The notes beneath the pieces were generated by a model that made no database searches, was not told where the DNA came from, and saw only the letters and a program-made list of their open reading frames with translations. A DNA stretch of 64,000 bases from Corallococcus soli (GTDB lineage: Bacteria; Myxococcota; Myxococcia; Myxococcales; Myxococcaceae), in contig NZ_JAAIYO010000003.1 of assembly GCF_014930455.1 (NCBI RefSeq), forward strand, positions 868,001 through 932,000, written 5' to 3'. The position numbers and the translations under genes were made by a program. Shown piece after piece: positions 1 to 64,000 of the stretch (positions within the stretch are counted from its first letter, which is position 1; every line of letters starts with the position of its first letter).

Positions 1-1012
1 GCCAGGTGCCCTCCAGCTTGTGCCCATCCAGCTCCTTCGGACCGGTCCAGCCCTTGGGCGAGCGCAGGACGATCATGGGCCAGCGCGGACGCGTCGGGGT
101 GTCCGTCTGCCGTGCCGTCTTCTGCAGGGCGCGGATCTCCTCGACGGCGCGCTCCAGGGTCTCCGCCATCTTCTGGTGCATCTGGGCCGGGTCGCTGCCC
201 TCGACGAAGTAGGGCTTGTAGCCGTAGCCGACGAACAGGGACTCGAGCTCCTCCGGGCTGATGCGGGCGAGGATGGTCGGGTTGGCGATCTTGTACCCGT
301 TGAGGTTCAGGATGGGCAGCACGGCGCCGTCCCGCGCGGGGTTGAGGAACTTGTTCGAATGCCAGGCTGTCGCGAGCGGCCCGGTCTCTGCTTCGCCGTC
401 ACCCACGACGCAGGCGACGATGAGGTCAGGGTTGTCGAAGGCCATGCCATACGCGTGGGAGAGGCTGTAGCCGAGCTCGCCGCCTTCATGGATGGAGCCC
501 GGCGTCTCCGGGGTGACGTGGCTGCCGATGTGACCGGGGAAGGAGAACTGCTTGAAGAACTTCCGCATCCCCTCCTCATCCGGGCTCTTGTCCGGATAGA
601 CCTCCGAATAGGTGCCCTCGAGATACGCCGGCCCGAGCACGCCCGGGGCGCCGTGGCCCGGCCCGGCCACGAAGACGACGTCGAGGTTTTGTTCGACGAT
701 GAGCCGGTTCAGGTGGACCCAGACGAACGAGAGCGCCGGGCTCGCGCCCCAGTGGCCGAGCAGCCGATGCTTCACGTCCGTCGACTCCAGGGGCCTGTGC
801 AGCAGCGGGTTGTCCTGGAGGTAGATCATCCCCACCGCGAGGTAGTTGCATGCGCGCCAGTACGCGTCCATCAACTCCACTTCCCTGGCGGTGAGCGGTC
901 CTCCCCCCTGGGTCCGCTCCCTGGCCGGCGTGGAGGGCCCCTCGCCTTGCTCCCTGGCGGACCATGACAGCCCAGACTCCTCGGATGATCCCGTCCCTAT
1001 CGGGTGTGCCAT
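1..1012 (-). CDS. xfp: Phosphoketolase (xylulose-5-P / fructose-6-P), N-terminal part, cut by window edge
   Basis: Phosphoketolase is a thiamine-diphosphate enzyme that splits xylulose-5-P or fructose-6-P with phosphate into acetyl-P and a shorter sugar phosphate. About 337 N-terminal residues are visible. They include the family stretches [37 protein letters not shown], the SFPGHIGSH segment and the ThDP-binding [19 protein letters not shown] region. Translation starts at an ATG ending at 1012, 13 bp after the aldolase stop, so the two genes are probably co-transcribed. The C-terminal half lies beyond position 1. Family identity is secure from motifs; substrate preference is not visible. Confidence 0.93.
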
Positions 1013-1025
1013 GACGTGTCTCCCA

Positions 1026-2120
1026 TCAGTGTTGGGTGTGGAGTGTTGAGTCGGGTTCGTGGTGGATGGAGGGAGGCTCGGCCGCCCCGGCGAAGCCCGC
1101 TTCGCCTTCCATGTCGCCGCTGTAGCGGCCCAGGGCCGCCGCGCTGTCGCACCCGGCGCGGTGGTGGAACATCCGCTGGGCGGCGGGCACTTGCTCACGC
1201 TGGCCCCGCCAGACCTCCATCGCCTCGTCCTGCAGCGCGCGTCCGTAGGAGAAGCTCAGCTTCCAGGGCTTCGGGCCGCCCAGCGCATTGATGGCGTTGA
1301 GGTGCTCGGTGGCCAGGACCGCGTCTTGTCCGCCGGACAGGAAGACGACCCCGGGGACCGCGGGCGGCACATGGCGCGTCAGGGCGCGCAACGTCGCCTC
1401 CGCCACCTCGTCCACCGACGCCTGCCTCGCGCAACGGAGACCCGCGGTGACCATGTTCGGCTTGAGCAACATCCCTTCCAGGGACACCTGCGCGTCGAAG
1501 AGTTCGTTGAAGACCGCTTGCAGCACGCGCCCCGTCACGTCCTCGCACTGCTCGAGCGCGTGCGCTCCCTCCATCAGGACTTCGGGCTCCACGATGGGCA
1601 CCAGGCCCTGCTCCTGGCAGAGGGCGGCGTAGCGCGCGAGCGCGTGCGCATTCGCGTGGATGCACTTCGCGGTCGGCAGCCCGTCGCGGATGATGAAGAC
1701 CGCGCGCCACTTGGCGAAGCGCGCACCGAGCTCGTGGTACTCCTCGAGCCGTGCGCGGAGCCCATCGAGCCCTTCGGCGACGAACTCGCCCGGCGCGCCG
1801 GCCAGGGGGTGGACGCCCGTGTCGACCTTGATGCCGGGGATGATGCCGCGACCCACCAGCAGCTCCAGCAGCGGGATGCCTGTCGAGCTGTCCTGCCGGA
1901 TCGTCTCGTCCTGCAGGATGACACCGCCGATGAACGCGGCGATGTCGGGCGTACTGAAGAGCATCTCGCGGTAGGCGCGGCGGCTGTCCGAGGTCGACTC
2001 GATCGCGCGCGCGGTCAGGCGCTTCGTGATCGTGGAGACTGTCTCGTCCGCCGCCAGGATGCCCTTCCCATCAGCAACGATGGCTCGCGCGGTCTGGTCG
2101 AGCCCTGGCATCGTCGGCAT
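1026..2120 (-). CDS. fba: Fructose-bisphosphate aldolase, class I
   Basis: Class I (Schiff-base) aldolase of 364 aa, the usual family length, interconverting fructose-1,6-bisphosphate with DHAP and glyceraldehyde-3-P. Visible hallmarks are GKGILAADE (residues 19-27), the lysine in LLKPNMV (K220, the expected Schiff-base residue), SGGQDA (262-267) and [12 protein letters not shown]. The start is the ATG ending at 2120 because GGAGGAACAC lies directly before it; an open frame continues upstream without support. It heads a pair with the phosphoketolase gene, so hexose and triose phosphate supply may be set together with acetyl-P formation. The C-terminal tail after about residue 340 looks low-conservation. 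Confidence 0.95.
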
Positions 2121-2329
2121 GTGTTCCTCCCATCCATCGCCAATGAACCTGAGGGCGCCCCATTGGGCCGACAACTGGCGGGGCGGCGCTCGGCCAAGGG
2201 ATTGCCTTGAAGCGCCGGGCAGGATGGTGCCGCCCCGTCGCGATGCCATCTTGAACCCTGGACCCAGCCGTCACCGACAACGCCCGGCGTGCGGCTGCCG
2301 CGGCAAGCGGGCGGGTGCTGGAGGCAGCC

Positions 2330-3847
2330 ATGACCATCAAGTTGCTCATCGCGGACATCGACGGGACGCTGGTGACACGGGACAAGGCCGTCACCGCGCG
2401 AACCCGCGAAGCCGTCGCCCGGCTGCGCGCCAGCGGCATCCAGTTCACCGTCACGAGCGGGCGACCGCCTCGCGGGATGGCAGGGCTGGTGGCCGCGTTG
2501 GATCTCACCGACCCCGTGGCTGCCTTCAACGGCGGCGTGTATGTCAAATCCGATCTCACGACGGTGCTGGAGCAGCGGACCCTTCCTCCCGTCATCGCCA
2601 GACAGGCCGTCGACTTCATGCTCCAGGCGGGCCTGGATGTCTGGGTATACCAGGGGGCGGATTGGTTCCTCCGCGACCCCGAGGCCTTCCGCGTGGCGAG
2701 AGAGAGGAGCAACGTCGGCTTCGACCCGGTCGTCATCGCGGACCTCCACGACGTGCTCGACGCCCCCATCAAGCTCGTCGGGGTGAGCGAGGACACCGAG
2801 CGGGTCGCGCGCTGCGAGGCCGAGCTCTCCCTGCGACTGGGTACCGAGGCGTCGGCGGCACGTTCGACGCCCTACTATGTCGACGTCACGCATCCCGAAG
2901 CGAACAAGGGAATGGTCGTGCGTGAGGCCGCGCGCCTCCTCGCGCTTCCCATCGAGCAGATCGCGGCCATCGGGGACATGGCCAACGATCTGCCCATGCT
3001 GACCACCGCCGGCCTTGGCCTCGCCATGGGCAACGCCAGCGCGGAGGTCCAACGCTTCGCACGCCACGTCACGCGCACCAACGACGAGGACGGGTTCGCC
3101 TACGCGGTCGACGCCTTCATCCTGGGCCAGCCGCCCTTCGCCCGGACGAAGCTGGGCCTTCCGCCCCGTACGCGCGCCTGCCTCTTCGGTCTTGATGGCG
3201 TCCTCGCCCAGACCTCCAGCCTCCACGCCAGGGCCTGGAAGCAGGTGTGCGACTACTACCTGCGGCGGCGCGCGCGAGCCTCGGGGCAGCCCTTCATCCC
3301 CTTCGACCTGGTGCGCGACACCTGCCGCTACTTCGACGGCAAGCCGCCCCTGGAAGGACTCCACGCGTTTCTAGACGCCCGCGGCATCGCGCTGCCGGAG
3401 AGCACGGTTCACGCGCTGAACGACCGCAAGGCGGAGTTCCTGGTCGAACTGCTCCGGCAGGAGCAGGTGGAGACGTATGAGGGAACGGTCCGCTACGTCC
3501 AGGCGGCGCGCGCCGCGGGACTTCGGACCGCGGTCGTCTCCGCGAGCAGGCACTGCGCTGAGCTGCTCCAGTCCGCCGGCATCCTGGACCTCTTCGACGC
3601 GCGGCTCGGCGCCACGCAGCCCCCCGAGGTCTACCTCGCGGCCGCCCGTGACCTCGGTGTCGGGTCCGAGGAAGCGGTCGTCTTCGAGGACACGTCCGCC
3701 GGCGTCGCGGCCGCACGGGCGGCCCACTTCGCCTATGTCATTGGCGTCGACCGGCTGGGTCGGCCCGCCGAGCTGCGCCGCCATGGCGCTGACCTCGTGG
3801 TGACGGATCCCGCCGATCTCCTCGAACAGGACGGCACCCTGCATTGA
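2330..3847 (+). CDS. Two-domain HAD protein: Cof-type phosphatase fused to degenerate beta-phosphoglucomutase-like domain
   Basis: A 505-aa protein with two HAD units. Residues 1-270 are Cof-like: nucleophile motif IADIDGTL (D9, D11), VTSGR (motif II), K193 and GDMANDLPML (D216), all intact. Residues 280-500 resemble the beta-phosphoglucomutase/HAD-IA branch (RAWKQVCDYYL, YFDGKPPLEGL, VVFEDTSAGV). In that second unit motif I reads CLFGLDGVL, so the nucleophilic Asp is Gly (G287), and the usual Lys-Pro of motif III is absent (GATQPPEVYL). The second domain is therefore probably catalytically dead or regulatory. Start chosen at ATG 2330, with GGAGG 6 bp upstream; an in-frame GTG at 2315 is less likely. 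It is divergent from the aldolase pair. Substrate unknown, probably a sugar phosphate. Confidence 0.88.
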   Translation: MTIKLLIADIDGTLVTRDKAVTARTREAVARLRASGIQFTVTSGRPPRGMAGLVAALDLTDPVAAFNGGVYVKSDLTTVLEQRTLPPVIARQAVDFMLQAGLDVWVYQGADWFLRDPEAFRVARERSNVGFDPVVIADLHDVLDAPIKLVGVSEDTERVARCEAELSLRLGTEASAARSTPYYVDVTHPEANKGMVVREAARLLALPIEQIAAIGDMANDLPMLTTAGLGLAMGNASAEVQRFARHVTRTNDEDGFAYAVDAFILGQPPFARTKLGLPPRTRACLFGLDGVLAQTSSLHARAWKQVCDYYLRRRARASGQPFIPFDLVRDTCRYFDGKPPLEGLHAFLDARGIALPESTVHALNDRKAEFLVELLRQEQVETYEGTVRYVQAARAAGLRTAVVSASRHCAELLQSAGILDLFDARLGATQPPEVYLAAARDLGVGSEEAVVFEDTSAGVAAARAAHFAYVIGVDRLGRPAELRRHGADLVVTDPADLLEQDGTLH

Positions 3848-4059
3848 CGGGCGTGCGGCCCTGCGACGCGTGCCTTCGAGGACGCGTCAGACATTCGAAG
3901 CGCCAACCCTGTGCGGCGAGCGACATCCGCCTCGCCCTCGGGTCGGTGTCAGGGCTGGGGGAGCGGACATCACAGTCAGCCCCGGGGGGTATTCGGACAT
4001 CTCGTACTTCCGTGCGCCGCGCGAAGTGCGGACCATCTCCACCAATCGAGGTGTCTTGA

Positions 4060-5676
4060 ATGCTGGGGATGGACAGCACCAGGCAGGGGATGAACCCGGG
4101 GCGTGCACCCTTCGTCGGCGCGTGGCCGCTGCTCGGCGTCCTGACGGCGCTCTCCGGATGCACGGTAGGTCCCAACTTCACGAAGCCTCAGGCCGAGGTG
4201 GCCAAGGAGTGGCGCACCCAGGGCGACCCACGACTTTCGACGCAGGCAGCGGTCGACACCCAATGGTGGAAGTCGTTTGGCGATCCGGCGCTCGATCGCC
4301 TCGTCGAGGTCGCCTATCGGCAGAACCTGCCGCTGCAGGTCGCGGGTCTGAGGATCGTGGAGGCGCGCGCCCAGTTGGGTGTCCTCACCGGCCAGCAGTA
4401 TCCGCAGATCCAGGTGGCCACCGGCAGCGCCGCCGCGGTGGGACGCAGTGAGAACTCAGCCGCGGCCAACCTGGTGGATCTGACCAATCTTGGCTCCCTC
4501 GACCGCCACTACCTGGAATACCAGTTGGGCTTCGACGCGCTGTGGGAGGTGGACTTCTGGGGCAAGTACCGGCGGGGCGTGGAGTCGGGGGCCGCCGCCC
4601 TGCTCGCGTCGGTGGCGGACTACCAGTCCTCGCTCGTCGCGCTCACCGCGGAGGTGGCGCGAACCTATGTCCTGGTCCGGACGTACGAGGTGCTCATCGA
4701 CCAGGGCCGGGAGAACGTCAGGATCCAGGAGGAGGGCTTCCGGATCGCGGAGTCGCGCTTCACCAACGGCGTCACCTCGGAGCTCGATGTGGCGCAGGCC
4801 GCGACCCTGCTGGAGAGCACCCGGGCCACCATCCCCCAGTTGGAGGGCGGGCTGGAGCAGGCCCGAAACGCGCTGAGCACGCTCCTGGGCCAGCCCACGG
4901 GCGCCGTGGAGGCCCTGCTGGCGGGCCCCAAGCAGATTCCGCTGGCGCCCGCGACGGTGGCCGTCGGCATGCCGGCGGAGATCCTGCGGCGGCGGCCGGA
5001 TGTCCGCAGCGCCGAGCTGTTCGCCGCCGCGCAGTGTGCCCGGATCGGCATCGCCGAGGCGGACCTCTATCCGAGCTTCTCCCTCTTCGGGACGATCGGG
5101 CTGGAGGCGAGCACCAGCGGCACGTCCTCCGGCAACCTCTTCTCCCTGGGAAGTCTGGTGTATTCCATTGGCCCCCGGATCGTCTTTCCCTTCCTGAACT
5201 ACGGCCGCCTGAAGAATGGCGTGCGGGTCGAAGACGCGCGGTTCCAGCAATTGCTCGTCAACTACCGCAACACGGTGCTCAAGGCGGGCCAGGAGGTGGC
5301 GGACGCCCTGACGGGCTACGTCAATGCCCAGAAGGCCATGGCGTTCCAGCAAGCCGCCGTGAAGGCCGCGCAGCGGTCGGTGGAGCTCGCCGTGGTGCAG
5401 TACCGGGAAGGCGCCGTGGACTACCAGCGCGTGCTGGACGCGCAACGCTCGCTCTTGCAGCAGCAGAACAACCTGGTCCAGACGAACTCCTCCATCGCCA
5501 CGAACCTGGTCGCCCTCTACAAGGCGCTGGGCGGGGGCTGGGAGGTCCGCCGGGATCAGCCCGTCGTGCCGGAACCCATGCAAGGCGAGATGGAGAAGCG
5601 GACCGACTGGGGCGACATGTTGTCGAAGCCGCGGACGCAGGAAGTCAAGCACAGCTCGCAGCCGGAAGAGCAATAG
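4060..5676 (+). CDS. Outer-membrane efflux lipoprotein, NodT/TolC family
   Basis: A 538-aa outer-membrane factor forming the exit duct of a tripartite exporter. The N-terminal signal ends in lipobox LSGC followed by TVGPNFTKP, the standard NodT-family start. Two OEP repeats follow, with typical segments such as WWKSFGDPALDRLV, RRRPDVRSAE and EADLYPSFSLFG, and the repeat-2 counterpart AVVQYREGAVDYQRVLDAQRSL. The start could be ATG 4060, 4069 or 4090; the last, after AGGCAGGGG, gives the most compact signal peptide. First gene of the export operon that runs to 10663. The 212 bp upstream probably hold its promoter. Confidence 0.92.
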   Translation: MLGMDSTRQGMNPGRAPFVGAWPLLGVLTALSGCTVGPNFTKPQAEVAKEWRTQGDPRLSTQAAVDTQWWKSFGDPALDRLVEVAYRQNLPLQVAGLRIVEARAQLGVLTGQQYPQIQVATGSAAAVGRSENSAAANLVDLTNLGSLDRHYLEYQLGFDALWEVDFWGKYRRGVESGAAALLASVADYQSSLVALTAEVARTYVLVRTYEVLIDQGRENVRIQEEGFRIAESRFTNGVTSELDVAQAATLLESTRATIPQLEGGLEQARNALSTLLGQPTGAVEALLAGPKQIPLAPATVAVGMPAEILRRRPDVRSAELFAAAQCARIGIAEADLYPSFSLFGTIGLEASTSGTSSGNLFSLGSLVYSIGPRIVFPFLNYGRLKNGVRVEDARFQQLLVNYRNTVLKAGQEVADALTGYVNAQKAMAFQQAAVKAAQRSVELAVVQYREGAVDYQRVLDAQRSLLQQQNNLVQTNSSIATNLVALYKALGGGWEVRRDQPVVPEPMQGEMEKRTDWGDMLSKPRTQEVKHSSQPEEQ

Positions 5677-5686
5677 AGAGTCCGCC

Positions 5687-6697
5687 ATGCCCAAGTACCC
5701 GAAGGGGAAGATCAAGTGGGCCATTGGACTGATCGCCATCGCGATCGTCGTGTTCATTGGCTTCAAGTATTGGAAGGGGAAGAAATCCGCGCTGCCGGAG
5801 GGAATCGTCTCAGGCAACGGCCGCATCGAGGCGAAGCTGGCCGATGTCGCCGCCAAGGAGCCCCTGCGGGTGAAGCAAATCCTTGTCAACGAGGGCGACC
5901 TCGTCAGGCCGGGTCAGGTGCTGGTGCGGTTGGACACCACCACGCTGGAGTCCAGCCTGGCGGAGGCCAACGCGAACCTCGCGGCCACGGAGGAGAAGCT
6001 GGCGGTGGCCCAGGCGGGGATCGTCAAACAGAAGAGTGAGATAGAGCTTGCCACCATCGAAGCCGAGCGCGCCCGAAGGCTGGTGGCGCAGGGGGCCGGT
6101 TCGCAGCGCGATCTGGACGTTCGAACGAGCCAGGTGGAGACCACCCGGGCCGCCCTGGCGGAAGCGGAAGCCACGCTGAAGACGTCCAGGGAGGAGATTG
6201 AGGTCGCGCGAGCCAATGCGGCGACGGTCCAGACGCGCATCGCCGACGCGACGCTCAAGTCGCCCGTGACGGGACGCGTCCTCTATCGCCTCGCCGAACC
6301 CGGTGAGGTGCTCGCGCCCGGCGGACCGGCGCTGACACTGGTGAACCTGGAAGACGTCTACATGGAGATCTTCCTCCCGGCGAGCGAGGCCGCCCGGGTG
6401 AAGCTTGGCTCCGAAGCGCGCCTCACCGCCGACTTCGAGCCCGACCGTTCCATCCCCGGGTATGTCTCCTTCGTGTCCCCGGAAGCGCAGTTCACGCCCA
6501 AGCAGGTGGAGACCAAGAGCGAGCGGGAGAAGCTGGTGTTCCGGCTGAAGCTCCAGGTTCCCAGGGAGCTGGCCAGCCGCTACGTCGAGCGCATCAAGAC
6601 AGGCATTCGCGGCGTCGGCTACGTGAAGGTGGACCCTGCCGCCACCTGGCCTACCAAATTGCAGAACGTCATCACGGCTGAATCCGAATCCCATTAG
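5687..6697 (+). CDS. HlyD-family periplasmic adaptor (YbhG-like)
   Basis: A 336-aa membrane fusion protein linking the inner-membrane ABC parts to the outer-membrane factor. It has one N-terminal membrane anchor (about residues 10-28), a biotinyl-lipoyl half motif (VKQILVNEGDLVRPGQVLVRLD), a long alpha-hairpin (about 85-185), the second lipoyl half (TLKSPVTGRVLYRLAEPGEVL) and a beta-barrel domain. Ten bases separate it from the preceding stop and about 25 from the next start, so it belongs to one operon. Order and type match the YbhGFSR-like arrangement. Cargo is not evident. Confidence 0.92.
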   Translation: MPKYPKGKIKWAIGLIAIAIVVFIGFKYWKGKKSALPEGIVSGNGRIEAKLADVAAKEPLRVKQILVNEGDLVRPGQVLVRLDTTTLESSLAEANANLAATEEKLAVAQAGIVKQKSEIELATIEAERARRLVAQGAGSQRDLDVRTSQVETTRAALAEAEATLKTSREEIEVARANAATVQTRIADATLKSPVTGRVLYRLAEPGEVLAPGGPALTLVNLEDVYMEIFLPASEAARVKLGSEARLTADFEPDRSIPGYVSFVSPEAQFTPKQVETKSEREKLVFRLKLQVPRELASRYVERIKTGIRGVGYVKVDPAATWPTKLQNVITAESESH

Positions 6698-6722
6698 CCC
6701 GGTGACCCGGGAGGGCTCAGCC

Positions 6723-9536
6723 ATGGTCTCATCCGCGTCTCCAGAATCGCCGGGCGGCTCCTCCAGGCTCGTGGTCTCCATCCAGGACGTGACCCACCGC
6801 TACGGCAAGGTGGTCGCGCTCGACGGCATCTCGCTCGACGTTCCCACCGGCATCATGGTGGGCATCGTGGGGCCGGACGGCGTCGGCAAGTCGACGCTGA
6901 TGGCCCTGGTCGCCGGCTCCAAGAAGATGCAGCAGGGAAGGGTGACGGTCCTGGACGGGGACATCGCCGACGCCCGGCACCGGCGCGCGGTGGGGCCGCG
7001 GATCGCGTACATGCCTCAGGGGCTGGGCAAGAACCTCTATCTGGAGCTCAGCGTCTACGACAACGTCGACTTCATGGCCCGGCTCTTCGGGCTGTCGCCC
7101 GAGGAGCGCAAGGTGCGCGTCCCGGAGCTGCTCGAAGCCACGGGACTGGGGAAGTTCGCGGAGCGCCCCGCCGGCAAGCTCTCCGGCGGAATGAAGCAGA
7201 AGGTGGGGCTGTGCGGCGCGCTGGTGCACGACCCGGACCTGCTCATCCTCGACGAGCCCACCACCGGCGTGGACCCGCTCTCCCGGCGGCAGTTCTGGAG
7301 CCTCATCGACGAGATTCGCGCCGGGCGCCCCGGCATGAGCGTCATCATCTCCACGGCCTACATGGACGAAGCGCAGCAGTGGGACTGGATTGTCGCCATG
7401 GACGCGGGGCGCGTGCTGGCGACAGGGACGCCCGCGGAGCTGATGGAGCGCACGGGGACCGGGGACCTGGAGCATTGCTTCATCGCGCTGCTGCCCGAGG
7501 AGAAGCGCAGGGGGCACAAGGAGGTCACCATCCCGCCCCGTCCGCCGGGCAAGGCGGAGCTGGCCATCGAGGCTGACGGGCTGACGTGCCGCTTCGGCAC
7601 CTTCACCGCCGTGGACCACGTCACCTTGTCCATTGAGCGCGGTGAGATCTTCGGCTTCCTGGGCTCCAACGGCTGCGGCAAGTCCACGACCATGAAGATG
7701 CTGACGGGCCTGCTTCCCCCCACGGAGGGGACGGCGAAGCTCTTCGGCAGCTCCGTGGATGCCGGGAGCATGGAGGTGCGCAAGAACCTGGGCTACATGA
7801 CGCAGGCGTTCTCGCTCTACGGCGAGCTGAGCGTCCAGCAGAACCTGGTCCTGCACGCGCGGCTCTACCATCTGCCGCCAGACAAGGCGAAGGCGCGCAT
7901 CAATGAGCTGGTCGAGCGGTTCGGACTGCGCGCGCACCTGGACGCGTTGGCCGGGGACCTGCCCATGGGCCTGCGCCAGCGTCTCTCGCTGGCCGTCGCC
8001 GTGCTGCACGGGCCGCAGATCCTCATCCTGGACGAGCCCACGTCGGGGGTCGATCCGGTCGCCCGGGACAGCTTCTGGGAGCTGCTGATCGATCTGTCGC
8101 GCAAGCAGGGCGTCACCATCTTCGTGACGACGCACTTCATGAACGAGGGGATGCGCTGCGACCGCATCTCCCTCATGAACGCGGGAAGGGTGCTGGCGGC
8201 GGACTCCCCCCAGAAGCTCATCGAGGCACGGAAGGCAGACAGCCTGGAGACCGCCTTCATCGGCTACATGGAAGATGCCATCGCCGAAAAGGCACGCGCC
8301 GAAAGCAAGGACACGCCGCCCAGGGACGCGACCCCCGCCCGCGCGCCCGAAGCCCCGCCACCCCCGAAGCCCCAGGCCGTGCGACGAGCGGACCGGGCCG
8401 GCCTCCGGCTGCGTCTTGGCCGGATGCTCGCATACGCCCACAATGAGACCATCCAGATCCTCCGCGACAGGGTCCGGCTGGCGTTTGCCTTCGTCGGCTC
8501 GGCGCTGCTGATGCTCGTCTTCGGCTTTGGAATCACGACCGACGTCGAAAACATCCGCTATGCCGCGCTGGACATGGACCAGTCACCCGAGAGTCGCGCG
8601 TATCTTGAACAGTTCGGCGCGGCGAAACCCTATTTCGCGTCGACGCCGCCAGCCCAATCCGCGGACGAGGCGCTGCGCCGGCTCCAGTCGGACGATGTCT
8701 CGATGGTGCTGGAGATTCCGCCGCGTTTCGGTCTGGATTTCCGCCGGGGCTCCGGGCCGGAGGTGCTGGCGCAGGTGGACGGTGCCATGACCTTCCGTGG
8801 CGACACCGTCGAACAATATGTCCAGGGGGTCCACAACCGGATGCTGCGGGATCCCGCGAGCGGCTTCCAATGGGCAGGCGCGCAGAAATCCACGGCCAAC
8901 ATCGAAGAGCGCTTCTTGTACAACCCGACGTTCGAGAGCGTCTATTCCATCGTGCCGAGCGTCCCGGCGCTGCTGCTGCTCCTGATCCCGGCGATTCTCA
9001 TGACGGTCAGCATCGTGCGTGAGAAGGAGCTGGGGTCGATCATCAACTTCTATGTCACGCCCACGGGCAGGCTGGAGTACCTGTTGGGAAAGCAGTTGCC
9101 CTACGTCGTCATCGGCATGGCCAACTTCTTCATCCTGACGGCCCTGGCGCTGGTCGTCTTCGGTGTTCCCATCAAGGGCAGCTTCCTGACGTTGATGCTC
9201 TGCACGCTGTTCTACGTCGCGGCGACGACCGGCATCGGGATGGTGACGTCGACCTTCACGGGCAGCCAGGTCGCGGCCGTCTTCGTCACGGCCATCCTGA
9301 CCATCGTGCCGACCATCCAATTCTCCGGCCTGTTGCAGCCCGTCTCCACGCTGCAGGGCGGGGCCGGTCTCGTCGGTTCCATCTGGCCGGCCTCCTATTA
9401 CATGCACGCCAGCCTGGGTGCCTTCACCAAGGGACTGGGGGCGGGCCTTCTCATGCGGGATGTCGCCTTCCTGGCCGCGTGCGTCCCCGTCCTCCTGGCC
9501 ATCAGTGTCATTGGATTGAGAAAGCAGGAGAAATAG
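6723..9536 (+). CDS. ABC transporter: two ATPase domains fused to an ABC-2 permease (RbbA/YbhF-YbhS type)
   Basis: A 937-aa fusion. NBD1 carries Walker A GPDGVGKST, signature LSGGMKQK and Walker B LLILDEPTTGVDP. NBD2 carries LGSNGCGKST, a modified signature PMGLRQRL and LILDEPTSGVDP. A charged Pro/Ala linker leads to an ABC-2 permease of about 370 residues: one N-terminal TM, a large extracytoplasmic loop and five or six C-terminal TMs. The same order is seen in RbbA-like proteins, where the second signature is also divergent. Start chosen at ATG 6723, after GGGAGGGCTCAG, rather than the upstream in-frame GTG at 6702. It works with the permease encoded immediately downstream. Confidence 0.92.
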   Translation: MVSSASPESPGGSSRLVVSIQDVTHRYGKVVALDGISLDVPTGIMVGIVGPDGVGKSTLMALVAGSKKMQQGRVTVLDGDIADARHRRAVGPRIAYMPQGLGKNLYLELSVYDNVDFMARLFGLSPEERKVRVPELLEATGLGKFAERPAGKLSGGMKQKVGLCGALVHDPDLLILDEPTTGVDPLSRRQFWSLIDEIRAGRPGMSVIISTAYMDEAQQWDWIVAMDAGRVLATGTPAELMERTGTGDLEHCFIALLPEEKRRGHKEVTIPPRPPGKAELAIEADGLTCRFGTFTAVDHVTLSIERGEIFGFLGSNGCGKSTTMKMLTGLLPPTEGTAKLFGSSVDAGSMEVRKNLGYMTQAFSLYGELSVQQNLVLHARLYHLPPDKAKARINELVERFGLRAHLDALAGDLPMGLRQRLSLAVAVLHGPQILILDEPTSGVDPVARDSFWELLIDLSRKQGVTIFVTTHFMNEGMRCDRISLMNAGRVLAADSPQKLIEARKADSLETAFIGYMEDAIAEKARAESKDTPPRDATPARAPEAPPPPKPQAVRRADRAGLRLRLGRMLAYAHNETIQILRDRVRLAFAFVGSALLMLVFGFGITTDVENIRYAALDMDQSPESRAYLEQFGAAKPYFASTPPAQSADEALRRLQSDDVSMVLEIPPRFGLDFRRGSGPEVLAQVDGAMTFRGDTVEQYVQGVHNRMLRDPASGFQWAGAQKSTANIEERFLYNPTFESVYSIVPSVPALLLLLIPAILMTVSIVREKELGSIINFYVTPTGRLEYLLGKQLPYVVIGMANFFILTALALVVFGVPIKGSFLTLMLCTLFYVAATTGIGMVTSTFTGSQVAAVFVTAILTIVPTIQFSGLLQPVSTLQGGAGLVGSIWPASYYMHASLGAFTKGLGAGLLMRDVAFLAACVPVLLAISVIGLRKQEK

Positions 9537-9538
9537 CG

Positions 9539-10663
9539 GTGAACTCGCTGCTGAATATTCTGTGGCTCGGGCTCAAGGAGCTTCGCAGCCTGCTGAGCGA
9601 CGCGGTGCTGGTCGTGTTCGTCGTCTATGCGTTCACCCTGGCCATCTATGTCCAGGCCACGGGGACCTCGAGCGAGGTGAACAACGCATCGATTGCCTTC
9701 GCCGACGAGGACGGGTCCGCGTTGTCCAAGGAGTTGCTCAACGCCTTCTATCCGCCCCGCTTCAAGCTGCCGGAGCTCATCGCCCCCGACGAGGTGCAGG
9801 CGAACATGGACCGGGGCCGGTTCATGTTCGTCGTCGTGATTCCGCCCCGCTTCGAGCATGACCTTCGCGCGGGGCGCAACCCGGACATCCAGGTGAACAT
9901 CGACGCGACCGCCATGCAGCAGGCGGGCATCGGCTCCGGCTATATCAAGAACATCGTCAACGACCGGGTCTCCTCCTTTCTCAGGCGCACGGAGGAGACG
10001 GGCCCGAAGCCCGTCAACCTGGTCGTTCGCAAGCTCTTCAACCCCAACGGGGTCTCGTCCTGGTTCAAGAGCGTGGTGGCCATCATCAACCAGATAACCC
10101 TGCTGACCGTCGTGCTGACGGGCGCCGCGGTCATCCGCGAGCGCGAGCACGGAACGCTGGAGCACCTGCTGGTGATGCCGCTGACCTCGTTCGAGATCGC
10201 GATGGCGAAGGTCTGGGCCAACGGCCTGGTGATCCTCGTCGCGACCGGGGCTTCGCTCCTCCTGGTCGTGCACATGGTGCTGAAGGTGCCGTTCGCCGGC
10301 TCGGTGGTGCTGTGGTTCGTCGGCGTCGTGCTCTACCTGTTCTTCGCCACGGCGCTCGGCATCTTCCTGGGGACGATTTCACGGTCGATGGCGCAGTTCG
10401 CGCTGCTCATCATCCTCGTGGTCCTCGTGCTGATGCTGCTTTCGGGAGGGAGCACGCCCGTCGAGAGCCAGCCGAAGTGGTTGCAGTATGTCACGTACCT
10501 GCTGCCTGCCCGGCACTTCGTCAGCTTCTCGCAGGTCATCATCTACCGCGGCGGTGGGCTGGAGGCCGTCTGGCGTCAGTTCCTGATGGTGAGCGCGGTG
10601 GGCGTGGGGTTCTTCGTCTACAGCCTGGCGCTCTTCCGGAAGTCCATCGCGGTGAGCAAGTAG
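9539..10663 (+). CDS. ABC-2 type permease (YhhJ/YbhR-like)
   Basis: A 374-aa integral membrane protein with one N-terminal TM, a large extracytoplasmic loop and a cluster of C-terminal TMs. It is the expected second permease for the fused ABC protein upstream. The conserved ABC-2 stretch REREHGTLEHLLVMPLTSFEIAMAKVWAN is present at about residues 200-228. GTG start at 9539, with AGGAG 8 bp upstream and 2 bp after the preceding TAG, which indicates tight coupling. Last gene of the operon; a hairpin follows the stop. Confidence 0.9.
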   Translation: MNSLLNILWLGLKELRSLLSDAVLVVFVVYAFTLAIYVQATGTSSEVNNASIAFADEDGSALSKELLNAFYPPRFKLPELIAPDEVQANMDRGRFMFVVVIPPRFEHDLRAGRNPDIQVNIDATAMQQAGIGSGYIKNIVNDRVSSFLRRTEETGPKPVNLVVRKLFNPNGVSSWFKSVVAIINQITLLTVVLTGAAVIREREHGTLEHLLVMPLTSFEIAMAKVWANGLVILVATGASLLLVVHMVLKVPFAGSVVLWFVGVVLYLFFATALGIFLGTISRSMAQFALLIILVVLVLMLLSGGSTPVESQPKWLQYVTYLLPARHFVSFSQVIIYRGGGLEAVWRQFLMVSAVGVGFFVYSLALFRKSIAVSK

Positions 10664-10666
10664 GAA

Positions 10667-10698
10667 GGCTCCAGCATGCGCCGGAGCGGGCTGGAGCC
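10667..10698 (+). terminator. Hairpin between convergent genes, probable terminator
   Basis: Perfect 9-bp inverted repeat GGCTCCAGC / GCTGGAGCC (10667-10675 and 10690-10698) begins 3 bp after the stop of the ABC permease gene and lies before the end of the convergent lipoprotein gene. No T-run follows on either strand, so an intrinsic terminator is only likely. Confidence 0.5.
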
Positions 10699-10732
10699 GA
10701 ACGGCCCCGCCCGCCCCGGTCGCGCTCAGCGC

Positions 10733-11557
10733 TCAGCAGTCAATCGTATACGTCCTGGTTTCATCGCTCGGCGTGGAGACGTTGAGGGTGTTGGAGCCGT
10801 CGAACGAGGTGGAGAACGTCCCTTCGGTCGTCACCGCCGTCACCGTCCCGGCCGAGGGGCACTGGTTGTCGCAGCGCTGGTAGCCCGAGATGGTCGTGGT
10901 CGCGCTGAAGTTGTCCCGCGTGGACCTTGACTGACCGTTCAAGGTGAAGCACCCGCTGCCCTCCGCCCACGTGACCGTGCTCTCCGACGAGCGCGTGTCG
11001 AAGCGTTCCGGTGAGAAGCTGGCGGAGGTGATGGTCACCTTGCGCTGACCCGCTTCGGGAGGGGAGCCGACGATCTGCATGGAGAGGTTGTACGGCGCTC
11101 CGTTGATGGAGAGGTCGGTGGAGGTGGCCGCGATGGCGAGCTGCCCCTGGTTGTCCGAGAGCACCAACTGGACGTTGCCGGAGAGCTGGTCGAGCCCGAT
11201 GGGCGCCGTGCAGTTGTCGAGGGCGTAGTTCACCGTCGCGCCCGACGATGTGGCGGTGGCGCACCCGGCGGGTGTGAAGGTGGATGAGGCGTTCGCCGCG
11301 AGCTGGGCTGCCGCCGCGTTCACGTCGACAGGGGCCTGAAGCTGCCCTCTGTCGATGCTTCGAGACCGCACCGGGAGGCTGTAATACCAATAGCCATAGA
11401 CTGGATCGACCCAGGCGTAGCTCCACGCCGCGTCGTACGCCCCGTAGTACGGATCGTAGTAGGCGGTGTCGTAGTAGTACGGATCGTAATAGGTGTCGGC
11501 GCAGCCAGCGCTTGCGAGCAGCGACAGGAACCCAAGTGCCCGTTTCGTCTTTTTCAT
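10733..11557 (-). CDS. Tyrosine-rich lipoprotein of unknown function
   Basis: A 274-aa predicted lipoprotein: signal peptide with Lys-rich start and lipobox ASAGC at residues 16-20. The mature N-terminus is highly Tyr/Asp-rich, with recurring YDPYY units (about residues 22-60). The remaining ~200 residues are Ser/Thr-rich and probably beta-structured, with paired cysteines (for example CATATSS...DNC and QRCDNQC). ATG at 11557 follows GGGGGGGCGAG. No known domain was recognised. It likely sits on the outer membrane; the Tyr repeats suggest a stalk or adhesive/cross-linking segment, which is inference only. Confidence 0.75.
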   Translation of the reverse strand: MKKTKRALGFLSLLASAGCADTYYDPYYYDTAYYDPYYGAYDAAWSYAWVDPVYGYWYYSLPVRSRSIDRGQLQAPVDVNAAAAQLAANASSTFTPAGCATATSSGATVNYALDNCTAPIGLDQLSGNVQLVLSDNQGQLAIAATSTDLSINGAPYNLSMQIVGSPPEAGQRKVTITSASFSPERFDTRSSESTVTWAEGSGCFTLNGQSRSTRDNFSATTTISGYQRCDNQCPSAGTVTAVTTEGTFSTSFDGSNTLNVSTPSDETRTYTIDC

Positions 11558-11864
11558 CTCGCCCCCCCAACATGTTTGTCTTCTGGACGCGTGCTCACCA
11601 CTGCGTGGCCGTGCACGGGCGCCCGCCGCACCGGGTGCTCTCGGTAAGTCGGAAGCGAGAGAAGGTGGAACCCGGGGGGCAGCGGAAGAACTGAACGGAG
11701 GAACGGCCCGAGTGCGGGCTGGCGGTCATCCGCGTCACATCCCGCATCCGCCCGAAGCCGAAAACATGGGTGACGAGGAGGCGAGCGCAGGGCTTGAGGG
11801 GAGCAGCCCAACGGAGGCAGGGCCCGGACGCCCGCTGGGGCGGAGGTCCGGGCACGCGGCGCGC
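11558..11864. other. Intergenic stretch without a gene
   Basis: About 307 bp between two minus-strand genes. The right half holds a hairpin just past the end of the small secreted-protein gene. The left half should contain the promoter of the Tyr-rich lipoprotein gene. No convincing -35/-10 pair or small gene was seen. Confidence 0.5.
11822..11853 (-). terminator. Hairpin downstream of small secreted-protein gene
   Basis: Perfect 8-bp inverted repeat GCCCGGAC / GTCCGGGC at 11822-11829 and 11846-11853, about 12 bp after the stop codon at 11865 on the minus strand. There is no T-run, so the terminator role is probable rather than certain. Confidence 0.5.
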
Positions 11865-12338
11865 TCAGCGCGTCTGGCGGATGACCGACAGCTCGACGTC
11901 GCCGAGCACCTTCAGCTCCCGCCCCCACTGGAGCAGGAGTTCCTCGATTCCCGCCACGTCACGGGACACCGTGGCCTGGGAGGGCGAGGTGCGCAGCAGG
12001 TCGCCTCGGAGGACGAGGGACGCGCTGTTCCGGGCCGTGGCACCCAGCCGTTCAATCTGGATGCCCGTGTAGCCCAGGACGGCATGGGACTCGGCCTTCG
12101 TGACGCGCTCACCGCTCGCGAGGGCCTGGCTCAGGTGCTTCTCGATGCTGCGAATCTGCTCGGGGTCCGTCACCAGCACGACCGGGTTGGGACGGCCCGA
12201 ATACAGCAGGTACGTCACGCGCAGGGCCGGCTGGGATTGCTCGGCCTGGACGTCGGCCGCGGAGGCCGTGGGAACACCCGCGAGGCCCAGACCCAGCGCA
12301 CCGCACAGGAAGACCGCATGAAAGGAATGACGAGACAT
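11865..12338 (-). CDS. Small secreted protein of unknown function
   Basis: A 157-aa protein with a clear Sec signal peptide (residues 1-28, ending ASAA). The mature part starts with QPALRVTYLLYSGRPNPVVLV, continues with an amphipathic mixed alpha/beta stretch and ends in VLGDVELSVIRQTR. No cysteines and no recognised domain. ATG ending at 12338 is preceded by AGGAG at a good distance. It lies 29 bp after the LamG gene stop, so the two are likely co-transcribed and both exported. Confidence 0.75.
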   Translation of the reverse strand: MSRHSFHAVFLCGALGLGLAGVPTASAADVQAEQSQPALRVTYLLYSGRPNPVVLVTDPEQIRSIEKHLSQALASGERVTKAESHAVLGYTGIQIERLGATARNSASLVLRGDLLRTSPSQATVSRDVAGIEELLLQWGRELKVLGDVELSVIRQTR

Positions 12339-12367
12339 GGATTCAGCTCCTGGAAGGGGGACGGGGA

Positions 12368-13582
12368 CTAGTTGATGTTCTCGTGACCGGAGCCATTGAT
12401 GCTGTCCGACCAGACCCGGAAGTAGCCGCAGAACTGGGTGTAGACGCCCCGGTTCGCGGTGGCGGGATCGGAGATGGTCAGGCCCAGGCTGTCGAGGTTC
12501 GTCGCGGCCGTCCCTCCGGGCTTGTGGGTCCACAGGTTGTCCGTGCCACGGCGATACCAGTGGTAGTCGTAGCCCGGCGCCACGACCAGCGCGACGGCGG
12601 ACTTGTATCCAGACGCATCCGGATAGCCCGGCAGCAGCTCCAGCCCGTCGTTGATGGCGGCCTGCACCACGGAGGCGCAGTCCATGGTCGAGGCCACGGC
12701 CCCCGAATGCCTGCCCGGCTGGGCGTAGGTGTTGGTGGCCTTGGTGGTGGCGTAGTTGTAGCAATTGTTCAGGTACTGCCGGCTGGGGTCGTTCCAGTAG
12801 GAGGGGGCGAAGGCCGGCTTCCCCGGCTTGGTGACGTAGGGCAGGTCCGCGTCCGACAGGCCGATGTTGAAGACAATCACCTCGTCGATGCGGTCGCTGA
12901 ACCGGTAGCTTGCGCCGTCGTTGTTCCCGCCAATGAGGAAGGGCTGGTCGGTGTTCACGATGGAGCCCAGGCGGGGCGACGCGGTGCCCACGGGGATGCC
13001 GTCCACGAAGAAGGTGGCGATCGCCGGCCACGTGGTGCGCCGGACGCTGACCGCGACATGGTGCCAGCGGTTGGCCACCAGCTGCGGGGCCAGGCTGGGA
13101 TTGGACTGGTGGTGGGTGGAGCCCGCCGAGTCCGAGAGCAGCAGGTCCAGCTTGTTGCCATTGACGACGGAGAACGTGTAGCCCCGGCCGTCGGAGCCCC
13201 GGTTGTCGATGATCGTCTTCACGGTCCGGGTGGTGTCCATCATCCGGACCCACGCCGTCAGCGTGAAGTCCCCCGTGCCGAAGCTCAGGTAGGGCGAGTA
13301 GGGCACCTGGATGTATTTGTCACCCGCCAGGTTCATGCCCAGGCCCGTCCAGCCATCCGCCTGGGCCAGCCCCCCGATGACCGTTCCCGTCTGATCGTGG
13401 CTGGTGGAATACGCGAGCCCGCTCGAATCCGGCGCCACCTCCGGCAGCGAGGCAGAGGTGACCGTGCTCTTCCACTCACCCACCAGTCCGGTGGTGATGC
13501 GGTGGGGAAGGGCTTCGCTCCCCTGGATGGGAGCCACCACCGCCAGCACCGTCGTCGCCAGGCACCACTTGAAACCCTTCAC
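12368..13582 (-). CDS. Secreted LamG-domain protein with cysteine-peptidase-like C-terminus
   Basis: A 404-aa exported protein with a signal peptide (about residues 1-24). Residues 30-245 form a LamG/concanavalin-like lectin domain (YIQVPYSPYLSFGTGDFTLTAWV, WHHVAVSV, FFVDGIPVGT, IDEVIVFNIGLSDAD). The C-terminal 140 residues contain NNCYNYA (C274), DYHWYR (H341), HKPGG and TISDP (D372). That spacing would fit a papain/NlpC-like Cys-His-Asp set, but this is inference from a few residues. It could instead be a structural domain stabilised by cysteines (C302, C385). ATG 13582 follows a GGAGGCG ribosome site. Probably binds a carbohydrate or matrix component outside the cell. Confidence 0.8.
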   Translation of the reverse strand: MKGFKWCLATTVLAVVAPIQGSEALPHRITTGLVGEWKSTVTSASLPEVAPDSSGLAYSTSHDQTGTVIGGLAQADGWTGLGMNLAGDKYIQVPYSPYLSFGTGDFTLTAWVRMMDTTRTVKTIIDNRGSDGRGYTFSVVNGNKLDLLLSDSAGSTHHQSNPSLAPQLVANRWHHVAVSVRRTTWPAIATFFVDGIPVGTASPRLGSIVNTDQPFLIGGNNDGASYRFSDRIDEVIVFNIGLSDADLPYVTKPGKPAFAPSYWNDPSRQYLNNCYNYATTKATNTYAQPGRHSGAVASTMDCASVVQAAINDGLELLPGYPDASGYKSAVALVVAPGYDYHWYRRGTDNLWTHKPGGTAATNLDSLGLTISDPATANRGVYTQFCGYFRVWSDSINGSGHENIN

Positions 13583-13690
13583 GTCGCCTCCTTGGGTCGG
13601 GGGGAAGAACGTCCAGGGATATAGCGGCCATCCCTGACATCCCTGACCAAGAGGAAGGTCGGGTATGTCGTCAGCGCACCAGACTCCTCG

Positions 13691-13717
13691 GCCGGTCCGT
13701 GCGGGGCACGGACCGGC
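13691..13717 (-). terminator. Strong 12-bp hairpin, probable terminator
   Basis: Perfect inverted repeat GCCGGTCCGTGC / GCACGGACCGGC with a 3-nt loop, 22 bp past the stop of the beta-barrel protein gene on the minus strand. Very stable, but without a T-run. Confidence 0.65.
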
Positions 13718-13738
13718 GGGCCGTCCGGAGCGCGCCGG

Positions 13739-15238
13739 CTAGTACTTGAAGCCCAACTGGAGCGTCAGGCCGGGGTACTGGTCCACGGCGCCACCGGCGA
13801 TGTACGGGTCGCCCACGTCCGGGTTGAACTTGAAGAAGTAGCGGCGCAGGTCCGCCTTGAGCCGCACGTCCAGGACGCTGTTGAGCCGGTACGCCACGGT
13901 GGCGCTGCCGGTGACGGCGCCCATGGACGCGTTGGGGAACCAGGTGTCGGAGTTCAGCTCGCCCGCGCTCAGCGGGTGCAGGTAGCCCAGGCGGAAGTTG
14001 AAATCGAGCTTCTGCGACAGCTCCGCGCGCAGGCCCAGCGTCAGGCCCGCGGTCTGGTACTCCACGTTGGGCAGGTCCAACGGCCGCTCGTCGTTCACCG
14101 GGTCCACGCGGAAGGTGTTCATCCCGTAGGTGCCGGTGACCTCGAAGCCGTAGCGCTCCGCCTGCCCGAAGGGCATCACGTAGCGCAGGCCCGCCTGCCA
14201 CTCGCGCGCGACGGTGGGATAGGACACGGCCCCCGAGCTGCCGGTGGACTTCAGGCCGAACGACTGGTCGATGGCCCCGGTGAGGCCCAGCCGCGCCAGC
14301 GCGCCCTGCTTGAAGCGCGCGAGCGGATAGACCGTGAGGTCGCCGCTCACCTGCGGCGCGCCCGGCAGCGCGAAGCCGCCCACGTCCAGGCCCAGCGTGT
14401 AGGGCCGCAGCACCCCGAACACGTCGTCCTTGTAGCGCAGCGACCTGCCGAAGAGCCGCAGGCCGATTCCGCCCTCCACGAGCGGCGGACGACGAGCGAC
14501 CCCGGCGTGGACCTGGGAGTCCTCCGGGTCCTTCTCCTTGTCCTGGGGCTTCGGCGTGACGGCCACCGGCTTGCGCACGGGCGCCTTGTCCTCGGTGACG
14601 GGCGGCTTCGCCGGCGGGGTGGCCGGCTTCTCCGTCGGCGCCTCCACGACGGGCGTCGCGGGCTTCAGCGGGGGCTCCGGCTCCACCGGCGCGGGCGGCG
14701 CGGGGTCCGGGGCGCGGCTCTTCTGGAGGCCCTTCTCCAGGGCCGTCCACTGCCGCTTCACGGCCACGGGCACCAGCTTCACCGTCGCCGGGCGGGCCGC
14801 GGCGGGGGAGGCCAGGGCCTTGCCGTCCCTGCCGTTGCGCACGGTGAGGCGCATCTGCGGCTTCTTGCCCTTCGTGGACGTGTCCGCGACCAGCACCGCG
14901 CTCAGGCCCAGCTCCGCCGCCACGGCGGAGGCGCCGGCGGGCGTGGTGGGATCCTGGCCCAGGCGCGAGGCGGCGCTGCGCACCGCGGACTCGGGCACGA
15001 CTTCGTAGCGGGCCGGACGGCGGGCCAGCTCCGCCTCCAGCGCGTCACGCGCGGCCTCCCCGTGAGGGCCCGAGGCGAGCACCGCGACGCGGCGCACGTC
15101 GGCCTGCTTCGCGGCCTTCTTCTTCGCGGCCTGTGTCGTCCTCGCCGACTTCTTCGGCGCGGCGTGGGCGGCGGGGGCCAGCAGCAGGGCGGCGCCCAGC
15201 AGGGCGGTGACGGATGCGAAACGGTTGCGCGTCTTCAC
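13739..15238 (-). CDS. Envelope protein: N-terminal periplasmic domain, Pro-rich linker, C-terminal putative beta-barrel
   Basis: A 499-aa protein with a signal peptide (1-26, AAHAA), a Lys/Ala-rich segment and an alpha/beta domain (about 48-190: RRVAVLASGPHGEAARDALEAEL, LGLSAVLVADTS) like those that precede outer-membrane assembly domains. A Pro/Glu/Lys linker follows (about 190-250). The C-terminal ~250 residues alternate polar and hydrophobic residues and end LTLQLGFKY, a typical outer-membrane beta-barrel ending in an aromatic residue. GTG start at 15238 overlaps the stop of the cytochrome gene by 4 bp (GTGA), indicating coupling. Function not recognised. Confidence 0.75.
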   Translation of the reverse strand: MKTRNRFASVTALLGAALLLAPAAHAAPKKSARTTQAAKKKAAKQADVRRVAVLASGPHGEAARDALEAELARRPARYEVVPESAVRSAASRLGQDPTTPAGASAVAAELGLSAVLVADTSTKGKKPQMRLTVRNGRDGKALASPAAARPATVKLVPVAVKRQWTALEKGLQKSRAPDPAPPAPVEPEPPLKPATPVVEAPTEKPATPPAKPPVTEDKAPVRKPVAVTPKPQDKEKDPEDSQVHAGVARRPPLVEGGIGLRLFGRSLRYKDDVFGVLRPYTLGLDVGGFALPGAPQVSGDLTVYPLARFKQGALARLGLTGAIDQSFGLKSTGSSGAVSYPTVAREWQAGLRYVMPFGQAERYGFEVTGTYGMNTFRVDPVNDERPLDLPNVEYQTAGLTLGLRAELSQKLDFNFRLGYLHPLSAGELNSDTWFPNASMGAVTGSATVAYRLNSVLDVRLKADLRRYFFKFNPDVGDPYIAGGAVDQYPGLTLQLGFKY

Positions 15239-15699
15239 GGCTTACCCTTGGTCAGCCAGTCGGTGAGGCAGGCGGTATCCGCCGCGCTGAGCGAGCCGCC
15301 CGGCGGCATCTGCGTCCCGCAGCCGGGAGACGCCGTCAGCTTCTTCAGGAAGAGGGAGTTGGCCGGATTGGCGCTGTCCGCCACCGGCACGGAGCCGCAC
15401 GCCGAGGACGAGGTCGTGGTGTACAGGCGTCCCGGGAGCCCGGCGGCCTGGAGATCCAGGCCCGCGCCAATCTCCTTGCTGTCGGTGGAGTGGCACCCGA
15501 AGCACTGCGCCTGGAGGATGCTCGGGCCGGTGGTGCCGGGCGCGCAGGAGGCGGAGGGCGTTTCGGTGAAGCGATCGGGATCATCGAGCCCGCCAGCACA
15601 GCCGGCGGAGGTGGCGAGGAGCGCGGCCGCGAACAGCGTGGCCAGCGGGGCGCGGTACGGACGACAGGCGGCGGAGGGGTTCGCGAACAAGACGATCAC
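15235..15699 (-). CDS. Monohaem cytochrome c-like lipoprotein
   Basis: A 154-aa lipoprotein: signal peptide with lipobox TSAGC at residues 30-34, and one haem-binding CXXCH site (CFGCH, about residues 66-70). Further C/P/G-rich segments resemble the small c-type 'planctomycete-like' cytochrome domains of myxobacteria; MPPGGSLSAADTACLTDWL is the usual C-terminal helix with a Met that could be the distal ligand. GTG start at 15699; no strong ribosome site. Co-transcribed with the downstream envelope protein. Likely an extracytoplasmic electron carrier. Confidence 0.82.
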   Translation of the reverse strand: MIVLFANPSAACRPYRAPLATLFAAALLATSAGCAGGLDDPDRFTETPSASCAPGTTGPSILQAQCFGCHSTDSKEIGAGLDLQAAGLPGRLYTTTSSSACGSVPVADSANPANSLFLKKLTASPGCGTQMPPGGSLSAADTACLTDWLTKGKP

Positions 15700-15875
15700 G
15701 TGGGCAAGAGGGGGGACGACACGCCACGCAGCCTAACCGGGCCCCGCGTGACTGTGCACCCCTCAACGGATCCGTTCTCGCTCCCGTGACACGCGCTCCC
15801 CGGCCTGCCTGCCGTGGAGGGTGGGCCGGTGTCATACCCACCTCACCACGGGGACCGCTGGAGGGCCTCCGCCGG

Positions 15876-17558
15876 CTAGCGGCGCTTCTTCAGGAAGCGG
15901 GTGACGCTCAGCTTCCCGAAGCGGCCGCCGAACAGGTACCAGGTGAGCACCGCGCCGAAGAGCGCCGCCGCCAGGGCGATGCCCACGATGCCCAGCACCG
16001 GCGTGTTGCCGTACATGGGCGGCCGGGGCGCGAAGGCGATGAAGGCCCCCACGATGAAGCCGCACGCGCACAGCCCCAGGAAGGCGATGACGGCCACGCT
16101 GCGCAGGTTCTCGTTGAGCTTGTCGAACTGTTCGGCGCGCACCGTGACGCTGAACTTGCCCGTCTCCAGGTCCATGAGGATCTGCGACAGCTGCGTGGGC
16201 AGGTCCTGCGCCATGGACTGGAAGCGCAGCAGCGTGCGCATGAGGCCGCCCTGGAGCTGGCCGGGATCGTACCGCCCGGCCATCAGCTCCTTCGCGTACG
16301 GCAGCGCGACCTCCATGATGTTCATCTCCGGGTAGAGGCTGCGCAGCATGCCTTCGGTGGAGATGGAGGCGCGCGACAGGAGCGCGTACTCCTTGGGGAT
16401 GCGGATGCGGTACTTCACGGCGAGGTCCAACAGGTCGCGCAGCAGCGTGCGCGCGTCCACCTGGCCCAGCGTGGTGGGCAGGTGCTGGCCCAGGATGGAC
16501 TCGATGTCGTTGCGGAAGCCCATCAGGTTGGCTCTCGCGTCGGGCACGCCCACGCGGTAGAGGATGCGCGCCACGGAGTCGCTGTCCTTGAGCGCCACCG
16601 CGAGGCAGAGCATCACCAGCGTCTCCTGCATGGGGCGCGTGAGCCGGCCCACCACGCCGAAGTCCAGCAGCGCCAGCCGGTTGCCCTCCATCAGGAGCAG
16701 GTTTCCCGGGTGCGGGTCGCCGTGGAAGAGGCCGTCGTCGAAGAGCTGGCGGAAGCTCGCCTCCAGGATGTTCTGCGCCAGCTGCTTGCGCTCCGCCTCC
16801 GACAGCGCCGCGGGGTTGATCTTCTCCCCCCGGAGGAACTCCAGCGTGAGCACCGTGCGGCTGGAGAGCGACGCGTGGACGCGGGGAATCTTGAGGTAGG
16901 GCCGGTCCTGGTGCGTCTCCAGGAAGGCGCGGATGTTGCTGGCCTCGTTGACGAAGTCCAGCTCCTCGTGGATGGCGCGGTCGAACTCGTCCACGATGCC
17001 GGAGGGCGTGTAGATGCCTGTCTCCTCCACCACGGCCTCCAGCAGGCGCGCCAGCGAGCGCAGCACGCCCAGGTCCGCGTCGATGCGCTCGGCGATGCCC
17101 GGCCGCTGCACCTTGATGACGACCTCTTCCCCGTCCAGCGTCACCGCGCGGTGCACCTGGGCGATGGACGCGGCGGCGAGCGGCTCCGGGTCCACGTGCG
17201 CGAACAGCTCATGCACCTCCTTGCCCAGCGCGTCGCGGATCTGCGCGTGGATGGCGTCCAGGGGGATGGCCTCCACGTGGTCCTGGAGCGTGGCCAGCTC
17301 CTCCACGAACTCCGCGGGCAGCAGGTCCGCGCGGGTGGAGAGCACCTGGCCCAGCTTGACGAACGTGGGGCCCAGCTCCGACAGGAAGAGGCGGAAGCGG
17401 TGCGCGGTGGACTCGCGCTGGGCCTCCGGGGAGACCTCCACCTTCTCCTTGCGGCCGAGCATGCGCCACACGCCCGAGCGGTCCGCCACCTCGCCGAAGC
17501 CATGGCGGGCGGCGATGACGGTGATCTGCCGGATGCGGTTGAGGTCCTGGAGGTTCAT
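15876..17558 (-). CDS. ubiB: ABC1/UbiB-family atypical kinase
   Basis: A 560-aa protein of the UbiB/ADCK family, the usual length. Hallmarks: the KxGQ motif (FVKLGQVLSTRADLLP, about 66-81), the Ala-rich nucleotide loop AAASIAQVH, the VIKVQRPG lysine, HGDPHPGN as catalytic loop and LLDFGVVG as the metal-binding DFG equivalent. Two C-terminal TMs (about 488-540) anchor it in the membrane. Family members support isoprenoid quinone metabolism or lipid transport. ATG 17558 is the start; the open frame further upstream is Pro/Arg-rich and non-coding. Divergent from mutS. Confidence 0.93.
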   Translation of the reverse strand: MNLQDLNRIRQITVIAARHGFGEVADRSGVWRMLGRKEKVEVSPEAQRESTAHRFRLFLSELGPTFVKLGQVLSTRADLLPAEFVEELATLQDHVEAIPLDAIHAQIRDALGKEVHELFAHVDPEPLAAASIAQVHRAVTLDGEEVVIKVQRPGIAERIDADLGVLRSLARLLEAVVEETGIYTPSGIVDEFDRAIHEELDFVNEASNIRAFLETHQDRPYLKIPRVHASLSSRTVLTLEFLRGEKINPAALSEAERKQLAQNILEASFRQLFDDGLFHGDPHPGNLLLMEGNRLALLDFGVVGRLTRPMQETLVMLCLAVALKDSDSVARILYRVGVPDARANLMGFRNDIESILGQHLPTTLGQVDARTLLRDLLDLAVKYRIRIPKEYALLSRASISTEGMLRSLYPEMNIMEVALPYAKELMAGRYDPGQLQGGLMRTLLRFQSMAQDLPTQLSQILMDLETGKFSVTVRAEQFDKLNENLRSVAVIAFLGLCACGFIVGAFIAFAPRPPMYGNTPVLGIVGIALAAALFGAVLTWYLFGGRFGKLSVTRFLKKRR

Positions 17559-17884
17559 GGGACGGAGGGGGGCGTGGGCGCGGGCCGGGCCACGTAGCGC
17601 AATAGCACGTACCCCACCACGGTGGAGCGCCGTGAGCCGGCGAGGATGCCTGGCCTCCGGCGGGAGCCCCGGCTGTCCACTGAACGCCAGTCCGCCCCGG
17701 AACACGGCCACCCCGGGACGGGCGGGCCGCCATGTCGGCGGGCAGCCTGTCGGGGGAGGGCAGGGCTGAAAACCGCTTCCCGGTCGGGGCCTGCCGAAAT
17801 GTCGGACAGGGGTGGTAGGCAGACGCGGCAGGTAGGGCTTCCGGTTCGTTGATCCGGGCGTAGGGTCGTGGGAGAAGGTCGGGG
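17559..17884. promoter_or_regulatory. Divergent intergenic region between ubiB and mutS
   Basis: 326 bp that must carry promoters for both directions. The part near mutS shows GGGAGAAGG about 8 bp before its ATG (ribosome site). No convincing sigma-factor consensus or conserved operator was identified. Confidence 0.45.
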
Positions 17885-20650
17885 ATGGCGGTGACACAGC
17901 AGATGAAGACAGGCAAGGCGGCGGAGCCGGTGCTCTCCGAGGACGAAACGACCCCGGACGTCGGGGCGAACGAAGCGCCCGCGGGGGCGCGGGAGATCGC
18001 CTCCCTGACGCCGATGATGCGCCAGTACCTGGAGGTGAAGGCGCTGCATCCGGACACGGTGCTGTTCTTCCGGATGGGCGACTTCTACGAGATGTTCTTC
18101 GAGGACGCGGTGAAGGCCTCGGAGCTGCTCCAGATCACGCTGACGGCGCGGTCCAAGGGCGCGGACAAGGTCCCGATGTGCGGGTTCCCGTACCACTCGG
18201 CGCGCCGGTACGTCGCGAAGCTGATCGAGCACGGCCTGAAGGTGGCCATCTGCGAGCAGGTGACGGAGCCGGGCGCGGGGCCGGGCATCGTGCAGCGGGA
18301 GGTGACGCGCGTCATCACCCCCGGCATGGTGCTGGACGACGAGGTGCTGGAGCCGCAGGCCAGCAACTTCCTGGCGGCCATGTGCTGGGGGGAGGCGGGC
18401 TTCGGCGCGGCGCTGCTGGAGGCGTCCACCGGCGAGTTCTACACCTTCGAGGCGGCCAGCCTGTCGGAGCTGGTGGAGGGCCTGTCGCGCGTGGACCCGC
18501 GCGAGCTGCTGGTGCCCCAGGGCCAGCGTGAGGCGCCGGAGGTGGTGCAGGTGTGCCAGCGGCTGTCGCGCGCGCCGGCGGTGGCGGAAGGGGAGGGCGC
18601 GGGCTTCGAGCACACCCGGGCGGCGGCCTACCTGCGCTCGCACTTCAACGTGCAGTCGCTGTCCGCGTTCGGGCTGGACGGGGCGCCGCTGGCCACCGGG
18701 GCGGCGGGGGCGGCGCTGCGCTACCTGAAGGACACGCAGAAGACGGCCGCCGCGCACGTGGACCGGCTGTCGCGGCAGGAGAAGTCCGCGTGTCTGGTGA
18801 TGGACGAGTCCTCGCGGGGCAACCTGGAGGTGCTCAAGAGCCTGCGCGACGGGGGCCGCAAGGGGTCGCTGCTGGGCGTGCTGGACAGGACGGCCACGGG
18901 GCTGGGGGCGCGGAAGCTGGCGCGCTGGCTGTCCGCGCCGCTGTGCTCGCTGCCGGAGATCCACGCGCGGCTGGACGCGGTGGAGGAGCTGGCCGGCAAG
19001 AGCGTGTGGCGCGAGGAGCTGGTGGCCACCCTCAAGGAGGTGGGCGACCTGGAGCGGCTGTGCGGCCGGCTGTCGCTGGGCGCGGGCAACGCACGGGACC
19101 TGCGCGCGCTGGGGCTGTCGCTCTCGCAGCTGCCCCGGCTGGGAACAGCGCTGGCGCGGTGTGACTCCGGGCTGCTCAAGTCCCTGGCGGGGCCGCTGGG
19201 GGCGCTGCCGGAGCTGGCGGACGTGCTGCTGCGGGCGGTGACGGACGAGCCGCCGCTGGTCATCCGCGACGGCGGGTTCATCCGGCCGGGGTTCAACGCG
19301 GAGCTGGACGAGGTGGTGGCGCTGTCCACGTCCGGCAAGGACGTGCTGCTGCGCATCGAGCAGCGGGAGAAGGAGCGCACCGGCATCAGCTCGCTGAAGA
19401 TCCGCTACAACAAGGTCTTCGGGTACTACCTGGAGGTGACGAAGGCGAACCTGCACGCGGTGCCCAAGGACTACATCCGCAAGCAGACGACGGTGGGCGC
19501 GGAGCGCTTCGTCACCGAGGAGCTGAAGGAGTACGAGGAGAAGGTCCTCACGGCGGAGGAGCGCCGCACGGCGCTGGAGCTCCAGCTCTTCGAGGAGCTA
19601 CGGGCGCGGGTGGTCTCCGGGGCGCCGGCCATCCGCTCCGCCGCGGAGGCGGTGGCCACGGCGGACGCGCTGGTGTCCTTCGCCCGGTGCGCGGCGGAGT
19701 ACGGCTACACGCGACCCCAGGTGGACGACACGGAGGGGCTGAGCATCACGGGCGGCCGGCACCCGGTGGTGGAGCGGATGCTGGGCGCGGGCGAGTCCTT
19801 CGTGCCCAACGACGTGCGGTTGGATCCGGAGGACGCGCAGTTGCTGGTCATCACCGGCCCCAACATGGCGGGCAAGAGCACGGTGATGCGGCAGGTGGCG
19901 CTGACGGCGCTGATGGCGCAGGCGGGCTCGTTCGTGCCGGCGAAGGCGGCGCGCATCGGCCTGTGCGACCGCATCTTCACGCGCGTGGGCGCGGCGGACA
20001 ACCTGGCGCGCGGGCAGTCCACGTTCATGGTGGAGATGACGGAGACCAGCCACATCCTCCACCACGCGACGCGCCGCAGCCTGGTCATCCTGGATGAGAT
20101 TGGCCGCGGCACGTCCACATACGACGGCCTGTCCATCGCCTGGGCGGTGGCGGAGCACATCCACGACAAGGTGGGAGCGCGCTCGCTGTTCGCGACGCAC
20201 TACCATGAGCTGGTGGACCTGGCGCGCGAGCGGCCCCGGGTGAAGAACCTGTGCGTCGCGGTGAAGGAGCAGGGCGGCCGGGTCATCTTCCTGCGCAAGC
20301 TGATCCCCGGTGGGGCCAGCCGCTCCTACGGCATCGAGGTCGCGAAGCTGGCGGGCCTGCCGCCGGAGGTGGTGTCGCGGGCCCGGGAGCTGCTCCAGAA
20401 CCTGGAGTCCGGCGAGCTGGATGACGCGGGCCGGCCCCGGGTGGCGGTGCGCTCCACGGCGAAGCGCTCGCCCGTGAACGCGGGGCAGCTGGGGTTGTTC
20501 GGGGGCGCGGCGCTGGTGGCCGTGCCGCCTCCGCCTCCCGTTCACTCGGAGGTGCTGGAGGCGCTGCGGGCGGCGTCGGTGGACCGGATGACGCCGCTGG
20601 ACGCGCTCAACCTGCTGGCGAAGTTGCAGCGGGAGCTGGGCTCCTCCTGA
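17885..20650 (+). CDS. mutS: DNA mismatch repair protein MutS
   Basis: A 921-aa MutS that recognises base mismatches and small loops and recruits MutL. The mismatch-reading Phe-X-Glu is in FFRMGDFYEMF (about 60-70), followed by connector, lever and clamp domains. The ATPase has Walker A GPNMAGKST (about 658-666), the ARGQSTFMVEM segment, Walker B LVILDEIGRGTSTYDG and ATHYHEL. The C-terminus keeps a helix-turn-helix-like tail (about 890-921) used in dimerisation. An extra ~35-residue acidic N-terminal extension precedes the core. ATG 17885 follows GGGAGAAGG. Confidence 0.97.
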   Translation: MAVTQQMKTGKAAEPVLSEDETTPDVGANEAPAGAREIASLTPMMRQYLEVKALHPDTVLFFRMGDFYEMFFEDAVKASELLQITLTARSKGADKVPMCGFPYHSARRYVAKLIEHGLKVAICEQVTEPGAGPGIVQREVTRVITPGMVLDDEVLEPQASNFLAAMCWGEAGFGAALLEASTGEFYTFEAASLSELVEGLSRVDPRELLVPQGQREAPEVVQVCQRLSRAPAVAEGEGAGFEHTRAAAYLRSHFNVQSLSAFGLDGAPLATGAAGAALRYLKDTQKTAAAHVDRLSRQEKSACLVMDESSRGNLEVLKSLRDGGRKGSLLGVLDRTATGLGARKLARWLSAPLCSLPEIHARLDAVEELAGKSVWREELVATLKEVGDLERLCGRLSLGAGNARDLRALGLSLSQLPRLGTALARCDSGLLKSLAGPLGALPELADVLLRAVTDEPPLVIRDGGFIRPGFNAELDEVVALSTSGKDVLLRIEQREKERTGISSLKIRYNKVFGYYLEVTKANLHAVPKDYIRKQTTVGAERFVTEELKEYEEKVLTAEERRTALELQLFEELRARVVSGAPAIRSAAEAVATADALVSFARCAAEYGYTRPQVDDTEGLSITGGRHPVVERMLGAGESFVPNDVRLDPEDAQLLVITGPNMAGKSTVMRQVALTALMAQAGSFVPAKAARIGLCDRIFTRVGAADNLARGQSTFMVEMTETSHILHHATRRSLVILDEIGRGTSTYDGLSIAWAVAEHIHDKVGARSLFATHYHELVDLARERPRVKNLCVAVKEQGGRVIFLRKLIPGGASRSYGIEVAKLAGLPPEVVSRARELLQNLESGELDDAGRPRVAVRSTAKRSPVNAGQLGLFGGAALVAVPPPPPVHSEVLEALRAASVDRMTPLDALNLLAKLQRELGSS

Positions 20651-20779
20651 GTCGGGTGTCACGCCGCACGCGGCGGCCTTGGGGGCTGCCGCGTGTGGAG
20701 GCCCATGGGGTCTCCGGTCCGGGCTGTTGCCCTGGCCCGTGTGCTAATGCTCGTCCCTGGTCGCCCTGGGAGGAACGTC

Positions 20780-22084
20780 ATGATCGTCGTGTATCAGTCG
20801 CTGGAGTCCGTTGGGCACAAGGACAGCACTGCGCACTCCGTCCTCAGCGGCAACTCCTTCAAGCACAAGACCCAGAAGAACGCCGGCAAGGTGTATGACC
20901 TCGACGCTGACAGCCGGAAACACACCTACTCGATCCCCTTCTTCGACCTGGTTCAGAAGAAGCATACGACCCAGGAGATGGAGGTGGAGTTCGCCACGGA
21001 CGTCGAATCCAAGGCGATGTCGAAGAAGTTCAAGGACAGCTGGCGGCAGGGCGGGAACGAGCTGGAGGTGTTCCTGGAAGGTGTCATCGACACCATCGTG
21101 AAGAGCACGCTGAACCGGACGTGCGTGCGGGAGGGGTTCGGCAGCCGTCCCCCGGAGATCATCGTGCTGGGGGAGCTGTATGGCGAGGACCTGAAGGGGA
21201 AGACCTTCAAGGGCTACCAGGTCATTGATGGAATGAACCCCACGGGTGACTCGCGGCACCGGTTCACGGTCCTGAAGAACGAGCACAGCCGCATTGATCG
21301 CATGGACCTGAAGCTCCATTCCTTCGACGGGACCTCGAACAACAACAAGAATGAAAAAGCCATCTGCATGACGCTGGAGGTGATGGGTTGGCTCATGGCG
21401 TTCGTGCACATCCCGAATGAGATCTGCAACAACAGCGAGAAGGTGGTCGCGTACCTGAAGAACAACGCCGTGCGCTCGACGGGCAGCGAAGAGCTGGATC
21501 TGGTGATCGGCGACACCAACCAGCAGCGCGACGGCTTCGTGCGGGAGGCCCTGGGCAACACGCTGGGCGGCACGGACTGGGTGACCAGCATCCACGAGGG
21601 CCGGCAGGAGCTGGTGGGGTATGGCGGGCACGAGACGTTCAGCATCTCCGGAACCAACAGCGGCTTTGATCGCCACTTCGACATCGCCTGCAGCCGCCAC
21701 GTCGTCGTGAAGATCAAGGACAAGAAGATCGTCGGCTGCGATCCGAAGGAGCTGGAGAATCCGAACTACGAGCCCGTCTTCATCTTCCATGGGCTGACGG
21801 ACAAGTTCACCCAGCTCAACGGCAAGGCGTATGCCTACAGCGATCACAACGGCGTCATCGTCGAGGTGCTGCGCAGGAAGAACCCCCTGGCCTACAAGGC
21901 CTTTCAACGCGGGTTCATCTTCTGCCGCCTGTGCGATGAGAAGTTGCACGGCATCGAGACCCTCACGGGCATCCACCTCCGGTGCCCGACCCCGCGCCTG
22001 ACCCAGGGGACGAAGCGCAAGTACGAGGAGTCGGACGTCGACCTGGATTCAGGGCAGGCCCCGGTCAAGAAGTTGAAGCTGTAG
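20780..22084 (+). CDS. DNase I-fold (EEP-superfamily)-like protein with nuclear-localisation-like C-terminus
   Basis: A 434-aa soluble protein, not recognised by overall sequence. The motifs of endonuclease/exonuclease/phosphatase (DNase I-fold) enzymes occur in the right order: E132 in VLGELYGE, H210 in FVHIPNE, D245/N247 in VIGDTNQ, D297/D301 in GFDRHFDIA and D355/H356 in YSDHNGV. This suggests a metal-dependent nuclease or phosphodiesterase; the assignment is inferred. The C-terminus carries basic clusters KRK (412-414) and PVKKLKL (428-434) around an acidic spacer, like a bipartite nuclear-localisation signal. A C382-X2-C385 pair with nearby His/Cys may bind zinc. Codon use is less GC-extreme than in neighbours. 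ATG 20780 follows GGGAGGAACGTC. No signal peptide. Confidence 0.65.
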   Translation: MIVVYQSLESVGHKDSTAHSVLSGNSFKHKTQKNAGKVYDLDADSRKHTYSIPFFDLVQKKHTTQEMEVEFATDVESKAMSKKFKDSWRQGGNELEVFLEGVIDTIVKSTLNRTCVREGFGSRPPEIIVLGELYGEDLKGKTFKGYQVIDGMNPTGDSRHRFTVLKNEHSRIDRMDLKLHSFDGTSNNNKNEKAICMTLEVMGWLMAFVHIPNEICNNSEKVVAYLKNNAVRSTGSEELDLVIGDTNQQRDGFVREALGNTLGGTDWVTSIHEGRQELVGYGGHETFSISGTNSGFDRHFDIACSRHVVVKIKDKKIVGCDPKELENPNYEPVFIFHGLTDKFTQLNGKAYAYSDHNGVIVEVLRRKNPLAYKAFQRGFIFCRLCDEKLHGIETLTGIHLRCPTPRLTQGTKRKYEESDVDLDSGQAPVKKLKL

Positions 22085-22141
22085 GGGCCGTCTGCCCGAA
22101 AAGCGGCGAAGCCTTTCCCCTGCGGTAGGCTCGCGGCCCCC

Positions 22142-22909
22142 ATGCAATTCGCCATTCCCCATGCTCCCCGCCGTGTGCGTCTGGCCCAGGTCCCCGGCGC
22201 GGTGGCGCGGCTGGTGCGCGGGGTGCTGGTGGCGCTGGGGGTGACGGCGCTCCTGGGGCTGGGCATCGGGTGGGTGGGGCGCTTCTTCGTGGAGGAGCAG
22301 CGCTTCGCGGCGCGCGCGGAGGAGGTGCCCGCGCTGGTGGCCCGCAGCCATGCGCCTCCGGCGTCCGCTCGCGAGGACGCGGACGGCACGCTGGACGTGC
22401 TCTACACGTTCGCGGACATGGAGCACACGGTGGCGGGGGTCCGCACCCGGGCGGACTTCGCGGCGGGCCTGGGGCCGGGCGCGCAGGTGATGCTGCTGGT
22501 GGACCCTTCACGCCCCGGGCAGCCGCGCGAAGCCGCGTATGCGCGCGAGCGTGCCTCCCGCATGGGGTGGATGCCCTGGGGCCTGGGGCTGGGCGCGCTG
22601 GTGGCCGCCGCCGGCTTCGGCTGGGAGGTGCGGCGGCTGTGGCGCAAGGAGGTGGTGCCCCTGCGCCTGGGCGCGCTGGTGTGGCTCACCCCGGACGACG
22701 GCCACCTGCCAGAAGGCAAGGGCGAGGCGGAGTTCCCCGCGCACTACTTCCGCCAGGACGTGAAGCAGGCCGTGCGGGCGCGCTGCCGCCCCCAGCGGGC
22801 CCCCGTGCGCAATGGCGGCAAGGTGCTGGCGGCCGTCGTCCCGAGCGAGCCCGGGTGGTGTCGGGTCATCGACGAGGAGCTGGCGCGGAAGCTGGGCTGG
22901 GTGCGCTGA
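22142..22909 (+). CDS. Membrane protein, DUF3592-like
   Basis: A 255-aa protein with two TMs (about 25-50 and 145-165) enclosing an extracytoplasmic beta-rich domain. That domain's pattern (LDVLYTFADMEHTVAGV...G...VMLLVDPSRP) matches DUF3592-type proteins. A cytoplasmic C-terminal region of about 90 residues has no recognised domain. It stands alone between the EEP-like gene and the amidase gene. Role unknown. Confidence 0.7.
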   Translation: MQFAIPHAPRRVRLAQVPGAVARLVRGVLVALGVTALLGLGIGWVGRFFVEEQRFAARAEEVPALVARSHAPPASAREDADGTLDVLYTFADMEHTVAGVRTRADFAAGLGPGAQVMLLVDPSRPGQPREAAYARERASRMGWMPWGLGLGALVAAAGFGWEVRRLWRKEVVPLRLGALVWLTPDDGHLPEGKGEAEFPAHYFRQDVKQAVRARCRPQRAPVRNGGKVLAAVVPSEPGWCRVIDEELARKLGWVR

Positions 22910-22993
22910 AGGACGTGCCGTCAGGGCCGAAAAGTTGCCGGCCCCCAGACACCGTGTGACACACGCCTGTAGCTGCAACGGCTGGAGGCCTTC

Positions 22994-24826
22994 ATGCGCG
23001 TACGCTTCTCCCACCTCGTGCTGCCCGTGCTGATGCTCATGGCGCCGAACGCCGTCGGGGCCAGCAAGCGCAACGAGGCCGAGGAGGCGTACCAGCAGGC
23101 CCGCCGCGCCTACTACGCGCTCAAGGACGACGCGGCCCGCCGCAAGCTGCGGCACCACTGGCTCAACGTGGTGCACCGCTTCGAGGCCGTGGCCAGCCAC
23201 TACCCCAAGAGCGACCGCGCCCCCGACGCCCTCTTCACCGCGGGCGATCTGCTCCAGGAGCTGAGCCGCATCTCGTTCGTGGAGGGGGACCTCCAGTCGG
23301 CCATCAGCGACTACACGAAGCTGCTGGAGGCGCACCCCAAGCACCGGCTCGCGGACGACGCGGCGCTGGCGCTGGCGCGCATCCACGTCAACCGCCTGGA
23401 CAAGCCGGACACCGCGCGGAAGATCCTCACCGAGTCGCTGGCCACCAACCCCAAGGGCGACCAGGGCAAGGAGATCAAGGCGCTGCTGGCCTCGCTGCCC
23501 GCGTCCAACAAGGCGCCGTCCGTCCGGCCCGCCGTGAAGCCGCTGCCGCCGACGAAGGGCGCCCAGGGCACCGCCGTCGCCGAGGCCACCGCGCAGGACC
23601 GCTCCGCCCTGGTGGACGCCATCTCCAAGCTGGCCCGCGAGCCGGCCCCCGTGCCGCCGCGCCACGAGCCGAGCGCCCCCGCGAAGGAGCCGGCGGTGGT
23701 CATCGCGGACGCGCCGACCGTCGCCGACAAGGCCCTGGATGCGAAGGACGCTGGCCGTGCGTCCTCCGACGCGAAGGCCCCGGAGTCCAAGGCCCCCGAG
23801 GCCGTGGCCTCCGTGCGCGGCACCGTGCTCCAGCCGCTGAAGCCGGACGCCGCCCCCTCCGAGTCCCTGAAGCCCACGGCTCCGGCGGTCGCGGCGGCTC
23901 CCCCGGCCTCCTCGACTCCGGCGACGGACAGCGCCACGGCGTCCCGCACGGGGCCGAAGCCGGCCGAGCCGGAGGTCGTCTCCTCGAAGCCGCCCCGCGC
24001 GGTGGCGGTGTCGCCCATGCCGGAGGCCCCGCGTCCGGTGACGGCGCCGGTGGACGCGCAGGTGGCGCAGGCGCGGCTGCGGACGGTGGCGAAGCAGTCC
24101 CGCAACGCGGAGCTGACGCTGGCGGAGCAGTTGGGGCTCAAGGTGCGCCGCGTGGTCATCGATCCGGGCCATGGCGGGCATGACTCGGGCGCGGTGGGCA
24201 AGGGCGGGACGATGGAGAAGGAGGTGGCGCTGGCCATCTCCAAGAAGGTCGCGGACGGCCTGCGGGAGAAGGGGCTGGAGGTCGTGCTCACCCGCGACGA
24301 CGACACCTTCATCCGCCTGGAGGACCGCGCGAAGCTGGCGAACGAGGCGCACGGCGACCTGTTCATCTCGGTGCACTGCAACTCGGCGGCGACGCACAAG
24401 CTGCGCGGCATCGAGACGTACACGCTCAACACCTCCGCGGACCGCTACTCCATCCGCCTGGCCGCGCGCGAGAACGCCTCTTCCGAGAAGGGCATCAGCG
24501 ACCTCCAGTTCATCCTGGCGGATCTGGCGACGAAGGCGAACACGGAGGAGTCGTCCCGGCTGGCGAAGTCCGTGCAGCACAGCCTGGTGAAGGGCCTGGC
24601 CAACAAGTACGACGGCATCAAGGACCTGGGCCACAAGGAGGCGCTGTTCTACGTGCTCCTGGGCGCGCGGATGCCGGCCATCCTGGTGGAGACGTCCTTC
24701 CTGTCGCACGCGGAGGAGGAGAAGCGCCTGGCGTCCGAGCGCTACCAGGACGAAGTGGCGAAGAGCATCGTGCTCGGAGTGGAAGAGTTCCTCGGAGACC
24801 GGCGCCGCGTGGCCAAGGTAGACTGA
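22994..24826 (+). CDS. amiC: N-acetylmuramoyl-L-alanine amidase (AmiA/AmiC type)
   Basis: A 610-aa periplasmic amidase that cleaves the amide bond between MurNAc and the stem peptide, normally during cell separation. Signal peptide (1-24); a TPR-like region (about 28-160) with repeated amphipathic helices; a low-complexity Ala/Pro/Lys linker (about 165-370); and a C-terminal Amidase_3 domain (about 383-605). Zinc ligands and catalysis are visible: H in IDPGHGG, E in TMEKEV, H in ISVHCN and the catalytic E in LVETSFLSH. The TPR and linker extension is longer than in E. coli AmiC and probably controls localisation. Confidence 0.93.
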   Translation: MRVRFSHLVLPVLMLMAPNAVGASKRNEAEEAYQQARRAYYALKDDAARRKLRHHWLNVVHRFEAVASHYPKSDRAPDALFTAGDLLQELSRISFVEGDLQSAISDYTKLLEAHPKHRLADDAALALARIHVNRLDKPDTARKILTESLATNPKGDQGKEIKALLASLPASNKAPSVRPAVKPLPPTKGAQGTAVAEATAQDRSALVDAISKLAREPAPVPPRHEPSAPAKEPAVVIADAPTVADKALDAKDAGRASSDAKAPESKAPEAVASVRGTVLQPLKPDAAPSESLKPTAPAVAAAPPASSTPATDSATASRTGPKPAEPEVVSSKPPRAVAVSPMPEAPRPVTAPVDAQVAQARLRTVAKQSRNAELTLAEQLGLKVRRVVIDPGHGGHDSGAVGKGGTMEKEVALAISKKVADGLREKGLEVVLTRDDDTFIRLEDRAKLANEAHGDLFISVHCNSAATHKLRGIETYTLNTSADRYSIRLAARENASSEKGISDLQFILADLATKANTEESSRLAKSVQHSLVKGLANKYDGIKDLGHKEALFYVLLGARMPAILVETSFLSHAEEEKRLASERYQDEVAKSIVLGVEEFLGDRRRVAKVD

Positions 24827-24842
24827 CGCTCGCGTCGTCACC

Positions 24843-27800
24843 ATGGCCGAGCAGTCTCCCCCGTCCGTCCCCCGTCCCTCGCAGGACCCGAATGCACCTC
24901 CGTTCCAGACGGAGGCGGACCTGCGCGCGTGGCTGCGGGCGGAGGGGCTGGAGCACCTCACCCGCCTGAGCCTCGCGCTGCTCACCCCGCGCGTGGAGGC
25001 CGCGTACCTGCCGCAGGTGCGCGCGGTCATCTCCCGCCGGCGGCTGGTGGAGCTGCTGGCCGTGGACTCGCTCGACCGCTGGACGGCGGAGATGCTGCCC
25101 ACGCCGCGCATGCGGGACGTGCTGCCGAAGCTCGCCTGGCGCTTCGTGGAGGAGGAGCGGGCGGGCGTGGCCGAAGCGCGCGCTTCGCTGCCTGAGCGGC
25201 TGGCCCCTCCCGCGGAGCCCCGCACGCACAAGGTCCACGGGATGCTGCTCGCGTGGCGCGCCCTGGTGCCCCCCGGCGTGGCGCCGCGTCCGGCGCGCGC
25301 GCTGTCGCTGGACGCCCTGGTGGAGGAGCCGGACCTGCCGGGCTTCCGCCTCAAGGAGACGCGCATCTCCGAGCTGCCGGTGGGCCCGGCGAGCAGCGTC
25401 TTCATCCTGCCGGACGCGCGGCTGACGTTCAGTCCGTCGGGCGTGGCGGTGGACTGCTCCTGCGGCGCCACGTTCTGCGTGCACCAACTGGCGGCGGTGG
25501 ACACCACGCTCGTCTGGTTGCGCCAGCGCTGGACGGAGGCCTTCGGCGAGACGCTGGAGGAGCTGGTGCGGCCCCCCTGGGCGCGGACGCTGCGCGCGCT
25601 GGAGCGGGCGGTGGAGGAGGGCCCGGGCGGCGGGGGCGTGGAGATCTCCTGGCGCATGGACGTCATCGAGGGCTACGGCGTGGAGGTCGCGCCCTACGTG
25701 CACCGGCGCACCAAGAAGGGCCAGCGCACGCTCGGGGCGAAGCTGGGCCGGCGCAAGCTGTTGCAGGAGTACGGCTCGCAGCTCACCCCCGCGGACTCGC
25801 GCATCGCGGCGCTGCTGGCGGACAATGAGGCCCCGGCGTCGCGCGCGCTGCTGTTCGAGCTCATCGACCATCCGCGCATCTACCTGGAGGGCCTGGACCC
25901 GGACCTGCTCGTGCGCATCGAGCGCCAGAAGGTGGGGCTCGTCGCCGAGGACCGGGGCGGCACCGTCGTGGTGAACACGGGCGTGGATGGCACCGCGCTG
26001 CCCGCGGCGATGCTGGAGCGCGTGCGCAAGTCGCGGCCGGAGGAGGCGGTGTTCCTCTGGGACGAAGGCTCGCGCCTGCTCACCGTGCTGGACGTGACGC
26101 CGGAGGTGCGCGCGCTCACCACGGTGCTGCTGCGCCACGGCAACGCGTTCCCCCCGGAGAGCCACGGCGCGCTGCTGGAGCAGCTGTCCCGGTTCTCCAT
26201 GCGCCTGCCGGTGGCCATGCCCCGCAGCGTGATGGGCGAATCCGTGGCGCCCGAGCAGCTCCCGGTGCTGCGGCTGGAGGGGCAGCCCGGAGGCGGGGTG
26301 CGCCTGGAGCTGCGCGTGCGACCGCTGCCGGACGGGCCGTCGTTCCTGCCCGGAGAGGGGCCGCGGGACGTGCACGTGCGGCGTGGCACCGCGTCCTTCC
26401 ACGCGGTGCGCGACTTTGGCCGGGAGCTGGCGGCGGCCACGGCGCTCCAGGCCCGGCTGCCCCTGCAGTCCGCGGAGCCGCAGGAGCAGCCCTTCTGCTT
26501 CCTCTTCCACAGCGCGCAGGGCGGGCTGGCGGTGCTGGCGCTGTGCGCGGACTTCGAACCCCGGCCGGAGCTGGAGTGGGTGGGCCCCTCCATGCGGCTG
26601 GTGGAGAAGCGGGGCGTCCAGGACCTGAAGGTCGTCCTGCAGCGCAAGCGGGACTGGTTCGGCGTGCTGGGCGGGCTGGCGGTGGAGGGCGAGCGGGTGG
26701 AGCTGGCGCGGCTGCTGGACGCGGCCCGGCGCAAGGAGCGCTTCGTCCAGGTGGACGCGAACACCTGGGTGGAGATTGAAGCCGCGCTGCGCGAGCACCT
26801 GGAGCGGCTGTCGGACCACACCTATGCCTCCCGCCACGGGCTGGAGGTGGGCCCGTCCGCGGCGGAGGCCCTGGCGGGGCTGGGCACCGCGGGCGCGGAC
26901 ATCGAAGCCGACGCGTCGTGGAAGACGCTGGTGGAGCGCATCTTCGCGGCCCGCGAGCTGAAGCCCCGGGTGCCGGCGTCGCTCAAGACGGAGCTGCGCG
27001 ACTACCAGCACGAGGGCTTCCGCTGGCTCACGCGGCTGGCGTCGTGGAACGCGGGTGGGGTGCTCGCGGACGACATGGGCCTGGGCAAGACGGTGCAGGC
27101 GCTGGCCGTGCTGCTGGAGCGCGCGAAGCTGGGCCCCGCGCTGGTGCTGGCGCCCACGTCGGTGGCCTTCAACTGGCGGGACGAGGCAAAGCGCTTCGCG
27201 CCGTCCCTCAAGGTGACGCTCTTCTCCGAGACGGAGGACCGGGGCGGCACGCTGGAGCGGCTGGGGCCTCGCGACGTGCTGGTGCTCAGCTACGGCCTGC
27301 TCACGCGCGACGTGGAGCGGCTGGCCGCGCAGCGCTTCGCCACCATCGTCTTCGACGAGGCCCAGACGCTGAAGAACGCGGCCACGCACCGCTTCCGCGC
27401 GGCCCGGGCGCTCCAGGGGGACTTCAAGTTCGCGCTGTCCGGCACGCCCCTGGAGAACCACCTGGGCGAGCTGTGGGCGCTCTTCGCCGTCGTCTTCCCG
27501 GGGCTGCTGGGCAGCCTGGAGGCGTTCCGCGCCCGCTTCGCCGCGCCCATCGAGCGGCAGATCGATCCCACGGCCGCGCCCGCGCTGGCCCGGGTGCTCC
27601 AGCCCTTCCTGCTGCGCCGCACCAAGGCGCAGGTGGAGGCCCAGCTTCCGCCGCGCACCGACGTGCACGTGCCCGTCGTGCTGTCCCCACCGGAGTGGAC
27701 GCTCTACGAGGACGCGCGGCTGGCGGCCCTGTCGGACCTGGAGACGCGCAAGTCGAAGCTGAAGGAGCAGGAGCGGCGCATCGAGGTGCTGGCCGCCCTG

Positions 27801-28415
27801 ACGCGGCTGCGGCTGCTGGCGTCGCACCCCCGGCTGTACGACGCCAGCTCCAAGCTGGAGTCCTCCAAGCTCGAGCGCTTCATGGAGCTCATCCAGGAGC
27901 TGCGCGAGGAGGGCCACCGCGCGCTCGTCTTCAGCCAGTTCACGTCCCACCTGGCGCTGGTGCGCGAGGTGCTGGACGCGCAGGGCATCGCCTACGAGTA
28001 CCTGGACGGGCAGACGCCCGCCGCCGCCCGCGCAGACCGCGTGCGCGCCTTCCAGGAGGGCGACGCGCCCCTGTTCCTCATCTCCCTGAAGGCGGGAGGC
28101 TTCGGCCTCAACCTGACGGCCGCCACCAGCGTCATCCACCTGGACCCCTGGTGGAACCCGGCCGTGGAGGACCAGGCGTCCGACCGGGCCCACCGCATCG
28201 GGCAGCAGCGGCCCGTCACGGTGTACCGGCTGGTGGCGCGAGGGACGATTGAAGAGCAGATGCTCGCGCTCCATGAGCACAAGCGCGCCCTCGTGACTGG
28301 CGTCCTGGAGGGCAAGGATGCCGCCGGGCGCCTGTCCACCCAGGAGCTGCTCGGTCTGCTCGCGCAGCGGCTGCCGTCCATCGACGGCCTGGACGCCGAC
28401 GCCCCGAAACACTGA
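24843..28415 (+). CDS. SNF2-family DNA-dependent ATPase with SWIM zinc finger
   Basis: A 1190-aa SWI2/SNF2 translocase. A SWIM-like zinc motif CSC..FCVHQ lies at about residues 205-220. The ATPase begins near 715 (LKTELRDYQHEGFRWL). Walker A DDMGLGKT is at about 741, then APTSVAFNW, DEAQ at about 837, LSGTPLENHLGELWAL, QFTSHL and the C-terminal motifs SLKAGGFGLNLTAA and DQASDRAHRIGQQRPVTVYRL. Proteins with this SWIM-SNF2 order are common, possibly in DNA repair or transcription restart; the exact role is unknown. ATG 24843 has no clear ribosome site. Monocistronic; followed by a hairpin and an AT-rich non-coding island. Confidence 0.93.
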   Translation: MAEQSPPSVPRPSQDPNAPPFQTEADLRAWLRAEGLEHLTRLSLALLTPRVEAAYLPQVRAVISRRRLVELLAVDSLDRWTAEMLPTPRMRDVLPKLAWRFVEEERAGVAEARASLPERLAPPAEPRTHKVHGMLLAWRALVPPGVAPRPARALSLDALVEEPDLPGFRLKETRISELPVGPASSVFILPDARLTFSPSGVAVDCSCGATFCVHQLAAVDTTLVWLRQRWTEAFGETLEELVRPPWARTLRALERAVEEGPGGGGVEISWRMDVIEGYGVEVAPYVHRRTKKGQRTLGAKLGRRKLLQEYGSQLTPADSRIAALLADNEAPASRALLFELIDHPRIYLEGLDPDLLVRIERQKVGLVAEDRGGTVVVNTGVDGTALPAAMLERVRKSRPEEAVFLWDEGSRLLTVLDVTPEVRALTTVLLRHGNAFPPESHGALLEQLSRFSMRLPVAMPRSVMGESVAPEQLPVLRLEGQPGGGVRLELRVRPLPDGPSFLPGEGPRDVHVRRGTASFHAVRDFGRELAAATALQARLPLQSAEPQEQPFCFLFHSAQGGLAVLALCADFEPRPELEWVGPSMRLVEKRGVQDLKVVLQRKRDWFGVLGGLAVEGERVELARLLDAARRKERFVQVDANTWVEIEAALREHLERLSDHTYASRHGLEVGPSAAEALAGLGTAGADIEADASWKTLVERIFAARELKPRVPASLKTELRDYQHEGFRWLTRLASWNAGGVLADDMGLGKTVQALAVLLERAKLGPALVLAPTSVAFNWRDEAKRFAPSLKVTLFSETEDRGGTLERLGPRDVLVLSYGLLTRDVERLAAQRFATIVFDEAQTLKNAATHRFRAARALQGDFKFALSGTPLENHLGELWALFAVVFPGLLGSLEAFRARFAAPIERQIDPTAAPALARVLQPFLLRRTKAQVEAQLPPRTDVHVPVVLSPPEWTLYEDARLAALSDLETRKSKLKEQERRIEVLAALTRLRLLASHPRLYDASSKLESSKLERFMELIQELREEGHRALVFSQFTSHLALVREVLDAQGIAYEYLDGQTPAAARADRVRAFQEGDAPLFLISLKAGGFGLNLTAATSVIHLDPWWNPAVEDQASDRAHRIGQQRPVTVYRLVARGTIEEQMLALHEHKRALVTGVLEGKDAAGRLSTQELLGLLAQRLPSIDGLDADAPKH

Positions 28416-28434
28416 GCCGGCTCCAGCAGGGCTT

Positions 28435-28453
28435 CCCTGGGTTTTTCCCAGGG
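28435..28453 (+). terminator. Hairpin after SNF2 gene
   Basis: Perfect 7-bp inverted repeat CCCTGGG / CCCAGGG with a TTTTT loop, 20 bp after the SNF2 stop. No T-run after the stem. Confidence 0.4.
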
Positions 28454-28538
28454 CTTCCGCGCACCTGAACTGACACTGAACAAACATTGAGGCATTTTCG
28501 CGCTCGGTCGGGACTGAACGGTCGAGCAGTCCTGTCTT

Positions 28539-28574
28539 CCTGATCGCGCATGCCTACATGAAAAGGCGATCAGG
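28539..28574. repeat. 9-bp inverted repeat enclosing a repeated 13-mer
   Basis: CCTGATCGC (28539-28547) and GCGATCAGG (28566-28574) are perfect inverted copies. The 18-nt loop contains CATGCCTACATGA, which recurs exactly 99 bp further on at 28648-28660. A partial inverted form (CCGATGTAGG) lies between the two at 28606. Looks like a recognition site or a structured RNA element; nature unknown. Confidence 0.6.
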
Positions 28575-28754
28575 TAGGGGAGGGGGCGCTGGGCTGGCAA
28601 ACAATCCGATGTAGGGAAATCCGCACATGCCCGCGCCCCTGCGCCGCCATGCCTACATGATCGGACTATCAGTGGGTCGGCGCCACCACCAAGACATATC
28701 AAATATAAAACATGTCTCAATCAATAACAAACACACATGTCTTGGCGTCTGTAT

Positions 28755-28778
28755 TTAAATGCAATCAATTGCATTTAA
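28755..28778. repeat. AT-rich 11-bp-arm palindrome
   Basis: TTAAATGCAAT and ATTGCATTTAA are perfect inverted arms separated by CA. The length and near-zero spacer fit a dimeric DNA-binding protein better than an RNA hairpin. It ends 14 bp before the 3' end of thiD. Confidence 0.7.
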
Positions 28779-28792
28779 TTTGTATCAATGTT

Positions 28793-29602
28793 TCACGGCG
28801 GGTTCAGCGGGAAGAAGTGCCCGATGGGGCCGTTCCCGTGACCCACGGCGAGCGGGTAGCGCAGCGCCGCCGTGACGTACGTCTTGGCGAGCCGCACGGC
28901 CTCCAGCGGCGTGCTTCCCAGGGCGAGCCGCGCGGCGATGGCCGCGGACAGCGTGCACCCGGTGCCGTGCGTGTTCGGCGTCTCCACGGGCTCCACGGCG
29001 AGCGTCTCCAAGTGCGTCCCGTCGAACCACACGTCGGTGCCCCGCAGGGCGCCCTGCATGCCGCCGCCCTTCACCAGGACGGCGCGGGGGCCCAGTGCGT
29101 GGATGCGGCGGGCCGCCTCGCGCATGTCCTCCAGCGTCTCGATGTCCATCCCCGCGAGCAGCCGCGCCTCATGGCGGTTGGGCGTGAGGATCGCGGCCAG
29201 GGGGAGCATCCGCGCGCGCAGGGACGTCACCGCCGCGTCGTCGAGCAGCTGGGAGCCCGCGCGCGACACCATCACGGGATCCACCACGACGGGCCCCACC
29301 GGGACGTGGGCCAGCTGCTCCGCCACCGCCTCGATGATGCCCCGGTGGGCCAGCATGCCCACCTTGACCGCGTCCACGCGCATGTCCGACGCCACGGCCG
29401 CCACCTGGGCGGTGACGGACTCCGGCGGCAGCAGGTCCACGCGGGTGACGCCGCGCGTGTTCTGCGCGGTGACCGCCGTGAGGGCGCTGGTGCCGTGGAC
29501 GCGGTGGAAGGAGAAGGTGCGGAGATCCGCCTGGATTCCCGCGCCACCGCCGCTGTCAGAGCCGGCGATGGTGAGGGCGATGGCGACAGGGAAGGGCGTC
29601 AT
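28793..29602 (-). CDS. thiD: Hydroxymethylpyrimidine/phosphomethylpyrimidine kinase
   Basis: A 269-aa ribokinase-fold kinase that phosphorylates HMP and HMP-P in thiamine synthesis. Characteristic segments: [22 protein letters not shown] (about 9-30), [33 protein letters not shown] and the C-terminal anion-hole motif [15 protein letters not shown]. Usual family length. Stand-alone here, with no other thiamine gene next to it and no TPP riboswitch recognised upstream. Confidence 0.95.
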
Positions 29603-29665
29603 GGCGCGGCATCCTACCGGGGCCGTCCGCTTCCGCGCCCGCAGAAGCGCACCCCCACGCCGCCG

Positions 29666-30724
29666 CTAGAACTGGCCCTGGCGCGCCTGCTCGAAGCCCA
29701 CGCGGTGCTTGAGGTACAGCGTGTCCAGCATGTGGTTGCTGATGGGGTTCGCGTTGCCGTCGGTGAAGCGGTGCACCACCGCGCCCCTGCCCGCGTCCTT
29801 GAGGAACGCCAGCGGATCCACGGAGCCCCCCAGGCCCGTGAGCGTGGGCACGGGGTCCGCGTTGTTGACGTAGTGCACGTACTTGGGGCCGTCCGGGTAC
29901 TTCGTGGACGCGGCGCCGAAGGTCTCCACGCTCAGGTGGCCCATCTTCGCCTCGACCTGGGCGGGGGACAGCCCGTCTTCGATGCGCAGCCGCTTCGCCA
30001 CGTCGTTGAGCGCGCGCGCGGTGATGAGGCCGCCCTGGCTGTAGCCCACCAGGTGCACGTCGCGGCCGGCCTTCAGCTCCGAATAGAGCGTGTCCGCCAG
30101 GGTGTCCACGGCGGGGTTCTTGCCCTTGTCCAGCTTGTCCGTCACGCACTGGGCCAGGTCCTTCACCAGGCCTTCGGTCGCGTTGTGGATGCCCACGACC
30201 TTGGCGCCGGACGAATCCGCCAGCGCCTGCATCTCGCTCACCTGACCCGGCGTCGTCGTCATGATGCCGTTGACGTAGAGGATCGTCTTGTCCGGGTTCG
30301 GGTCGTTCTTCGGCGTGACGCCGGGGACGTCACCCAGCTTCGTGCTGGCGGGCAGCGTCTTGCCTCCCGCGCCCACGAACATGCCGTCCTGCGCGCGGTC
30401 CGGCTTGGGGCCCCCGAAGAGGCTGGTGACGTCCCGCACCGTGGTGGCCTCGAAGACGCCCAGGCCCATCTCCACGAAGCGGGGGATGTCCTTGATGCCG
30501 CCCACCACCGCGTCGAGGACGCCGCCCAGCAGGCCCTGCTTCTGCGCGGGCGCGGCCTTCGCGGACTGCGCGGCCACGGTGTTCCTGGGGGCCGGGGACG
30601 ACTCGAACGAGGACTGCTGGAAGGCGGGCTTGTGGGGCGCCGACGTCGATGGCTGCAAAGGCTCGGCGGGCTTCCGGGACGTGGACGGCACGGCGAGGGG
30701 GCGGGCGCGGTCAATCGTGCTCAT
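29666..30724 (-). CDS. Alpha/beta-hydrolase-fold protein, lipase-like
   Basis: A 352-aa protein without a signal peptide. The first ~90 residues are Ser/Pro/Ala-rich and disordered-looking. A hydrolase core follows: [16 protein letters not shown] (oxyanion-side strand), [16 protein letters not shown] (nucleophile Ser in GYSQGG), [12 protein letters not shown] (Asp) and a C-terminal His near [13 protein letters not shown]. Resembles secreted or PE-PPE-like and DUF676-like lipases. ATG 30724 follows GGAGG. Could be a cytosolic esterase or an effector exported without a cleaved signal; substrate unknown. Confidence 0.75.
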
Positions 30725-30882
30725 GAAAACCTCCAGCCACCGGGGGACGTGGGCTTGGGTAGGTTATCCGAAGCCCTGCCCGCGAAGTTGCGTGCCGGTG
30801 TCCTGCCCCCCGGGCCTCCACGCCCCGTCCGTGACGCGGCAGGTCAATCCAGACGCCCCGGATTGGCGGAGGCGCCGGGGCC

Positions 30883-31656
30883 TCACGGCGTGGTGAGCGG
30901 GACCTTGGCGCCGGAGAGCTGCTGGGCCGGAGATGCGCCGCCAAGCTCCGCCTCTGGAGCGGGGGACTCCGCGGCCGCTTCGTTGACCTCCTTGTAGAAG
31001 CGGCGGCCGAAGACGACGCCCAGCACCAGCGAGACGACCATGCCGACCGCGGCCACGGCGGTCATCATCGTGCGGCCCTGCGCGAGCCCGCTGCCGAACT
31101 GCGCGGTGAGGATGGTGCCAGGGATGGTGCCCAGCACCACGCCCAGCACGGACGGCCAGAAGCGCGCGCCGCTGGCCGCGCCCGCCACCAGCATGATGTC
31201 CGTGGGGCACAGCGGGTTGATGCACGCCAGGAACGTGAACTGGAAGTCGTGCCGCTTCGCCGCCTTGGCGATCGCCGGGTACTTGCTGCCAGCCAGCCGC
31301 TGCATGGGCCGGGTGCCCAGCTTGCGGGCAACGAAGTAGAGCAGCGTGGCAGACAGGAAGCTGCCTGTTAGTGAATAGAGGCTTGCTGCGAGCGTCCCGA
31401 ACATCATCCCACCGACGGCGGTGAGGATCTGCCCCGGCAGCAACGTCAGGGGGCGGATCGCCAGGAAGGCCACGTAGGCCAGCGGCGCGTAGTCGCCCAG
31501 GGGCAACAGCAGCTCGCGGATGGTGCGCTGATCGATGAAGTCCGGCCCCAGGAGCCGGAGCATCACCAGACCGCCGATGGACACGACCATGGGGGCGAGG
31601 ATCCGCAACCAGGTCGCTACCGCACTCCTGCCACTCGCCACCGAAGCCTCCCCCAC
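30883..31656 (-). CDS. TVP38/TMEM64-family (VTT domain) membrane protein
   Basis: A 257-aa integral membrane protein with a VTT/SNARE-associated domain. The conserved re-entrant part FLAIRPLTLLPGQILTAVGGMMFG and the second repeat-like segment INPLCPTDIMLVAGAASGARFWPSVLGVVLGTIPGTIL are clear. About six hydrophobic segments and a short charged C-terminal tail. Members are lipid scramblase or transporter-like. Start is GTG 31656; an in-frame GTG at 31641 just after GGGGGAGG may be the true one. Monocistronic. Confidence 0.85.
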   Translation of the reverse strand: MGEASVASGRSAVATWLRILAPMVVSIGGLVMLRLLGPDFIDQRTIRELLLPLGDYAPLAYVAFLAIRPLTLLPGQILTAVGGMMFGTLAASLYSLTGSFLSATLLYFVARKLGTRPMQRLAGSKYPAIAKAAKRHDFQFTFLACINPLCPTDIMLVAGAASGARFWPSVLGVVLGTIPGTILTAQFGSGLAQGRTMMTAVAAVGMVVSLVLGVVFGRRFYKEVNEAAAESPAPEAELGGASPAQQLSGAKVPLTTP

Positions 31657-31957
31657 GAGCGCCGGACGGTTGTGTCAGGCGTTGCGCACAAGGTGGGAAC
31701 CGAGCAGGGAATCGGCAATGTGATCCGAATTGTTGTGAACAATGAGAGCGTCCTGCCGGGCAATCACCCGTCCAGTCCGGACGCCCAGCGAGCCTGACAA
31801 GCGCGCGAAATCCTTGGGGATTATGCATGCAATGTCAGGACGGAACGGCTGGCGGTGTACGGAGCTTGCTTGCATCGGGGCGCTTCCGTCCCAAGGTTTC
31901 AGGCAAGGGACACCGAGGCGCGGACGGGGTTGGTAGTCACCGAGAGGAGATACGGAC
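31657..31957. promoter_or_regulatory. Divergent intergenic region, VTT gene / KGG gene
   Basis: About 300 bp without a gene. It must hold promoters for both directions. An inverted repeat ATTGTTGTGAACAAT (31729-31743) lies about 75-90 bp upstream of the VTT start. GAGAGGAGATACGGAC directly precedes the KGG start. No clear sigma-70 pair was seen. Confidence 0.45.
31729..31743. promoter_or_regulatory. Possible operator, 6-bp-arm palindrome
   Basis: ATTGTT-GTG-AACAAT, a perfect 6-bp-arm palindrome in a locally AT-rich patch between divergent genes; a plausible site for a dimeric repressor. Which regulator binds is unknown. Confidence 0.35.
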
Positions 31958-32416
31958 ATGTCGGACAAGGACAACAAGGGCAGCATGACGGTGGCCGAGG
32001 CGGGGCGTAAGGGCGGAGAGACGGTCCGGAACGAGCGCGGTCGCGAGTTCTACGAGACCATCGGCCGCAAGGGCGGCGCCACGGTGAAGGCCGAGCGCGG
32101 TCGTTCCTTCTACGAGGAGATTGGCCGCAAGGGCGGAGAGACCGTCAAGGCCGAGCGCGGCGCCAAGTTCTACGAGGAGATCGGCAAGAAGGGCGGGGAC
32201 CGCGTCAAGGCCACCCGCGGGCCGAACTTCTACGAGGAGATTGGCCGCAAGGGCGGTCAGAAGGTCAAGAAGCTCATTGAGGAGGGCAAGCGCGCGGCGC
32301 TGGCGGCGAAGGTCGCCCAGGAGGCCGCGGCCGCTGGAGGCGCGCCCCAGCAGGAGGGCGCGGCCCCCGCCACCACCCCTCCGGCGGAGCCGACCACGAC
32401 GCCCGGCAACGAGTAA
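31958..32416 (+). CDS. KGG-repeat stress-type hydrophilic protein
   Basis: A 152-aa very hydrophilic protein made of five tandem units of about 22 residues built on GRKGGxxVxxxRGxxFYEEI (start about 15, end about 110), followed by an Ala/Pro/Thr-rich tail. These are KGG (GsiB/ConB-10-like) motifs, found in desiccation and stress-associated intrinsically disordered proteins. GAGGAGATACGGAC gives a strong ribosome site. No signal peptide. A desiccation or spore-protective role would suit a fruiting myxobacterium but is inference. Confidence 0.9.
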   Translation: MSDKDNKGSMTVAEAGRKGGETVRNERGREFYETIGRKGGATVKAERGRSFYEEIGRKGGETVKAERGAKFYEEIGKKGGDRVKATRGPNFYEEIGRKGGQKVKKLIEEGKRAALAAKVAQEAAAAGGAPQQEGAAPATTPPAEPTTTPGNE

Positions 32417-32455
32417 CGGGGGACAGGACACGCGCTCTTCCGGTATGAGGGTCGC

Positions 32456-32791
32456 GTGTACCTGGTCATCACGTTCCTCGAGCAGGTGGAGACGACCGAG
32501 CGGGCGATCGGTCGGCTCCGGGAGTTCGGCATCCCGGAGCCGCTGGTCATCCGGGCGCGCAGCGCGGCTGCCGCCCTGTCCGCGGAGGTGCCGGTGTTCG
32601 CCGGCCTGCGCAGCCTCGCGCTGGGCGCCGACGAAGATCGCATCGTGCTGGTGAGCGTGCTGCCCGGCCTCCCCGCGGAGGAGATGGAGCGGCTCATCCA
32701 GCGCGTGCAACTGGAGATGGACGCGGACGACCCACCCATGGGTCGGCTGGTGGCCCTGCCCGTTTTGGCGGCCCCCACCCACCGACGTTGA
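32456..32791 (+). CDS. Small PII-like-fold candidate of unknown function
   Basis: A 111-aa protein starting at GTG 32456. The pattern MYLVITFLEQVETTERAIGRLREFGIPEPLVIRARS with beta-alpha-beta spacing resembles small PII-like proteins that accompany transporters, but identity is weak and ligand loops cannot be recognised. It lies 36 bp upstream of the first Kef-like antiporter, suggesting a regulatory partner. Alternative: an unrelated small ferredoxin-fold protein. Confidence 0.55.
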   Translation: MYLVITFLEQVETTERAIGRLREFGIPEPLVIRARSAAAALSAEVPVFAGLRSLALGADEDRIVLVSVLPGLPAEEMERLIQRVQLEMDADDPPMGRLVALPVLAAPTHRR

Positions 32792-32826
32792 TGACGCGCG
32801 GGGCTGGCCGGGTGTAAGCACACGTC

Positions 32827-34095
32827 GTGCAAGCGCTGCTCGTCTTCCTCATCGTCGCGGCGCTGTCGCTGCTCGCGTCGAGCCGTTCGCTGCTCGCGCC
32901 CGGCCGCTTCCCGGCCCTGGCGCAGCTGGCGGCGAGCGGCCTGATGTTCCTCATCTTCGGGGCCCTGCTCGGGCCGTCGCTGCTGGGCGTGCTCACCCCG
33001 GGGAACCTGGACTCGCTGCGCCCCCTGGTGGCGCTGGGTCTGGGGATGGCGGGCGTGCTGCTGGGGCTCAACCTGGAGCCCCGCCTGCTGCGGCTGTTGC
33101 CCCGGCCCGTGTACGCGGCGGCGGTGGCGCACGCGGGCACGGCGTTCCTCTTCGTCGCGCTGCCCCTGTCGGTGCCGCTGGTGCTGTCCATGGGGCTGCG
33201 GCCCCTGGTGGCGGTGGGCGCGGCGGCGCTCCTGGGCGCGGCGGCGAGCCTGTCCTCGGGACACTTCGCGGTGCTGGGCTACCGCAACGGGCGGCTGGAG
33301 CGCTCGCGCGGCCTGGGCGTCGCGCTGCTCACGATGATGGACGACGCGGTGGGCCTGGGCGTGCTGGCGCTGGGCCTGGTGCTGGGCGTCACCGGCAACG
33401 TGGTGGAGGGGCTGGGCCTGCTGGGGCTGGCGCTGATCCTGGGCGTGGCGTGCGGCGCGCTGCTGGCGTTCCTCACCCACGCGCTGAAGGACCCGGCGGA
33501 GCAGACCACGGTGACGCTGGGCATGGTGGCGCTGGTGGGCGGCGCGGCGGCGTACCTGCGGCTGTCGGCGCTGCTGGCCGGCGTGGCGTGTGGCGCGACG
33601 CTGGCGCTGATGGGCGGGCGCACGGCGGAGCGGGTGGCCCGGGCGCTGTCGCGGGTGGAGCGGCCCACGTACCTGGTGCTGGTGTTCATGGTGGGCTGTC
33701 ACCTGCATGCGCGCGACCTGGCGGCCTGGGCGCTGCTGCCCGCGTTCGTGGGCCTGCGCTTCGTGGGCAAGGTGCTGGGAGGGCGCTTCGCGCAGCGGCT
33801 CACCCGGGGCGTGCTCGACCTGCCTCCGCAGTTCGGCTACGCGCTCATCGCGCAGGGCGGGCTGGCCCTGTGCATCGTGGCGGAGTACGTGCTGCTGGTG
33901 CCGGGCTCGCTGTCGCAGCGGGTGCTGGACGTGGTGGCGGTGGGCGCGGTCGTCAACGAGATGCTCGCGCACGGCGCCTTCCGGCACGTGCTGGGCGCGG
34001 AGGCCGCCTCCCGCAGGAAGGCCAGCGCGCCGCCCGACGCTCCAACGGACGTCCCGCCCGGGGCGCCAGGCGCTGACACGGGGGTGGTGGCGTGA
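32827..34095 (+). CDS. Kef-type cation/proton antiporter (CPA2), first of pair
   Basis: A 422-aa integral membrane protein with about 11-12 TMs. GLNLEPRLL (about 78), the LLTMMDDAVGLGVLALGL segment with paired acidic residues (about 168-185) and QFGYALIAQGGLALCIV (about 336) are typical of CPA2 exchangers. No C-terminal RCK/TrkA-N domain is attached; the tail is Pro/Ala-rich. GTG start, no clear ribosome site. Overlaps the next antiporter gene by 4 bp. Confidence 0.85.
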   Translation: MQALLVFLIVAALSLLASSRSLLAPGRFPALAQLAASGLMFLIFGALLGPSLLGVLTPGNLDSLRPLVALGLGMAGVLLGLNLEPRLLRLLPRPVYAAAVAHAGTAFLFVALPLSVPLVLSMGLRPLVAVGAAALLGAAASLSSGHFAVLGYRNGRLERSRGLGVALLTMMDDAVGLGVLALGLVLGVTGNVVEGLGLLGLALILGVACGALLAFLTHALKDPAEQTTVTLGMVALVGGAAAYLRLSALLAGVACGATLALMGGRTAERVARALSRVERPTYLVLVFMVGCHLHARDLAAWALLPAFVGLRFVGKVLGGRFAQRLTRGVLDLPPQFGYALIAQGGLALCIVAEYVLLVPGSLSQRVLDVVAVGAVVNEMLAHGAFRHVLGAEAASRRKASAPPDAPTDVPPGAPGADTGVVA

Positions 34096-35390
34096 AGGGG
34101 TCCGTCTTCCGGTTGATGCTGCTGATGGCGCTGCTGGCGGCCATCACCCAGGCGAAGGTGATGCGCGCGGACGCGGGCACGCCGGTGCTGCTGGCGGCGG
34201 GCGCGCTGCTGCTGTGTGGCCTGTTCGCGGGCAAGGTGGCCAAGGGCCTGGGCCTGCCGCGCCTCACCGGCTACCTGCTGGTGGGCGTGGCGGTGGGGCC
34301 GTACGCGCTGGGCTTCATCCCGAACGCGGGCGTGAAGGGGCTGGAGCTGGTGAAGGGGCTGGCGGTGAGCCTCATCGCGCTGGTGGCGGGCACGGAGCTG
34401 CACCTGGGCCTGCTGCGGCGCGTGGGCGCGCGCGTGGCCATCCTCTGCGCGACCGTCTGCGGGGTGACGTTCGCGGTGTGCTTCGCGGCGACGTTCGCGC
34501 TCAAGCCCCTGCTGCCGTTCCTCCAGCCCATGACGGTGCCGCAGGCGCTGGCGGTGAGCGCGCTGATGTCCACGGTGGTGGTGTCGTTCTCCCCCACGGT
34601 CACCATCGCCATCGTGCAGGAGACGTCCGCGAAGGGGTCGTTCACGGAGTTCCTGATGGCGCTGGTCATCATCGGGGACCTGTTCGTGATGGTGGCCTTC
34701 GGCCTGGCGGCGGGCATCACCCGGGCCACGTTCGGCGACGGGCTGGACGTGGCGGCGCTGGTGGGCGGGGTGGGGTGGGAATTGTTCGGCTCGGTGGCGG
34801 TGGGGTGCCTGCTGGCGGTGGCCATGCTGCTGTACATGCGGGGCGTCAACCGCGAGCTGCCCCTGTTCCTGGTGGGCCTGTCGTTCGCGGCGGCGGAGGG
34901 CGGGGCGCGGCTGCACCTGTCGCCGCTGCTGGTGTCGCTGGCGGCGGGCGCGCTCATCGCGAACCTGGACGAGCGCGAGGGCCGGCGCATCCACCACGCC
35001 ATCCAGCAGGCGGGCCTGCCGGTGTTCGCGCTCTTCTTCGCCGCGGCGGGGGCGGGCCTGAAGCTGGACGCGCTGGTGACGGTGGGGCCGGCGGCGCTGC
35101 TGCTCGTGGGCCTGCGGGGGCTGGCCATCTGGGCCGCGTGCCGCAAGTTCGCGCCCGCCGACGACCCGCGCCTCAAGCGCTACCTGTGGATGGGGCTCAT
35201 CTCCCAGGCGGGCGTGACGTTCGGCCTGGCGGCGCTGGTGTCGCGCACCTTCCCCACGTTCGGGCCGCAGGTGGAGGTGCTCATCATCGCGATGATCACC
35301 GCGCACGAGCTGGTGGGCCCCGTGCTGACCCGGCGCGCGCTGCTGGGCAGTGGCGAAATCCGTGCGGAAGAGGCGCGCGGCGGCGCATAG
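34092..35390 (+). CDS. Kef-type cation/proton antiporter (CPA2), second of pair
   Basis: A 432-aa membrane protein, about 12 TMs: LPRLTGYLLVGVAVGPYALGF (about 57-77), VSLIALVAGTELHL, MALVIIGDLFVMVAFGLAAG with a buried Asp, and LISQAGVTFGLAALVSRTFP near the end. GTG start overlaps the previous stop (GTGA), so the two antiporters are translationally coupled and may act as a heteromeric exchanger. No RCK domain. Confidence 0.87.
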   Translation: MKGSVFRLMLLMALLAAITQAKVMRADAGTPVLLAAGALLLCGLFAGKVAKGLGLPRLTGYLLVGVAVGPYALGFIPNAGVKGLELVKGLAVSLIALVAGTELHLGLLRRVGARVAILCATVCGVTFAVCFAATFALKPLLPFLQPMTVPQALAVSALMSTVVVSFSPTVTIAIVQETSAKGSFTEFLMALVIIGDLFVMVAFGLAAGITRATFGDGLDVAALVGGVGWELFGSVAVGCLLAVAMLLYMRGVNRELPLFLVGLSFAAAEGGARLHLSPLLVSLAAGALIANLDEREGRRIHHAIQQAGLPVFALFFAAAGAGLKLDALVTVGPAALLLVGLRGLAIWAACRKFAPADDPRLKRYLWMGLISQAGVTFGLAALVSRTFPTFGPQVEVLIIAMITAHELVGPVLTRRALLGSGEIRAEEARGGA

Positions 35391-35437
35391 TTGGCCCGCA
35401 GTCCCCGTCCTCTCCCTTCCAGGAGTCGCGCTCCGTC

Positions 35438-36058
35438 ATGCCCCCCGCCGTCGCCCCCATCCTCGAGGTGGACGTGGAACACCCCTCGCCGCGCCACATC
35501 GCTCGCGCGGTGGAGGTGCTGGAGAAGGGGGGCATCATCGCCTACCCCACGGATACCTATTACGGGATTGGTTGTGACCTGAACGCGAAGAAGGCCATCG
35601 AGCGGCTGTACCAGCTCAAGGGCCGCGACAAGAAGAAGCCCCTGTCGCTGCTGTGCCCGGACCTGTCCGACGTCGCCCGCTACGCGCACGTGAGCAACTT
35701 CGCCTACCGCGCCATGAAGGGGCTCACCCCGGGGGCCTTCACCTTCATCCTGGAGGCCACGCGCCTGGTGCCGGAGGTGATGATGACGAAGCAGAAGCAG
35801 GTAGGACTGCGCGTCCCGGACGCCGCGCTGCCGCGCGAGCTGGCGAAGGCGCTGGGACGCCCGCTCATCACCACGTCCGCCACACATACCGATGGTACGG
35901 TTTTGTCAGACGCCCGGGACATCAAGGCCGCGCTGGGACACGGATTGGAGCTCATCCTGGACGGGGGCGTGACGTTGAACGAGCCGTCCACGGTGGTTTC
36001 ACTCGTAGGCGATGCGCTTGAAATCCTGAGGCAAGGCAAGGGTAGGCTGGAAGCCTGA
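35438..36058 (+). CDS. Sua5/YciO/YrdC-family L-threonylcarbamoyladenylate synthase-like protein
   Basis: A 206-aa YrdC-fold protein: GGIIAYPTDTYYGIGCDLN (about 31-50), KGRDKKKPLSLLC (phosphate/ATP binding), LTPGAFTFILEAT, VGLRVPD and ITTSATHTDG. The short length and the SATHTDG form put it in the YciO-like branch; true TsaC/Sua5 proteins use Thr, HCO3- and ATP to start t6A modification of tRNA. ATG 35438 follows AGGAG. The function may be t6A-related or general nucleotide/RNA binding. Confidence 0.88.
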   Translation: MPPAVAPILEVDVEHPSPRHIARAVEVLEKGGIIAYPTDTYYGIGCDLNAKKAIERLYQLKGRDKKKPLSLLCPDLSDVARYAHVSNFAYRAMKGLTPGAFTFILEATRLVPEVMMTKQKQVGLRVPDAALPRELAKALGRPLITTSATHTDGTVLSDARDIKAALGHGLELILDGGVTLNEPSTVVSLVGDALEILRQGKGRLEA

Positions 36059-36080
36059 ACCTGAACCAGAGGGGGGAGCC

Positions 36081-37070
36081 TTGGCCGAGGGGGAGCGTCA
36101 AGAAGCGCCAGTGATTGTGGATGTACCGGAGCGGGTGCCTGGGGCGCTCGCGCTGTTGGGGCTGTTGATGCTCCGGCCCATTGATTTGCACTACCGCCTG
36201 CGCGAGGCCGGCATCCGGCTGCCCGCGGGGCGCATTGGACAGTTATGGCGGGAGCAGGCTGAAGGCGGCCGGGCGGCCGGGGCCTTCGTCGGACGGATGC
36301 TGCTGTTGCTCGTGGTGCTCTCGCCGGGCCTCACGGTGCTGACGGGGCTGGTGCTGCACCTGATGGGCGTGCCCATGGAGGGCGAGTGGTTCCTCTCCGC
36401 GGCGCTGTGCTCCGCGGTGGGGCTGGTGGTGGCGCTGGTGTCTGGACTTGCATCGGGGGTGCTGCTGGGGTCGCTGGCGAGCATCTCCATGCTGGCGGGG
36501 CTGCACGCCACGGCGGGCGGCGCGTTCGGTCCTGAGTCCGGCGGCATGGCGGCGATGGCGGTGGGCATCTGCCTGGGCATCGTGTCCGGCCTGTCCGCGG
36601 GGAGCATTGGCGGGCTGGCGAGCGGGCGCGGGCCGTCCGTGCGCAACGTGCAGGTGGCGGCGATCGCGACGAGCGTGGTGCCCATGTTCGTGTGGAGCGG
36701 CGCCTCGTCGGTGTCCTTCGCGGGCGCGGTGGCGGCGAGCGCGCTGGTGGCCTTCCTGGCGTCCGCGTTCCGGCTGCCGTTCTACGCGCTGGAGGTGCTG
36801 GCGCAGGCGGTGGCGTACGCGGTGGAGCGCTTCACGGGGCGGCCCACGCTGCGCTGGGTGCCGGTGCGCCACCACAACCTGAGCTACCTGCCGCACCCGT
36901 TCCTGGGCCGGCACCTGGCGCTGGCGGTGCGCTCCAGGCCGGCGGAGGTGCTGGCGGTAGCGGATGCGTGCCTGCGCTCGCCGGGCAACATCCTGGTGGG
37001 CTGGCCGTGGGTGGTGGAGGCGCTGGAGCGCGCGCACGCACAGGAGGCCGCCACCGAACCCCACGCCTGA
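36081..37070 (+). CDS. Polytopic membrane protein of unknown function
   Basis: A 329-aa protein with a TTG start directly after AGAGGGGGGAGCC. The N-terminal part (RVPGALALLGLLMLRPIDLHYRL) is conserved-looking. Six or so Gly/Ala-rich TMs follow (about 75-245), then a soluble tail with PVRHHNLSYLPHPFLGRHLALAV (about 257-279). Such proteins occur upstream of HEAT-repeat proteins in some genomes, but no partner follows here. Function not recognised. Confidence 0.75.
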   Translation: MAEGERQEAPVIVDVPERVPGALALLGLLMLRPIDLHYRLREAGIRLPAGRIGQLWREQAEGGRAAGAFVGRMLLLLVVLSPGLTVLTGLVLHLMGVPMEGEWFLSAALCSAVGLVVALVSGLASGVLLGSLASISMLAGLHATAGGAFGPESGGMAAMAVGICLGIVSGLSAGSIGGLASGRGPSVRNVQVAAIATSVVPMFVWSGASSVSFAGAVAASALVAFLASAFRLPFYALEVLAQAVAYAVERFTGRPTLRWVPVRHHNLSYLPHPFLGRHLALAVRSRPAEVLAVADACLRSPGNILVGWPWVVEALERAHAQEAATEPHA

Positions 37071-37144
37071 GGTGCGTGGGGGCGCGTGCTTCGCGCCTGG
37101 CCGGAGAGTTGCCCCGGCGCATTCCTTCGCTACCCTCCGGGCCC

Positions 37145-38080
<936 letters not shown>

Positions 38081-38107
38081 AGGGCGCGGGGCAGGGCGCG
38101 GTGGGAC

Positions 38108-41100
38108 TCAGGGCCCGCGCTGCTTCAGCACGAAGTCCGGGTTGCCGTAGAAGAGGTAGTCCGCCCAATCCCGCGAGAGCATCCGCCGCAGCTCCATGCG
38201 CCCCGCCTGGAGCGCGGCGTTGAGGCCCGCGCCCCGCAGGAGTTCCCGGTAGAAGCTCAGGGAGAACGTCTCCGCCGCGGCGTCACCGACCGGCCAGTAG
38301 GTCCCCACGAAGTTGGCCACCCCACCGCGCAGCAGCGCCTCCGCCAATCCGACGGTGTTGTCCAACTGCTCGACGGAGGTGCGCAGCGGCTGCATCACCT
38401 CCAGCCGCCCGGCCGTCCTGCGCAGCCGCCCCGACTCACAGGCATTGAAGAACACGAGCGTCGGCAGGTTCGGGAGTCCCGCCAGGTCGGCGCCGGAGAG
38501 CACGGTGTGGTGGTGGCAGACGACGCCGCTGCGGGTCGGGTTGTCCTCGTCGAAGAACGCGTGCCCGGCGAAGTGGACGACGTCGTACCTCCCCGAGCTG
38601 AAGGCGGCCAGGAGCGCAGGGCGGGTGGCCTCCTCCCCCTGGAGCACGTCGACCCGGGCGCCGGGGAGGTGCTGGAAGAGTTCGCCCAGACGTCTGCCTT
38701 CCAGCGCGGCGCCGGGCAGGTCCCCGGTCGGGTCCACGACGAGCAGCACCCGCAGGACGTCGTCCTCCACGCGCTCCGACAGCCACTTGGCCACGGACAG
38801 GTTGTCGGCGGAGTAGCGGCGACTGAGCCCCTGCTCCGCGGCGGGAAACCAGACCGCCTCTCCGTCATCGAGCGGCAGGGCCAACGTCTCCCACGGCACG
38901 CGTGAGAGCGGCGCATCATGCACCACCACGAGGTGGTGTCCGCGCTGGCGCGAGAGCACCGTGCGGACCGCGTCGGAGAGCAGGAGGTCGCCAAGCTGGC
39001 GCCCTCCCTGGCTGAAGTCCTGCACGTTCGCGGCGACCACGGCCTCCCGCGCGGCCTGGAGCTCCCGGGACTTGATGGTGCGAAGTCCACTGACGACCAG
39101 GGCCTTGTGGCCCGAGGTGAGCAGCGACGCGTGGATGTCCACCGAGTGCTCGGCCTCCGACGCGGTCGCCGTCTCCTGCCGCATGATGAGGTAGACCGGC
39201 TCCTCGCTGCGTGGGAGCGCCTCCCCCCGCGGAGGCGCCTCCGTCCGCGGAGGGAGGACCACCTCGTCCAGGGTGAGTTCGATCTGTTCGCACAGGGAGG
39301 TGCTGGACAGGCGGTACAGCTCCTCTTTCAGTTCGAGGAACCGCTGGGGATCCTGCTCGCAGATGATCAATCGCCGGAAGGCGTGATCGTGGTCGGCGTC
39401 ACGGAGGCCCCGGAAGAAGCCGCTCAGCAGGTTGCGGAGCGCCCCGGCCGCGGTCTCCCCGGAGTTCGCTCCGAAGAGCACGGTGGCGAACTCCTCGATG
39501 CGCGTGTTGATGAACGTCCGCATGACGTTCTCCGCGGCCGTCTGGAGGACGGAGTCGTCGAGCTTGTCGAAGGAGCCCAGGCCCACGAAGCAGACGATGT
39601 CGGCCGCGAGCGGATGCCGGCCGGTCGGCATCATGAAGACCTCACCGATGCCGCGCGAGAACATGCGCCTGTCGTTGAGCGCGGTGATGGCGCCGCCGAG
39701 CCGCGCATCCAGGGCTTTCGCCGGGCCCGCCGGGACGACGTCACGGAAGATGCCAACCGACAGGGCGCGGGCGTCGACCTCGGTGATGCTGCCGAGTGCG
39801 ATGCGGAGGTCCAGCCGGTGCTGCCGTCGCCGCCCCACGACGACCCGCTCGAACGGGTGGCGGAACCCGGCACTGGAGACCGCCGGTGCGACCGAAGGCA
39901 GCATCGGTCCGGCGCTGACAGCGTCCTTGCGTGCCGTGGGGGCGACGAGCTCCCGCGGCACTTCCCGGAGCTCGCGCTGGCTCAGCACGGGGCCTCGGCG
40001 CCCGTCATAGGGCTCCACGCGCAGCGCCGCTTCGGGGACCTCGGTGACAGGGGCGCGCAGCGCGCTCGGCGCATGGCGGGTGGGGAGCGCGTCCGTGTGC
40101 CCCCGGTCGAGGAGTTCACACACGGCGCGCGCCACCCGTGAGTTGTTCGGCAGGGCCCCGTGGTTCTCGGCGACGTAGTAGTGCGCCTTCGCCCCGCTCA
40201 GCTGGGCGAACTCGAGTGGCACCGTGCCATCGCCCTGGGAAGAGGTCTGGTAGACGAACCGTCCCTGCTCGTCGTGGCGCAGACCCACGGTCGTCTCCTG
40301 GTCCACGCCGCAAATGACGAAGAAGTCATCGCGGGCGCCCGCGAGCCCTTCACGCATCGGCGCGACGCCCTTGAGGAGGTCGTCGCGGGGGTGGAGGTCG
40401 TCGGGAGGCCATTGGGAGAGGTCATAGAGGTCCACCTCCGCCCAGCGCTCCGGATCCGGGAGCATCTGGATCAGCCCCGGGAAGGTGGTGAAGAGGTCGC
40501 GCGAGAGCTGTTCGGGCGTGTGCCGCACGTCGAGCGCGCCGAGCTTGCGGACCACCGGATGGGTGGCGCGGATGGCCATCACCGGATCAAAGGAACCGGA
40601 GTTCGGGGTGCCGAGCATGACGAGCCGCGCGTACTGCGCGCCCTGACCAATGGCCGCGCGCGCGACGAGCCCGCCCATGCTGTGGGCTACCAGGGACACC
40701 TTCTCCCCCGCGCGCTGTTGGAGCACGGCGGCCAGCTCCGCACCGAGTTCGGTGATGCCCCTGCGCCAGTCGAAGGCGTGAAAGTGCGCGTCAAAGCCTG
40801 CCTGACAGAGCCGGAACTTGAGCGTGAGGTAGGCGAACAGCATCACCCCGAGCGCGGAGCAGTCATTGCCCGGAGTGGGGAGCCGCAGCTGGGTCAACCT
40901 GCCAATGCCGATATCCAGGGGATCGAACCAGAAGACGTCTTCGAAGGGTCCGAGCTTCCGCTTGCGGCCAAGCTTCGAGCCCAGGAGGCCCGGAAGGATG
41001 AGGACCGGGGGGCCTCCGCGCAGCGTGCGGGAGGCGGTCGCATCGCGGGCGAGTCGGGTCAGTTCGGCGTACTGCTCCGGTCCGAAGTAGTCCTCGAGCA

Positions 41101-41245
41101 GTCCCTGGTGGGCGCCGGTGACGAGCGCTTCTTCCACGTCCTCGTCGCGCAGGTCGAACCCGGACTGGCGGGCGGCGTCTGGGACGGGGAGGGGAGGTGT
41201 CCCTCGGGGTGGCGGCTTCGAACGCGAGGGCTTCCGTGAGGCCAT
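38108..41245 (-). CDS. Three-part fusion: LCAT-like hydrolase, M17-N/macro-like domain, CHAT protease
   Basis: A 1045-aa cytosolic-looking protein. Residues about 75-385 are an LCAT/lipase-like alpha/beta hydrolase: VLILPGLLGSKLGR, VAHSMGG (S189), SQGDGTVP (D339) and AENHGALPN (H362). Residues about 460-600 match the N-terminal macro-like domain of M17 aminopeptidases (FERVVVG, DARLGGAITAL, FVGLGSFDKL, AAENVMRTF). Residues about 765-1040 form a CHAT protease: RVPWETLALP, VVHFAGHAFFD (H895), LVFFNACESG (C936), GGVANFVGTYWPV and the closing LFYGNPDFVL. ATG 41245 follows GGGGAGGA; an in-frame GTG lies at 41263. Convergent with xerD, no partner gene nearby. A self-contained sensor/protease/lipase is inferred. 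Confidence 0.85.
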   Translation of the reverse strand: MASRKPSRSKPPPRGTPPLPVPDAARQSGFDLRDEDVEEALVTGAHQGLLEDYFGPEQYAELTRLARDATASRTLRGGPPVLILPGLLGSKLGRKRKLGPFEDVFWFDPLDIGIGRLTQLRLPTPGNDCSALGVMLFAYLTLKFRLCQAGFDAHFHAFDWRRGITELGAELAAVLQQRAGEKVSLVAHSMGGLVARAAIGQGAQYARLVMLGTPNSGSFDPVMAIRATHPVVRKLGALDVRHTPEQLSRDLFTTFPGLIQMLPDPERWAEVDLYDLSQWPPDDLHPRDDLLKGVAPMREGLAGARDDFFVICGVDQETTVGLRHDEQGRFVYQTSSQGDGTVPLEFAQLSGAKAHYYVAENHGALPNNSRVARAVCELLDRGHTDALPTRHAPSALRAPVTEVPEAALRVEPYDGRRGPVLSQRELREVPRELVAPTARKDAVSAGPMLPSVAPAVSSAGFRHPFERVVVGRRRQHRLDLRIALGSITEVDARALSVGIFRDVVPAGPAKALDARLGGAITALNDRRMFSRGIGEVFMMPTGRHPLAADIVCFVGLGSFDKLDDSVLQTAAENVMRTFINTRIEEFATVLFGANSGETAAGALRNLLSGFFRGLRDADHDHAFRRLIICEQDPQRFLELKEELYRLSSTSLCEQIELTLDEVVLPPRTEAPPRGEALPRSEEPVYLIMRQETATASEAEHSVDIHASLLTSGHKALVVSGLRTIKSRELQAAREAVVAANVQDFSQGGRQLGDLLLSDAVRTVLSRQRGHHLVVVHDAPLSRVPWETLALPLDDGEAVWFPAAEQGLSRRYSADNLSVAKWLSERVEDDVLRVLLVVDPTGDLPGAALEGRRLGELFQHLPGARVDVLQGEEATRPALLAAFSSGRYDVVHFAGHAFFDEDNPTRSGVVCHHHTVLSGADLAGLPNLPTLVFFNACESGRLRRTAGRLEVMQPLRTSVEQLDNTVGLAEALLRGGVANFVGTYWPVGDAAAETFSLSFYRELLRGAGLNAALQAGRMELRRMLSRDWADYLFYGNPDFVLKQRGP

Positions 41246-41369
41246 GGCTTCCTCCCCTGACACCGCGCCAGCACGATGACAGGGGAGGCTATGGCTTCAG
41301 GGGAGTGGGCGCAGGCCGTGCGCAGGGGATGTGCGGCGGTCCAACTGAACGCTGCCCCCAGGGGTGGCT

Positions 41370-42770
41370 TTACAGCCCGGTGCTCTTCAGGAGCAGGCGC
41401 GCGGGGCCGGGGAAGAACCCCGGCGTGTAGATGTTCGCGTCCGTGACGAACGCCGTGTCGCCGCTGACGACCAGCTTGGGTCCACTGGTGGGACGGATGA
41501 AGAGGGGCAGCGAGAGCTGGGTCTCCGGCCAGCGCACCACGCCGCCCGCCCCGAACGTCGTGTCCAGGTCGCCGTTGGCCTGGAAGCGGAACAGCGCGGG
41601 CTTCGCGCGCACGTTGGCGTAGACGAGGATCTTCCCGTCGGCCTGGATGGCGAGGCCGCTGACGTCCACCACGTCGAGCACGTCCTCGGGCGCGGTGAAC
41701 TCGCGCACGCCCTCGGGGCCGAAGGTGACGTCGGGCTTGCCCTCCGCCGTATAGGCCACGAGCTTCATGACGCCGTGGCCCACGCCTCCAATCTTCACGT
41801 CCTGCCGGTCGCCCGCGAGCAGGAAGCCGCCGCCGGGGCGGGCCACCATCGCGTGCGCCGTGCCGTCCACGCTCTTCGCGAGCCCGGACGTGCCGAACGT
41901 CATGTCCTGGGTTCCGGCCGGACGGATGCGCACCGTCGCGAAGTCGTCACCGCCGCCAATGACGATGCTCGTGCCCTGGATGACGATGCCCTGGACGGAT
42001 TCGGCGCTCGTGTACGCGCCGCCAATCCAGCTTCCCGCGGGGCTCCCCGCGGACGTGAAGCCCGTGTCGAGCGAGCCGTCCGCCTTGTAGCGGATCAGCG
42101 CGAAGTCCTCGTCCAGGCCGTCGGACTTCGTGAGGAAGCCGCCGACGTAGAAGCTGCCGTCCGCCATGGGCAGGATGCGGTGCACCGCGCCCCGGAAATC
42201 GACGCTGCCCTCCGCGCCGAAGTGCAGCCGGGAGCGGCCCGTCTTGTTGAAGCTGGTGTCGAGCTGTCCTGACGGGGTGAGCTTCACCACGGCGAAGTCG
42301 CGCGAGTCGGACGTCGCGCCGCCCTGGGCGAAGCCCGCGACCAGGAGGCTCCCATCCGCGAGCACCGCGACGGTGTCCGCGCGGTCTGCCTGTTCCCGCT
42401 CTCCGGAGATGGGTCCCTTCGCGGGCCCCTCGAAGTCGACGACGACCGAGCCCTGCGTGCCGAACGCCGTGTCCAGCTCCCCGGTGGCCGTGTAGCGACG
42501 GACCAGCACGTCCACGCCGGTGGCGGCCAGGTTCGCTTCGGTGGAGCCCACCACGATGAGGCCCCCGTTGGAGGCCGCGAGCGCACGGCCTTCCTCGGCG
42601 GGCTGCGCGGTGCCAGCGTCCGTGCCGGCATCCGTCTGGGTGCCGCCATCCGTCGTCGGGCCGGGGCCCGGGTCGCCGTCGTCGCCGCCACAAGCCCCAC
42701 TGCCCGCGACGAGGGCACCCGCCGCCACTGCCACCACGAACCGCCAACCACTCCGCACGCTGCGCTTCAT
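41370..42770 (-). CDS. Delta-60-repeat (DUF5122 beta-propeller) lipoprotein
   Basis: A 466-aa lipoprotein with lipobox ending GSGAC, followed by an Asp/Gly/Thr-rich linker and about seven delta-60 repeats (TATGELDTAFGTQGSVVVDF, SGQLDTSFNKTG, DGSLDTGFTSAG, GKPDVTFGPEGV, NGDLDTTFGAGGV), which build a beta-propeller. Surface-exposed, binding partner unknown; common in myxobacteria. ATG 42770 is preceded by the 83-bp leader repeat, whose AAGGGA would be the ribosome site. Confidence 0.9.
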   Translation of the reverse strand: MKRSVRSGWRFVVAVAAGALVAGSGACGGDDGDPGPGPTTDGGTQTDAGTDAGTAQPAEEGRALAASNGGLIVVGSTEANLAATGVDVLVRRYTATGELDTAFGTQGSVVVDFEGPAKGPISGEREQADRADTVAVLADGSLLVAGFAQGGATSDSRDFAVVKLTPSGQLDTSFNKTGRSRLHFGAEGSVDFRGAVHRILPMADGSFYVGGFLTKSDGLDEDFALIRYKADGSLDTGFTSAGSPAGSWIGGAYTSAESVQGIVIQGTSIVIGGGDDFATVRIRPAGTQDMTFGTSGLAKSVDGTAHAMVARPGGGFLLAGDRQDVKIGGVGHGVMKLVAYTAEGKPDVTFGPEGVREFTAPEDVLDVVDVSGLAIQADGKILVYANVRAKPALFRFQANGDLDTTFGAGGVVRWPETQLSLPLFIRPTSGPKLVVSGDTAFVTDANIYTPGFFPGPARLLLKSTGL

Positions 42771-42838
42771 TCGAGATGTCCCTTCTGGGGTGACAGGGAC
42801 CCATCTGGGCACCCCTCGCACCTGGAGTGCAAGTGGGC
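42756..42838 (-). promoter_or_regulatory. 5' leader repeat, copy A
   Basis: 83 bp covering the first five codons of the delta-60 lipoprotein gene and its upstream leader. 76 of 83 bases match copy B at 55954-56036 in the same orientation. As RNA, GUCCCU can pair with AGGGAC across an 11-nt loop, hiding the AAGGGA ribosome site. A second stem, GCACU/GGUGC, becomes GCACC/GGUGC in copy B, so pairing is kept. Suggests a structured translational control element or a shared promoter-leader cassette. Confidence 0.7.
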
Positions 42839-42938
42839 ACCGGTCCGCGATGAGGGGGGCGCTTTTTGTCGGCTCTGCCGGATTTCTTTGATTTGGAGGA
42901 CTATCCGCAGTTGCAACCCGAACTGATAGTGTAGGGAT

Positions 42939-43874
42939 ATGATGTCCCGGTCACTCATCATCGGTACGACGATCACCCTATCGGCTGCGGTGGCGTTGCT
43001 CGTGGGTGTAAGGCATTCGGCCGCGCGGCAGCTCCCGGTAGGAATTCCCAGCGCGCCCCCGTCCTTGTTGGAGGAGCCCGTCGCCAAGAGCCGCGAGGCC
43101 GCCAGCTTCGTCGGGGTGGTCGTGGCCAGCAGCAGCGTGGACATCTCAGCACGCTTCGAGGGACGCTTGGACAGCGTCGATGTCCAGGTGGGCGATCGCG
43201 TTCGCAAGGGGCAGGTTCTTGCGCGGATGGACGTTCTGCCATTGCTGCGGGAAATGGCTGTCACCGAAACGGATCTCCAGGCAGCGCTCGCTCAGGAGTC
43301 GGTAGCCCGGCTTGCATTGGCTGCGGCGCAGGAGTCCTTGAAACGAGGTGGCGATCCCAAGCTGTTGTCCATTGGAGCCATCTCCGAGGAGGAGCAGGCT
43401 CGGTTGGGATACGCGGAGAAGACCGCCGCCGCGCAGTTGACGCTCGCGCTGGCACAGGTCCGCAACGGTCAAGCTCGGCTGGCGCAATTCAAGCTGAAGC
43501 TGTCCGAAGCCGTCATCCAGGCCCCCTTCGAAGGGCGCATCGCGAAGCGCTACCTGGATGCAGGATCGCTGGTGTCGGCAGGCAAGACGATCCTTCACCT
43601 GCTGCACGAAGGGCCCAGCCAGATCCGCTTTGCCATTCCGGAGTCCCAGGCCTCCCTGGTGGCCGTGGGGGCTTCCGTGCAGATTCGCAGTCGCGGCGAC
43701 GGGCCCCGGTTCTCCGGACGCGTGGAGAACGTGGCCCCGGAGGTCGACTCCGTTTCGCGTATGGTCCTGGCCATCGCGCGCCTTCCCGCGGATGCCGCGA
43801 ATCCATTCCCTCTGGGCGCTGCCGTCCGTGTGTCGGTCGTCGGCGTCGGGGCGCAAGGCGCCAGCGCCAACTGA
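42939..43874 (+). CDS. HlyD/RND-type periplasmic adaptor, first transport gene of lanthipeptide cluster
   Basis: A 311-aa membrane fusion protein: N-terminal anchor (about 5-25); SFVGVVVASSSVDISARFEGRLDSVDVQVGDRVRKGQVLARMD as first lipoyl half; a helical hairpin (about 105-185); VIQAPFEGRIAKRYLDAGSLVSAG as second half; and a beta-barrel. It is more like RND adaptors than bacteriocin ones. AGGGAT lies just before ATG 42939; a second ATG follows immediately. 14 bp before the next HlyD gene. No TolC-like gene is present here, so an outer-membrane duct must come from elsewhere. Confidence 0.88.
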   Translation: MMSRSLIIGTTITLSAAVALLVGVRHSAARQLPVGIPSAPPSLLEEPVAKSREAASFVGVVVASSSVDISARFEGRLDSVDVQVGDRVRKGQVLARMDVLPLLREMAVTETDLQAALAQESVARLALAAAQESLKRGGDPKLLSIGAISEEEQARLGYAEKTAAAQLTLALAQVRNGQARLAQFKLKLSEAVIQAPFEGRIAKRYLDAGSLVSAGKTILHLLHEGPSQIRFAIPESQASLVAVGASVQIRSRGDGPRFSGRVENVAPEVDSVSRMVLAIARLPADAANPFPLGAAVRVSVVGVGAQGASAN

Positions 43875-43888
43875 GGCTGGGAGAAACC

Positions 43889-44836
43889 ATGTCAGGCCAA
43901 CCGAACCCATCGATCTACCGTCAGGAAGCGGTGGATCACCGGAACAGCGCCCAGGAAGACGGCGACGTGCTTCACATCGCCCCTGAATGGACGCGCTGGA
44001 CGTATTGGACGCTCCTTGGCGCGCTGCTCGCGGGGGGCGTCTACTGCATCTTGGGGACGCTGCATGAGTACGCTTCGGGCTCAGCCATCGTGCGCTTCGA
44101 GGGTAAGACGGAGCTGACCAGCCACAACACCGGCCTGGTGTCCTCCGTCGAGGTGCAACCCGGAGAAAAGGTCCGTGCCGGGCAGCGGCTCGTGACCTTC
44201 ACCTCAGCGGAAGAGGTGGCCAGCATCGAGCGCCTGCGCCATGAGCACGAACTGGCGTTGGTGCGCTACCTGCGCGAATTGTCGGACGACTCCGCGCGGC
44301 AGGCCCTGTCGTCCGTCCGCGCCTCAATGGAACTGGCCGAGGCACAGCTGGAGACACGCGCGCTGCGCGCACCCCATGACGGCATCGTCACGGATGTGCG
44401 CGTCAAGGCAGGCCACTTCCTCACCCCGGGGGTGAGCGTGTTGTCCATCATCCCCGAGGACGCCGCCCCCCTGTTGCTAGCGTTGTTCCCGGGATCGTGG
44501 CGGCCCCAACTCCTGCCCGGAATGACCATGCGCATTGAGCTGGATGGCTTCCGCTATGAGTATCAGGACGTGGTCATCGAACAGGTGGGCGATCAGATCA
44601 TCGGTCCGACCGAAGCACGCAGGTACCTGGGACCGGAGCTCTCCGACGCGCTCAAGCTGGAGGGTTCCATCGTCCTGGTGCGTGCGCGCCTGCCCGCGCG
44701 CACCTTCGTCCGGGATGGCCGAACCTTCACCTTCTTCGACGGCATGCCCGTACGCGCCGAAGCCAGGGTCCGCACCGAAAGCATCCTGTTGACCCTCGTG
44801 CCAGGCATCAAGGAACTGCTCCCCCATGGCACCTGA
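43889..44836 (+). CDS. HlyD-family bacteriocin-export accessory protein
   Basis: A 315-aa adaptor with a cytosolic N-terminus of about 38 residues, one TM (about 40-58) and a lipoyl domain (LTSHNTGLVSSVEVQPGEKVRAGQRLVTF). The hairpin is unusually short (about 107-150), followed by TRALRAPHDGIVTDVRVKAGHFLTPG and a beta-barrel. This short-hairpin type is typical of partners of C39-peptidase ABC exporters. GGGAGAAACC precedes ATG 43889. Its 3' end overlaps the exporter gene by 11 bp. Confidence 0.87.
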   Translation: MSGQPNPSIYRQEAVDHRNSAQEDGDVLHIAPEWTRWTYWTLLGALLAGGVYCILGTLHEYASGSAIVRFEGKTELTSHNTGLVSSVEVQPGEKVRAGQRLVTFTSAEEVASIERLRHEHELALVRYLRELSDDSARQALSSVRASMELAEAQLETRALRAPHDGIVTDVRVKAGHFLTPGVSVLSIIPEDAAPLLLALFPGSWRPQLLPGMTMRIELDGFRYEYQDVVIEQVGDQIIGPTEARRYLGPELSDALKLEGSIVLVRARLPARTFVRDGRTFTFFDGMPVRAEARVRTESILLTLVPGIKELLPHGT

Positions 44837-47078
44837 ATCCAAGCCCTCGCTCCAAAGCCGATTTCCGGCGCTGCGCCGGCTTTCAGCCCGGGTGGGCAGG
44901 CACCGAATCCCCGAATTCCGGCAGATGGCGCTCACGGACTGCGGAGCTGCCTGTCTAGCCATGGTCCTGGGCTACCACGGAAGGCACGTGACGCTCCAGG
45001 AGGTGCGTGAGAGCGCGGGCGTCGCCCGGGACGGTCTCACCGCGCTCACCCTTCTGAATGCCGCGCGGCGTTTGGGCCTGCGCGGACGTGGCGCATCCCT
45101 GGACGTGGACCAACTGCACTTCCTGCCCACCGCCACCATCCTCCATTGGCGCTTCACCCACTTCGTCGTCTTCGAACGAGCGGAAAAAGACTGGGTGGAG
45201 ATCATCGATCCCGCGCAGGGACGGCGCCGGGTTTCCATGGAGGTCTTCCGGCAGTCCTTTACCGGAGTGGTCCTGCTGCTTGAGCCTGCCGAGGGCTTCG
45301 AGCGGGGCAGGAGCGAGACTCCGGGGCTGGGACGCTACATCGTGCCGCTGTTCCGTCAGTCCGGCACCCTGGGACGCATCTTCAGCCTGTCGTTGATGCT
45401 CCAGCTCTTCACCCTTGCCATCCCCATCCTGACGGGCGTGGTGGTGGACCGGGTCATCCCTCGAACGGACCACTCCCTGTTGTTCGTCATGGGGGCCGGG
45501 CTGTTGGGCCTCATCGTCTTCCAGTTCCTGACGTCGCTTGTCCGTGGATACCTGTTGACCGAACTGCGCACGCGGGTGGACTCGGAGCTGACGCTGGGCA
45601 CGCTCGAGCATCTGGTGAGCCTGTCGTTCCCGTTCTTCCAGCTGCGGCCGGTCGGCGACCTGATGATGCGACTGAACATGAACGCCATGGTGCGGGACAT
45701 CCTGTCCACCGGCACCCTGTCCACCATGTTGGATGGCTTGCTGGTGTTGATCTACATGGCCATCCTCCTGGTCGCGAGCCCGCTCCTGTGCCTGCTGGTC
45801 CTGGGCCTGGGGGCATTGCAGCTCCTCGTGTTCGCCCTCTCCCAGCGCAAGCAGCGCAGCCTGCTGTCCCAGAACCTGGAGCAGGACTCGCGCAACCAGA
45901 GCTATCAACTGGAGATGCTGGCGGGCATGCAGACCCTCAAGGCCTTCGGTGTCGAGGCCCGTTCGGTGCAGCTCTATTCCAACCTCTTCGTGGACTCACT
46001 CAATCTGTCCGTGAAGCGGGGCGTGCTTTCCACATGGGTGGAGTCGTTCACCAGCACCCTGCGGTTGGCGTCCCCGTTGCTGCTGCTCCTGCTGGGGGCG
46101 TGGCGGGTCATGGAAGGTGAGCTGACCACCGGCCAGATGCTGGGCGTCAACGCCCTGGCCAGCGCGGTCCTGGTCCCCCTGGCCAACCTCGTCTCCACTG
46201 CGGGGCAGTTCCTCCTGTTACGGACCTACCTGGAGCGCCTGAACGACGTGATGGACGCACCTCCCGAACGCTCCCGGGACAGGGTGGGGCGCTCCCTGCA
46301 ACTGACGGGTGCGTGCGAGTTGGACCATGTGTCGTTCCGGTATGACAAGTCCGGGCCGCTCGTCGTCCAGGACGTTTCGGTTCGCATCCTACCGGGACAG
46401 ATGGTGGCCATCGTTGGCCGCTCGGGAGCGGGGAAATCCACCCTGGCCAACCTGTTGCTGAGCCTGTACCTGCCCACTTCGGGTCGCATCGTCATGGATG
46501 GAGCAGACCTGAATGACCTCGACTTGCAATCGGTTCGCAGCCAGATGGGCGTGGTCCTCCAGGAGCCTTCGTTCTTCGGTACCACCGTTCGCGCCAACAT
46601 CGCACTCAACGACACCGACATCCCGCTGGATGCGGTGATGAGCGCCGCGCAACAGGCGCAGATCCATGACGACATCATGGCCATGCCCCTCAAGTACGAC
46701 ACGCCGCTGTCCAGCTTCGGTCAAGGGCTGTCTGGGGGCCAGCGGCAGCGGTTGGGGTTGGCACGCGCGTTGGTGCGCAAGCCCGCCATGCTGCTGTTGG
46801 ACGAGGCCACCAGCGCACTGGATGCCTTGACCGAGGCTCGGGTCCATGATGCGTTGGCGGCGCTGCGCTGCACCCGCGTCGTGATTGCCCACCGGATGAG
46901 CACCGTGGTGAATGCAAACCTCATCCTAGTGATGGAGGCGGGGCGCTTGGTGGAGCAAGGGTCGCACAGGGAACTCATGGCGCGCGGAGGAATCTACGCA
47001 AGCCTCATCCACGCGCAGCTCCGGGGACACCTGCCACCTGACGAGGAGCCCCTGCCGATGCGTGTCTCGGGGACCTGA
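44826..47078 (+). CDS. lanT: Peptidase-containing ABC exporter (C39 peptidase - TM - ATPase)
   Basis: A 750-aa PCAT that removes double-Gly-type leaders and exports the peptide. Residues 30-150: C39 peptidase with oxyanion Q33, catalytic C39 in TDCGAACLAM, H112 in RFTHFVVFE and D128 in IIDPAQG, all intact. Residues about 165-455: six TMs. Residues 490-730: ATPase with GRSGAGKST, QGLSGGQRQRLGLARAL and LLLDEATSALD. It faces the minus-strand lan genes and is the obvious protease/exporter for the precursor, whose leader ends in a Gly-Ala site. Confidence 0.93.
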   Translation: MAPESKPSLQSRFPALRRLSARVGRHRIPEFRQMALTDCGAACLAMVLGYHGRHVTLQEVRESAGVARDGLTALTLLNAARRLGLRGRGASLDVDQLHFLPTATILHWRFTHFVVFERAEKDWVEIIDPAQGRRRVSMEVFRQSFTGVVLLLEPAEGFERGRSETPGLGRYIVPLFRQSGTLGRIFSLSLMLQLFTLAIPILTGVVVDRVIPRTDHSLLFVMGAGLLGLIVFQFLTSLVRGYLLTELRTRVDSELTLGTLEHLVSLSFPFFQLRPVGDLMMRLNMNAMVRDILSTGTLSTMLDGLLVLIYMAILLVASPLLCLLVLGLGALQLLVFALSQRKQRSLLSQNLEQDSRNQSYQLEMLAGMQTLKAFGVEARSVQLYSNLFVDSLNLSVKRGVLSTWVESFTSTLRLASPLLLLLLGAWRVMEGELTTGQMLGVNALASAVLVPLANLVSTAGQFLLLRTYLERLNDVMDAPPERSRDRVGRSLQLTGACELDHVSFRYDKSGPLVVQDVSVRILPGQMVAIVGRSGAGKSTLANLLLSLYLPTSGRIVMDGADLNDLDLQSVRSQMGVVLQEPSFFGTTVRANIALNDTDIPLDAVMSAAQQAQIHDDIMAMPLKYDTPLSSFGQGLSGGQRQRLGLARALVRKPAMLLLDEATSALDALTEARVHDALAALRCTRVVIAHRMSTVVNANLILVMEAGRLVEQGSHRELMARGGIYASLIHAQLRGHLPPDEEPLPMRVSGT

Positions 47079-47124
47079 ACGAAGGCCAGGGGCGCCGGAG
47101 CGCTGTTCCGCGCAGGCCCGCGTG

Positions 47125-47844
47125 TCAGGAGTACGGGGTGACCACGTAGGGCACCATCGTTGCGCCCAGCGCACGCTTTTCGAAGACCCGCAGCATCCCA
47201 TCACGGTCCGTCAGGATGCGCAGGGCCTCGCGCTCCACGTCATTTTCGGGCGCCACCGAATCGAAGAATGCCTGGGCATCCGCCATGAAGACATCCGGCC
47301 GCGTCTTCAACTGACACAGGGACTGCTCGCCTCGAACCATCTCTCGGCCGCGTTGGATGGCGTCCCACATCTCCGACCACCGCTGTTCGCTGCGAGCAAT
47401 GCGGGCGAAGTGCAGGCAGAAGTCGGAACACCGCGTGGAGAAGGCCACAAGGAAGGGCGCCTGCTCGACGACGTCCGCGAGCACCTGCTGTCCGGTGTAC
47501 AGCGCCCGCTGTGCAGCAGCATGGTCTTCCACATGGTAATGGAAATAGGCGAGCGACGTCCACCAGGACTCCCTCGCGGCACCCTCGACGCAGCGGTCAA
47601 TCCCCGTTTGGCCGAGCGAATCCAGTTGCCTGCCGCAGTCGTCGAGCATCGCCTTGGCCTCAGCGAGTTTGCGCCTGCGCAACAGCCCCACGGCGATGTC
47701 CAGGTTTTGTGCCAGGTGCTCGCAACCGGAGCGCTGGTACTCCTCGTACCAAGCGGCTCCTTCCGAACTGGCGCGTGGGACGAAGTGGTACCAGACGAGC
47801 GCCTCCGTGAGCCTGAGAGCCTTTCTCTGGACGCGCGACGACAT
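47125..47844 (-). CDS. Alpha-helical protein of unknown function, last gene of lanthipeptide side
   Basis: A 239-aa soluble, mostly helical protein with paired amphipathic helices (DIAVGLLRRRKLAEAKAMLDDC, YHVEDHAAAQRALYTGQQVL) resembling TPR-like repeats. No signal peptide or TM. Start at ATG 47844 with AAGAGG upstream. It lies beyond the terminator that follows lanA, so it is expressed by read-through or from its own promoter. Could be an immunity, chaperone or regulatory protein; no motif decides. Confidence 0.6.
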   Translation of the reverse strand: MSSRVQRKALRLTEALVWYHFVPRASSEGAAWYEEYQRSGCEHLAQNLDIAVGLLRRRKLAEAKAMLDDCGRQLDSLGQTGIDRCVEGAARESWWTSLAYFHYHVEDHAAAQRALYTGQQVLADVVEQAPFLVAFSTRCSDFCLHFARIARSEQRWSEMWDAIQRGREMVRGEQSLCQLKTRPDVFMADAQAFFDSVAPENDVEREALRILTDRDGMLRVFEKRALGATMVPYVVTPYS

Positions 47845-47874
47845 GGACCGACCTCTTCTCCACGAATCGACGTG

Positions 47875-47913
47875 AAAAGGCCCAACCCCGGCATCAGCCA
47901 TAGGGTTGGGCCC
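47875..47913 (-). terminator. Rho-independent terminator after lanA
   Basis: Perfect 10-bp inverted repeat GGCCCAACCC / GGGTTGGGCC (47879-47888 and 47903-47912) followed on the minus strand by TTTT (47875-47878). It lies about 37 bp after the lanA stop and upstream of the 239-aa gene. Confidence 0.85.
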
Positions 47914-47949
47914 TCGTTCAGCGTACTTCAAAACGGAAGGCCTGAACGA

Positions 47950-48120
47950 CTAGCCCTGGGTGGCGACGGTATCCGTCTTGATCGTGGTCGCGCCGGACGA
48001 GCAGCAGATGCAGGAGTTCGCCGTGCTGACGTCAGCTGCCGCGCCGGAAACCGAGTTCAGCTCTTCGTCGGACAGCGGGGTGATCGCCAGCTCATCGATG
48101 TTCGCGAGATTCTTCTCCAT
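47950..48120 (-). CDS. lanA: Class I lanthipeptide precursor peptide
   Basis: A 56-aa peptide starting at ATG 48120 after a perfect AAGGGAGG ribosome site. The leader (1-27) is acidic and ends PLSDEELNSVSGA, the E-L-X2-V-X-G-A pattern cut by C39 peptidases after Gly26-Ala27. The core (28-56) carries four Ser, six Thr and three Cys in CICC (C37, C39, C40), so at most three thioether rings. Seven or more dehydratable residues would be left over, several of them C-terminal to the cysteines (SSGATT, TDTVATQ). It lies last in the synthetase operon, 104 bp after lanB. Start, leader and core are inferred from sequence alone. Confidence 0.9.
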   Translation of the reverse strand: MEKNLANIDELAITPLSDEELNSVSGAAADVSTANSCICCSSGATTIKTDTVATQG

Positions 48121-48224
48121 CGAAACCTCCCTTGTATGGGGCACAAGATGTGCTCCCAGGGTGAAGACTTTATCACGCAAGGGGAATACTAGAAAAGATG
48201 GAAAGTGCCCTGCCCGACGCGATT
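48121..48224 (-). promoter_or_regulatory. lanB-lanA spacer with hairpin upstream of the lanA ribosome site
   Basis: 104 bp between lanB and lanA. On the minus strand GGGAGCACA and TGTGCCCC form an imperfect stem with a 3-nt loop (48138-48157), ending about 18 nt before the lanA ATG. The AT-richer stretch upstream (TTTTCTAGTATT, TAAAGTCTTC) could contain a weak lanA promoter. A processing or stabilising hairpin would allow more precursor than enzyme; this is inference. Confidence 0.45.
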
Positions 48225-50912
48225 TCATGGGAATGTCGGGTGAGTCCTGGGAATGACGAGGCTGTCGAGAATGACCTCGACTCCCCAGCGCCGACCCTGA
48301 ACATCCGTGGGATAGGCTTCTGGGGTTGGAAGTGCTTCCTCAAGGGTGACCTGTTCCATCTTTCCCGTCGAAAGAACCGTCTGGAACAGCGCGACGAGCG
48401 CTGGCGAACGGAAGTCGATGTACTGGGGTTTGAAGACATCGAATGAGACGGCTTCCGCCGTAACCTTTTCGATGAGGTACACCTGAACTGGCAGGCCCAG
48501 GGCCTCCCGCCAGCGATTGATGGCCAGGAAGGCATCGGGTTCGGGCATCTCCCAGCGCGGCATCCGCTCAGGAGGAATCACCCAACGGCGGCGGCGCACA
48601 ACCAGCCGCCCCAGGGTGAGTCGTTCGGCCACGGTGATGCCGTCGCGCTCGTGCCCATGGGTGGGAAGCATGAGGGTGCTGCGGGCCATGGTTCCGAAGA
48701 CGTCCAGGAACTTCAAGGGCGAGGCAAGGAACTCGTTCTGGAGTGAGCTGAGATAGCTGGGGATGAGTCGCTGGCCCTGTCTGTCTCGGATCGTGAAGCT
48801 CCGCGAGAGAGGGTCCGCGCGGAGCACCAGATCCCGAAGTTGCAGCCTCCGACTTTCGGGCAGGAGTGAGAACTCACCCGGTATCTCCAGGATCCGGGGA
48901 GTCTGGGGGGCGTGGATGCCAACGGTGTTGCCGCGGATGAAGAGGGTGTCCAGCAACTCCGCGGTTTCTTCACCCATCCTTCTGCGGGAGCCACGCTCGT
49001 AGTGGTCGGTGTAATCCGTCAGCGCGGGTGGCCCCATGATGGCCGTGAAGCGGCTTCCGCAGCGGCCCGTGCCTTCGAAGAAGCGGTTCGCCACCCACTG
49101 CGAACCCCGCGCATCCGCAGGCTGCGCAAAGAGGCAGGGGCCCACAAGCGGGGCGTAGCGGGCTGGAATCCCATCCACCAGCCGCTGCAGCGCGTCCAGT
49201 TGGACCTGGGTCTCGCCATCCTTCTGGCGATAGATCTGGGGAATCGCGCGTCGGAGTTCTTCGCGCAGGTGCTGCAACGATTCGACCTCTTCCAGCCCGA
49301 AGGGATTGAAGGTCCCTCCCTGGGAAGAGGACGACCGGTGGGCCAGGGCCTGCTCCCAGAGCGGCTGGGCCTCCGCGAAGAACTCCAGGAAGGGAATCTC
49401 CGCGCGCCCCGGCCACCGTCGTTCCGCGAATGCCCAGAGCGCATGGTGGATCTCATGCCGCGGCTCGAAGAGGTTGGCCAACCTCCAGAGTAGATCCGCC
49501 TGGGACAGCAGCTCCTCGGCGGTTTTCGGATCGACATGCACCACCTCGTGGGAAGGTGAGCGGTGTTCACCCGTGTGCAGCAGGACATCCTCGTAGTAGT
49601 TGTGGGTCACCTTCTCCAGGCGAAGCGCCAGGGCATCCCCCGCCACGGCCTCCTGGATCTGCTCGAAGAGCCGGGCCACCAGCCGGTCGATCTCCTTCAC
49701 GGACGCGAGCGGTGACTTCGACCCTGAGTACTGCTTCTCCAGCTCAATGAGCGATTCGAGCGTCCCGACAAGGGGCTCCAGTCCCGCGTCGGGAAGCAGG
49801 CCACGCACGAAGTGGAGCAGATGCTGCTCGAGGTGGAACTCGATCGTCGACCAGGGTGGAACGAGCTGGAGAAACCCGATGTTGATCAGCTTGGCGAACG
49901 TGGCATCCAGCCGCTCCGGGGCTTCGTCGAAGGCGGCGGCGGCCTCGTGCTGGACCTCTCGGTAGGAGCGGGAACGGCCATTCAGTTGTGTCTTCAGCCA
50001 GGTGATGAGCGGTCCACTCAGCCGGACCCGCACCTGCGAAGGACGCGTGAACCTGAGTTCGCCCGAGGTGACGTCCCGCTCCAACATCAATGGACGCAGG
50101 AAGCGGTGCTGGCCCTCTCCCAGGTCCTCGATGGTGTCGTTGAGAACGACGGCGAGCGCTTCGCGGGCACGGGGGTGCTGGAAGAGCAGTTCACGGCTCT
50201 GGTCCAGCAGATAGCGCTTCACGCGCAGGAGGGACCGTTCAGACCAGGGCTCGTCCAGCACACGGATGCTGTAGGCGGGGTCCTGTCCCTCCGTGACCAG
50301 TCCGAGCGCCACCTTCGTGAAGGTCGAGTACGGCGAGAGCTTCACGACGGAGCGGCTGAAGTAGCGCAGCAGGCTCTGCTCCGTCTTGCGCTCCCGCTTG
50401 CCATACTCGGACTGGGGCTTCAGGTACAGGCGATCAAGGTACTCCACGAGCCCCGCGCTCGCGAGGCTGACGGCTCGCAGGAAGGATGGCTGTCGACCTT
50501 GTTCCAGCAGCCATTGATGACCGGTCTCGCGGTCCTCCAGGTAGCTCTTCCGGAAGGCCTGCTCACCAGCCTCGATCTCCTGCTCCTGCCCGAGGACCCG
50601 TTCGAGGATCAACGCGGCGGTCGGGGGAAGCTGCTCCCATTGTGGCGACTTCCGGTACTTGTGGAGGGGCCGGTGGTTGAAGCAGTCCCGCTTCACGTTC
50701 AACAGGAAGTGCCGGATGGAAGGGTCGGCGCCGGGCAGTGCCGCGAAGAGCGCGTCCGCTGCATCTGAACGCAGGGCCTTCAATTGGGCGGTGAGCCGGT
50801 CCAGATGCGCGAGCTGTTCCATGCAGCGTGCGCTCACGAACGGATCCATGTTGCTGGCAGGCAATCCCGACACGCGTGTGATGACTGGGATGCCGGCTGA
50901 CTGATTCCCCAT
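48225..50912 (-). CDS. lanB: Lantibiotic dehydratase, glutamylation domain only (split LanB)
   Basis: An 895-aa protein matching the N-terminal tRNA-Glu-dependent glutamylation part of LanB enzymes (NisB/MibB type), which esterifies core Ser/Thr with glutamate. The hallmark SPYSTFTK lies at 193-200; GRCGSRFTAIMG and the HYERGSRRRM region follow. The sequence ends after the Lant_dehydr_N part, without the SpaB_C elimination domain, which is encoded separately upstream. Start is ATG 50912 with GGAGG 5 bp before it; ATG 50924 is the alternative. 48 bp after the third SpaB_C-type gene. Confidence 0.92.
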   Translation of the reverse strand: MGNQSAGIPVITRVSGLPASNMDPFVSARCMEQLAHLDRLTAQLKALRSDAADALFAALPGADPSIRHFLLNVKRDCFNHRPLHKYRKSPQWEQLPPTAALILERVLGQEQEIEAGEQAFRKSYLEDRETGHQWLLEQGRQPSFLRAVSLASAGLVEYLDRLYLKPQSEYGKRERKTEQSLLRYFSRSVVKLSPYSTFTKVALGLVTEGQDPAYSIRVLDEPWSERSLLRVKRYLLDQSRELLFQHPRAREALAVVLNDTIEDLGEGQHRFLRPLMLERDVTSGELRFTRPSQVRVRLSGPLITWLKTQLNGRSRSYREVQHEAAAAFDEAPERLDATFAKLINIGFLQLVPPWSTIEFHLEQHLLHFVRGLLPDAGLEPLVGTLESLIELEKQYSGSKSPLASVKEIDRLVARLFEQIQEAVAGDALALRLEKVTHNYYEDVLLHTGEHRSPSHEVVHVDPKTAEELLSQADLLWRLANLFEPRHEIHHALWAFAERRWPGRAEIPFLEFFAEAQPLWEQALAHRSSSSQGGTFNPFGLEEVESLQHLREELRRAIPQIYRQKDGETQVQLDALQRLVDGIPARYAPLVGPCLFAQPADARGSQWVANRFFEGTGRCGSRFTAIMGPPALTDYTDHYERGSRRRMGEETAELLDTLFIRGNTVGIHAPQTPRILEIPGEFSLLPESRRLQLRDLVLRADPLSRSFTIRDRQGQRLIPSYLSSLQNEFLASPLKFLDVFGTMARSTLMLPTHGHERDGITVAERLTLGRLVVRRRRWVIPPERMPRWEMPEPDAFLAINRWREALGLPVQVYLIEKVTAEAVSFDVFKPQYIDFRSPALVALFQTVLSTGKMEQVTLEEALPTPEAYPTDVQGRRWGVEVILDSLVIPRTHPTFP

Positions 50913-50960
50913 CGCTGCCTCCATGCTAGGACGCCTTTTCCCTTGGGTATGCCGTGGAAT

Positions 50961-51974
50961 TCACGCCATGGCGGTGATGCAGAATCGCTGCAACTGCTCC
51001 GAGACGAGCGCTGCCAGTGTCTCGCCCGGCAGCGCCGCTTCCTGCGTTCGCTGTTGGAGGAGGCAGGTCCCGACCTCGGACCAGAAGGCGGGGTCACGCT
51101 CCGCCAGGGCGACAGCACAACGGCACATGAGGCGGGTGAGGTAGCCTTCCTCGGCGTTGGCCAGGCCCATGCGGTTGGAGGACATGTGCAACTGGCTGGC
51201 GGTGAGGATGCGCCGGGGCTCCAGTGGCAGGTCTTGCACGGTGCGCGACAGGCACTGCGCCGCCTGGACCTCAAGGGGGACCTTTCCTGCCAAGAGCATT
51301 TCGAGGGTGCTCCGGAACTGCCGCTGGAAGGCTTCCCGGTTCGCATCGAACACCGCGTCCGCACGGGCCATGGGCAAGGCCATTCGCGGGCGCCAGCCGA
51401 CGAAGTAGTCAAGCAGCGCCGAAAAGTCCACTAGGTCGATCGCGAGCCCGAAAGCCTGCTGCACCAGCCGCGTCATGCTTCGTGGCAGCAACTGGGCCCG
51501 AGTCATTGAGATGGCCTCGGCATTCAAGGCGAGCGCATCAAGGCTTGAGATCGCGAAGTGGTCGAGCGAATGCGGGAGCAGGCGTTCTCCGCCATAGCGC
51601 TCGACCTCCAACTCAAGCGCCGCGCGCATGATGCGCGGTCTTTCGCCGTGAAGGGCTGACGCGGGTCGCTCCGCGAGTGACGCCAGCAACGCATGCGCAT
51701 GGTGCTCCAGGGGCCCAATGTCCCGCTGGCGTGTGCGCAATCTCAGCCGAATGTGATCTCCCTGCTCGGCGTAGCGGATGAAGAAGAACCGATCAATCCG
51801 CCGCTCGGCGAGCAGGGTCTGGACCGCTGGCCGCACCACCTGGTCGAGCAACAGGTTCAGGCCCGAGTTCAGGAAGAGGTGGAAGGAAATCCAGCTGGCG
51901 TCGTCGAGTGGGACGACCAGGGCTCCGGGTCCGGAGTCCGACGTCCGCGCCCTGTCCGGGTCGACCGCGTCCAT
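50961..51974 (-). CDS. Stand-alone SpaB_C (thiopeptide-type) elimination protein, canonical form
   Basis: A 337-aa protein matching the C-terminal elimination domain of LanB, which removes glutamate to give dehydroalanine/dehydrobutyrine. It keeps the canonical set: DRFFFIRYAEQGDHIRLRLR (R67, H74, R76, R78), ERYGG (125-129) and HMSSNRMG (H263, N267, R268). Of the three tandem relatives it is the one closest to a classical NisB C-domain. ATG 51974 shares one base with the preceding TGA, so translation is coupled. Directly upstream of lanB. Confidence 0.88.
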   Translation of the reverse strand: MDAVDPDRARTSDSGPGALVVPLDDASWISFHLFLNSGLNLLLDQVVRPAVQTLLAERRIDRFFFIRYAEQGDHIRLRLRTRQRDIGPLEHHAHALLASLAERPASALHGERPRIMRAALELEVERYGGERLLPHSLDHFAISSLDALALNAEAISMTRAQLLPRSMTRLVQQAFGLAIDLVDFSALLDYFVGWRPRMALPMARADAVFDANREAFQRQFRSTLEMLLAGKVPLEVQAAQCLSRTVQDLPLEPRRILTASQLHMSSNRMGLANAEEGYLTRLMCRCAVALAERDPAFWSEVGTCLLQQRTQEAALPGETLAALVSEQLQRFCITAMA

Positions 51975-53014
51975 CAGCTCGCCGCCTGGGTCCAGGTGCC
52001 CGCGGCCCGCAGCAGCAGGTGGTGGAGGTAGGCCTCATTGCTCATGCGGAATCCAAGCTGGTTGGCGCAACCATGGAGCAGCTTGAACAAGGGGAGGTGG
52101 GTGGAATCGGCGGCGTAGGGGTCCAGGTCGTATTCCGGCTGGCCCCGGTAGCCGGCGATGTGACGGAAGAACGCTGCGACGCCAGAGCGCCATCCTCCCA
52201 GCGATCCTTCGTACCGCGCGACCGGATCCAATCCGGCGTGCGCGGCGATGAGCGCACCCAGGGGAGCGATCGCGGAGCTCGACTTGGCGAGCTTCTGCTC
52301 AAGGTCCTCAAGGATGGACGCGTGGCTCACCTTGTGGGGATCTCCGTTGGCCACGAAGTACCGGACGAGCCAGTCGCGATGGTACGTCAAGTAGGTGATC
52401 CAGAACGCGGGGGCATCGCTCGCCTCGGAGATGCCGGCGATTAGCATCTTCAGGAAGAGGGACTGGCGCTTTTGCGCATATGCCTGACCCGTCATGTCCG
52501 GAGCCAGTTCGACGAGGATGAGCCGTGCGCATTCGGCCATGGCACGCGTGAAGAGTTCGGAGTGCTCGGCGTCCCGCACGAAGGACTCCGCCCCCAGGAC
52601 CGCCGGGCTGCGGCTGTAGGTCGTCCAGAGGAGGCTTCGGTCTGGCGCCTCGCCCTCGGAGCCGTCCTCGACATCAATGGGAGGGAGCTGCGAGTTGACG
52701 ATGCGCTCGGATGGCGCGATTTCCACGAGGGTTCCGAAGAAGCGGGACACCTCCGCCTCCAGCCTTCCCCGAACCTCCTCCGCGAGCCGCGCCGAACCAT
52801 GGACCCTCAGCTTGAGGTGCTCACCACGGCGCGCATACCGCGTGAACCACAGGAAGCAGTCCTCTTTGTCGTGAAGGAACTGGAGCTGCGTCCAGAGGGG
52901 CGCAATCGCTTGGGCCAAAAGTTCGTCGAGCCGCTGGTTGCAGTAGATGTTCGCGGTCACGATGGGGTCGGGTAGCCTGGGGAGCGTCCGCGACGGCTGG
53001 GTTTCCGGTGTCAT
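51974..53014 (-). CDS. Stand-alone SpaB_C-like protein, divergent paralogue 2
   Basis: A 346-aa relative of the LanB elimination domain. It shares IVTANIYCNQRLDELL (about 18-33), FTRYARRGEHLKLR (R59-Y60, H66, R70) and the C-terminal LLHGCANQLGFRMSNEAYLHHLL with paralogue 1, but lacks the RYGG motif, having LLWTTYSRSPAVLGAES instead. Whether it is a second elimination enzyme, a leader-binding partner or has another activity is open. Its ATG overlaps the stop of paralogue 1 (ATGA), so they are coupled. Confidence 0.82.
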   Translation of the reverse strand: MTPETQPSRTLPRLPDPIVTANIYCNQRLDELLAQAIAPLWTQLQFLHDKEDCFLWFTRYARRGEHLKLRVHGSARLAEEVRGRLEAEVSRFFGTLVEIAPSERIVNSQLPPIDVEDGSEGEAPDRSLLWTTYSRSPAVLGAESFVRDAEHSELFTRAMAECARLILVELAPDMTGQAYAQKRQSLFLKMLIAGISEASDAPAFWITYLTYHRDWLVRYFVANGDPHKVSHASILEDLEQKLAKSSSAIAPLGALIAAHAGLDPVARYEGSLGGWRSGVAAFFRHIAGYRGQPEYDLDPYAADSTHLPLFKLLHGCANQLGFRMSNEAYLHHLLLRAAGTWTQAAS

Positions 53015-54045
53015 CGGTGTGGTCTCGATGAAGCTGGGGGAGAAGAAGGCGAATCGACCTCATTCGCCTTCAGCAACGGGCGCAGCGCATGGCCCAGCAG
53101 GTGGAGGAGGTAGACCTCGTTGCTGATGTCGAGCGCGACGACGTTGGCCGTGTTGTGAAGGACTCGTGCCACCGCGGCGAAGAACAAGGGACGTTGTTCC
53201 GGCGACAACCCGGCTGCCACCGAGACACCGCAGGCGACGAGCGCTTGGCGCCCATGGATTCCCAGGGCGCCACTCCAGTTCGTGAAGGCGTCATGCCCCG
53301 GGGCCGGGCGTCCCGCGTGGCGCTCGAGCGCGATGGCCGTCAGTCGCTGCAGCGTGCGGCCCTCCTTGGCGACCCGGTGTTCCAGGAATTCGATGGCCTG
53401 GGAGGGACTGTCGCTGGTGCCAGCGAGCAGCCAGTCCCGGTGGAACACCAAGTACTCGCATTCCTCCTCGGGCCGAAGTCCCAATCCCGCGAGGGCACCA
53501 AGCAGGAAGCGTGTGAACAGAGCGGTGCGGGCGGCCGTCCGGGCAGGCCGCCCGCCTTCCGGAAGGGGTTGCATCAGGACGACCCGGGTTGCCTCCGCGA
53601 GACACCGGATGTAGCCCTCGGCGAATCCCGCGGTGCTGGAGAGGGGTTCGCAGCCCATGTGCGACGGCTGGAGCCGGTAGTGCGTCCAGAGAAGGGTCCT
53701 GTCGGGCCGAGGCGTGTCGCCAATGTCCTCCTCATCGAGTGCGGCAATCAGTCTGTTCTCGGCGCGTCCAGCGCCTGGGACGGGGGCGGGGAGAGTGGCC
53801 ATGAACCGGTCGACTGCGGCACTTAATGCCTTGCGTGCAGCCCCTGCCGCAGCTTCCGGCCCGTACATCCGGACCTTGAGATGCTCGCCGCGAAGCGAGT
53901 ACCGCATCAGCCAGAGCAGGACATCCTCTCCGTGGCTCAGCCGCATCTCCGCCAGGAAGGGAGCCATGACCTGGTGTATGAGTTCATCGATGAACCCGTC
54001 GCAATAGATGTTCGCGGTGAGCAGCGGCTCGCGGTGCGATGACAT
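53011..54045 (-). CDS. Stand-alone SpaB_C-like protein, divergent paralogue 1
   Basis: A 344-aa protein like paralogue 2: LLTANIYCDGFIDELI (about 8-23), LWLMRYSLRGEHLKVRM (R48-Y49, H55, R59), LLWTHYRLQPSHMGCEP in place of RYGG and the C-terminal VLHNTANVVALDISNEVYLLHLL. Start taken at ATG 54045 by analogy with the paralogue's N-terminus. A GTG at 54066 overlapping the lanC stop (GTGA) is a good alternative and would couple translation to lanC. Confidence 0.82.
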   Translation of the reverse strand: MSSHREPLLTANIYCDGFIDELIHQVMAPFLAEMRLSHGEDVLLWLMRYSLRGEHLKVRMYGPEAAAGAARKALSAAVDRFMATLPAPVPGAGRAENRLIAALDEEDIGDTPRPDRTLLWTHYRLQPSHMGCEPLSSTAGFAEGYIRCLAEATRVVLMQPLPEGGRPARTAARTALFTRFLLGALAGLGLRPEEECEYLVFHRDWLLAGTSDSPSQAIEFLEHRVAKEGRTLQRLTAIALERHAGRPAPGHDAFTNWSGALGIHGRQALVACGVSVAAGLSPEQRPLFFAAVARVLHNTANVVALDISNEVYLLHLLGHALRPLLKANEVDSPSSPPASSRPHR

Positions 54046-54062
54046 GGGGTGGCCTGTTCCAG

Positions 54063-55397
54063 TCACTCGAAGAGGGCCAGGCAAGGCAGCGTCGAGGGCT
54101 CCGCTAGCCGGAGAAAGCCGTAGCCAAGCCCCGCGAGCCCATGAAAGAAGGAGGGCTCACGGTCATTGCCGGGTCCCAGGTGGAAGCCACCACGCGTCTT
54201 GGCGGCACGCAGGACATGGAGCGCGATGGCATGTGCCTTCTGGAGCAACACGTTCTCTTCCGTGTGTTGCCAGGCGCGCAGGAGTGTTTCGGCCCAGCCC
54301 ATGTTTCCACAGCAGAGGTGATCCATCGCGTACGGGGGACTCGTCCGCAGCGTGGTGAGCGCCCAGCCCAGTTCCTCCCTGAGGGATGCGTCGAGCGTCG
54401 CCGGTGGTGCCAGGTCGAGCAGCGCGATGCGGCCCAGCGCCATTCCTGGCGCGCCATGACACCAGCCCAGCAGGAACTTCCTCTCGCGTTCAGGTGAGAG
54501 GAACCAGTTGCCGGACTGAGGATCGAAGAGCTGACGTTCAAAACGCAGCGCCTCCGCAATCGCGTCCCACGATTCTGTGTCGCCACCAACCCGGTTGGCC
54601 AACCGGGCCAAGGCCATGCAGACGCCCGTGGTTCCATGGGCCATGCCGCTGCGTGGCCAGGAAAAGGTCCGGCGTGCCCAGGCCCGGGGCCCCTGTTCGA
54701 AGCTGATTCGATGGCGCAGGAGATGACCCCTGGCCACCTGGGCCAGTTCGAGTGGGGTCTGCCCGCGCGGGTTGGGACGGTCCGCCACGCGTCCCAGCGA
54801 AAGCAGCGTCAGGATCGCCCCCGCACAGCCATAGACCACGTCAAGCCGGATGTCGGCGGTCAGCTCCTCGGGCGTGATGAGCGCACTGAGGGCATGCGCT
54901 TCGTCCAGGAGGGAGGCGTCGTCGAGCAGCTGGCCCAGCTTGACGAAGCAATAGAGAAGCGACCCCGCCCCCACCAGCCCCCCAATGCCGAGGCGTGCGA
55001 GTGAATGCGCCAGGGAGCCAGCCGCCACTGCGCGAGCCTGCTGACGGAGCGGGGCGAAGATGCGCAGGGCAAGCTCTCGGGACTCCGCGTCACCTGTCAA
55101 CCGCCCATGCGCGGCGAAGAAGAGGCCAATTCCCGGAAGCCCACTGTAGAAGTCATGGATGCCGTCGGGGAGCGGAAGCTTGGGATTACCACTCCCTTCC
55201 GCAGTTTCGCGAGCATTGCCCACCCATGACACGCTTCCATCCGCGTCACGGATGCACTGTGCACGAAGACGGGCTGCCACGACGGAAGCGGCATTCAACA
55301 GGAGGCCTCGGTCGAGCGTCGCCACAGCGGGCGTGTCATGCTCAATCGGGCGGGTCGGGGATTCGGACGAGGTGGGAAGCCGGGCGTGTGACTGCAT
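54063..55397 (-). CDS. lanC: Lanthionine synthetase LanC with CCG zinc motif
   Basis: A 444-aa cyclase that adds Cys thiols to dehydrated residues. The (alpha/alpha) toroid repeats contain GIHDFYSGLPGIGLFFAA, GIGGLVGAG, VYGCAGAILTL, MAHGTTGVCMALARL, GWCHGAPGMALGR, LCCGNMGWAETLL and FHGLAGLGYGFLRL. Zinc ligands are C313, C362 and C363: the second motif is CCG, as in ProcM-like class II enzymes, instead of the CHG of classical LanC. The C-terminus (LAEPSTLPCLALFE) also resembles LanM cyclase domains. ATG 55397 follows GGGAGGGACCAAGGAC. First gene of the minus-strand operon. Confidence 0.93.
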   Translation of the reverse strand: MQSHARLPTSSESPTRPIEHDTPAVATLDRGLLLNAASVVAARLRAQCIRDADGSVSWVGNARETAEGSGNPKLPLPDGIHDFYSGLPGIGLFFAAHGRLTGDAESRELALRIFAPLRQQARAVAAGSLAHSLARLGIGGLVGAGSLLYCFVKLGQLLDDASLLDEAHALSALITPEELTADIRLDVVYGCAGAILTLLSLGRVADRPNPRGQTPLELAQVARGHLLRHRISFEQGPRAWARRTFSWPRSGMAHGTTGVCMALARLANRVGGDTESWDAIAEALRFERQLFDPQSGNWFLSPERERKFLLGWCHGAPGMALGRIALLDLAPPATLDASLREELGWALTTLRTSPPYAMDHLCCGNMGWAETLLRAWQHTEENVLLQKAHAIALHVLRAAKTRGGFHLGPGNDREPSFFHGLAGLGYGFLRLAEPSTLPCLALFE

Positions 55398-55430
55398 ATG
55401 TCCTTGGTCCCTCCCAGAACTCGTCCTGTC

Positions 55431-55460
55431 ATGTAAGCACGGACGGGTATTTCTCGCCAA
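55431..55460 (-). promoter_or_regulatory. Possible promoter of the lanC-lanA operon
   Basis: On the minus strand TTGGCG (55455-55460), an 18-bp spacer, then TTACAT (55431-55436), about 35 bp before the lanC ATG. Only partial match to sigma-70 consensus, so tentative. Confidence 0.3.
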
Positions 55461-55473
55461 GCGTGAGTGGCGG

Positions 55474-55968
55474 TTATTCCATCGATAGGCGCCTGCATTC
55501 CCTTTCTGACAACCTCAATAGGGGAGTCAGGGGTGTCCTTGACGCTCCTGGGGCGTCAGCCAAGTCCAGCAGCACGTCCTCCTCGGAGAAGGTCTCCACC
55601 GCGAACTTGCGGAGCACGCGGAACGTCGTGTCCAGGCGGGGGAAGATCTCCCGGAACATCGTCCACTCGCGCAGGCGCGCCACCGCGTCCCGGTGCTGCG
55701 GCCCCAACGGCAACCGCAGCCCCACCGCCCGCGCCGGCAACGGCAGGCCCGGCGTGAACTCCGCCTCTCCCGACTCCCAGGCGTAGCAGTCGAAGAGGGC
55801 CTCGCGCGCCTTGTGCTCCATCGCCTCCATGAGCTGCGACAGCTCCACGAAGCAGCGCTGCACCAGGAAGGTGCCGTAGGGCAGGTTTGCCCCCTCCGCC
55901 GCCTCGAACGCCGCCGTCGCACGCGGAGCCTTCAGGATGCGCAGGTTCACCAACACGCTGCCCTTCAT
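55474..55968 (-). pseudogene. Chimeric fragment: leader repeat joined to an internal piece of the DUF4388 gene
   Basis: A 164-codon open frame. Codons 1-5 (MKGSV) come with leader copy B. The next ~130 codons duplicate the internal part of the DUF4388 protein encoded at 59720-60913 (VLVNLRIL...ETFSEEDVLLDLA), including one in-frame 3-bp deletion. The last ~29 codons are unrelated. It lacks the N- and C-terminal parts of its parent, so it is probably a remnant, though it could be translated. It lies just upstream of lanC at the cluster edge. Confidence 0.8.
55560..55956 (-). repeat. Duplicated DUF4388 gene segment, copy 2
   Basis: 397 bp nearly identical to 60328-60727 in the same orientation, differing by scattered substitutions and one 3-bp deletion. 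The right end meets the leader repeat at a shared CAC, suggesting a microhomology junction. High identity implies a recent event. Confidence 0.9.
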
Positions 55969-56036
55969 TCAAGCTGTCCCTTCTGGGGTGACAGGGACTC
56001 ATCTGGGCACTCCCCGCACCTGGGGTGCAAGTGGGC
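55954..56036 (-). promoter_or_regulatory. 5' leader repeat, copy B
   Basis: Second copy of the 83-bp leader found at 42756-42838, same orientation, 76/83 identical by hand alignment. It keeps GUCCCU/AGGGAC pairing over the ribosome site and strengthens the upstream stem to GCACC/GGUGC. The two copies stand as direct repeats on either side of the lanthipeptide cluster. Confidence 0.7.
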
Positions 56037-56063
56037 CTGGGGACTCGGAAGCCAGGTCCGCGC

Positions 56064-56891
56064 TCAGGCGTTCGCGATTGTCACCACGGCGCGCTCCAGC
56101 CGTCCTGCCGCTAGGTCTTCCGGGTGGATCAGGACGTAGACCCAGTTTGTTCCCCAATGGAAGCCAGCAGGGTTGTCGGAGTTGATGCGCCAGAGCTGCA
56201 CGTAGGAGGCAGGGGCCTGCCCGGCCGGTGGCGGGGGAGCTTCGTGTTCGTCCAGCCCGGCGCTCCGGTGACCTCCCAGCCGATGCACGCCGGGTTCCAG
56301 CTGATCCTCGAGGAAGCCTTCGGGCTCCCAGTCGGTCCAGTGCGACAGGAGCTCCATGTCCTCCTTCGGGAGCGGTGACTCCCAGGCATTGCCCCCTGGC
56401 AGCGACCAGCCCGGAGCAAACGACATCCGTGCTTCCCAGCGCCCCACGGTCCAGGGAAGGGGGATGGAACGGGCGCGAGCCTCGGAGGGATCCGGATACC
56501 AACGGACGCGAAACCTCTCGGAGAACGGCCCTCTCACCTCATGGTCGAGCGCGAAGAGGCCGTGGCGCGGCAGGTCCGGAGCCAAGTCCTGGATTCGCGC
56601 GAAGTGAAGCTGCCCGAGGAAGCGGAAGCCCTTCCACGCAAGGTTCGCCTCTTCCACGTACGGGGTGCCGCCGAACTTGCTGTCGAGAACCCCGAGCACT
56701 GGCGTCGCGGCACGTTGTCCCAACAGCCGACGCACCCAGGAGGTCCGCAGGGGCCGCCCTGAAAACCGCTCCGTCCGGACGTACGTGCACCTGCGTGGGG
56801 CGTCGTCGAGGAACCTTTCGACGCGGTCCAACAATGTCTGCGAGCGAGCGCGGAGCAACCGTCGCAGGTCTTCCGGAAGTTCAGGGCGCAT
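56064..56891 (-). CDS. DUF1963 (YwqG-like) protein
   Basis: A 275-aa soluble protein with the DUF1963 pattern: SKFGGTPYVEEANLAWKGFRFLGQLHFARI at about 71-100, then the C-terminal WGTNWVYVLIHPEDLAAGRLERAVV. These proteins are often found in polymorphic toxin/immunity neighbourhoods, and the Sit-like cassette is divergent from it here. Start taken at ATG 56891; upstream in-frame starts exist and no strong ribosome site decides. Function unknown; may be an orphan immunity protein. Confidence 0.78.
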   Translation of the reverse strand: MRPELPEDLRRLLRARSQTLLDRVERFLDDAPRRCTYVRTERFSGRPLRTSWVRRLLGQRAATPVLGVLDSKFGGTPYVEEANLAWKGFRFLGQLHFARIQDLAPDLPRHGLFALDHEVRGPFSERFRVRWYPDPSEARARSIPLPWTVGRWEARMSFAPGWSLPGGNAWESPLPKEDMELLSHWTDWEPEGFLEDQLEPGVHRLGGHRSAGLDEHEAPPPPAGQAPASYVQLWRINSDNPAGFHWGTNWVYVLIHPEDLAAGRLERAVVTIANA

Positions 56892-57018
56892 GTCGCTCTG
56901 GGGTCGTTGAGGGGGCGCTCCCTCGTCGGGGGCACGATGCCACAAGGCAATGGAGATGCCGGTGAGTGCCGCATCGGGTGTGGGCTGACGGCACCGGGTG
57001 CTACCGTTCCCGGTCCCG

Positions 57019-58062
57019 ATGAAGATCCTCTACCTCAACTTCGCCGCGCCGACGGACAACGCCACCAACAACTCGATTCCGAGGATCCTGGCCAAGTACC
57101 AGAAGCAGGATCAGGCCTCCCGGATGAACCGTTTCTCCGCGTGGTGGTGGGGCGCCTCCGTTCTGGAGCGGGTGGATTGCTTCGCCAGCGTGGCGGAGCA
57201 TCAACGGTACCTGGACACGCCGCTGGGGCGGGATCCCGGCTCCCTTGCGGCCTATGAGCAGGCGCGGGGACAGGTGCGCGGCTTCTTCCTGAGGCATCCC
57301 CAGTGCAGCAAGATCATGGTGGGCATGCACGGCCTGTATGACGACACGACGTACGGCTACTCGCAGCCCCAGCACGACGCGCCCCGGGTGTCCTACGACA
57401 AGGCCTCGGACATCGTGCTCTCGTTCCTGAGAGACCACGTGGGCAGCCGTCCCATCAGCCTGTCACTGGTGATGTGCTACGGGGCGCGGTCGGCGCAGTT
57501 CGACGTGTCCCATGATCCGGACCGGCTGGGAGGGGTCGCGGGGCCGGACCTGTCCAGCGCGTTCGCGTTCAAGTTCTACGCGGGCCTGTGCAAGTACCTG
57601 AACGTGAAGATGAGCGCGCGGACCGGGGCCGCCTCTTTCGATGACACGACGGGCGCGTCCCGCGTGGAGTCCGAGCTGACGCTGGGCCACCGCATCCAGA
57701 TGACGCGCAACCCTTTCACCCCGCAGGAGCAGGCACAGCTCGACGCGCAGAGCCAGCTCGAGCTGGACATGTTCATGCAGGATCTCCAGCCGCAGGCCGT
57801 AAACCCGTTCAACATGGATCAGATCAAGGCCGCGGACCGGCAGGGAGATGCCTTCGCCCAGGACCAGCTCGTGACCCTGCAGGGAGCGGATCCCCTGACC
57901 CGGGCGAAGCGCGAGGCCGCGTGGTCGCGCTACTCGCAGCTGCCCCAGTCGAAGCCGAAGAAGTCCGGCAAGCTGACGTACGAGTACGACCCGGGCACGC
58001 ACCAGGTCGTCATCAAGAGCAAGTACCCGGAGCCGCGCGTCGTGCAGCGGGTGAGGATCTGA
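57019..58062 (+). CDS. Protein upstream of Sit-like toxin, with clan-CD-peptidase-like His/Cys motifs
   Basis: A 347-aa protein without a signal peptide. The first ~170 residues alternate predicted strands and helices. KIMVGMHGLYDD (H104) and ISLSLVMCYGARSA (C153) are hydrophobic strands ending in His-Gly and Cys, as in caspase/clostripain-fold (clan CD) peptidases. The rest is Gln/Lys-rich and ends in a basic segment. Five bp separate its stop from the toxin start, so it is in the toxin operon and occupies the place of sitB in SitBAI cassettes. Peptidase activity is inference. Confidence 0.6.
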   Translation: MKILYLNFAAPTDNATNNSIPRILAKYQKQDQASRMNRFSAWWWGASVLERVDCFASVAEHQRYLDTPLGRDPGSLAAYEQARGQVRGFFLRHPQCSKIMVGMHGLYDDTTYGYSQPQHDAPRVSYDKASDIVLSFLRDHVGSRPISLSLVMCYGARSAQFDVSHDPDRLGGVAGPDLSSAFAFKFYAGLCKYLNVKMSARTGAASFDDTTGASRVESELTLGHRIQMTRNPFTPQEQAQLDAQSQLELDMFMQDLQPQAVNPFNMDQIKAADRQGDAFAQDQLVTLQGADPLTRAKREAAWSRYSQLPQSKPKKSGKLTYEYDPGTHQVVIKSKYPEPRVVQRVRI

Positions 58063-58067
58063 GCGAG

Positions 58068-59357
58068 GTGCTCCTGGCCACCCGGCTGTGCGTCGCCGTC
58101 CTGCTCCTCGCCCTCCTGAATGCGTGCGCCACTTCGCATGGGGTGCGCCTCGATACGGGGCAGGGAAGGCCCCTGGAGTACAGGCCCTCCGCGAACAGCT
58201 CCGCGAAGGTGCGCGCGGAGGCGCTCGAGGCTGCGTTGACGCAACTGGTCCTGAGCGCGCCCCTGACACTCCGCTCTCACCGGCAGGGTGAATGGGTCCG
58301 CGCGTCCTACCGTGGCCACGACGTTGACCTGGGATGGCGGGGGCTGATGAGCAAGAGCTTCGTTGGCCTCTGTGAACCGGGCCAACGCAGGGCGACTTGC
58401 CTCTCCCTGCTCGACGACGTGATGGGGCTGAGCGAGTGGGACAAGCTGGGGGTTGCCCTGGGGCTGTCGCTCGAACCGCTCAAGGAGAGCATCTCCTCGG
58501 CGGTGGAGCAGACCCTGGCGCCGCAGCTCTTCTATACGGTCATCGCCACGGGACTCATCACCTGGGCGGTGCTGGCCGCCAACCCCGAGCCCGTGTTCAC
58601 CAAAGCGGCGGCAGTCGTCTCCGCCCTGCTGCTGATCTATCTGGGCGTGGAGACCTTCTTCGCGCTGGTGGATGCAAGCCAGGAGCTGAAGAGGGCCAGT
58701 GATCGGGCAACGACCTGGATGGAGCTGGAACAGGCCGGCCTGCACTTCGCCAACCGCGTGGGGCCCGAGGTGGCGCGCGTCTTCGTCCTCGCGGTCACGG
58801 TGGTCGTAAGCCACGGAATGGTCGGAGGCGCAGCGCTGCTGGCCTCGCGGCTTGCGATGCTGCCCAGCTACACCGAGGTCGCGGCGGCGGGCGCTGCCTC
58901 AATGGGGGTCCATCTGGCGAATGTGGGACAGGTGGGCTCCGTAGCGGTTGTTGAAAACACCGTCGTCATTTCCCTGCCCGCCACGGCGATCGTCGCCGTG
59001 ATCCAGGGGAGGGGAGGACTCGCGGCGGGTGTCGGTTCTGTCGGCGTGAGGTCCTGGGGCTCGTTCAGTGGCCTCAAGAATGCGCTGGGTCCGGCCGGCA
59101 AGGGAAAGCAGTGGCACCACATCGTCGAACAGACGGAGGGCAATGTTCAACGGTTCGGTCCAAACACCCTGCACAACACCGAGAACGTGATCTCCATTGA
59201 TGAAGGGGTTCACCGGCGGATTAGCTCATACTACTCATCCAAGGATTCTCCCTTCACAGGAGCACAAACTGTGCGGCAATGGCTGAGTGGCCAATCCTTT
59301 CAGGCCCAACGCGACTTTGGCTTGAAGCTTCTTCGAGACTTCGGAGTCATTCCGTGA
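58068..59357 (+). CDS. sitA: SitA-type lipoprotein toxin with HHIVEQ nuclease-like C-terminus
   Basis: A 429-aa polymorphic toxin of the Myxococcus outer-membrane-exchange type. Lipoprotein signal with lipobox LLNAC (C20) and the family-like start ATSHGVRLDTGQGRPLEY. A helical middle has several hydrophobic segments (about 155-205, 235-265, 298-325). A C-terminal toxin domain of about 85 residues carries WHHIVEQ (H350, H351), LHNTENVISID (H369, N373) and VHRRISSYYSSK (H382), a His-Me-finger (HNH/AHH-like) pattern. GTG start at 58068. Lipoproteins of this class pass to kin by TraA-mediated exchange and kill non-immune cells; nuclease action here is inferred. Confidence 0.82.
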   Translation: MLLATRLCVAVLLLALLNACATSHGVRLDTGQGRPLEYRPSANSSAKVRAEALEAALTQLVLSAPLTLRSHRQGEWVRASYRGHDVDLGWRGLMSKSFVGLCEPGQRRATCLSLLDDVMGLSEWDKLGVALGLSLEPLKESISSAVEQTLAPQLFYTVIATGLITWAVLAANPEPVFTKAAAVVSALLLIYLGVETFFALVDASQELKRASDRATTWMELEQAGLHFANRVGPEVARVFVLAVTVVVSHGMVGGAALLASRLAMLPSYTEVAAAGAASMGVHLANVGQVGSVAVVENTVVISLPATAIVAVIQGRGGLAAGVGSVGVRSWGSFSGLKNALGPAGKGKQWHHIVEQTEGNVQRFGPNTLHNTENVISIDEGVHRRISSYYSSKDSPFTGAQTVRQWLSGQSFQAQRDFGLKLLRDFGVIP

Positions 59358-59716
59358 ACCCTCGCAAACTCAAGTCGGTGAGCATCGAGGAACTGGTCCA
59401 CGAATACGAGCAAGGAGCCACTGCCTATGGGCAGGCCCTGGCCGACGCGGACTCGCGCGCCGCAAATCGTGCCCACGACAGGATTGCGGGCGCCTACCGT
59501 GAACTCCGGAGTAGGGCAGCGGCTTCCAACCTCCTGCCACTGTTGAAGAGCGAGGACGACAACGTCCGGTCTTGTGCGGCGGCACACGCGCTTGAGTTCG
59601 CGCCAGCGCAGGGCGAGCCTGTGCTGATCGAGATGGCTACCCGCCCAGGTCTTCGGCGGACACCCGCCGAATACGCGCTTAAGGCTTGGCGGGAGGGCAC
59701 CCTCAAGTTCCCCTGA
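59354..59716 (+). CDS. sitI: Probable immunity protein (DUF2019-like)
   Basis: A 120-aa cytosolic helical protein starting at GTG 59354, overlapping the toxin stop by 4 bp (GTGA). MNPRKLKSVSIEELVHEYEQ, DSRAANRAHDRIAGAYRELR and LLPLLKSEDDNVRSCAAAHALEFAP resemble DUF2019/HEAT-like immunity proteins. Small size, coupling and position directly after the toxin gene make it the likely cognate inhibitor. Confidence 0.8.
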   Translation: MNPRKLKSVSIEELVHEYEQGATAYGQALADADSRAANRAHDRIAGAYRELRSRAAASNLLPLLKSEDDNVRSCAAAHALEFAPAQGEPVLIEMATRPGLRRTPAEYALKAWREGTLKFP

Positions 59717-59719
59717 GGC

Positions 59720-60913
59720 TCAGCCCCCACCCATTAAATCCCCCAGGTTCAATCCATACGGCTCCGTCGTGGTGCGCCGGGGGGAAGAAGGCTCCACGGC
59801 CCCATCCGCCAGGGGCGCCACGCGGATGAGCCCCGCGGCCATCAGCCGGTGCACCGACCGCGACGCGGCCAGCTCCCCCATGGCCGCCGTGCGCAGCGCC
59901 TGACGGATGCTCCGGCTGCCCCGTAGCTTGGAGTACAGGTACAGGTCATCCGCCGTCAGGTCCGGCGGGGCAGGGCGGGGGATGGGCTCGAACACCAGCC
60001 TCCCATCCAGCGCGAACAGCTCATCACTCAGCGCCAGCGTCAGCCCCACCTCCGCCTCGCGGTACAGCGCGTGCGCCTCCGGCACGGGGCCCCGCTCCAG
60101 CACCTGCGCCGCCAGCGCCACCGCGTGGTCGTACTTGCGCGAGGACAGGAACGCCCGCACCAGCGCCAGCAGCTCCGTGAACTCCGTGGACTCGCCCACC
60201 TGCGGCCCCCGGGCCCGGTGCGGCGCCAGCGCCCCCCGCCGGTACAGGTGCAGCACCCACCGCGCGGCGAACAGCGGCGCCTCCCTGGCGCTCGCCAGCA
60301 GCTCCCCCAGCGTCGCCCCTCCGGCCGCCAGGTCCAGCAGCACGTCCTCCTCCTCGGAGAAGGTCTCCACCGCGAACTCGCGGAACACGCGGAACGTCGT
60401 GTCCAGGCGGGGGAAGATCTCCCGGAACATCGCCCACTCGCGCAGGCGCGCCACCGCGTCCCGGTGCAGCGGCCCCAACGGCAACCGCAGCCCCACCGCC
60501 CGCGCCGACAACGGCAGGCCCGGCGTGAACTCCACCTCGCCCGACTCCCAGGCGTAGCAGTCGAAGAGCGCCTCGCGCGCCTTGTGCTCCATCGCCTCCA
60601 TGAGCTGCGGCAGCTCCACGAAGCAGCGCTGCACCAGGAAGGTGCCGTAGGGCAGGTTCGCCCCCTCCGCCGCCTCGAAGGCCGCCGCCGCGCGCGGGGC
60701 CTCCAGGATGCGCAGGTTCACCAACACCTGCGCCAGGTGCTCGCGCGGATCCGTGGACGCCACCCCCACCAGATGCCCGTCCCGCAGGTAGAACTCCCGG
60801 CGCACCGCGCCCCGCTCCACCCGCAGCGTCCCCTCCAACCCCGGCGTCGAATAGAGCGGCGGCAACACCAACTGGAGCCGGTAGCTGGCCAGGTTTCCCG
60901 TGAACGCTTCCAT
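59720..60913 (-). CDS. DUF4388-domain protein
   Basis: A 397-aa cytosolic protein. The N-terminal DUF4388 region (FTGNLASYRLQLVLPPLY...GTLRVERGAVRREFYLRDGHLVGVAS) is followed by LVNLRIL...LPYGTFLVQRCFVELPQLMEAMEHKAREALFDCYAWESGEVEF. Further helical, TPR-like material follows, with a C-terminal winged-helix-like part (DLYLYSKLRGSRSIRQAL). In myxobacteria such proteins appear in regulatory networks with response regulators; role here unknown. ATG 60913 follows GGAGGGCG. An internal ~400-bp piece is duplicated beside lanC. Confidence 0.85.
   Translation of the reverse strand: MEAFTGNLASYRLQLVLPPLYSTPGLEGTLRVERGAVRREFYLRDGHLVGVASTDPREHLAQVLVNLRILEAPRAAAAFEAAEGANLPYGTFLVQRCFVELPQLMEAMEHKAREALFDCYAWESGEVEFTPGLPLSARAVGLRLPLGPLHRDAVARLREWAMFREIFPRLDTTFRVFREFAVETFSEEEDVLLDLAAGGATLGELLASAREAPLFAARWVLHLYRRGALAPHRARGPQVGESTEFTELLALVRAFLSSRKYDHAVALAAQVLERGPVPEAHALYREAEVGLTLALSDELFALDGRLVFEPIPRPAPPDLTADDLYLYSKLRGSRSIRQALRTAAMGELAASRSVHRLMAAGLIRVAPLADGAVEPSSPRRTTTEPYGLNLGDLMGGG
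60328..60727 (-). repeat. Duplicated DUF4388 gene segment, parent copy
   Basis: 400 bp inside the intact DUF4388 gene, nearly identical to 55560-55956. Because this copy sits in a complete gene it is taken as the source. Confidence 0.9.
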
Positions 60914-61156
60914 CCGTGGACGCCCTCCAAGGCGGGCTGACTGCTGCATCAGCCGCCAGGGTAGCGGCAGACCCGAGCCCTCTCAACCCCCCGGAACTGC
61001 TCGCCTTTTCCTGGCCGGTCGCAATATTCCAGGCAGGGGAGGGGCGCGGATGTCGGGCGTTCGCCACAGGGCGCCGCCGTCAACGGAAGGTTGCAGGGGC
61101 GGGGCGGGTATGCGAACGAGCCGTGTCCTCCACCCGTCATTGGAATCGCAAGCGCT

Positions 61157-62170
61157 ATGCGGATTCTCTCAGGTGTCCAGTCGTCCGGAAGGCTGCACAT
61201 TGGCAACTATTACGGAGCCATGCGGCAGTTCGTGCAGCTCCAGGATCAGGGAGAGGCCTACTACTTCATCGCGAACTACCACGCGCTCAACACCGTGCGG
61301 GACCCCAAGCTCGCGCAGGAGCTGACGCGCGACGCGGCGCTCACGTACCTGTCGCTGGGCCTGGATCCGAAGAAGGCCATCCTCTTCCGCCAGAGCGACG
61401 TGAAGGAGGTGGCGGAGCTGTACTGGATCCTCGGCACGGTGGTGCCCCAGTCGAACCTGGAGCGCGCCCACAGCTACAAGGACAAGGTCGCGCAGGGCAT
61501 CAGCCCGGACTTCGGCCTCTTCGCCTACCCGGTGCTGATGGCCGCGGACATCCTGCTCTACAGCGCGGACGCCGTGCCGGTGGGCAAGGATCAGATCCAG
61601 CACATCGAGTTCGCGCGCGACTGGGCCGTGAAGTTCAACACCCAGTACGTCCCCGGCTACGACCCGGCGGACCCCGAAGGCAAGGAGCGGGGCCACTCGC
61701 CCGGCATCCTCAAGCTGCCCGCCGCCCATGTGCAGGAGTCCACCGCGACGGTGCCCGGCATCGACGGGCGCAAGATGTCCAAGTCCTACGGCAACACGCT
61801 GGAGCTGTTCGGCGAGGAGAAGGACATCAAGAAGCGCATCATGTCCATCAAGACGGACTCCACCCCGGTGGAGGCGCCCAAGCCCACCACGGACGCGCCG
61901 CTCTACGATCTGCTCAGGCTGATGCTCCCGGCCGCGGAGTTCGCGGAGGTGGACGCGACCTGGAAGGCCGGCGGCAAGGGCTACGGCGACTACAAGAAGA
62001 AGCTGCTGGAGGCCTTCCACACCACCTTCGGCCCCGCCCGCCAGCGCTACGCGGAGCTGCGCGCGGACACCGGGGAGCTGGAGCGCATCCTCCAGGACGG
62101 CGCCCAGCGCGCCCGCGCAGAAGCCCACCGCCTGATGGACCAGGTGCGCAGGGCCGTGGGAATCCCCTGA
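61157..62170 (+). CDS. trpS: Tryptophan-tRNA ligase
   Basis: A 337-aa class I aminoacyl-tRNA synthetase that charges tRNA-Trp. The HIGH-type motif appears as RLHIGNYYGAM (about 11-21), YHALNT and VPVGKDQIQHIE are the amino-acid pocket, and KMSKSYGN is the second signature. Normal bacterial length. Start at ATG 61157 (MRILSGVQSSG), consistent with the family N-terminus; the upstream open frame is not conserved-looking. Followed within 100 bp by scpA. Confidence 0.96.
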   Translation: MRILSGVQSSGRLHIGNYYGAMRQFVQLQDQGEAYYFIANYHALNTVRDPKLAQELTRDAALTYLSLGLDPKKAILFRQSDVKEVAELYWILGTVVPQSNLERAHSYKDKVAQGISPDFGLFAYPVLMAADILLYSADAVPVGKDQIQHIEFARDWAVKFNTQYVPGYDPADPEGKERGHSPGILKLPAAHVQESTATVPGIDGRKMSKSYGNTLELFGEEKDIKKRIMSIKTDSTPVEAPKPTTDAPLYDLLRLMLPAAEFAEVDATWKAGGKGYGDYKKKLLEAFHTTFGPARQRYAELRADTGELERILQDGAQRARAEAHRLMDQVRRAVGIP

Positions 62171-62192
62171 ACACGCGTTCCTGTTCGAATGT

Positions 62193-62220
62193 TTGACCCA
62201 CCTGGAAGGCACTGTTAAGG
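62193..62220 (+). promoter_or_regulatory. Possible promoter upstream of scpA
   Basis: TTGACC (62193-62198), 16-bp spacer, TTAAGG (62215-62220), about 47 bp before the scpA start. The -35 is good, the -10 poor. Confidence 0.3.
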
Positions 62221-62266
62221 AGGTCTGTCCCCCCCGGCGCGCGCTAAAGGCCGGAAATTCGGGCCC

Positions 62267-63190
62267 TTGCGCGATGACGAAGCCCCTCCCTACACCCCCG
62301 AAGGACGCCGTCCGGTGAGCGAAGGTCGTAAGCCACCACCGCCGGACGACCTCCCTCCGGACCCGGACGGGGAGGGGACGCCGCGCACGCCCGCCGACGC
62401 CTTCCGGGTGGCGCTGCCCAACTTCGAGGGGCCCCTCGACCTGCTGCTCCATCTCATCAAGGAGCACCGGGTTGACATCTTCGACATCCCGCTGGCCCTC
62501 ATCACCGCCAAGTACCTGGAGTACCTGGAGCGGATGCGGGAGCTGAACCTGGACATCGCCGGGGAGTTCCTGGTGATGGCCTCCACCCTCGCGCACCTGA
62601 AGAGCCGCATGCTCCTGCCCCGGCAGGACGCGGCCCAGGTGCCCGAAGGGGCGGACGCGCTCGCGGCGGTGGAGGAGGCCCAGGACCCTCGCGCGGAGCT
62701 GGTGCGCCGGCTGTTGGAGTACCAGAAGTACAAGGACGCCGCCGAGCACATGGCCAAGCAGGACATCCTGGACCGGGACGTCTTCACGCGCCGAGTGCCG
62801 GTGGAGGCCGTGCCCATCCCGGACGACGAAATCGGGCTCCAGGAGATTTCCGTCCTGAAGCTGGTGGAGGCGCTCGACCGGGTGCTCGAGCGCCTGACGC
62901 CCAAGGTGCAGCACGAGGTGGTGCTGGAGCGGGTGAGCCTGTCGGAGGCCATCCTCCGGATGGCCGAGCGCCTGCGCAAGGACGGGCAGGTGGTGTTCGA
63001 GGCGCTGTTCACGGAGGCGGCCACGCGCCAGGAGGTGGTCATCACCTTCATCGCCATGCTGGAGATGGTGAAGCGCCGCCTCATCCGGGTGTCCCAGGCG
63101 GAGCCCCTGGGCCCCATCCAGGTGATCCCCAACGGGGACGCGCTGGACACGCTGCTCCCCACGGAGGTTGACGAGAGTGACTACCGGTAA
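62267..63190 (+). CDS. scpA: Segregation and condensation protein A
   Basis: A 307-aa kleisin that bridges SMC heads in the bacterial condensin. The core starts at VALPNFEGPLDLLLHLIKEHRVDIFDIPLALIT (about 47-79), with DIAGEFLVMASTLAHLKSRMLLP and a C-terminal winged helix (RQEVVITFIAMLEMVKRRLIRVSQ). A Pro/Asp-rich extension of about 45 residues precedes the core; TTG 62267 is used, while GTG 62315 could also serve. Overlaps scpB by 14 bp. Confidence 0.94.
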   Translation: MRDDEAPPYTPEGRRPVSEGRKPPPPDDLPPDPDGEGTPRTPADAFRVALPNFEGPLDLLLHLIKEHRVDIFDIPLALITAKYLEYLERMRELNLDIAGEFLVMASTLAHLKSRMLLPRQDAAQVPEGADALAAVEEAQDPRAELVRRLLEYQKYKDAAEHMAKQDILDRDVFTRRVPVEAVPIPDDEIGLQEISVLKLVEALDRVLERLTPKVQHEVVLERVSLSEAILRMAERLRKDGQVVFEALFTEAATRQEVVITFIAMLEMVKRRLIRVSQAEPLGPIQVIPNGDALDTLLPTEVDESDYR

Positions 63191-64000
63191 CGGTCCCGAC
63201 GACGGTGACGAGACGCCCGCCCCCGGCACGCCCGGAGGCCCCGGCCCGTTCTCCGAGGAGGAGATCGCCGCCGTCACCGGCCCCGGTCCCGACGACGCGG
63301 AGCTGGACGGGGTGGAGCCCGCCGCCATCGAGGAGGACTCGGACGACAGCGTCCCGGACCTCCAGAGCTCCTTCGAAAAGCTCGTCTCCAAGAGCCGCAA
63401 CCTGTCCGCGGACCGCATCCGCACGGTGCTGGAGAGCGTGCTCTTCGTCGCCGAGCGGCCCCTGTCCGTGGATGAGCTGTACCAGGCCACCGGCATCCAC
63501 CGGGACGCCATCACCCAGGCGCTGGATCAGCTCTCCGGCATCCACAGGGAGGGCATCAGCGGCGTCGTGCTGTACGAGGTGGCGGGCGGGTGGCAGTTCC
63601 GCACGGACCCCCACTCCGCGGAGTACGTCCGGCGCTACCTGCGCGTGAAGCCGCAGCGGCTGACGCGGGCCGCCGTGGAGACCCTGGCCATCATCGCCTA
63701 CCGGCAGCCCGTCACCCGGCCGGAGCTGGAGGACATCCGCGGCGTGGACTGCGGCGCCGTCCTCAAGGCCCTGATGGACCGCAAGCTGGTGAAAATCCTG
63801 GGCAAGCGGGAAGAAGTCGGCCGCCCCATTCTTTATGGAACCACGCGCGAGTTCCTGGAGTTCTTCGCGCTGAAGGACCTGTCAGCGCTCCCCACGCTGC
63901 GGGAATTCCATGAATTGACCCAGGAGCACCGGGACATCGTGGAGAAGGAAGTGGCGCCGCCCGTACCCGTGGCGTCGGGGACGGTCCAGGCGCTGTCGGA
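63177..64000 (+). CDS. scpB: Segregation and condensation protein B, C-terminus beyond window
   Basis: Partner of ScpA in the SMC complex, about 274 residues visible. An acidic, Pro/Gly-rich N-terminal extension (about 1-70) precedes the paired winged-helix core: LSADRIRTVLESVLFVAERPLSVDELYQATG, YEVAGGWQFRTDP, LTRAAVETLAIIAYRQPVTRPELEDIRGV and VGRPILYGTTREFLEFF. GTG start at 63177 with GGAGG nine bp upstream. The 14-bp overlap with scpA indicates coupled translation. No stop before position 64000. Confidence 0.93.
   Translation, partial: MTTGNGPDDGDETPAPGTPGGPGPFSEEEIAAVTGPGPDDAELDGVEPAAIEEDSDDSVPDLQSSFEKLVSKSRNLSADRIRTVLESVLFVAERPLSVDELYQATGIHRDAITQALDQLSGIHREGISGVVLYEVAGGWQFRTDPHSAEYVRRYLRVKPQRLTRAAVETLAIIAYRQPVTRPELEDIRGVDCGAVLKALMDRKLVKILGKREEVGRPILYGTTREFLEFFALKDLSALPTLREFHELTQEHRDIVEKEVAPPVPVASGTVQALS

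Follow-up and report, generated by a model that had tools for sequence, protein, structure and literature searches.

The window analysed here, a 64,000-nucleotide stretch of the Corallococcus soli genome, contains an inserted block of ~13 kb that carries a short peptide gene together with the enzymes and pumps expected for a nisin-like peptide with sulfur bridges. Its left edge is marked by the left copy (42756–42838) of an 83-bp direct repeat, identical at 76 of 83 positions to the right copy (55954–56036), and its right end by a 95% copy (55559–55961, minus strand) of a piece of a DUF4388 gene found at 60327–60731. The repeat occurs in two copies genome-wide at E ≤ 0.001, while three congeners (G023, G026 and G030) carry a single copy at the corresponding site, from which the whole cluster is missing; this site comparison indicates an insertion, and we infer that the cluster was gained by transfer. 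No Rfam family reached its gathering score in the window, and nothing credible was found near the left repeat copy. The island genes are intact and their codon use is coding-like. Two observations count against the reading preferred below, that of a gained pathway of mixed class: the GC content of the island is not set off from that of the right flank, and no second genome with the cluster was found, the precursor being known from one genome. Outside the window, 48 kb to the left of its start, there is also a gene of LanM length.

The left part of the island encodes, on the plus strand, an exporter trio composed of an HlyD-family periplasmic adaptor (P0001, 42939–43874; HlyD_D23 1.9e-18, RND_mfp 2e-37), a second HlyD-family adaptor (P0002, 43889–44836; HlyD_3 3.5e-10) and a C39 peptidase-containing ABC exporter (P0003, 44826–47078; Peptidase_C39 1.7e-35, with ABC domains). 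Relatives of P0001 adjoin LanM-length genes, P0002 scores 346–440 bits in six full trios next to such genes, and P0003 reaches up to 1080 bits to exporters adjoining them. As a whole, the trio adjoins LanM-length genes in 6 of the 46 loci compared, these “LanM” loci being named by frame length (>700 aa) and a cyclase match rather than by a dehydratase-domain scan.

The precursor is a 56-aa ORF on the minus strand (47950–48120) with a 27-aa leader ending EELNSVSGA and a 29-aa core (MEKNLANIDELAITPLSDEELNSVSGA and AADVSTANSCICCSSGATTIKTDTVATQG, respectively), preceded by a strong ribosome site (AAGGGAGG) and with a third-position GC of 0.88. Its core holds three Cys, arranged as CxCC, and ten Ser/Thr (four Ser and six Thr), as the first-pass annotation had described. 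The leader is of the GA type and, with the C39 exporter, forms the combination of GG/GA leader and C39 exporter seen in class II lanthipeptides; the NCBIfam double-glycine leader model TIGR01847 is barely reached (15.8 bits for a cut-off of 15.7, E 0.016), and the matches to the lichenicidin A2 and DUF5837 models fall below their respective cut-offs. The leader end resembles those of LanM-cluster leaders (3 of 500 shuffles were equally good, in a test on 23 candidate rows, of which three are implausible, drawn from 21 loci), and the similarity of the core to LanM-cluster cores was not significant (p 0.19). By reading, the leader carries neither the FxLD motif, a mark of class I, nor the LxLxKx5L motif which, unlike the island leader, those of the pinensin family possess (both motifs as given in the accessible part of PMC7268733). 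The earlier description of the precursor as new-looking agrees with the searches made: at E ≤ 1, rows were returned in 60 of the 195 phylum genomes, none convincing and the best foreign one (E 0.016) containing stops, and no convincing relative was found among 72,556 plasmid records. In addition, the precursor is similar to the CICS-type precursors of two other loci, L190 (E 0.032) and L215 (E 0.057), a likeness that we do not use as evidence.

Seven of the core Ser/Thr lie behind the Cys cluster, and the first-pass annotation had concluded that either rings close backwards or many dehydrated residues stay free. This choice is not forced, since S5, T6 and S9 precede all three Cys and three ordinary N-to-C rings are thus possible on paper. 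The 90 bases behind the precursor fold far better than shuffled sequences (z −5.25, 0 of 200 as stable), a value that applies to the whole stretch including a second hairpin; within it, a strong RNA hairpin (47878–47913, minus strand), found by folding and absent from the list of a simple scan, is followed by UUUU and is a possible partial terminator. Further on, an orphan ORF of about 239 aa (47125–47844, minus strand) belongs to no known family, with nothing matched in Pfam or NCBIfam at E ≤ 1 and two foreign matches only in 195 genomes (E 0.0034 and 0.0066), neither convincing.

At the other end of the island, P0009 (54063–55397, minus strand) is a stand-alone LanC cyclase (PF05147, LANC_like, 157 bits), whose best start, 55397, coincides with the right end that the first-pass annotation gave to the cluster. 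Such a separate LanC with zinc ligands is a feature of class I, and the ligands are found in WCHG (333–336) and CCG (383–385, both numbered in the 465-residue TTG-start frame), i.e., three Cys instead of Cys-Cys-His. However, the affinities of the protein point to class II. Its best NCBIfam model is TIGR03897 LanM (263.5 bits, below the cut-off of 304), and in a FastTree phylogeny it pairs with the stand-alone LanC of locus L163 (support 0.893) in a CCG clade (0.991), grouping with LanM cyclase domains, some of which have the same CCG motif. The class I LanCs in the tree, from which it stands apart, are five rows from the host family, one gene being represented twice; they had been selected with a LanM-trained profile, without a Pfam check, and class I LanCs from Firmicutes and actinobacteria are not among them. 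Midpoint rooting of this tree placed two LanC-family proteins, from Deinococcus and Rhizobium, beside the LanM group.

Dehydration would be carried out by other means than in class II, and no LanM with a kinase-like dehydratase domain was found among the Pfam-scanned island proteins. P0005 (48225–50924, minus strand; PF04738, 72.5 bits) is a LanB N-terminal half, predicted to be a glutamyl-tRNA-dependent glutamyl transferase, and retains the residues invariant across three Streptomyces split LanBs. Its best matches among solved proteins are TbtB (6ec7/6ec8, 4.7e-21) and a goadsporin protein (9jhq), and the island resembles the thiopeptide-type dehydratases (TbtB/TbtC, LazB/LazF, GodF) in combining a LanB half with a separate lyase. 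The adjacent P0006 (50961–51974, minus strand) is a SpaB_C protein and predicted glutamate lyase that possesses all five lyase residues of NisB, with R76, R78, E123, R126 and H263 corresponding to R784, R786, E823, R826 and H961. The LanB transferase and glutamate lyase of class I are both present, judged by sequence and residues. We consider it scarcely credible that P0005 is instead a PEARL adding an amino acid to the peptide C terminus: it is a short LanB without a lyase domain, like the PEARLs described in the accessible part of PMC10979984, but its neighbour P0006 has a complete lyase site, and by our inferred position mapping its E863-A-L865 stretch places Leu865 where PEARLs, as far as that source extends, have an Arg two residues after a conserved Glu near the C terminus.

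The relatives of P0005 are distant (21–35% identity in the best segment), which counts against the preferred reading. Matches were obtained in 21 of the 96 family genomes including its own, the foreign ones all being weak and partial (best 38.8 bits), and in its own genome and the one with this best foreign match among 195 phylum genomes at E ≤ 1e-6; a single-sequence search of genome contigs gave none, and plasmids yielded four Streptomyces relatives (22–34%). The set of LanB loci took in 80 of the 106 confirmed ones, and no LanC was detected at loci L027–L110 (n = 84, four from plasmids, some short) with the LanM-trained profile, which scores host-family class I LanCs at just 29–47 bits and may miss others.

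Lant_dehydr_C was recognized by Pfam in three island proteins (103.8, 52 and 25.5 bits; cut-off 24.4), and besides P0006 the island encodes P0007 (51974–53014, minus strand) and its paralogue P0008 (53011–54045, minus strand; best start 54045), two divergent SpaB_C proteins with 34% identity to each other. The five NisB lyase positions are occupied by K68, R70, S136, V139 and H314 in P0007 and by K70, R72, Q139, H142 and H310 in P0008 (numbering of the 357-residue TTG-start frame). The lyase His is thus kept and the equivalents of Glu823 and Arg826 are lost, which again counts against the preferred reading. P0007 was found in its own genome only (itself and P0008) among 195 genomes at E ≤ 0.001, had no match on plasmids, and pairs with P0008 in a weak, midpoint-rooted SpaB_C tree whose deeper placement is unsafe.

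Several features could suggest a thiopeptide- or pyritide-like pathway, in which P0007 or P0008 would join two dehydroalanines into a pyridine ring. The clusters around the examined LanB relatives are of thiopeptide or TOMM type (three annotated plasmid loci and five loci read), P0007 has RGxH and VLG stretches in common with pyridine synthases, and its AlphaFold model (pLDDT 84, SpaB_C fold) finds TbtD/PbtD as best Foldseek matches (6.3e-8), ahead of the class I dehydratase MadB (3.7e-6) and NisB (1.3e-5). However, VIA-align gave a tie between TbtD (Z 21.7, rmsd 3.8, 297 aligned) and NisB (Z 20.9, 3.6, 232), so that, for P0007, lyases and pyridine synthases are not told apart by fold comparison, and the TbtD/PbtD model NF045556 covers only N-terminal residues of P0006 (48, E 4.7e-4) and P0007 (70, 9.9e-5) and none of P0008. 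Like lyases, P0007 and P0008 carry His at the column of NisB His961 and Tyr at the RY column, the reverse of all 15 labelled pyridine synthases (rows labelled partly by gene position; the four run against the NCBIfam model were all above cut-off). Another 17 rows, classed as “other”, likewise show Tyr at the His961 position and are probable pyridine synthases as well. In contrast to thiopeptide-type systems, the island has a LanC and a GA leader and no YcaO azole machinery among its scanned proteins, three YcaO genes being located elsewhere in the genome. Taken with the residues, this makes a pyridine-forming pathway very unlikely.

The marks of syn glutamate lyases given in the accessible part of PMC9486935 are a missing His, a Lys in place of Tyr and a hydrophobic residue at Arg826; P0007 and P0008 keep the His, and V139 of P0007 is hydrophobic whereas H142 of P0008 is not. 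By their residues, the two proteins can be classed neither with canonical lyases nor with pyridine synthases, and they do not fully match the published syn-lyases. One could regard them as redundant or decayed lyase copies in an ordinary class I cluster with a split LanB, since genes for LanB, lyase and LanC are present and published class I clusters can have extra stand-alone lyase proteins (accessible parts of PMC9486935 and PMC7268733). We hold this to be unlikely: cyclase, exporter and leader are all of the LanM type, and both genes are intact, coding-like (GC3 0.83 for P0007 and 0.77 for P0008) and altered at three of the five lyase positions, the same in both. The first-pass annotation, which listed the precursor, split LanB, SpaB_C proteins, LanC, C39 exporter and two HlyD adaptors, all of them present and intact (Pfam, ORFs), had called the set a complete class I cluster. 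This holds for the dehydration parts (transferase and P0006 lyase), but is too simple overall because cyclase, exporter and leader type resemble class II (LanM) clusters and because three lyase-like proteins per transferase make a non-standard class I set.

We therefore consider it likely that the island is a lanthipeptide cluster of mixed class, with class I dehydration and a class II-like cyclase, exporter and leader, gained as a pathway; the cluster itself is real and probably functional, with a presumably active product. From gene content, homology and active-site residues, P0005 would load glutamate from Glu-tRNA onto core Ser/Thr, and P0006 would remove it to leave Dha/Dhb. P0007 and P0008 might act as diverged lyase-like partners, for particular residues, for another elimination geometry or as non-catalytic subunits. 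The LanM-type cyclase P0009, which has a CCG zinc site, would add the three Cys to form lanthionine rings, and the C39 exporter would cleave behind the GA motif and export the peptide with the two adaptors. The product should be new, because parts of two classes are mixed and two unusual extra enzymes are present. A more speculative proposal, on balance doubtful, is that P0007 and P0008 form a new branch of the SpaB_C/LanB-lyase fold with its own chemistry, perhaps as a heteromer for the seven Ser/Thr behind the Cys, in a cluster that kept its cyclase, leader and exporter when a thiopeptide-type LanB took over from LanM as dehydratase. Our reading suggests that dehydration chemistry can be swapped, an ATP-dependent LanM for a tRNA-dependent LanB, with the other parts retained, which would amount to a clean experiment of nature on the question of which enzyme recognizes the leader. 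P0007 and P0008, for their part, would either widen the SpaB_C fold beyond anti-lyases, syn-lyases and pyridine synthases or reveal the origin of partner subunits, and a CCG cyclase outside LanM could be a handy engineering tool, provided that it shares the tolerance reported for CCG LanMs.

Among the listings, titles and abstract openings covered, subscription journals being mostly outside, no cluster of like make-up was found. Class mixture has a published precedent in the pinensin-type clusters of Bacteroidetes; as described in the accessible part of PMC7268733, they share a split LanB, GG-type leaders with a C39 protease and a LanC related to LanM cyclase domains. That LanC is related to Firmicutes LanMs, whereas P0009 is related to LanMs with CCG from the host family and, in one case, from Nostoc; three lyase-like proteins are not mentioned in the same part of the source. 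As far as the available text of PMC9011353 and PMC9486935 goes, SapT (spt) has a split LanB and coi an extra lyase domain, with a changed active site as in the island, but their syn-lyases lack the His kept by P0007 and P0008 and have a special Lys. Among other myxobacterial clusters, whose comparison had been proposed earlier, the closest one found was the class II locus L163 of genome G059 from the host's family. There, a gene of LanM length takes the place of the dehydratase, LanB and SpaB_C find no match and the core is different; shared with the island are a stand-alone LanC with VCCGNFG (212 bits to P0009), the exporter trio (185, 362 and 946 bits) and a 27-aa leader, ending LADEELETVTGG in L163.

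The lanthipeptide island of ~13 kb is bordered at both edges by an 83-bp direct repeat (42756-42838 and 55954-56036, 76/83 identical), and in two genomes of the same genus (G026 and G023) the left flank is joined over a single 83-bp copy to the sequence that here follows the island from 55954, G023 having ~6 kb of additional DNA further right of the junction. The left flanking gene (41370-42821) has relatives in 14 of the 16 genus genomes and the right one (56998-58062) in 4 of the 16, the own genome being included in both counts. Because a third relative (G030, locus L232), which has a single repeat copy and no island, carries ~3.4 kb of different DNA to the right of that copy, the repeat site may be a hot spot. 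The repeats overlap the start regions of neighbouring genes, matched no Rfam family and gave no third match in the own genome at E<=0.001. GC content by itself gives no sign that the island is foreign, since its values (0.57-0.67 in 500-base steps) resemble those of the right flank (0.66-0.69), though they lie below those over a large share of the window's left part (~0.70). A stretch of ~400 bp from a DUF4388 gene occurs twice at 95% identity, one copy sitting at the island's right end (55559-55961) and the other at 60327-60731.

All island frames are unbroken, with a third-position GC of 0.74-0.88. Two HlyD adaptors (P0001, P0002) and a C39 ABC exporter (P0003) are encoded on the plus strand (42939 to 47078), while the minus strand (55397 to 47125) holds, in reading order, a LanC cyclase (P0009), three SpaB_C proteins (P0006-P0008), the N-terminal half of LanB (P0005), the 56-aa precursor (47950-48120) and an orphan ORF (47125-47844, ~239 aa) without known family, which is perhaps an immunity or helper protein. 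A strong ribosome site precedes the precursor gene, and a hairpin followed by a few U lies behind it, at a place that was not among the hits of a simple terminator scan.

P0005 matched PF04738 at 72.5 bits. Its matches to proteins of known structure include 6ec7/6ec8 (4.7e-21), which are TbtB according to PMC10979984, and the goadsporin protein 9jhq (1.2e-14). Its relatives are distant: at 1e-6, matches among 195 phylum genomes came from the own genome and one other (38.8 bits), and those in genome_contigs (80 of 106 loci compared) are mostly actinobacterial, with best-segment identities of 21-35%. Three annotated plasmid relatives are located in thiopeptide- or TOMM-type clusters, and five further related loci have neighbours whose C termini look YcaO-like, judged by a feature typical of that family. 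P0006 carries the equivalents of all five NisB lyase residues checked (R784, R786, E823, R826 and H961, each found where expected by letter count along the NisB chain), and the structure nearest to its AlphaFold model (pLDDT 81) is MibB (Z 22.3, rmsd 3.5 over 258; MadB within 1).

P0007 and P0008 are 34% identical and, beyond each other, had no match at E<=0.001 in the 195 genomes. Judged by their residues, which differ from those of lyases, pyridine synthases and published syn-lyases, they appear to fit none of the three described types (anti-lyase, syn-lyase, pyridine synthase) fully. The five lyase positions read K, R, S/Q, V/H and H; 15 rows labelled pyridine synthases have Tyr at the His961 column and His at the Tyr of the lyase FFxRY, whereas the pair shows the lyase letters at both; and in the syn-lyases described in PMC9486935 and PMC9011353 the His is missing, Arg826 is replaced by a hydrophobic residue and a special Lys is present. 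P0007 has the SpaB_C fold in its AlphaFold model (pLDDT 84), for which VIA-align ties TbtD (Z 21.7, rmsd 3.8 over 297) with NisB (Z 20.9, 3.6 over 232) and Foldseek ranks pyridine synthases first.

The best NCBIfam model for P0009 is LanM (263.5 bits, below the cut-off of 304). Its top match in the 195 genomes is a stand-alone LanC adjoining a LanM-length gene (a frame >700 aa with a cyclase match) in G059, of the same family (211.8 bits), and the next are mostly within LanM-length frames, the better ones at 32-39% identity. In a FastTree phylogeny of 57 sequences, P0009 and the G059 protein form a sister pair (support 0.893) within a clade (0.991) of exactly the six sequences with two adjacent zinc-site Cys, among which are LanM-length genes from the family (three) and from Nostoc (one); same-family class I LanCs were placed outside. 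A review ties the CCG motif to low substrate specificity (PMC12328550). The G059 locus (L163:8675-13589) is a class II cluster with an unusual pairing of LanM-length gene and separate CCG-type LanC in one gene run.

The full exporter trio adjoins a LanM-length gene in 6 of the 46 such loci compared (L163, L195, L203, L217, L225, L226). At its end the leader is similar to those of LanM clusters (3 of 500 shuffles were equally good), and the core showed no significant likeness to LanM-cluster cores (p 0.19). One LanM-cluster precursor family (L190:7515-7850, L193, L211, L215, L221) has a Thr-rich tail behind CICS or CMCT, the majority of Thr coming after the Cys, which is likewise the case in the core of the window precursor.

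The most likely working of the cluster, whose chemistry we infer throughout, would be glutamyl-tRNA-dependent loading by P0005, elimination by P0006 with P0007/P0008 in some accompanying role, ring closure by P0009 as a CCG cyclase, then cleavage behind GA and export by P0001-P0003. The three Ser/Thr ahead of the Cys (core positions 5, 6 and 9) could be donors of three ordinary rings with Cys 10, 12 and 13, and the seven behind may be left as dehydro residues, stay unmodified or close backwards.

Such a mixed architecture already has precedent in Bacteroidetes, for which Walker et al. describe class I precursors with GG leaders, C39 proteases and LanM-domain-related LanCs, pinensin included (PMC7268733); LanB is split in pinensin (PMC7268733) as in the window cluster. 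The latter looks like a separate assembly of this kind, built of parts that occur in its own family, with two extra lyase-like proteins. As for myxobacteria, the characterised lanthipeptide of Myxococcus fulvus is reported as class II (PMC10885120), and boletupeptin of Melittangium boletus is assigned to class III in a review sentence (PMC12328550). Outside the island, the own genome has three YcaO genes (C20:27599-28555, C1:110693-111739, C7:253436-254437) and a second, full-length LanB (C2:148488-151478, L188; 1124-aa frame) with an adjoining LanC-like frame.
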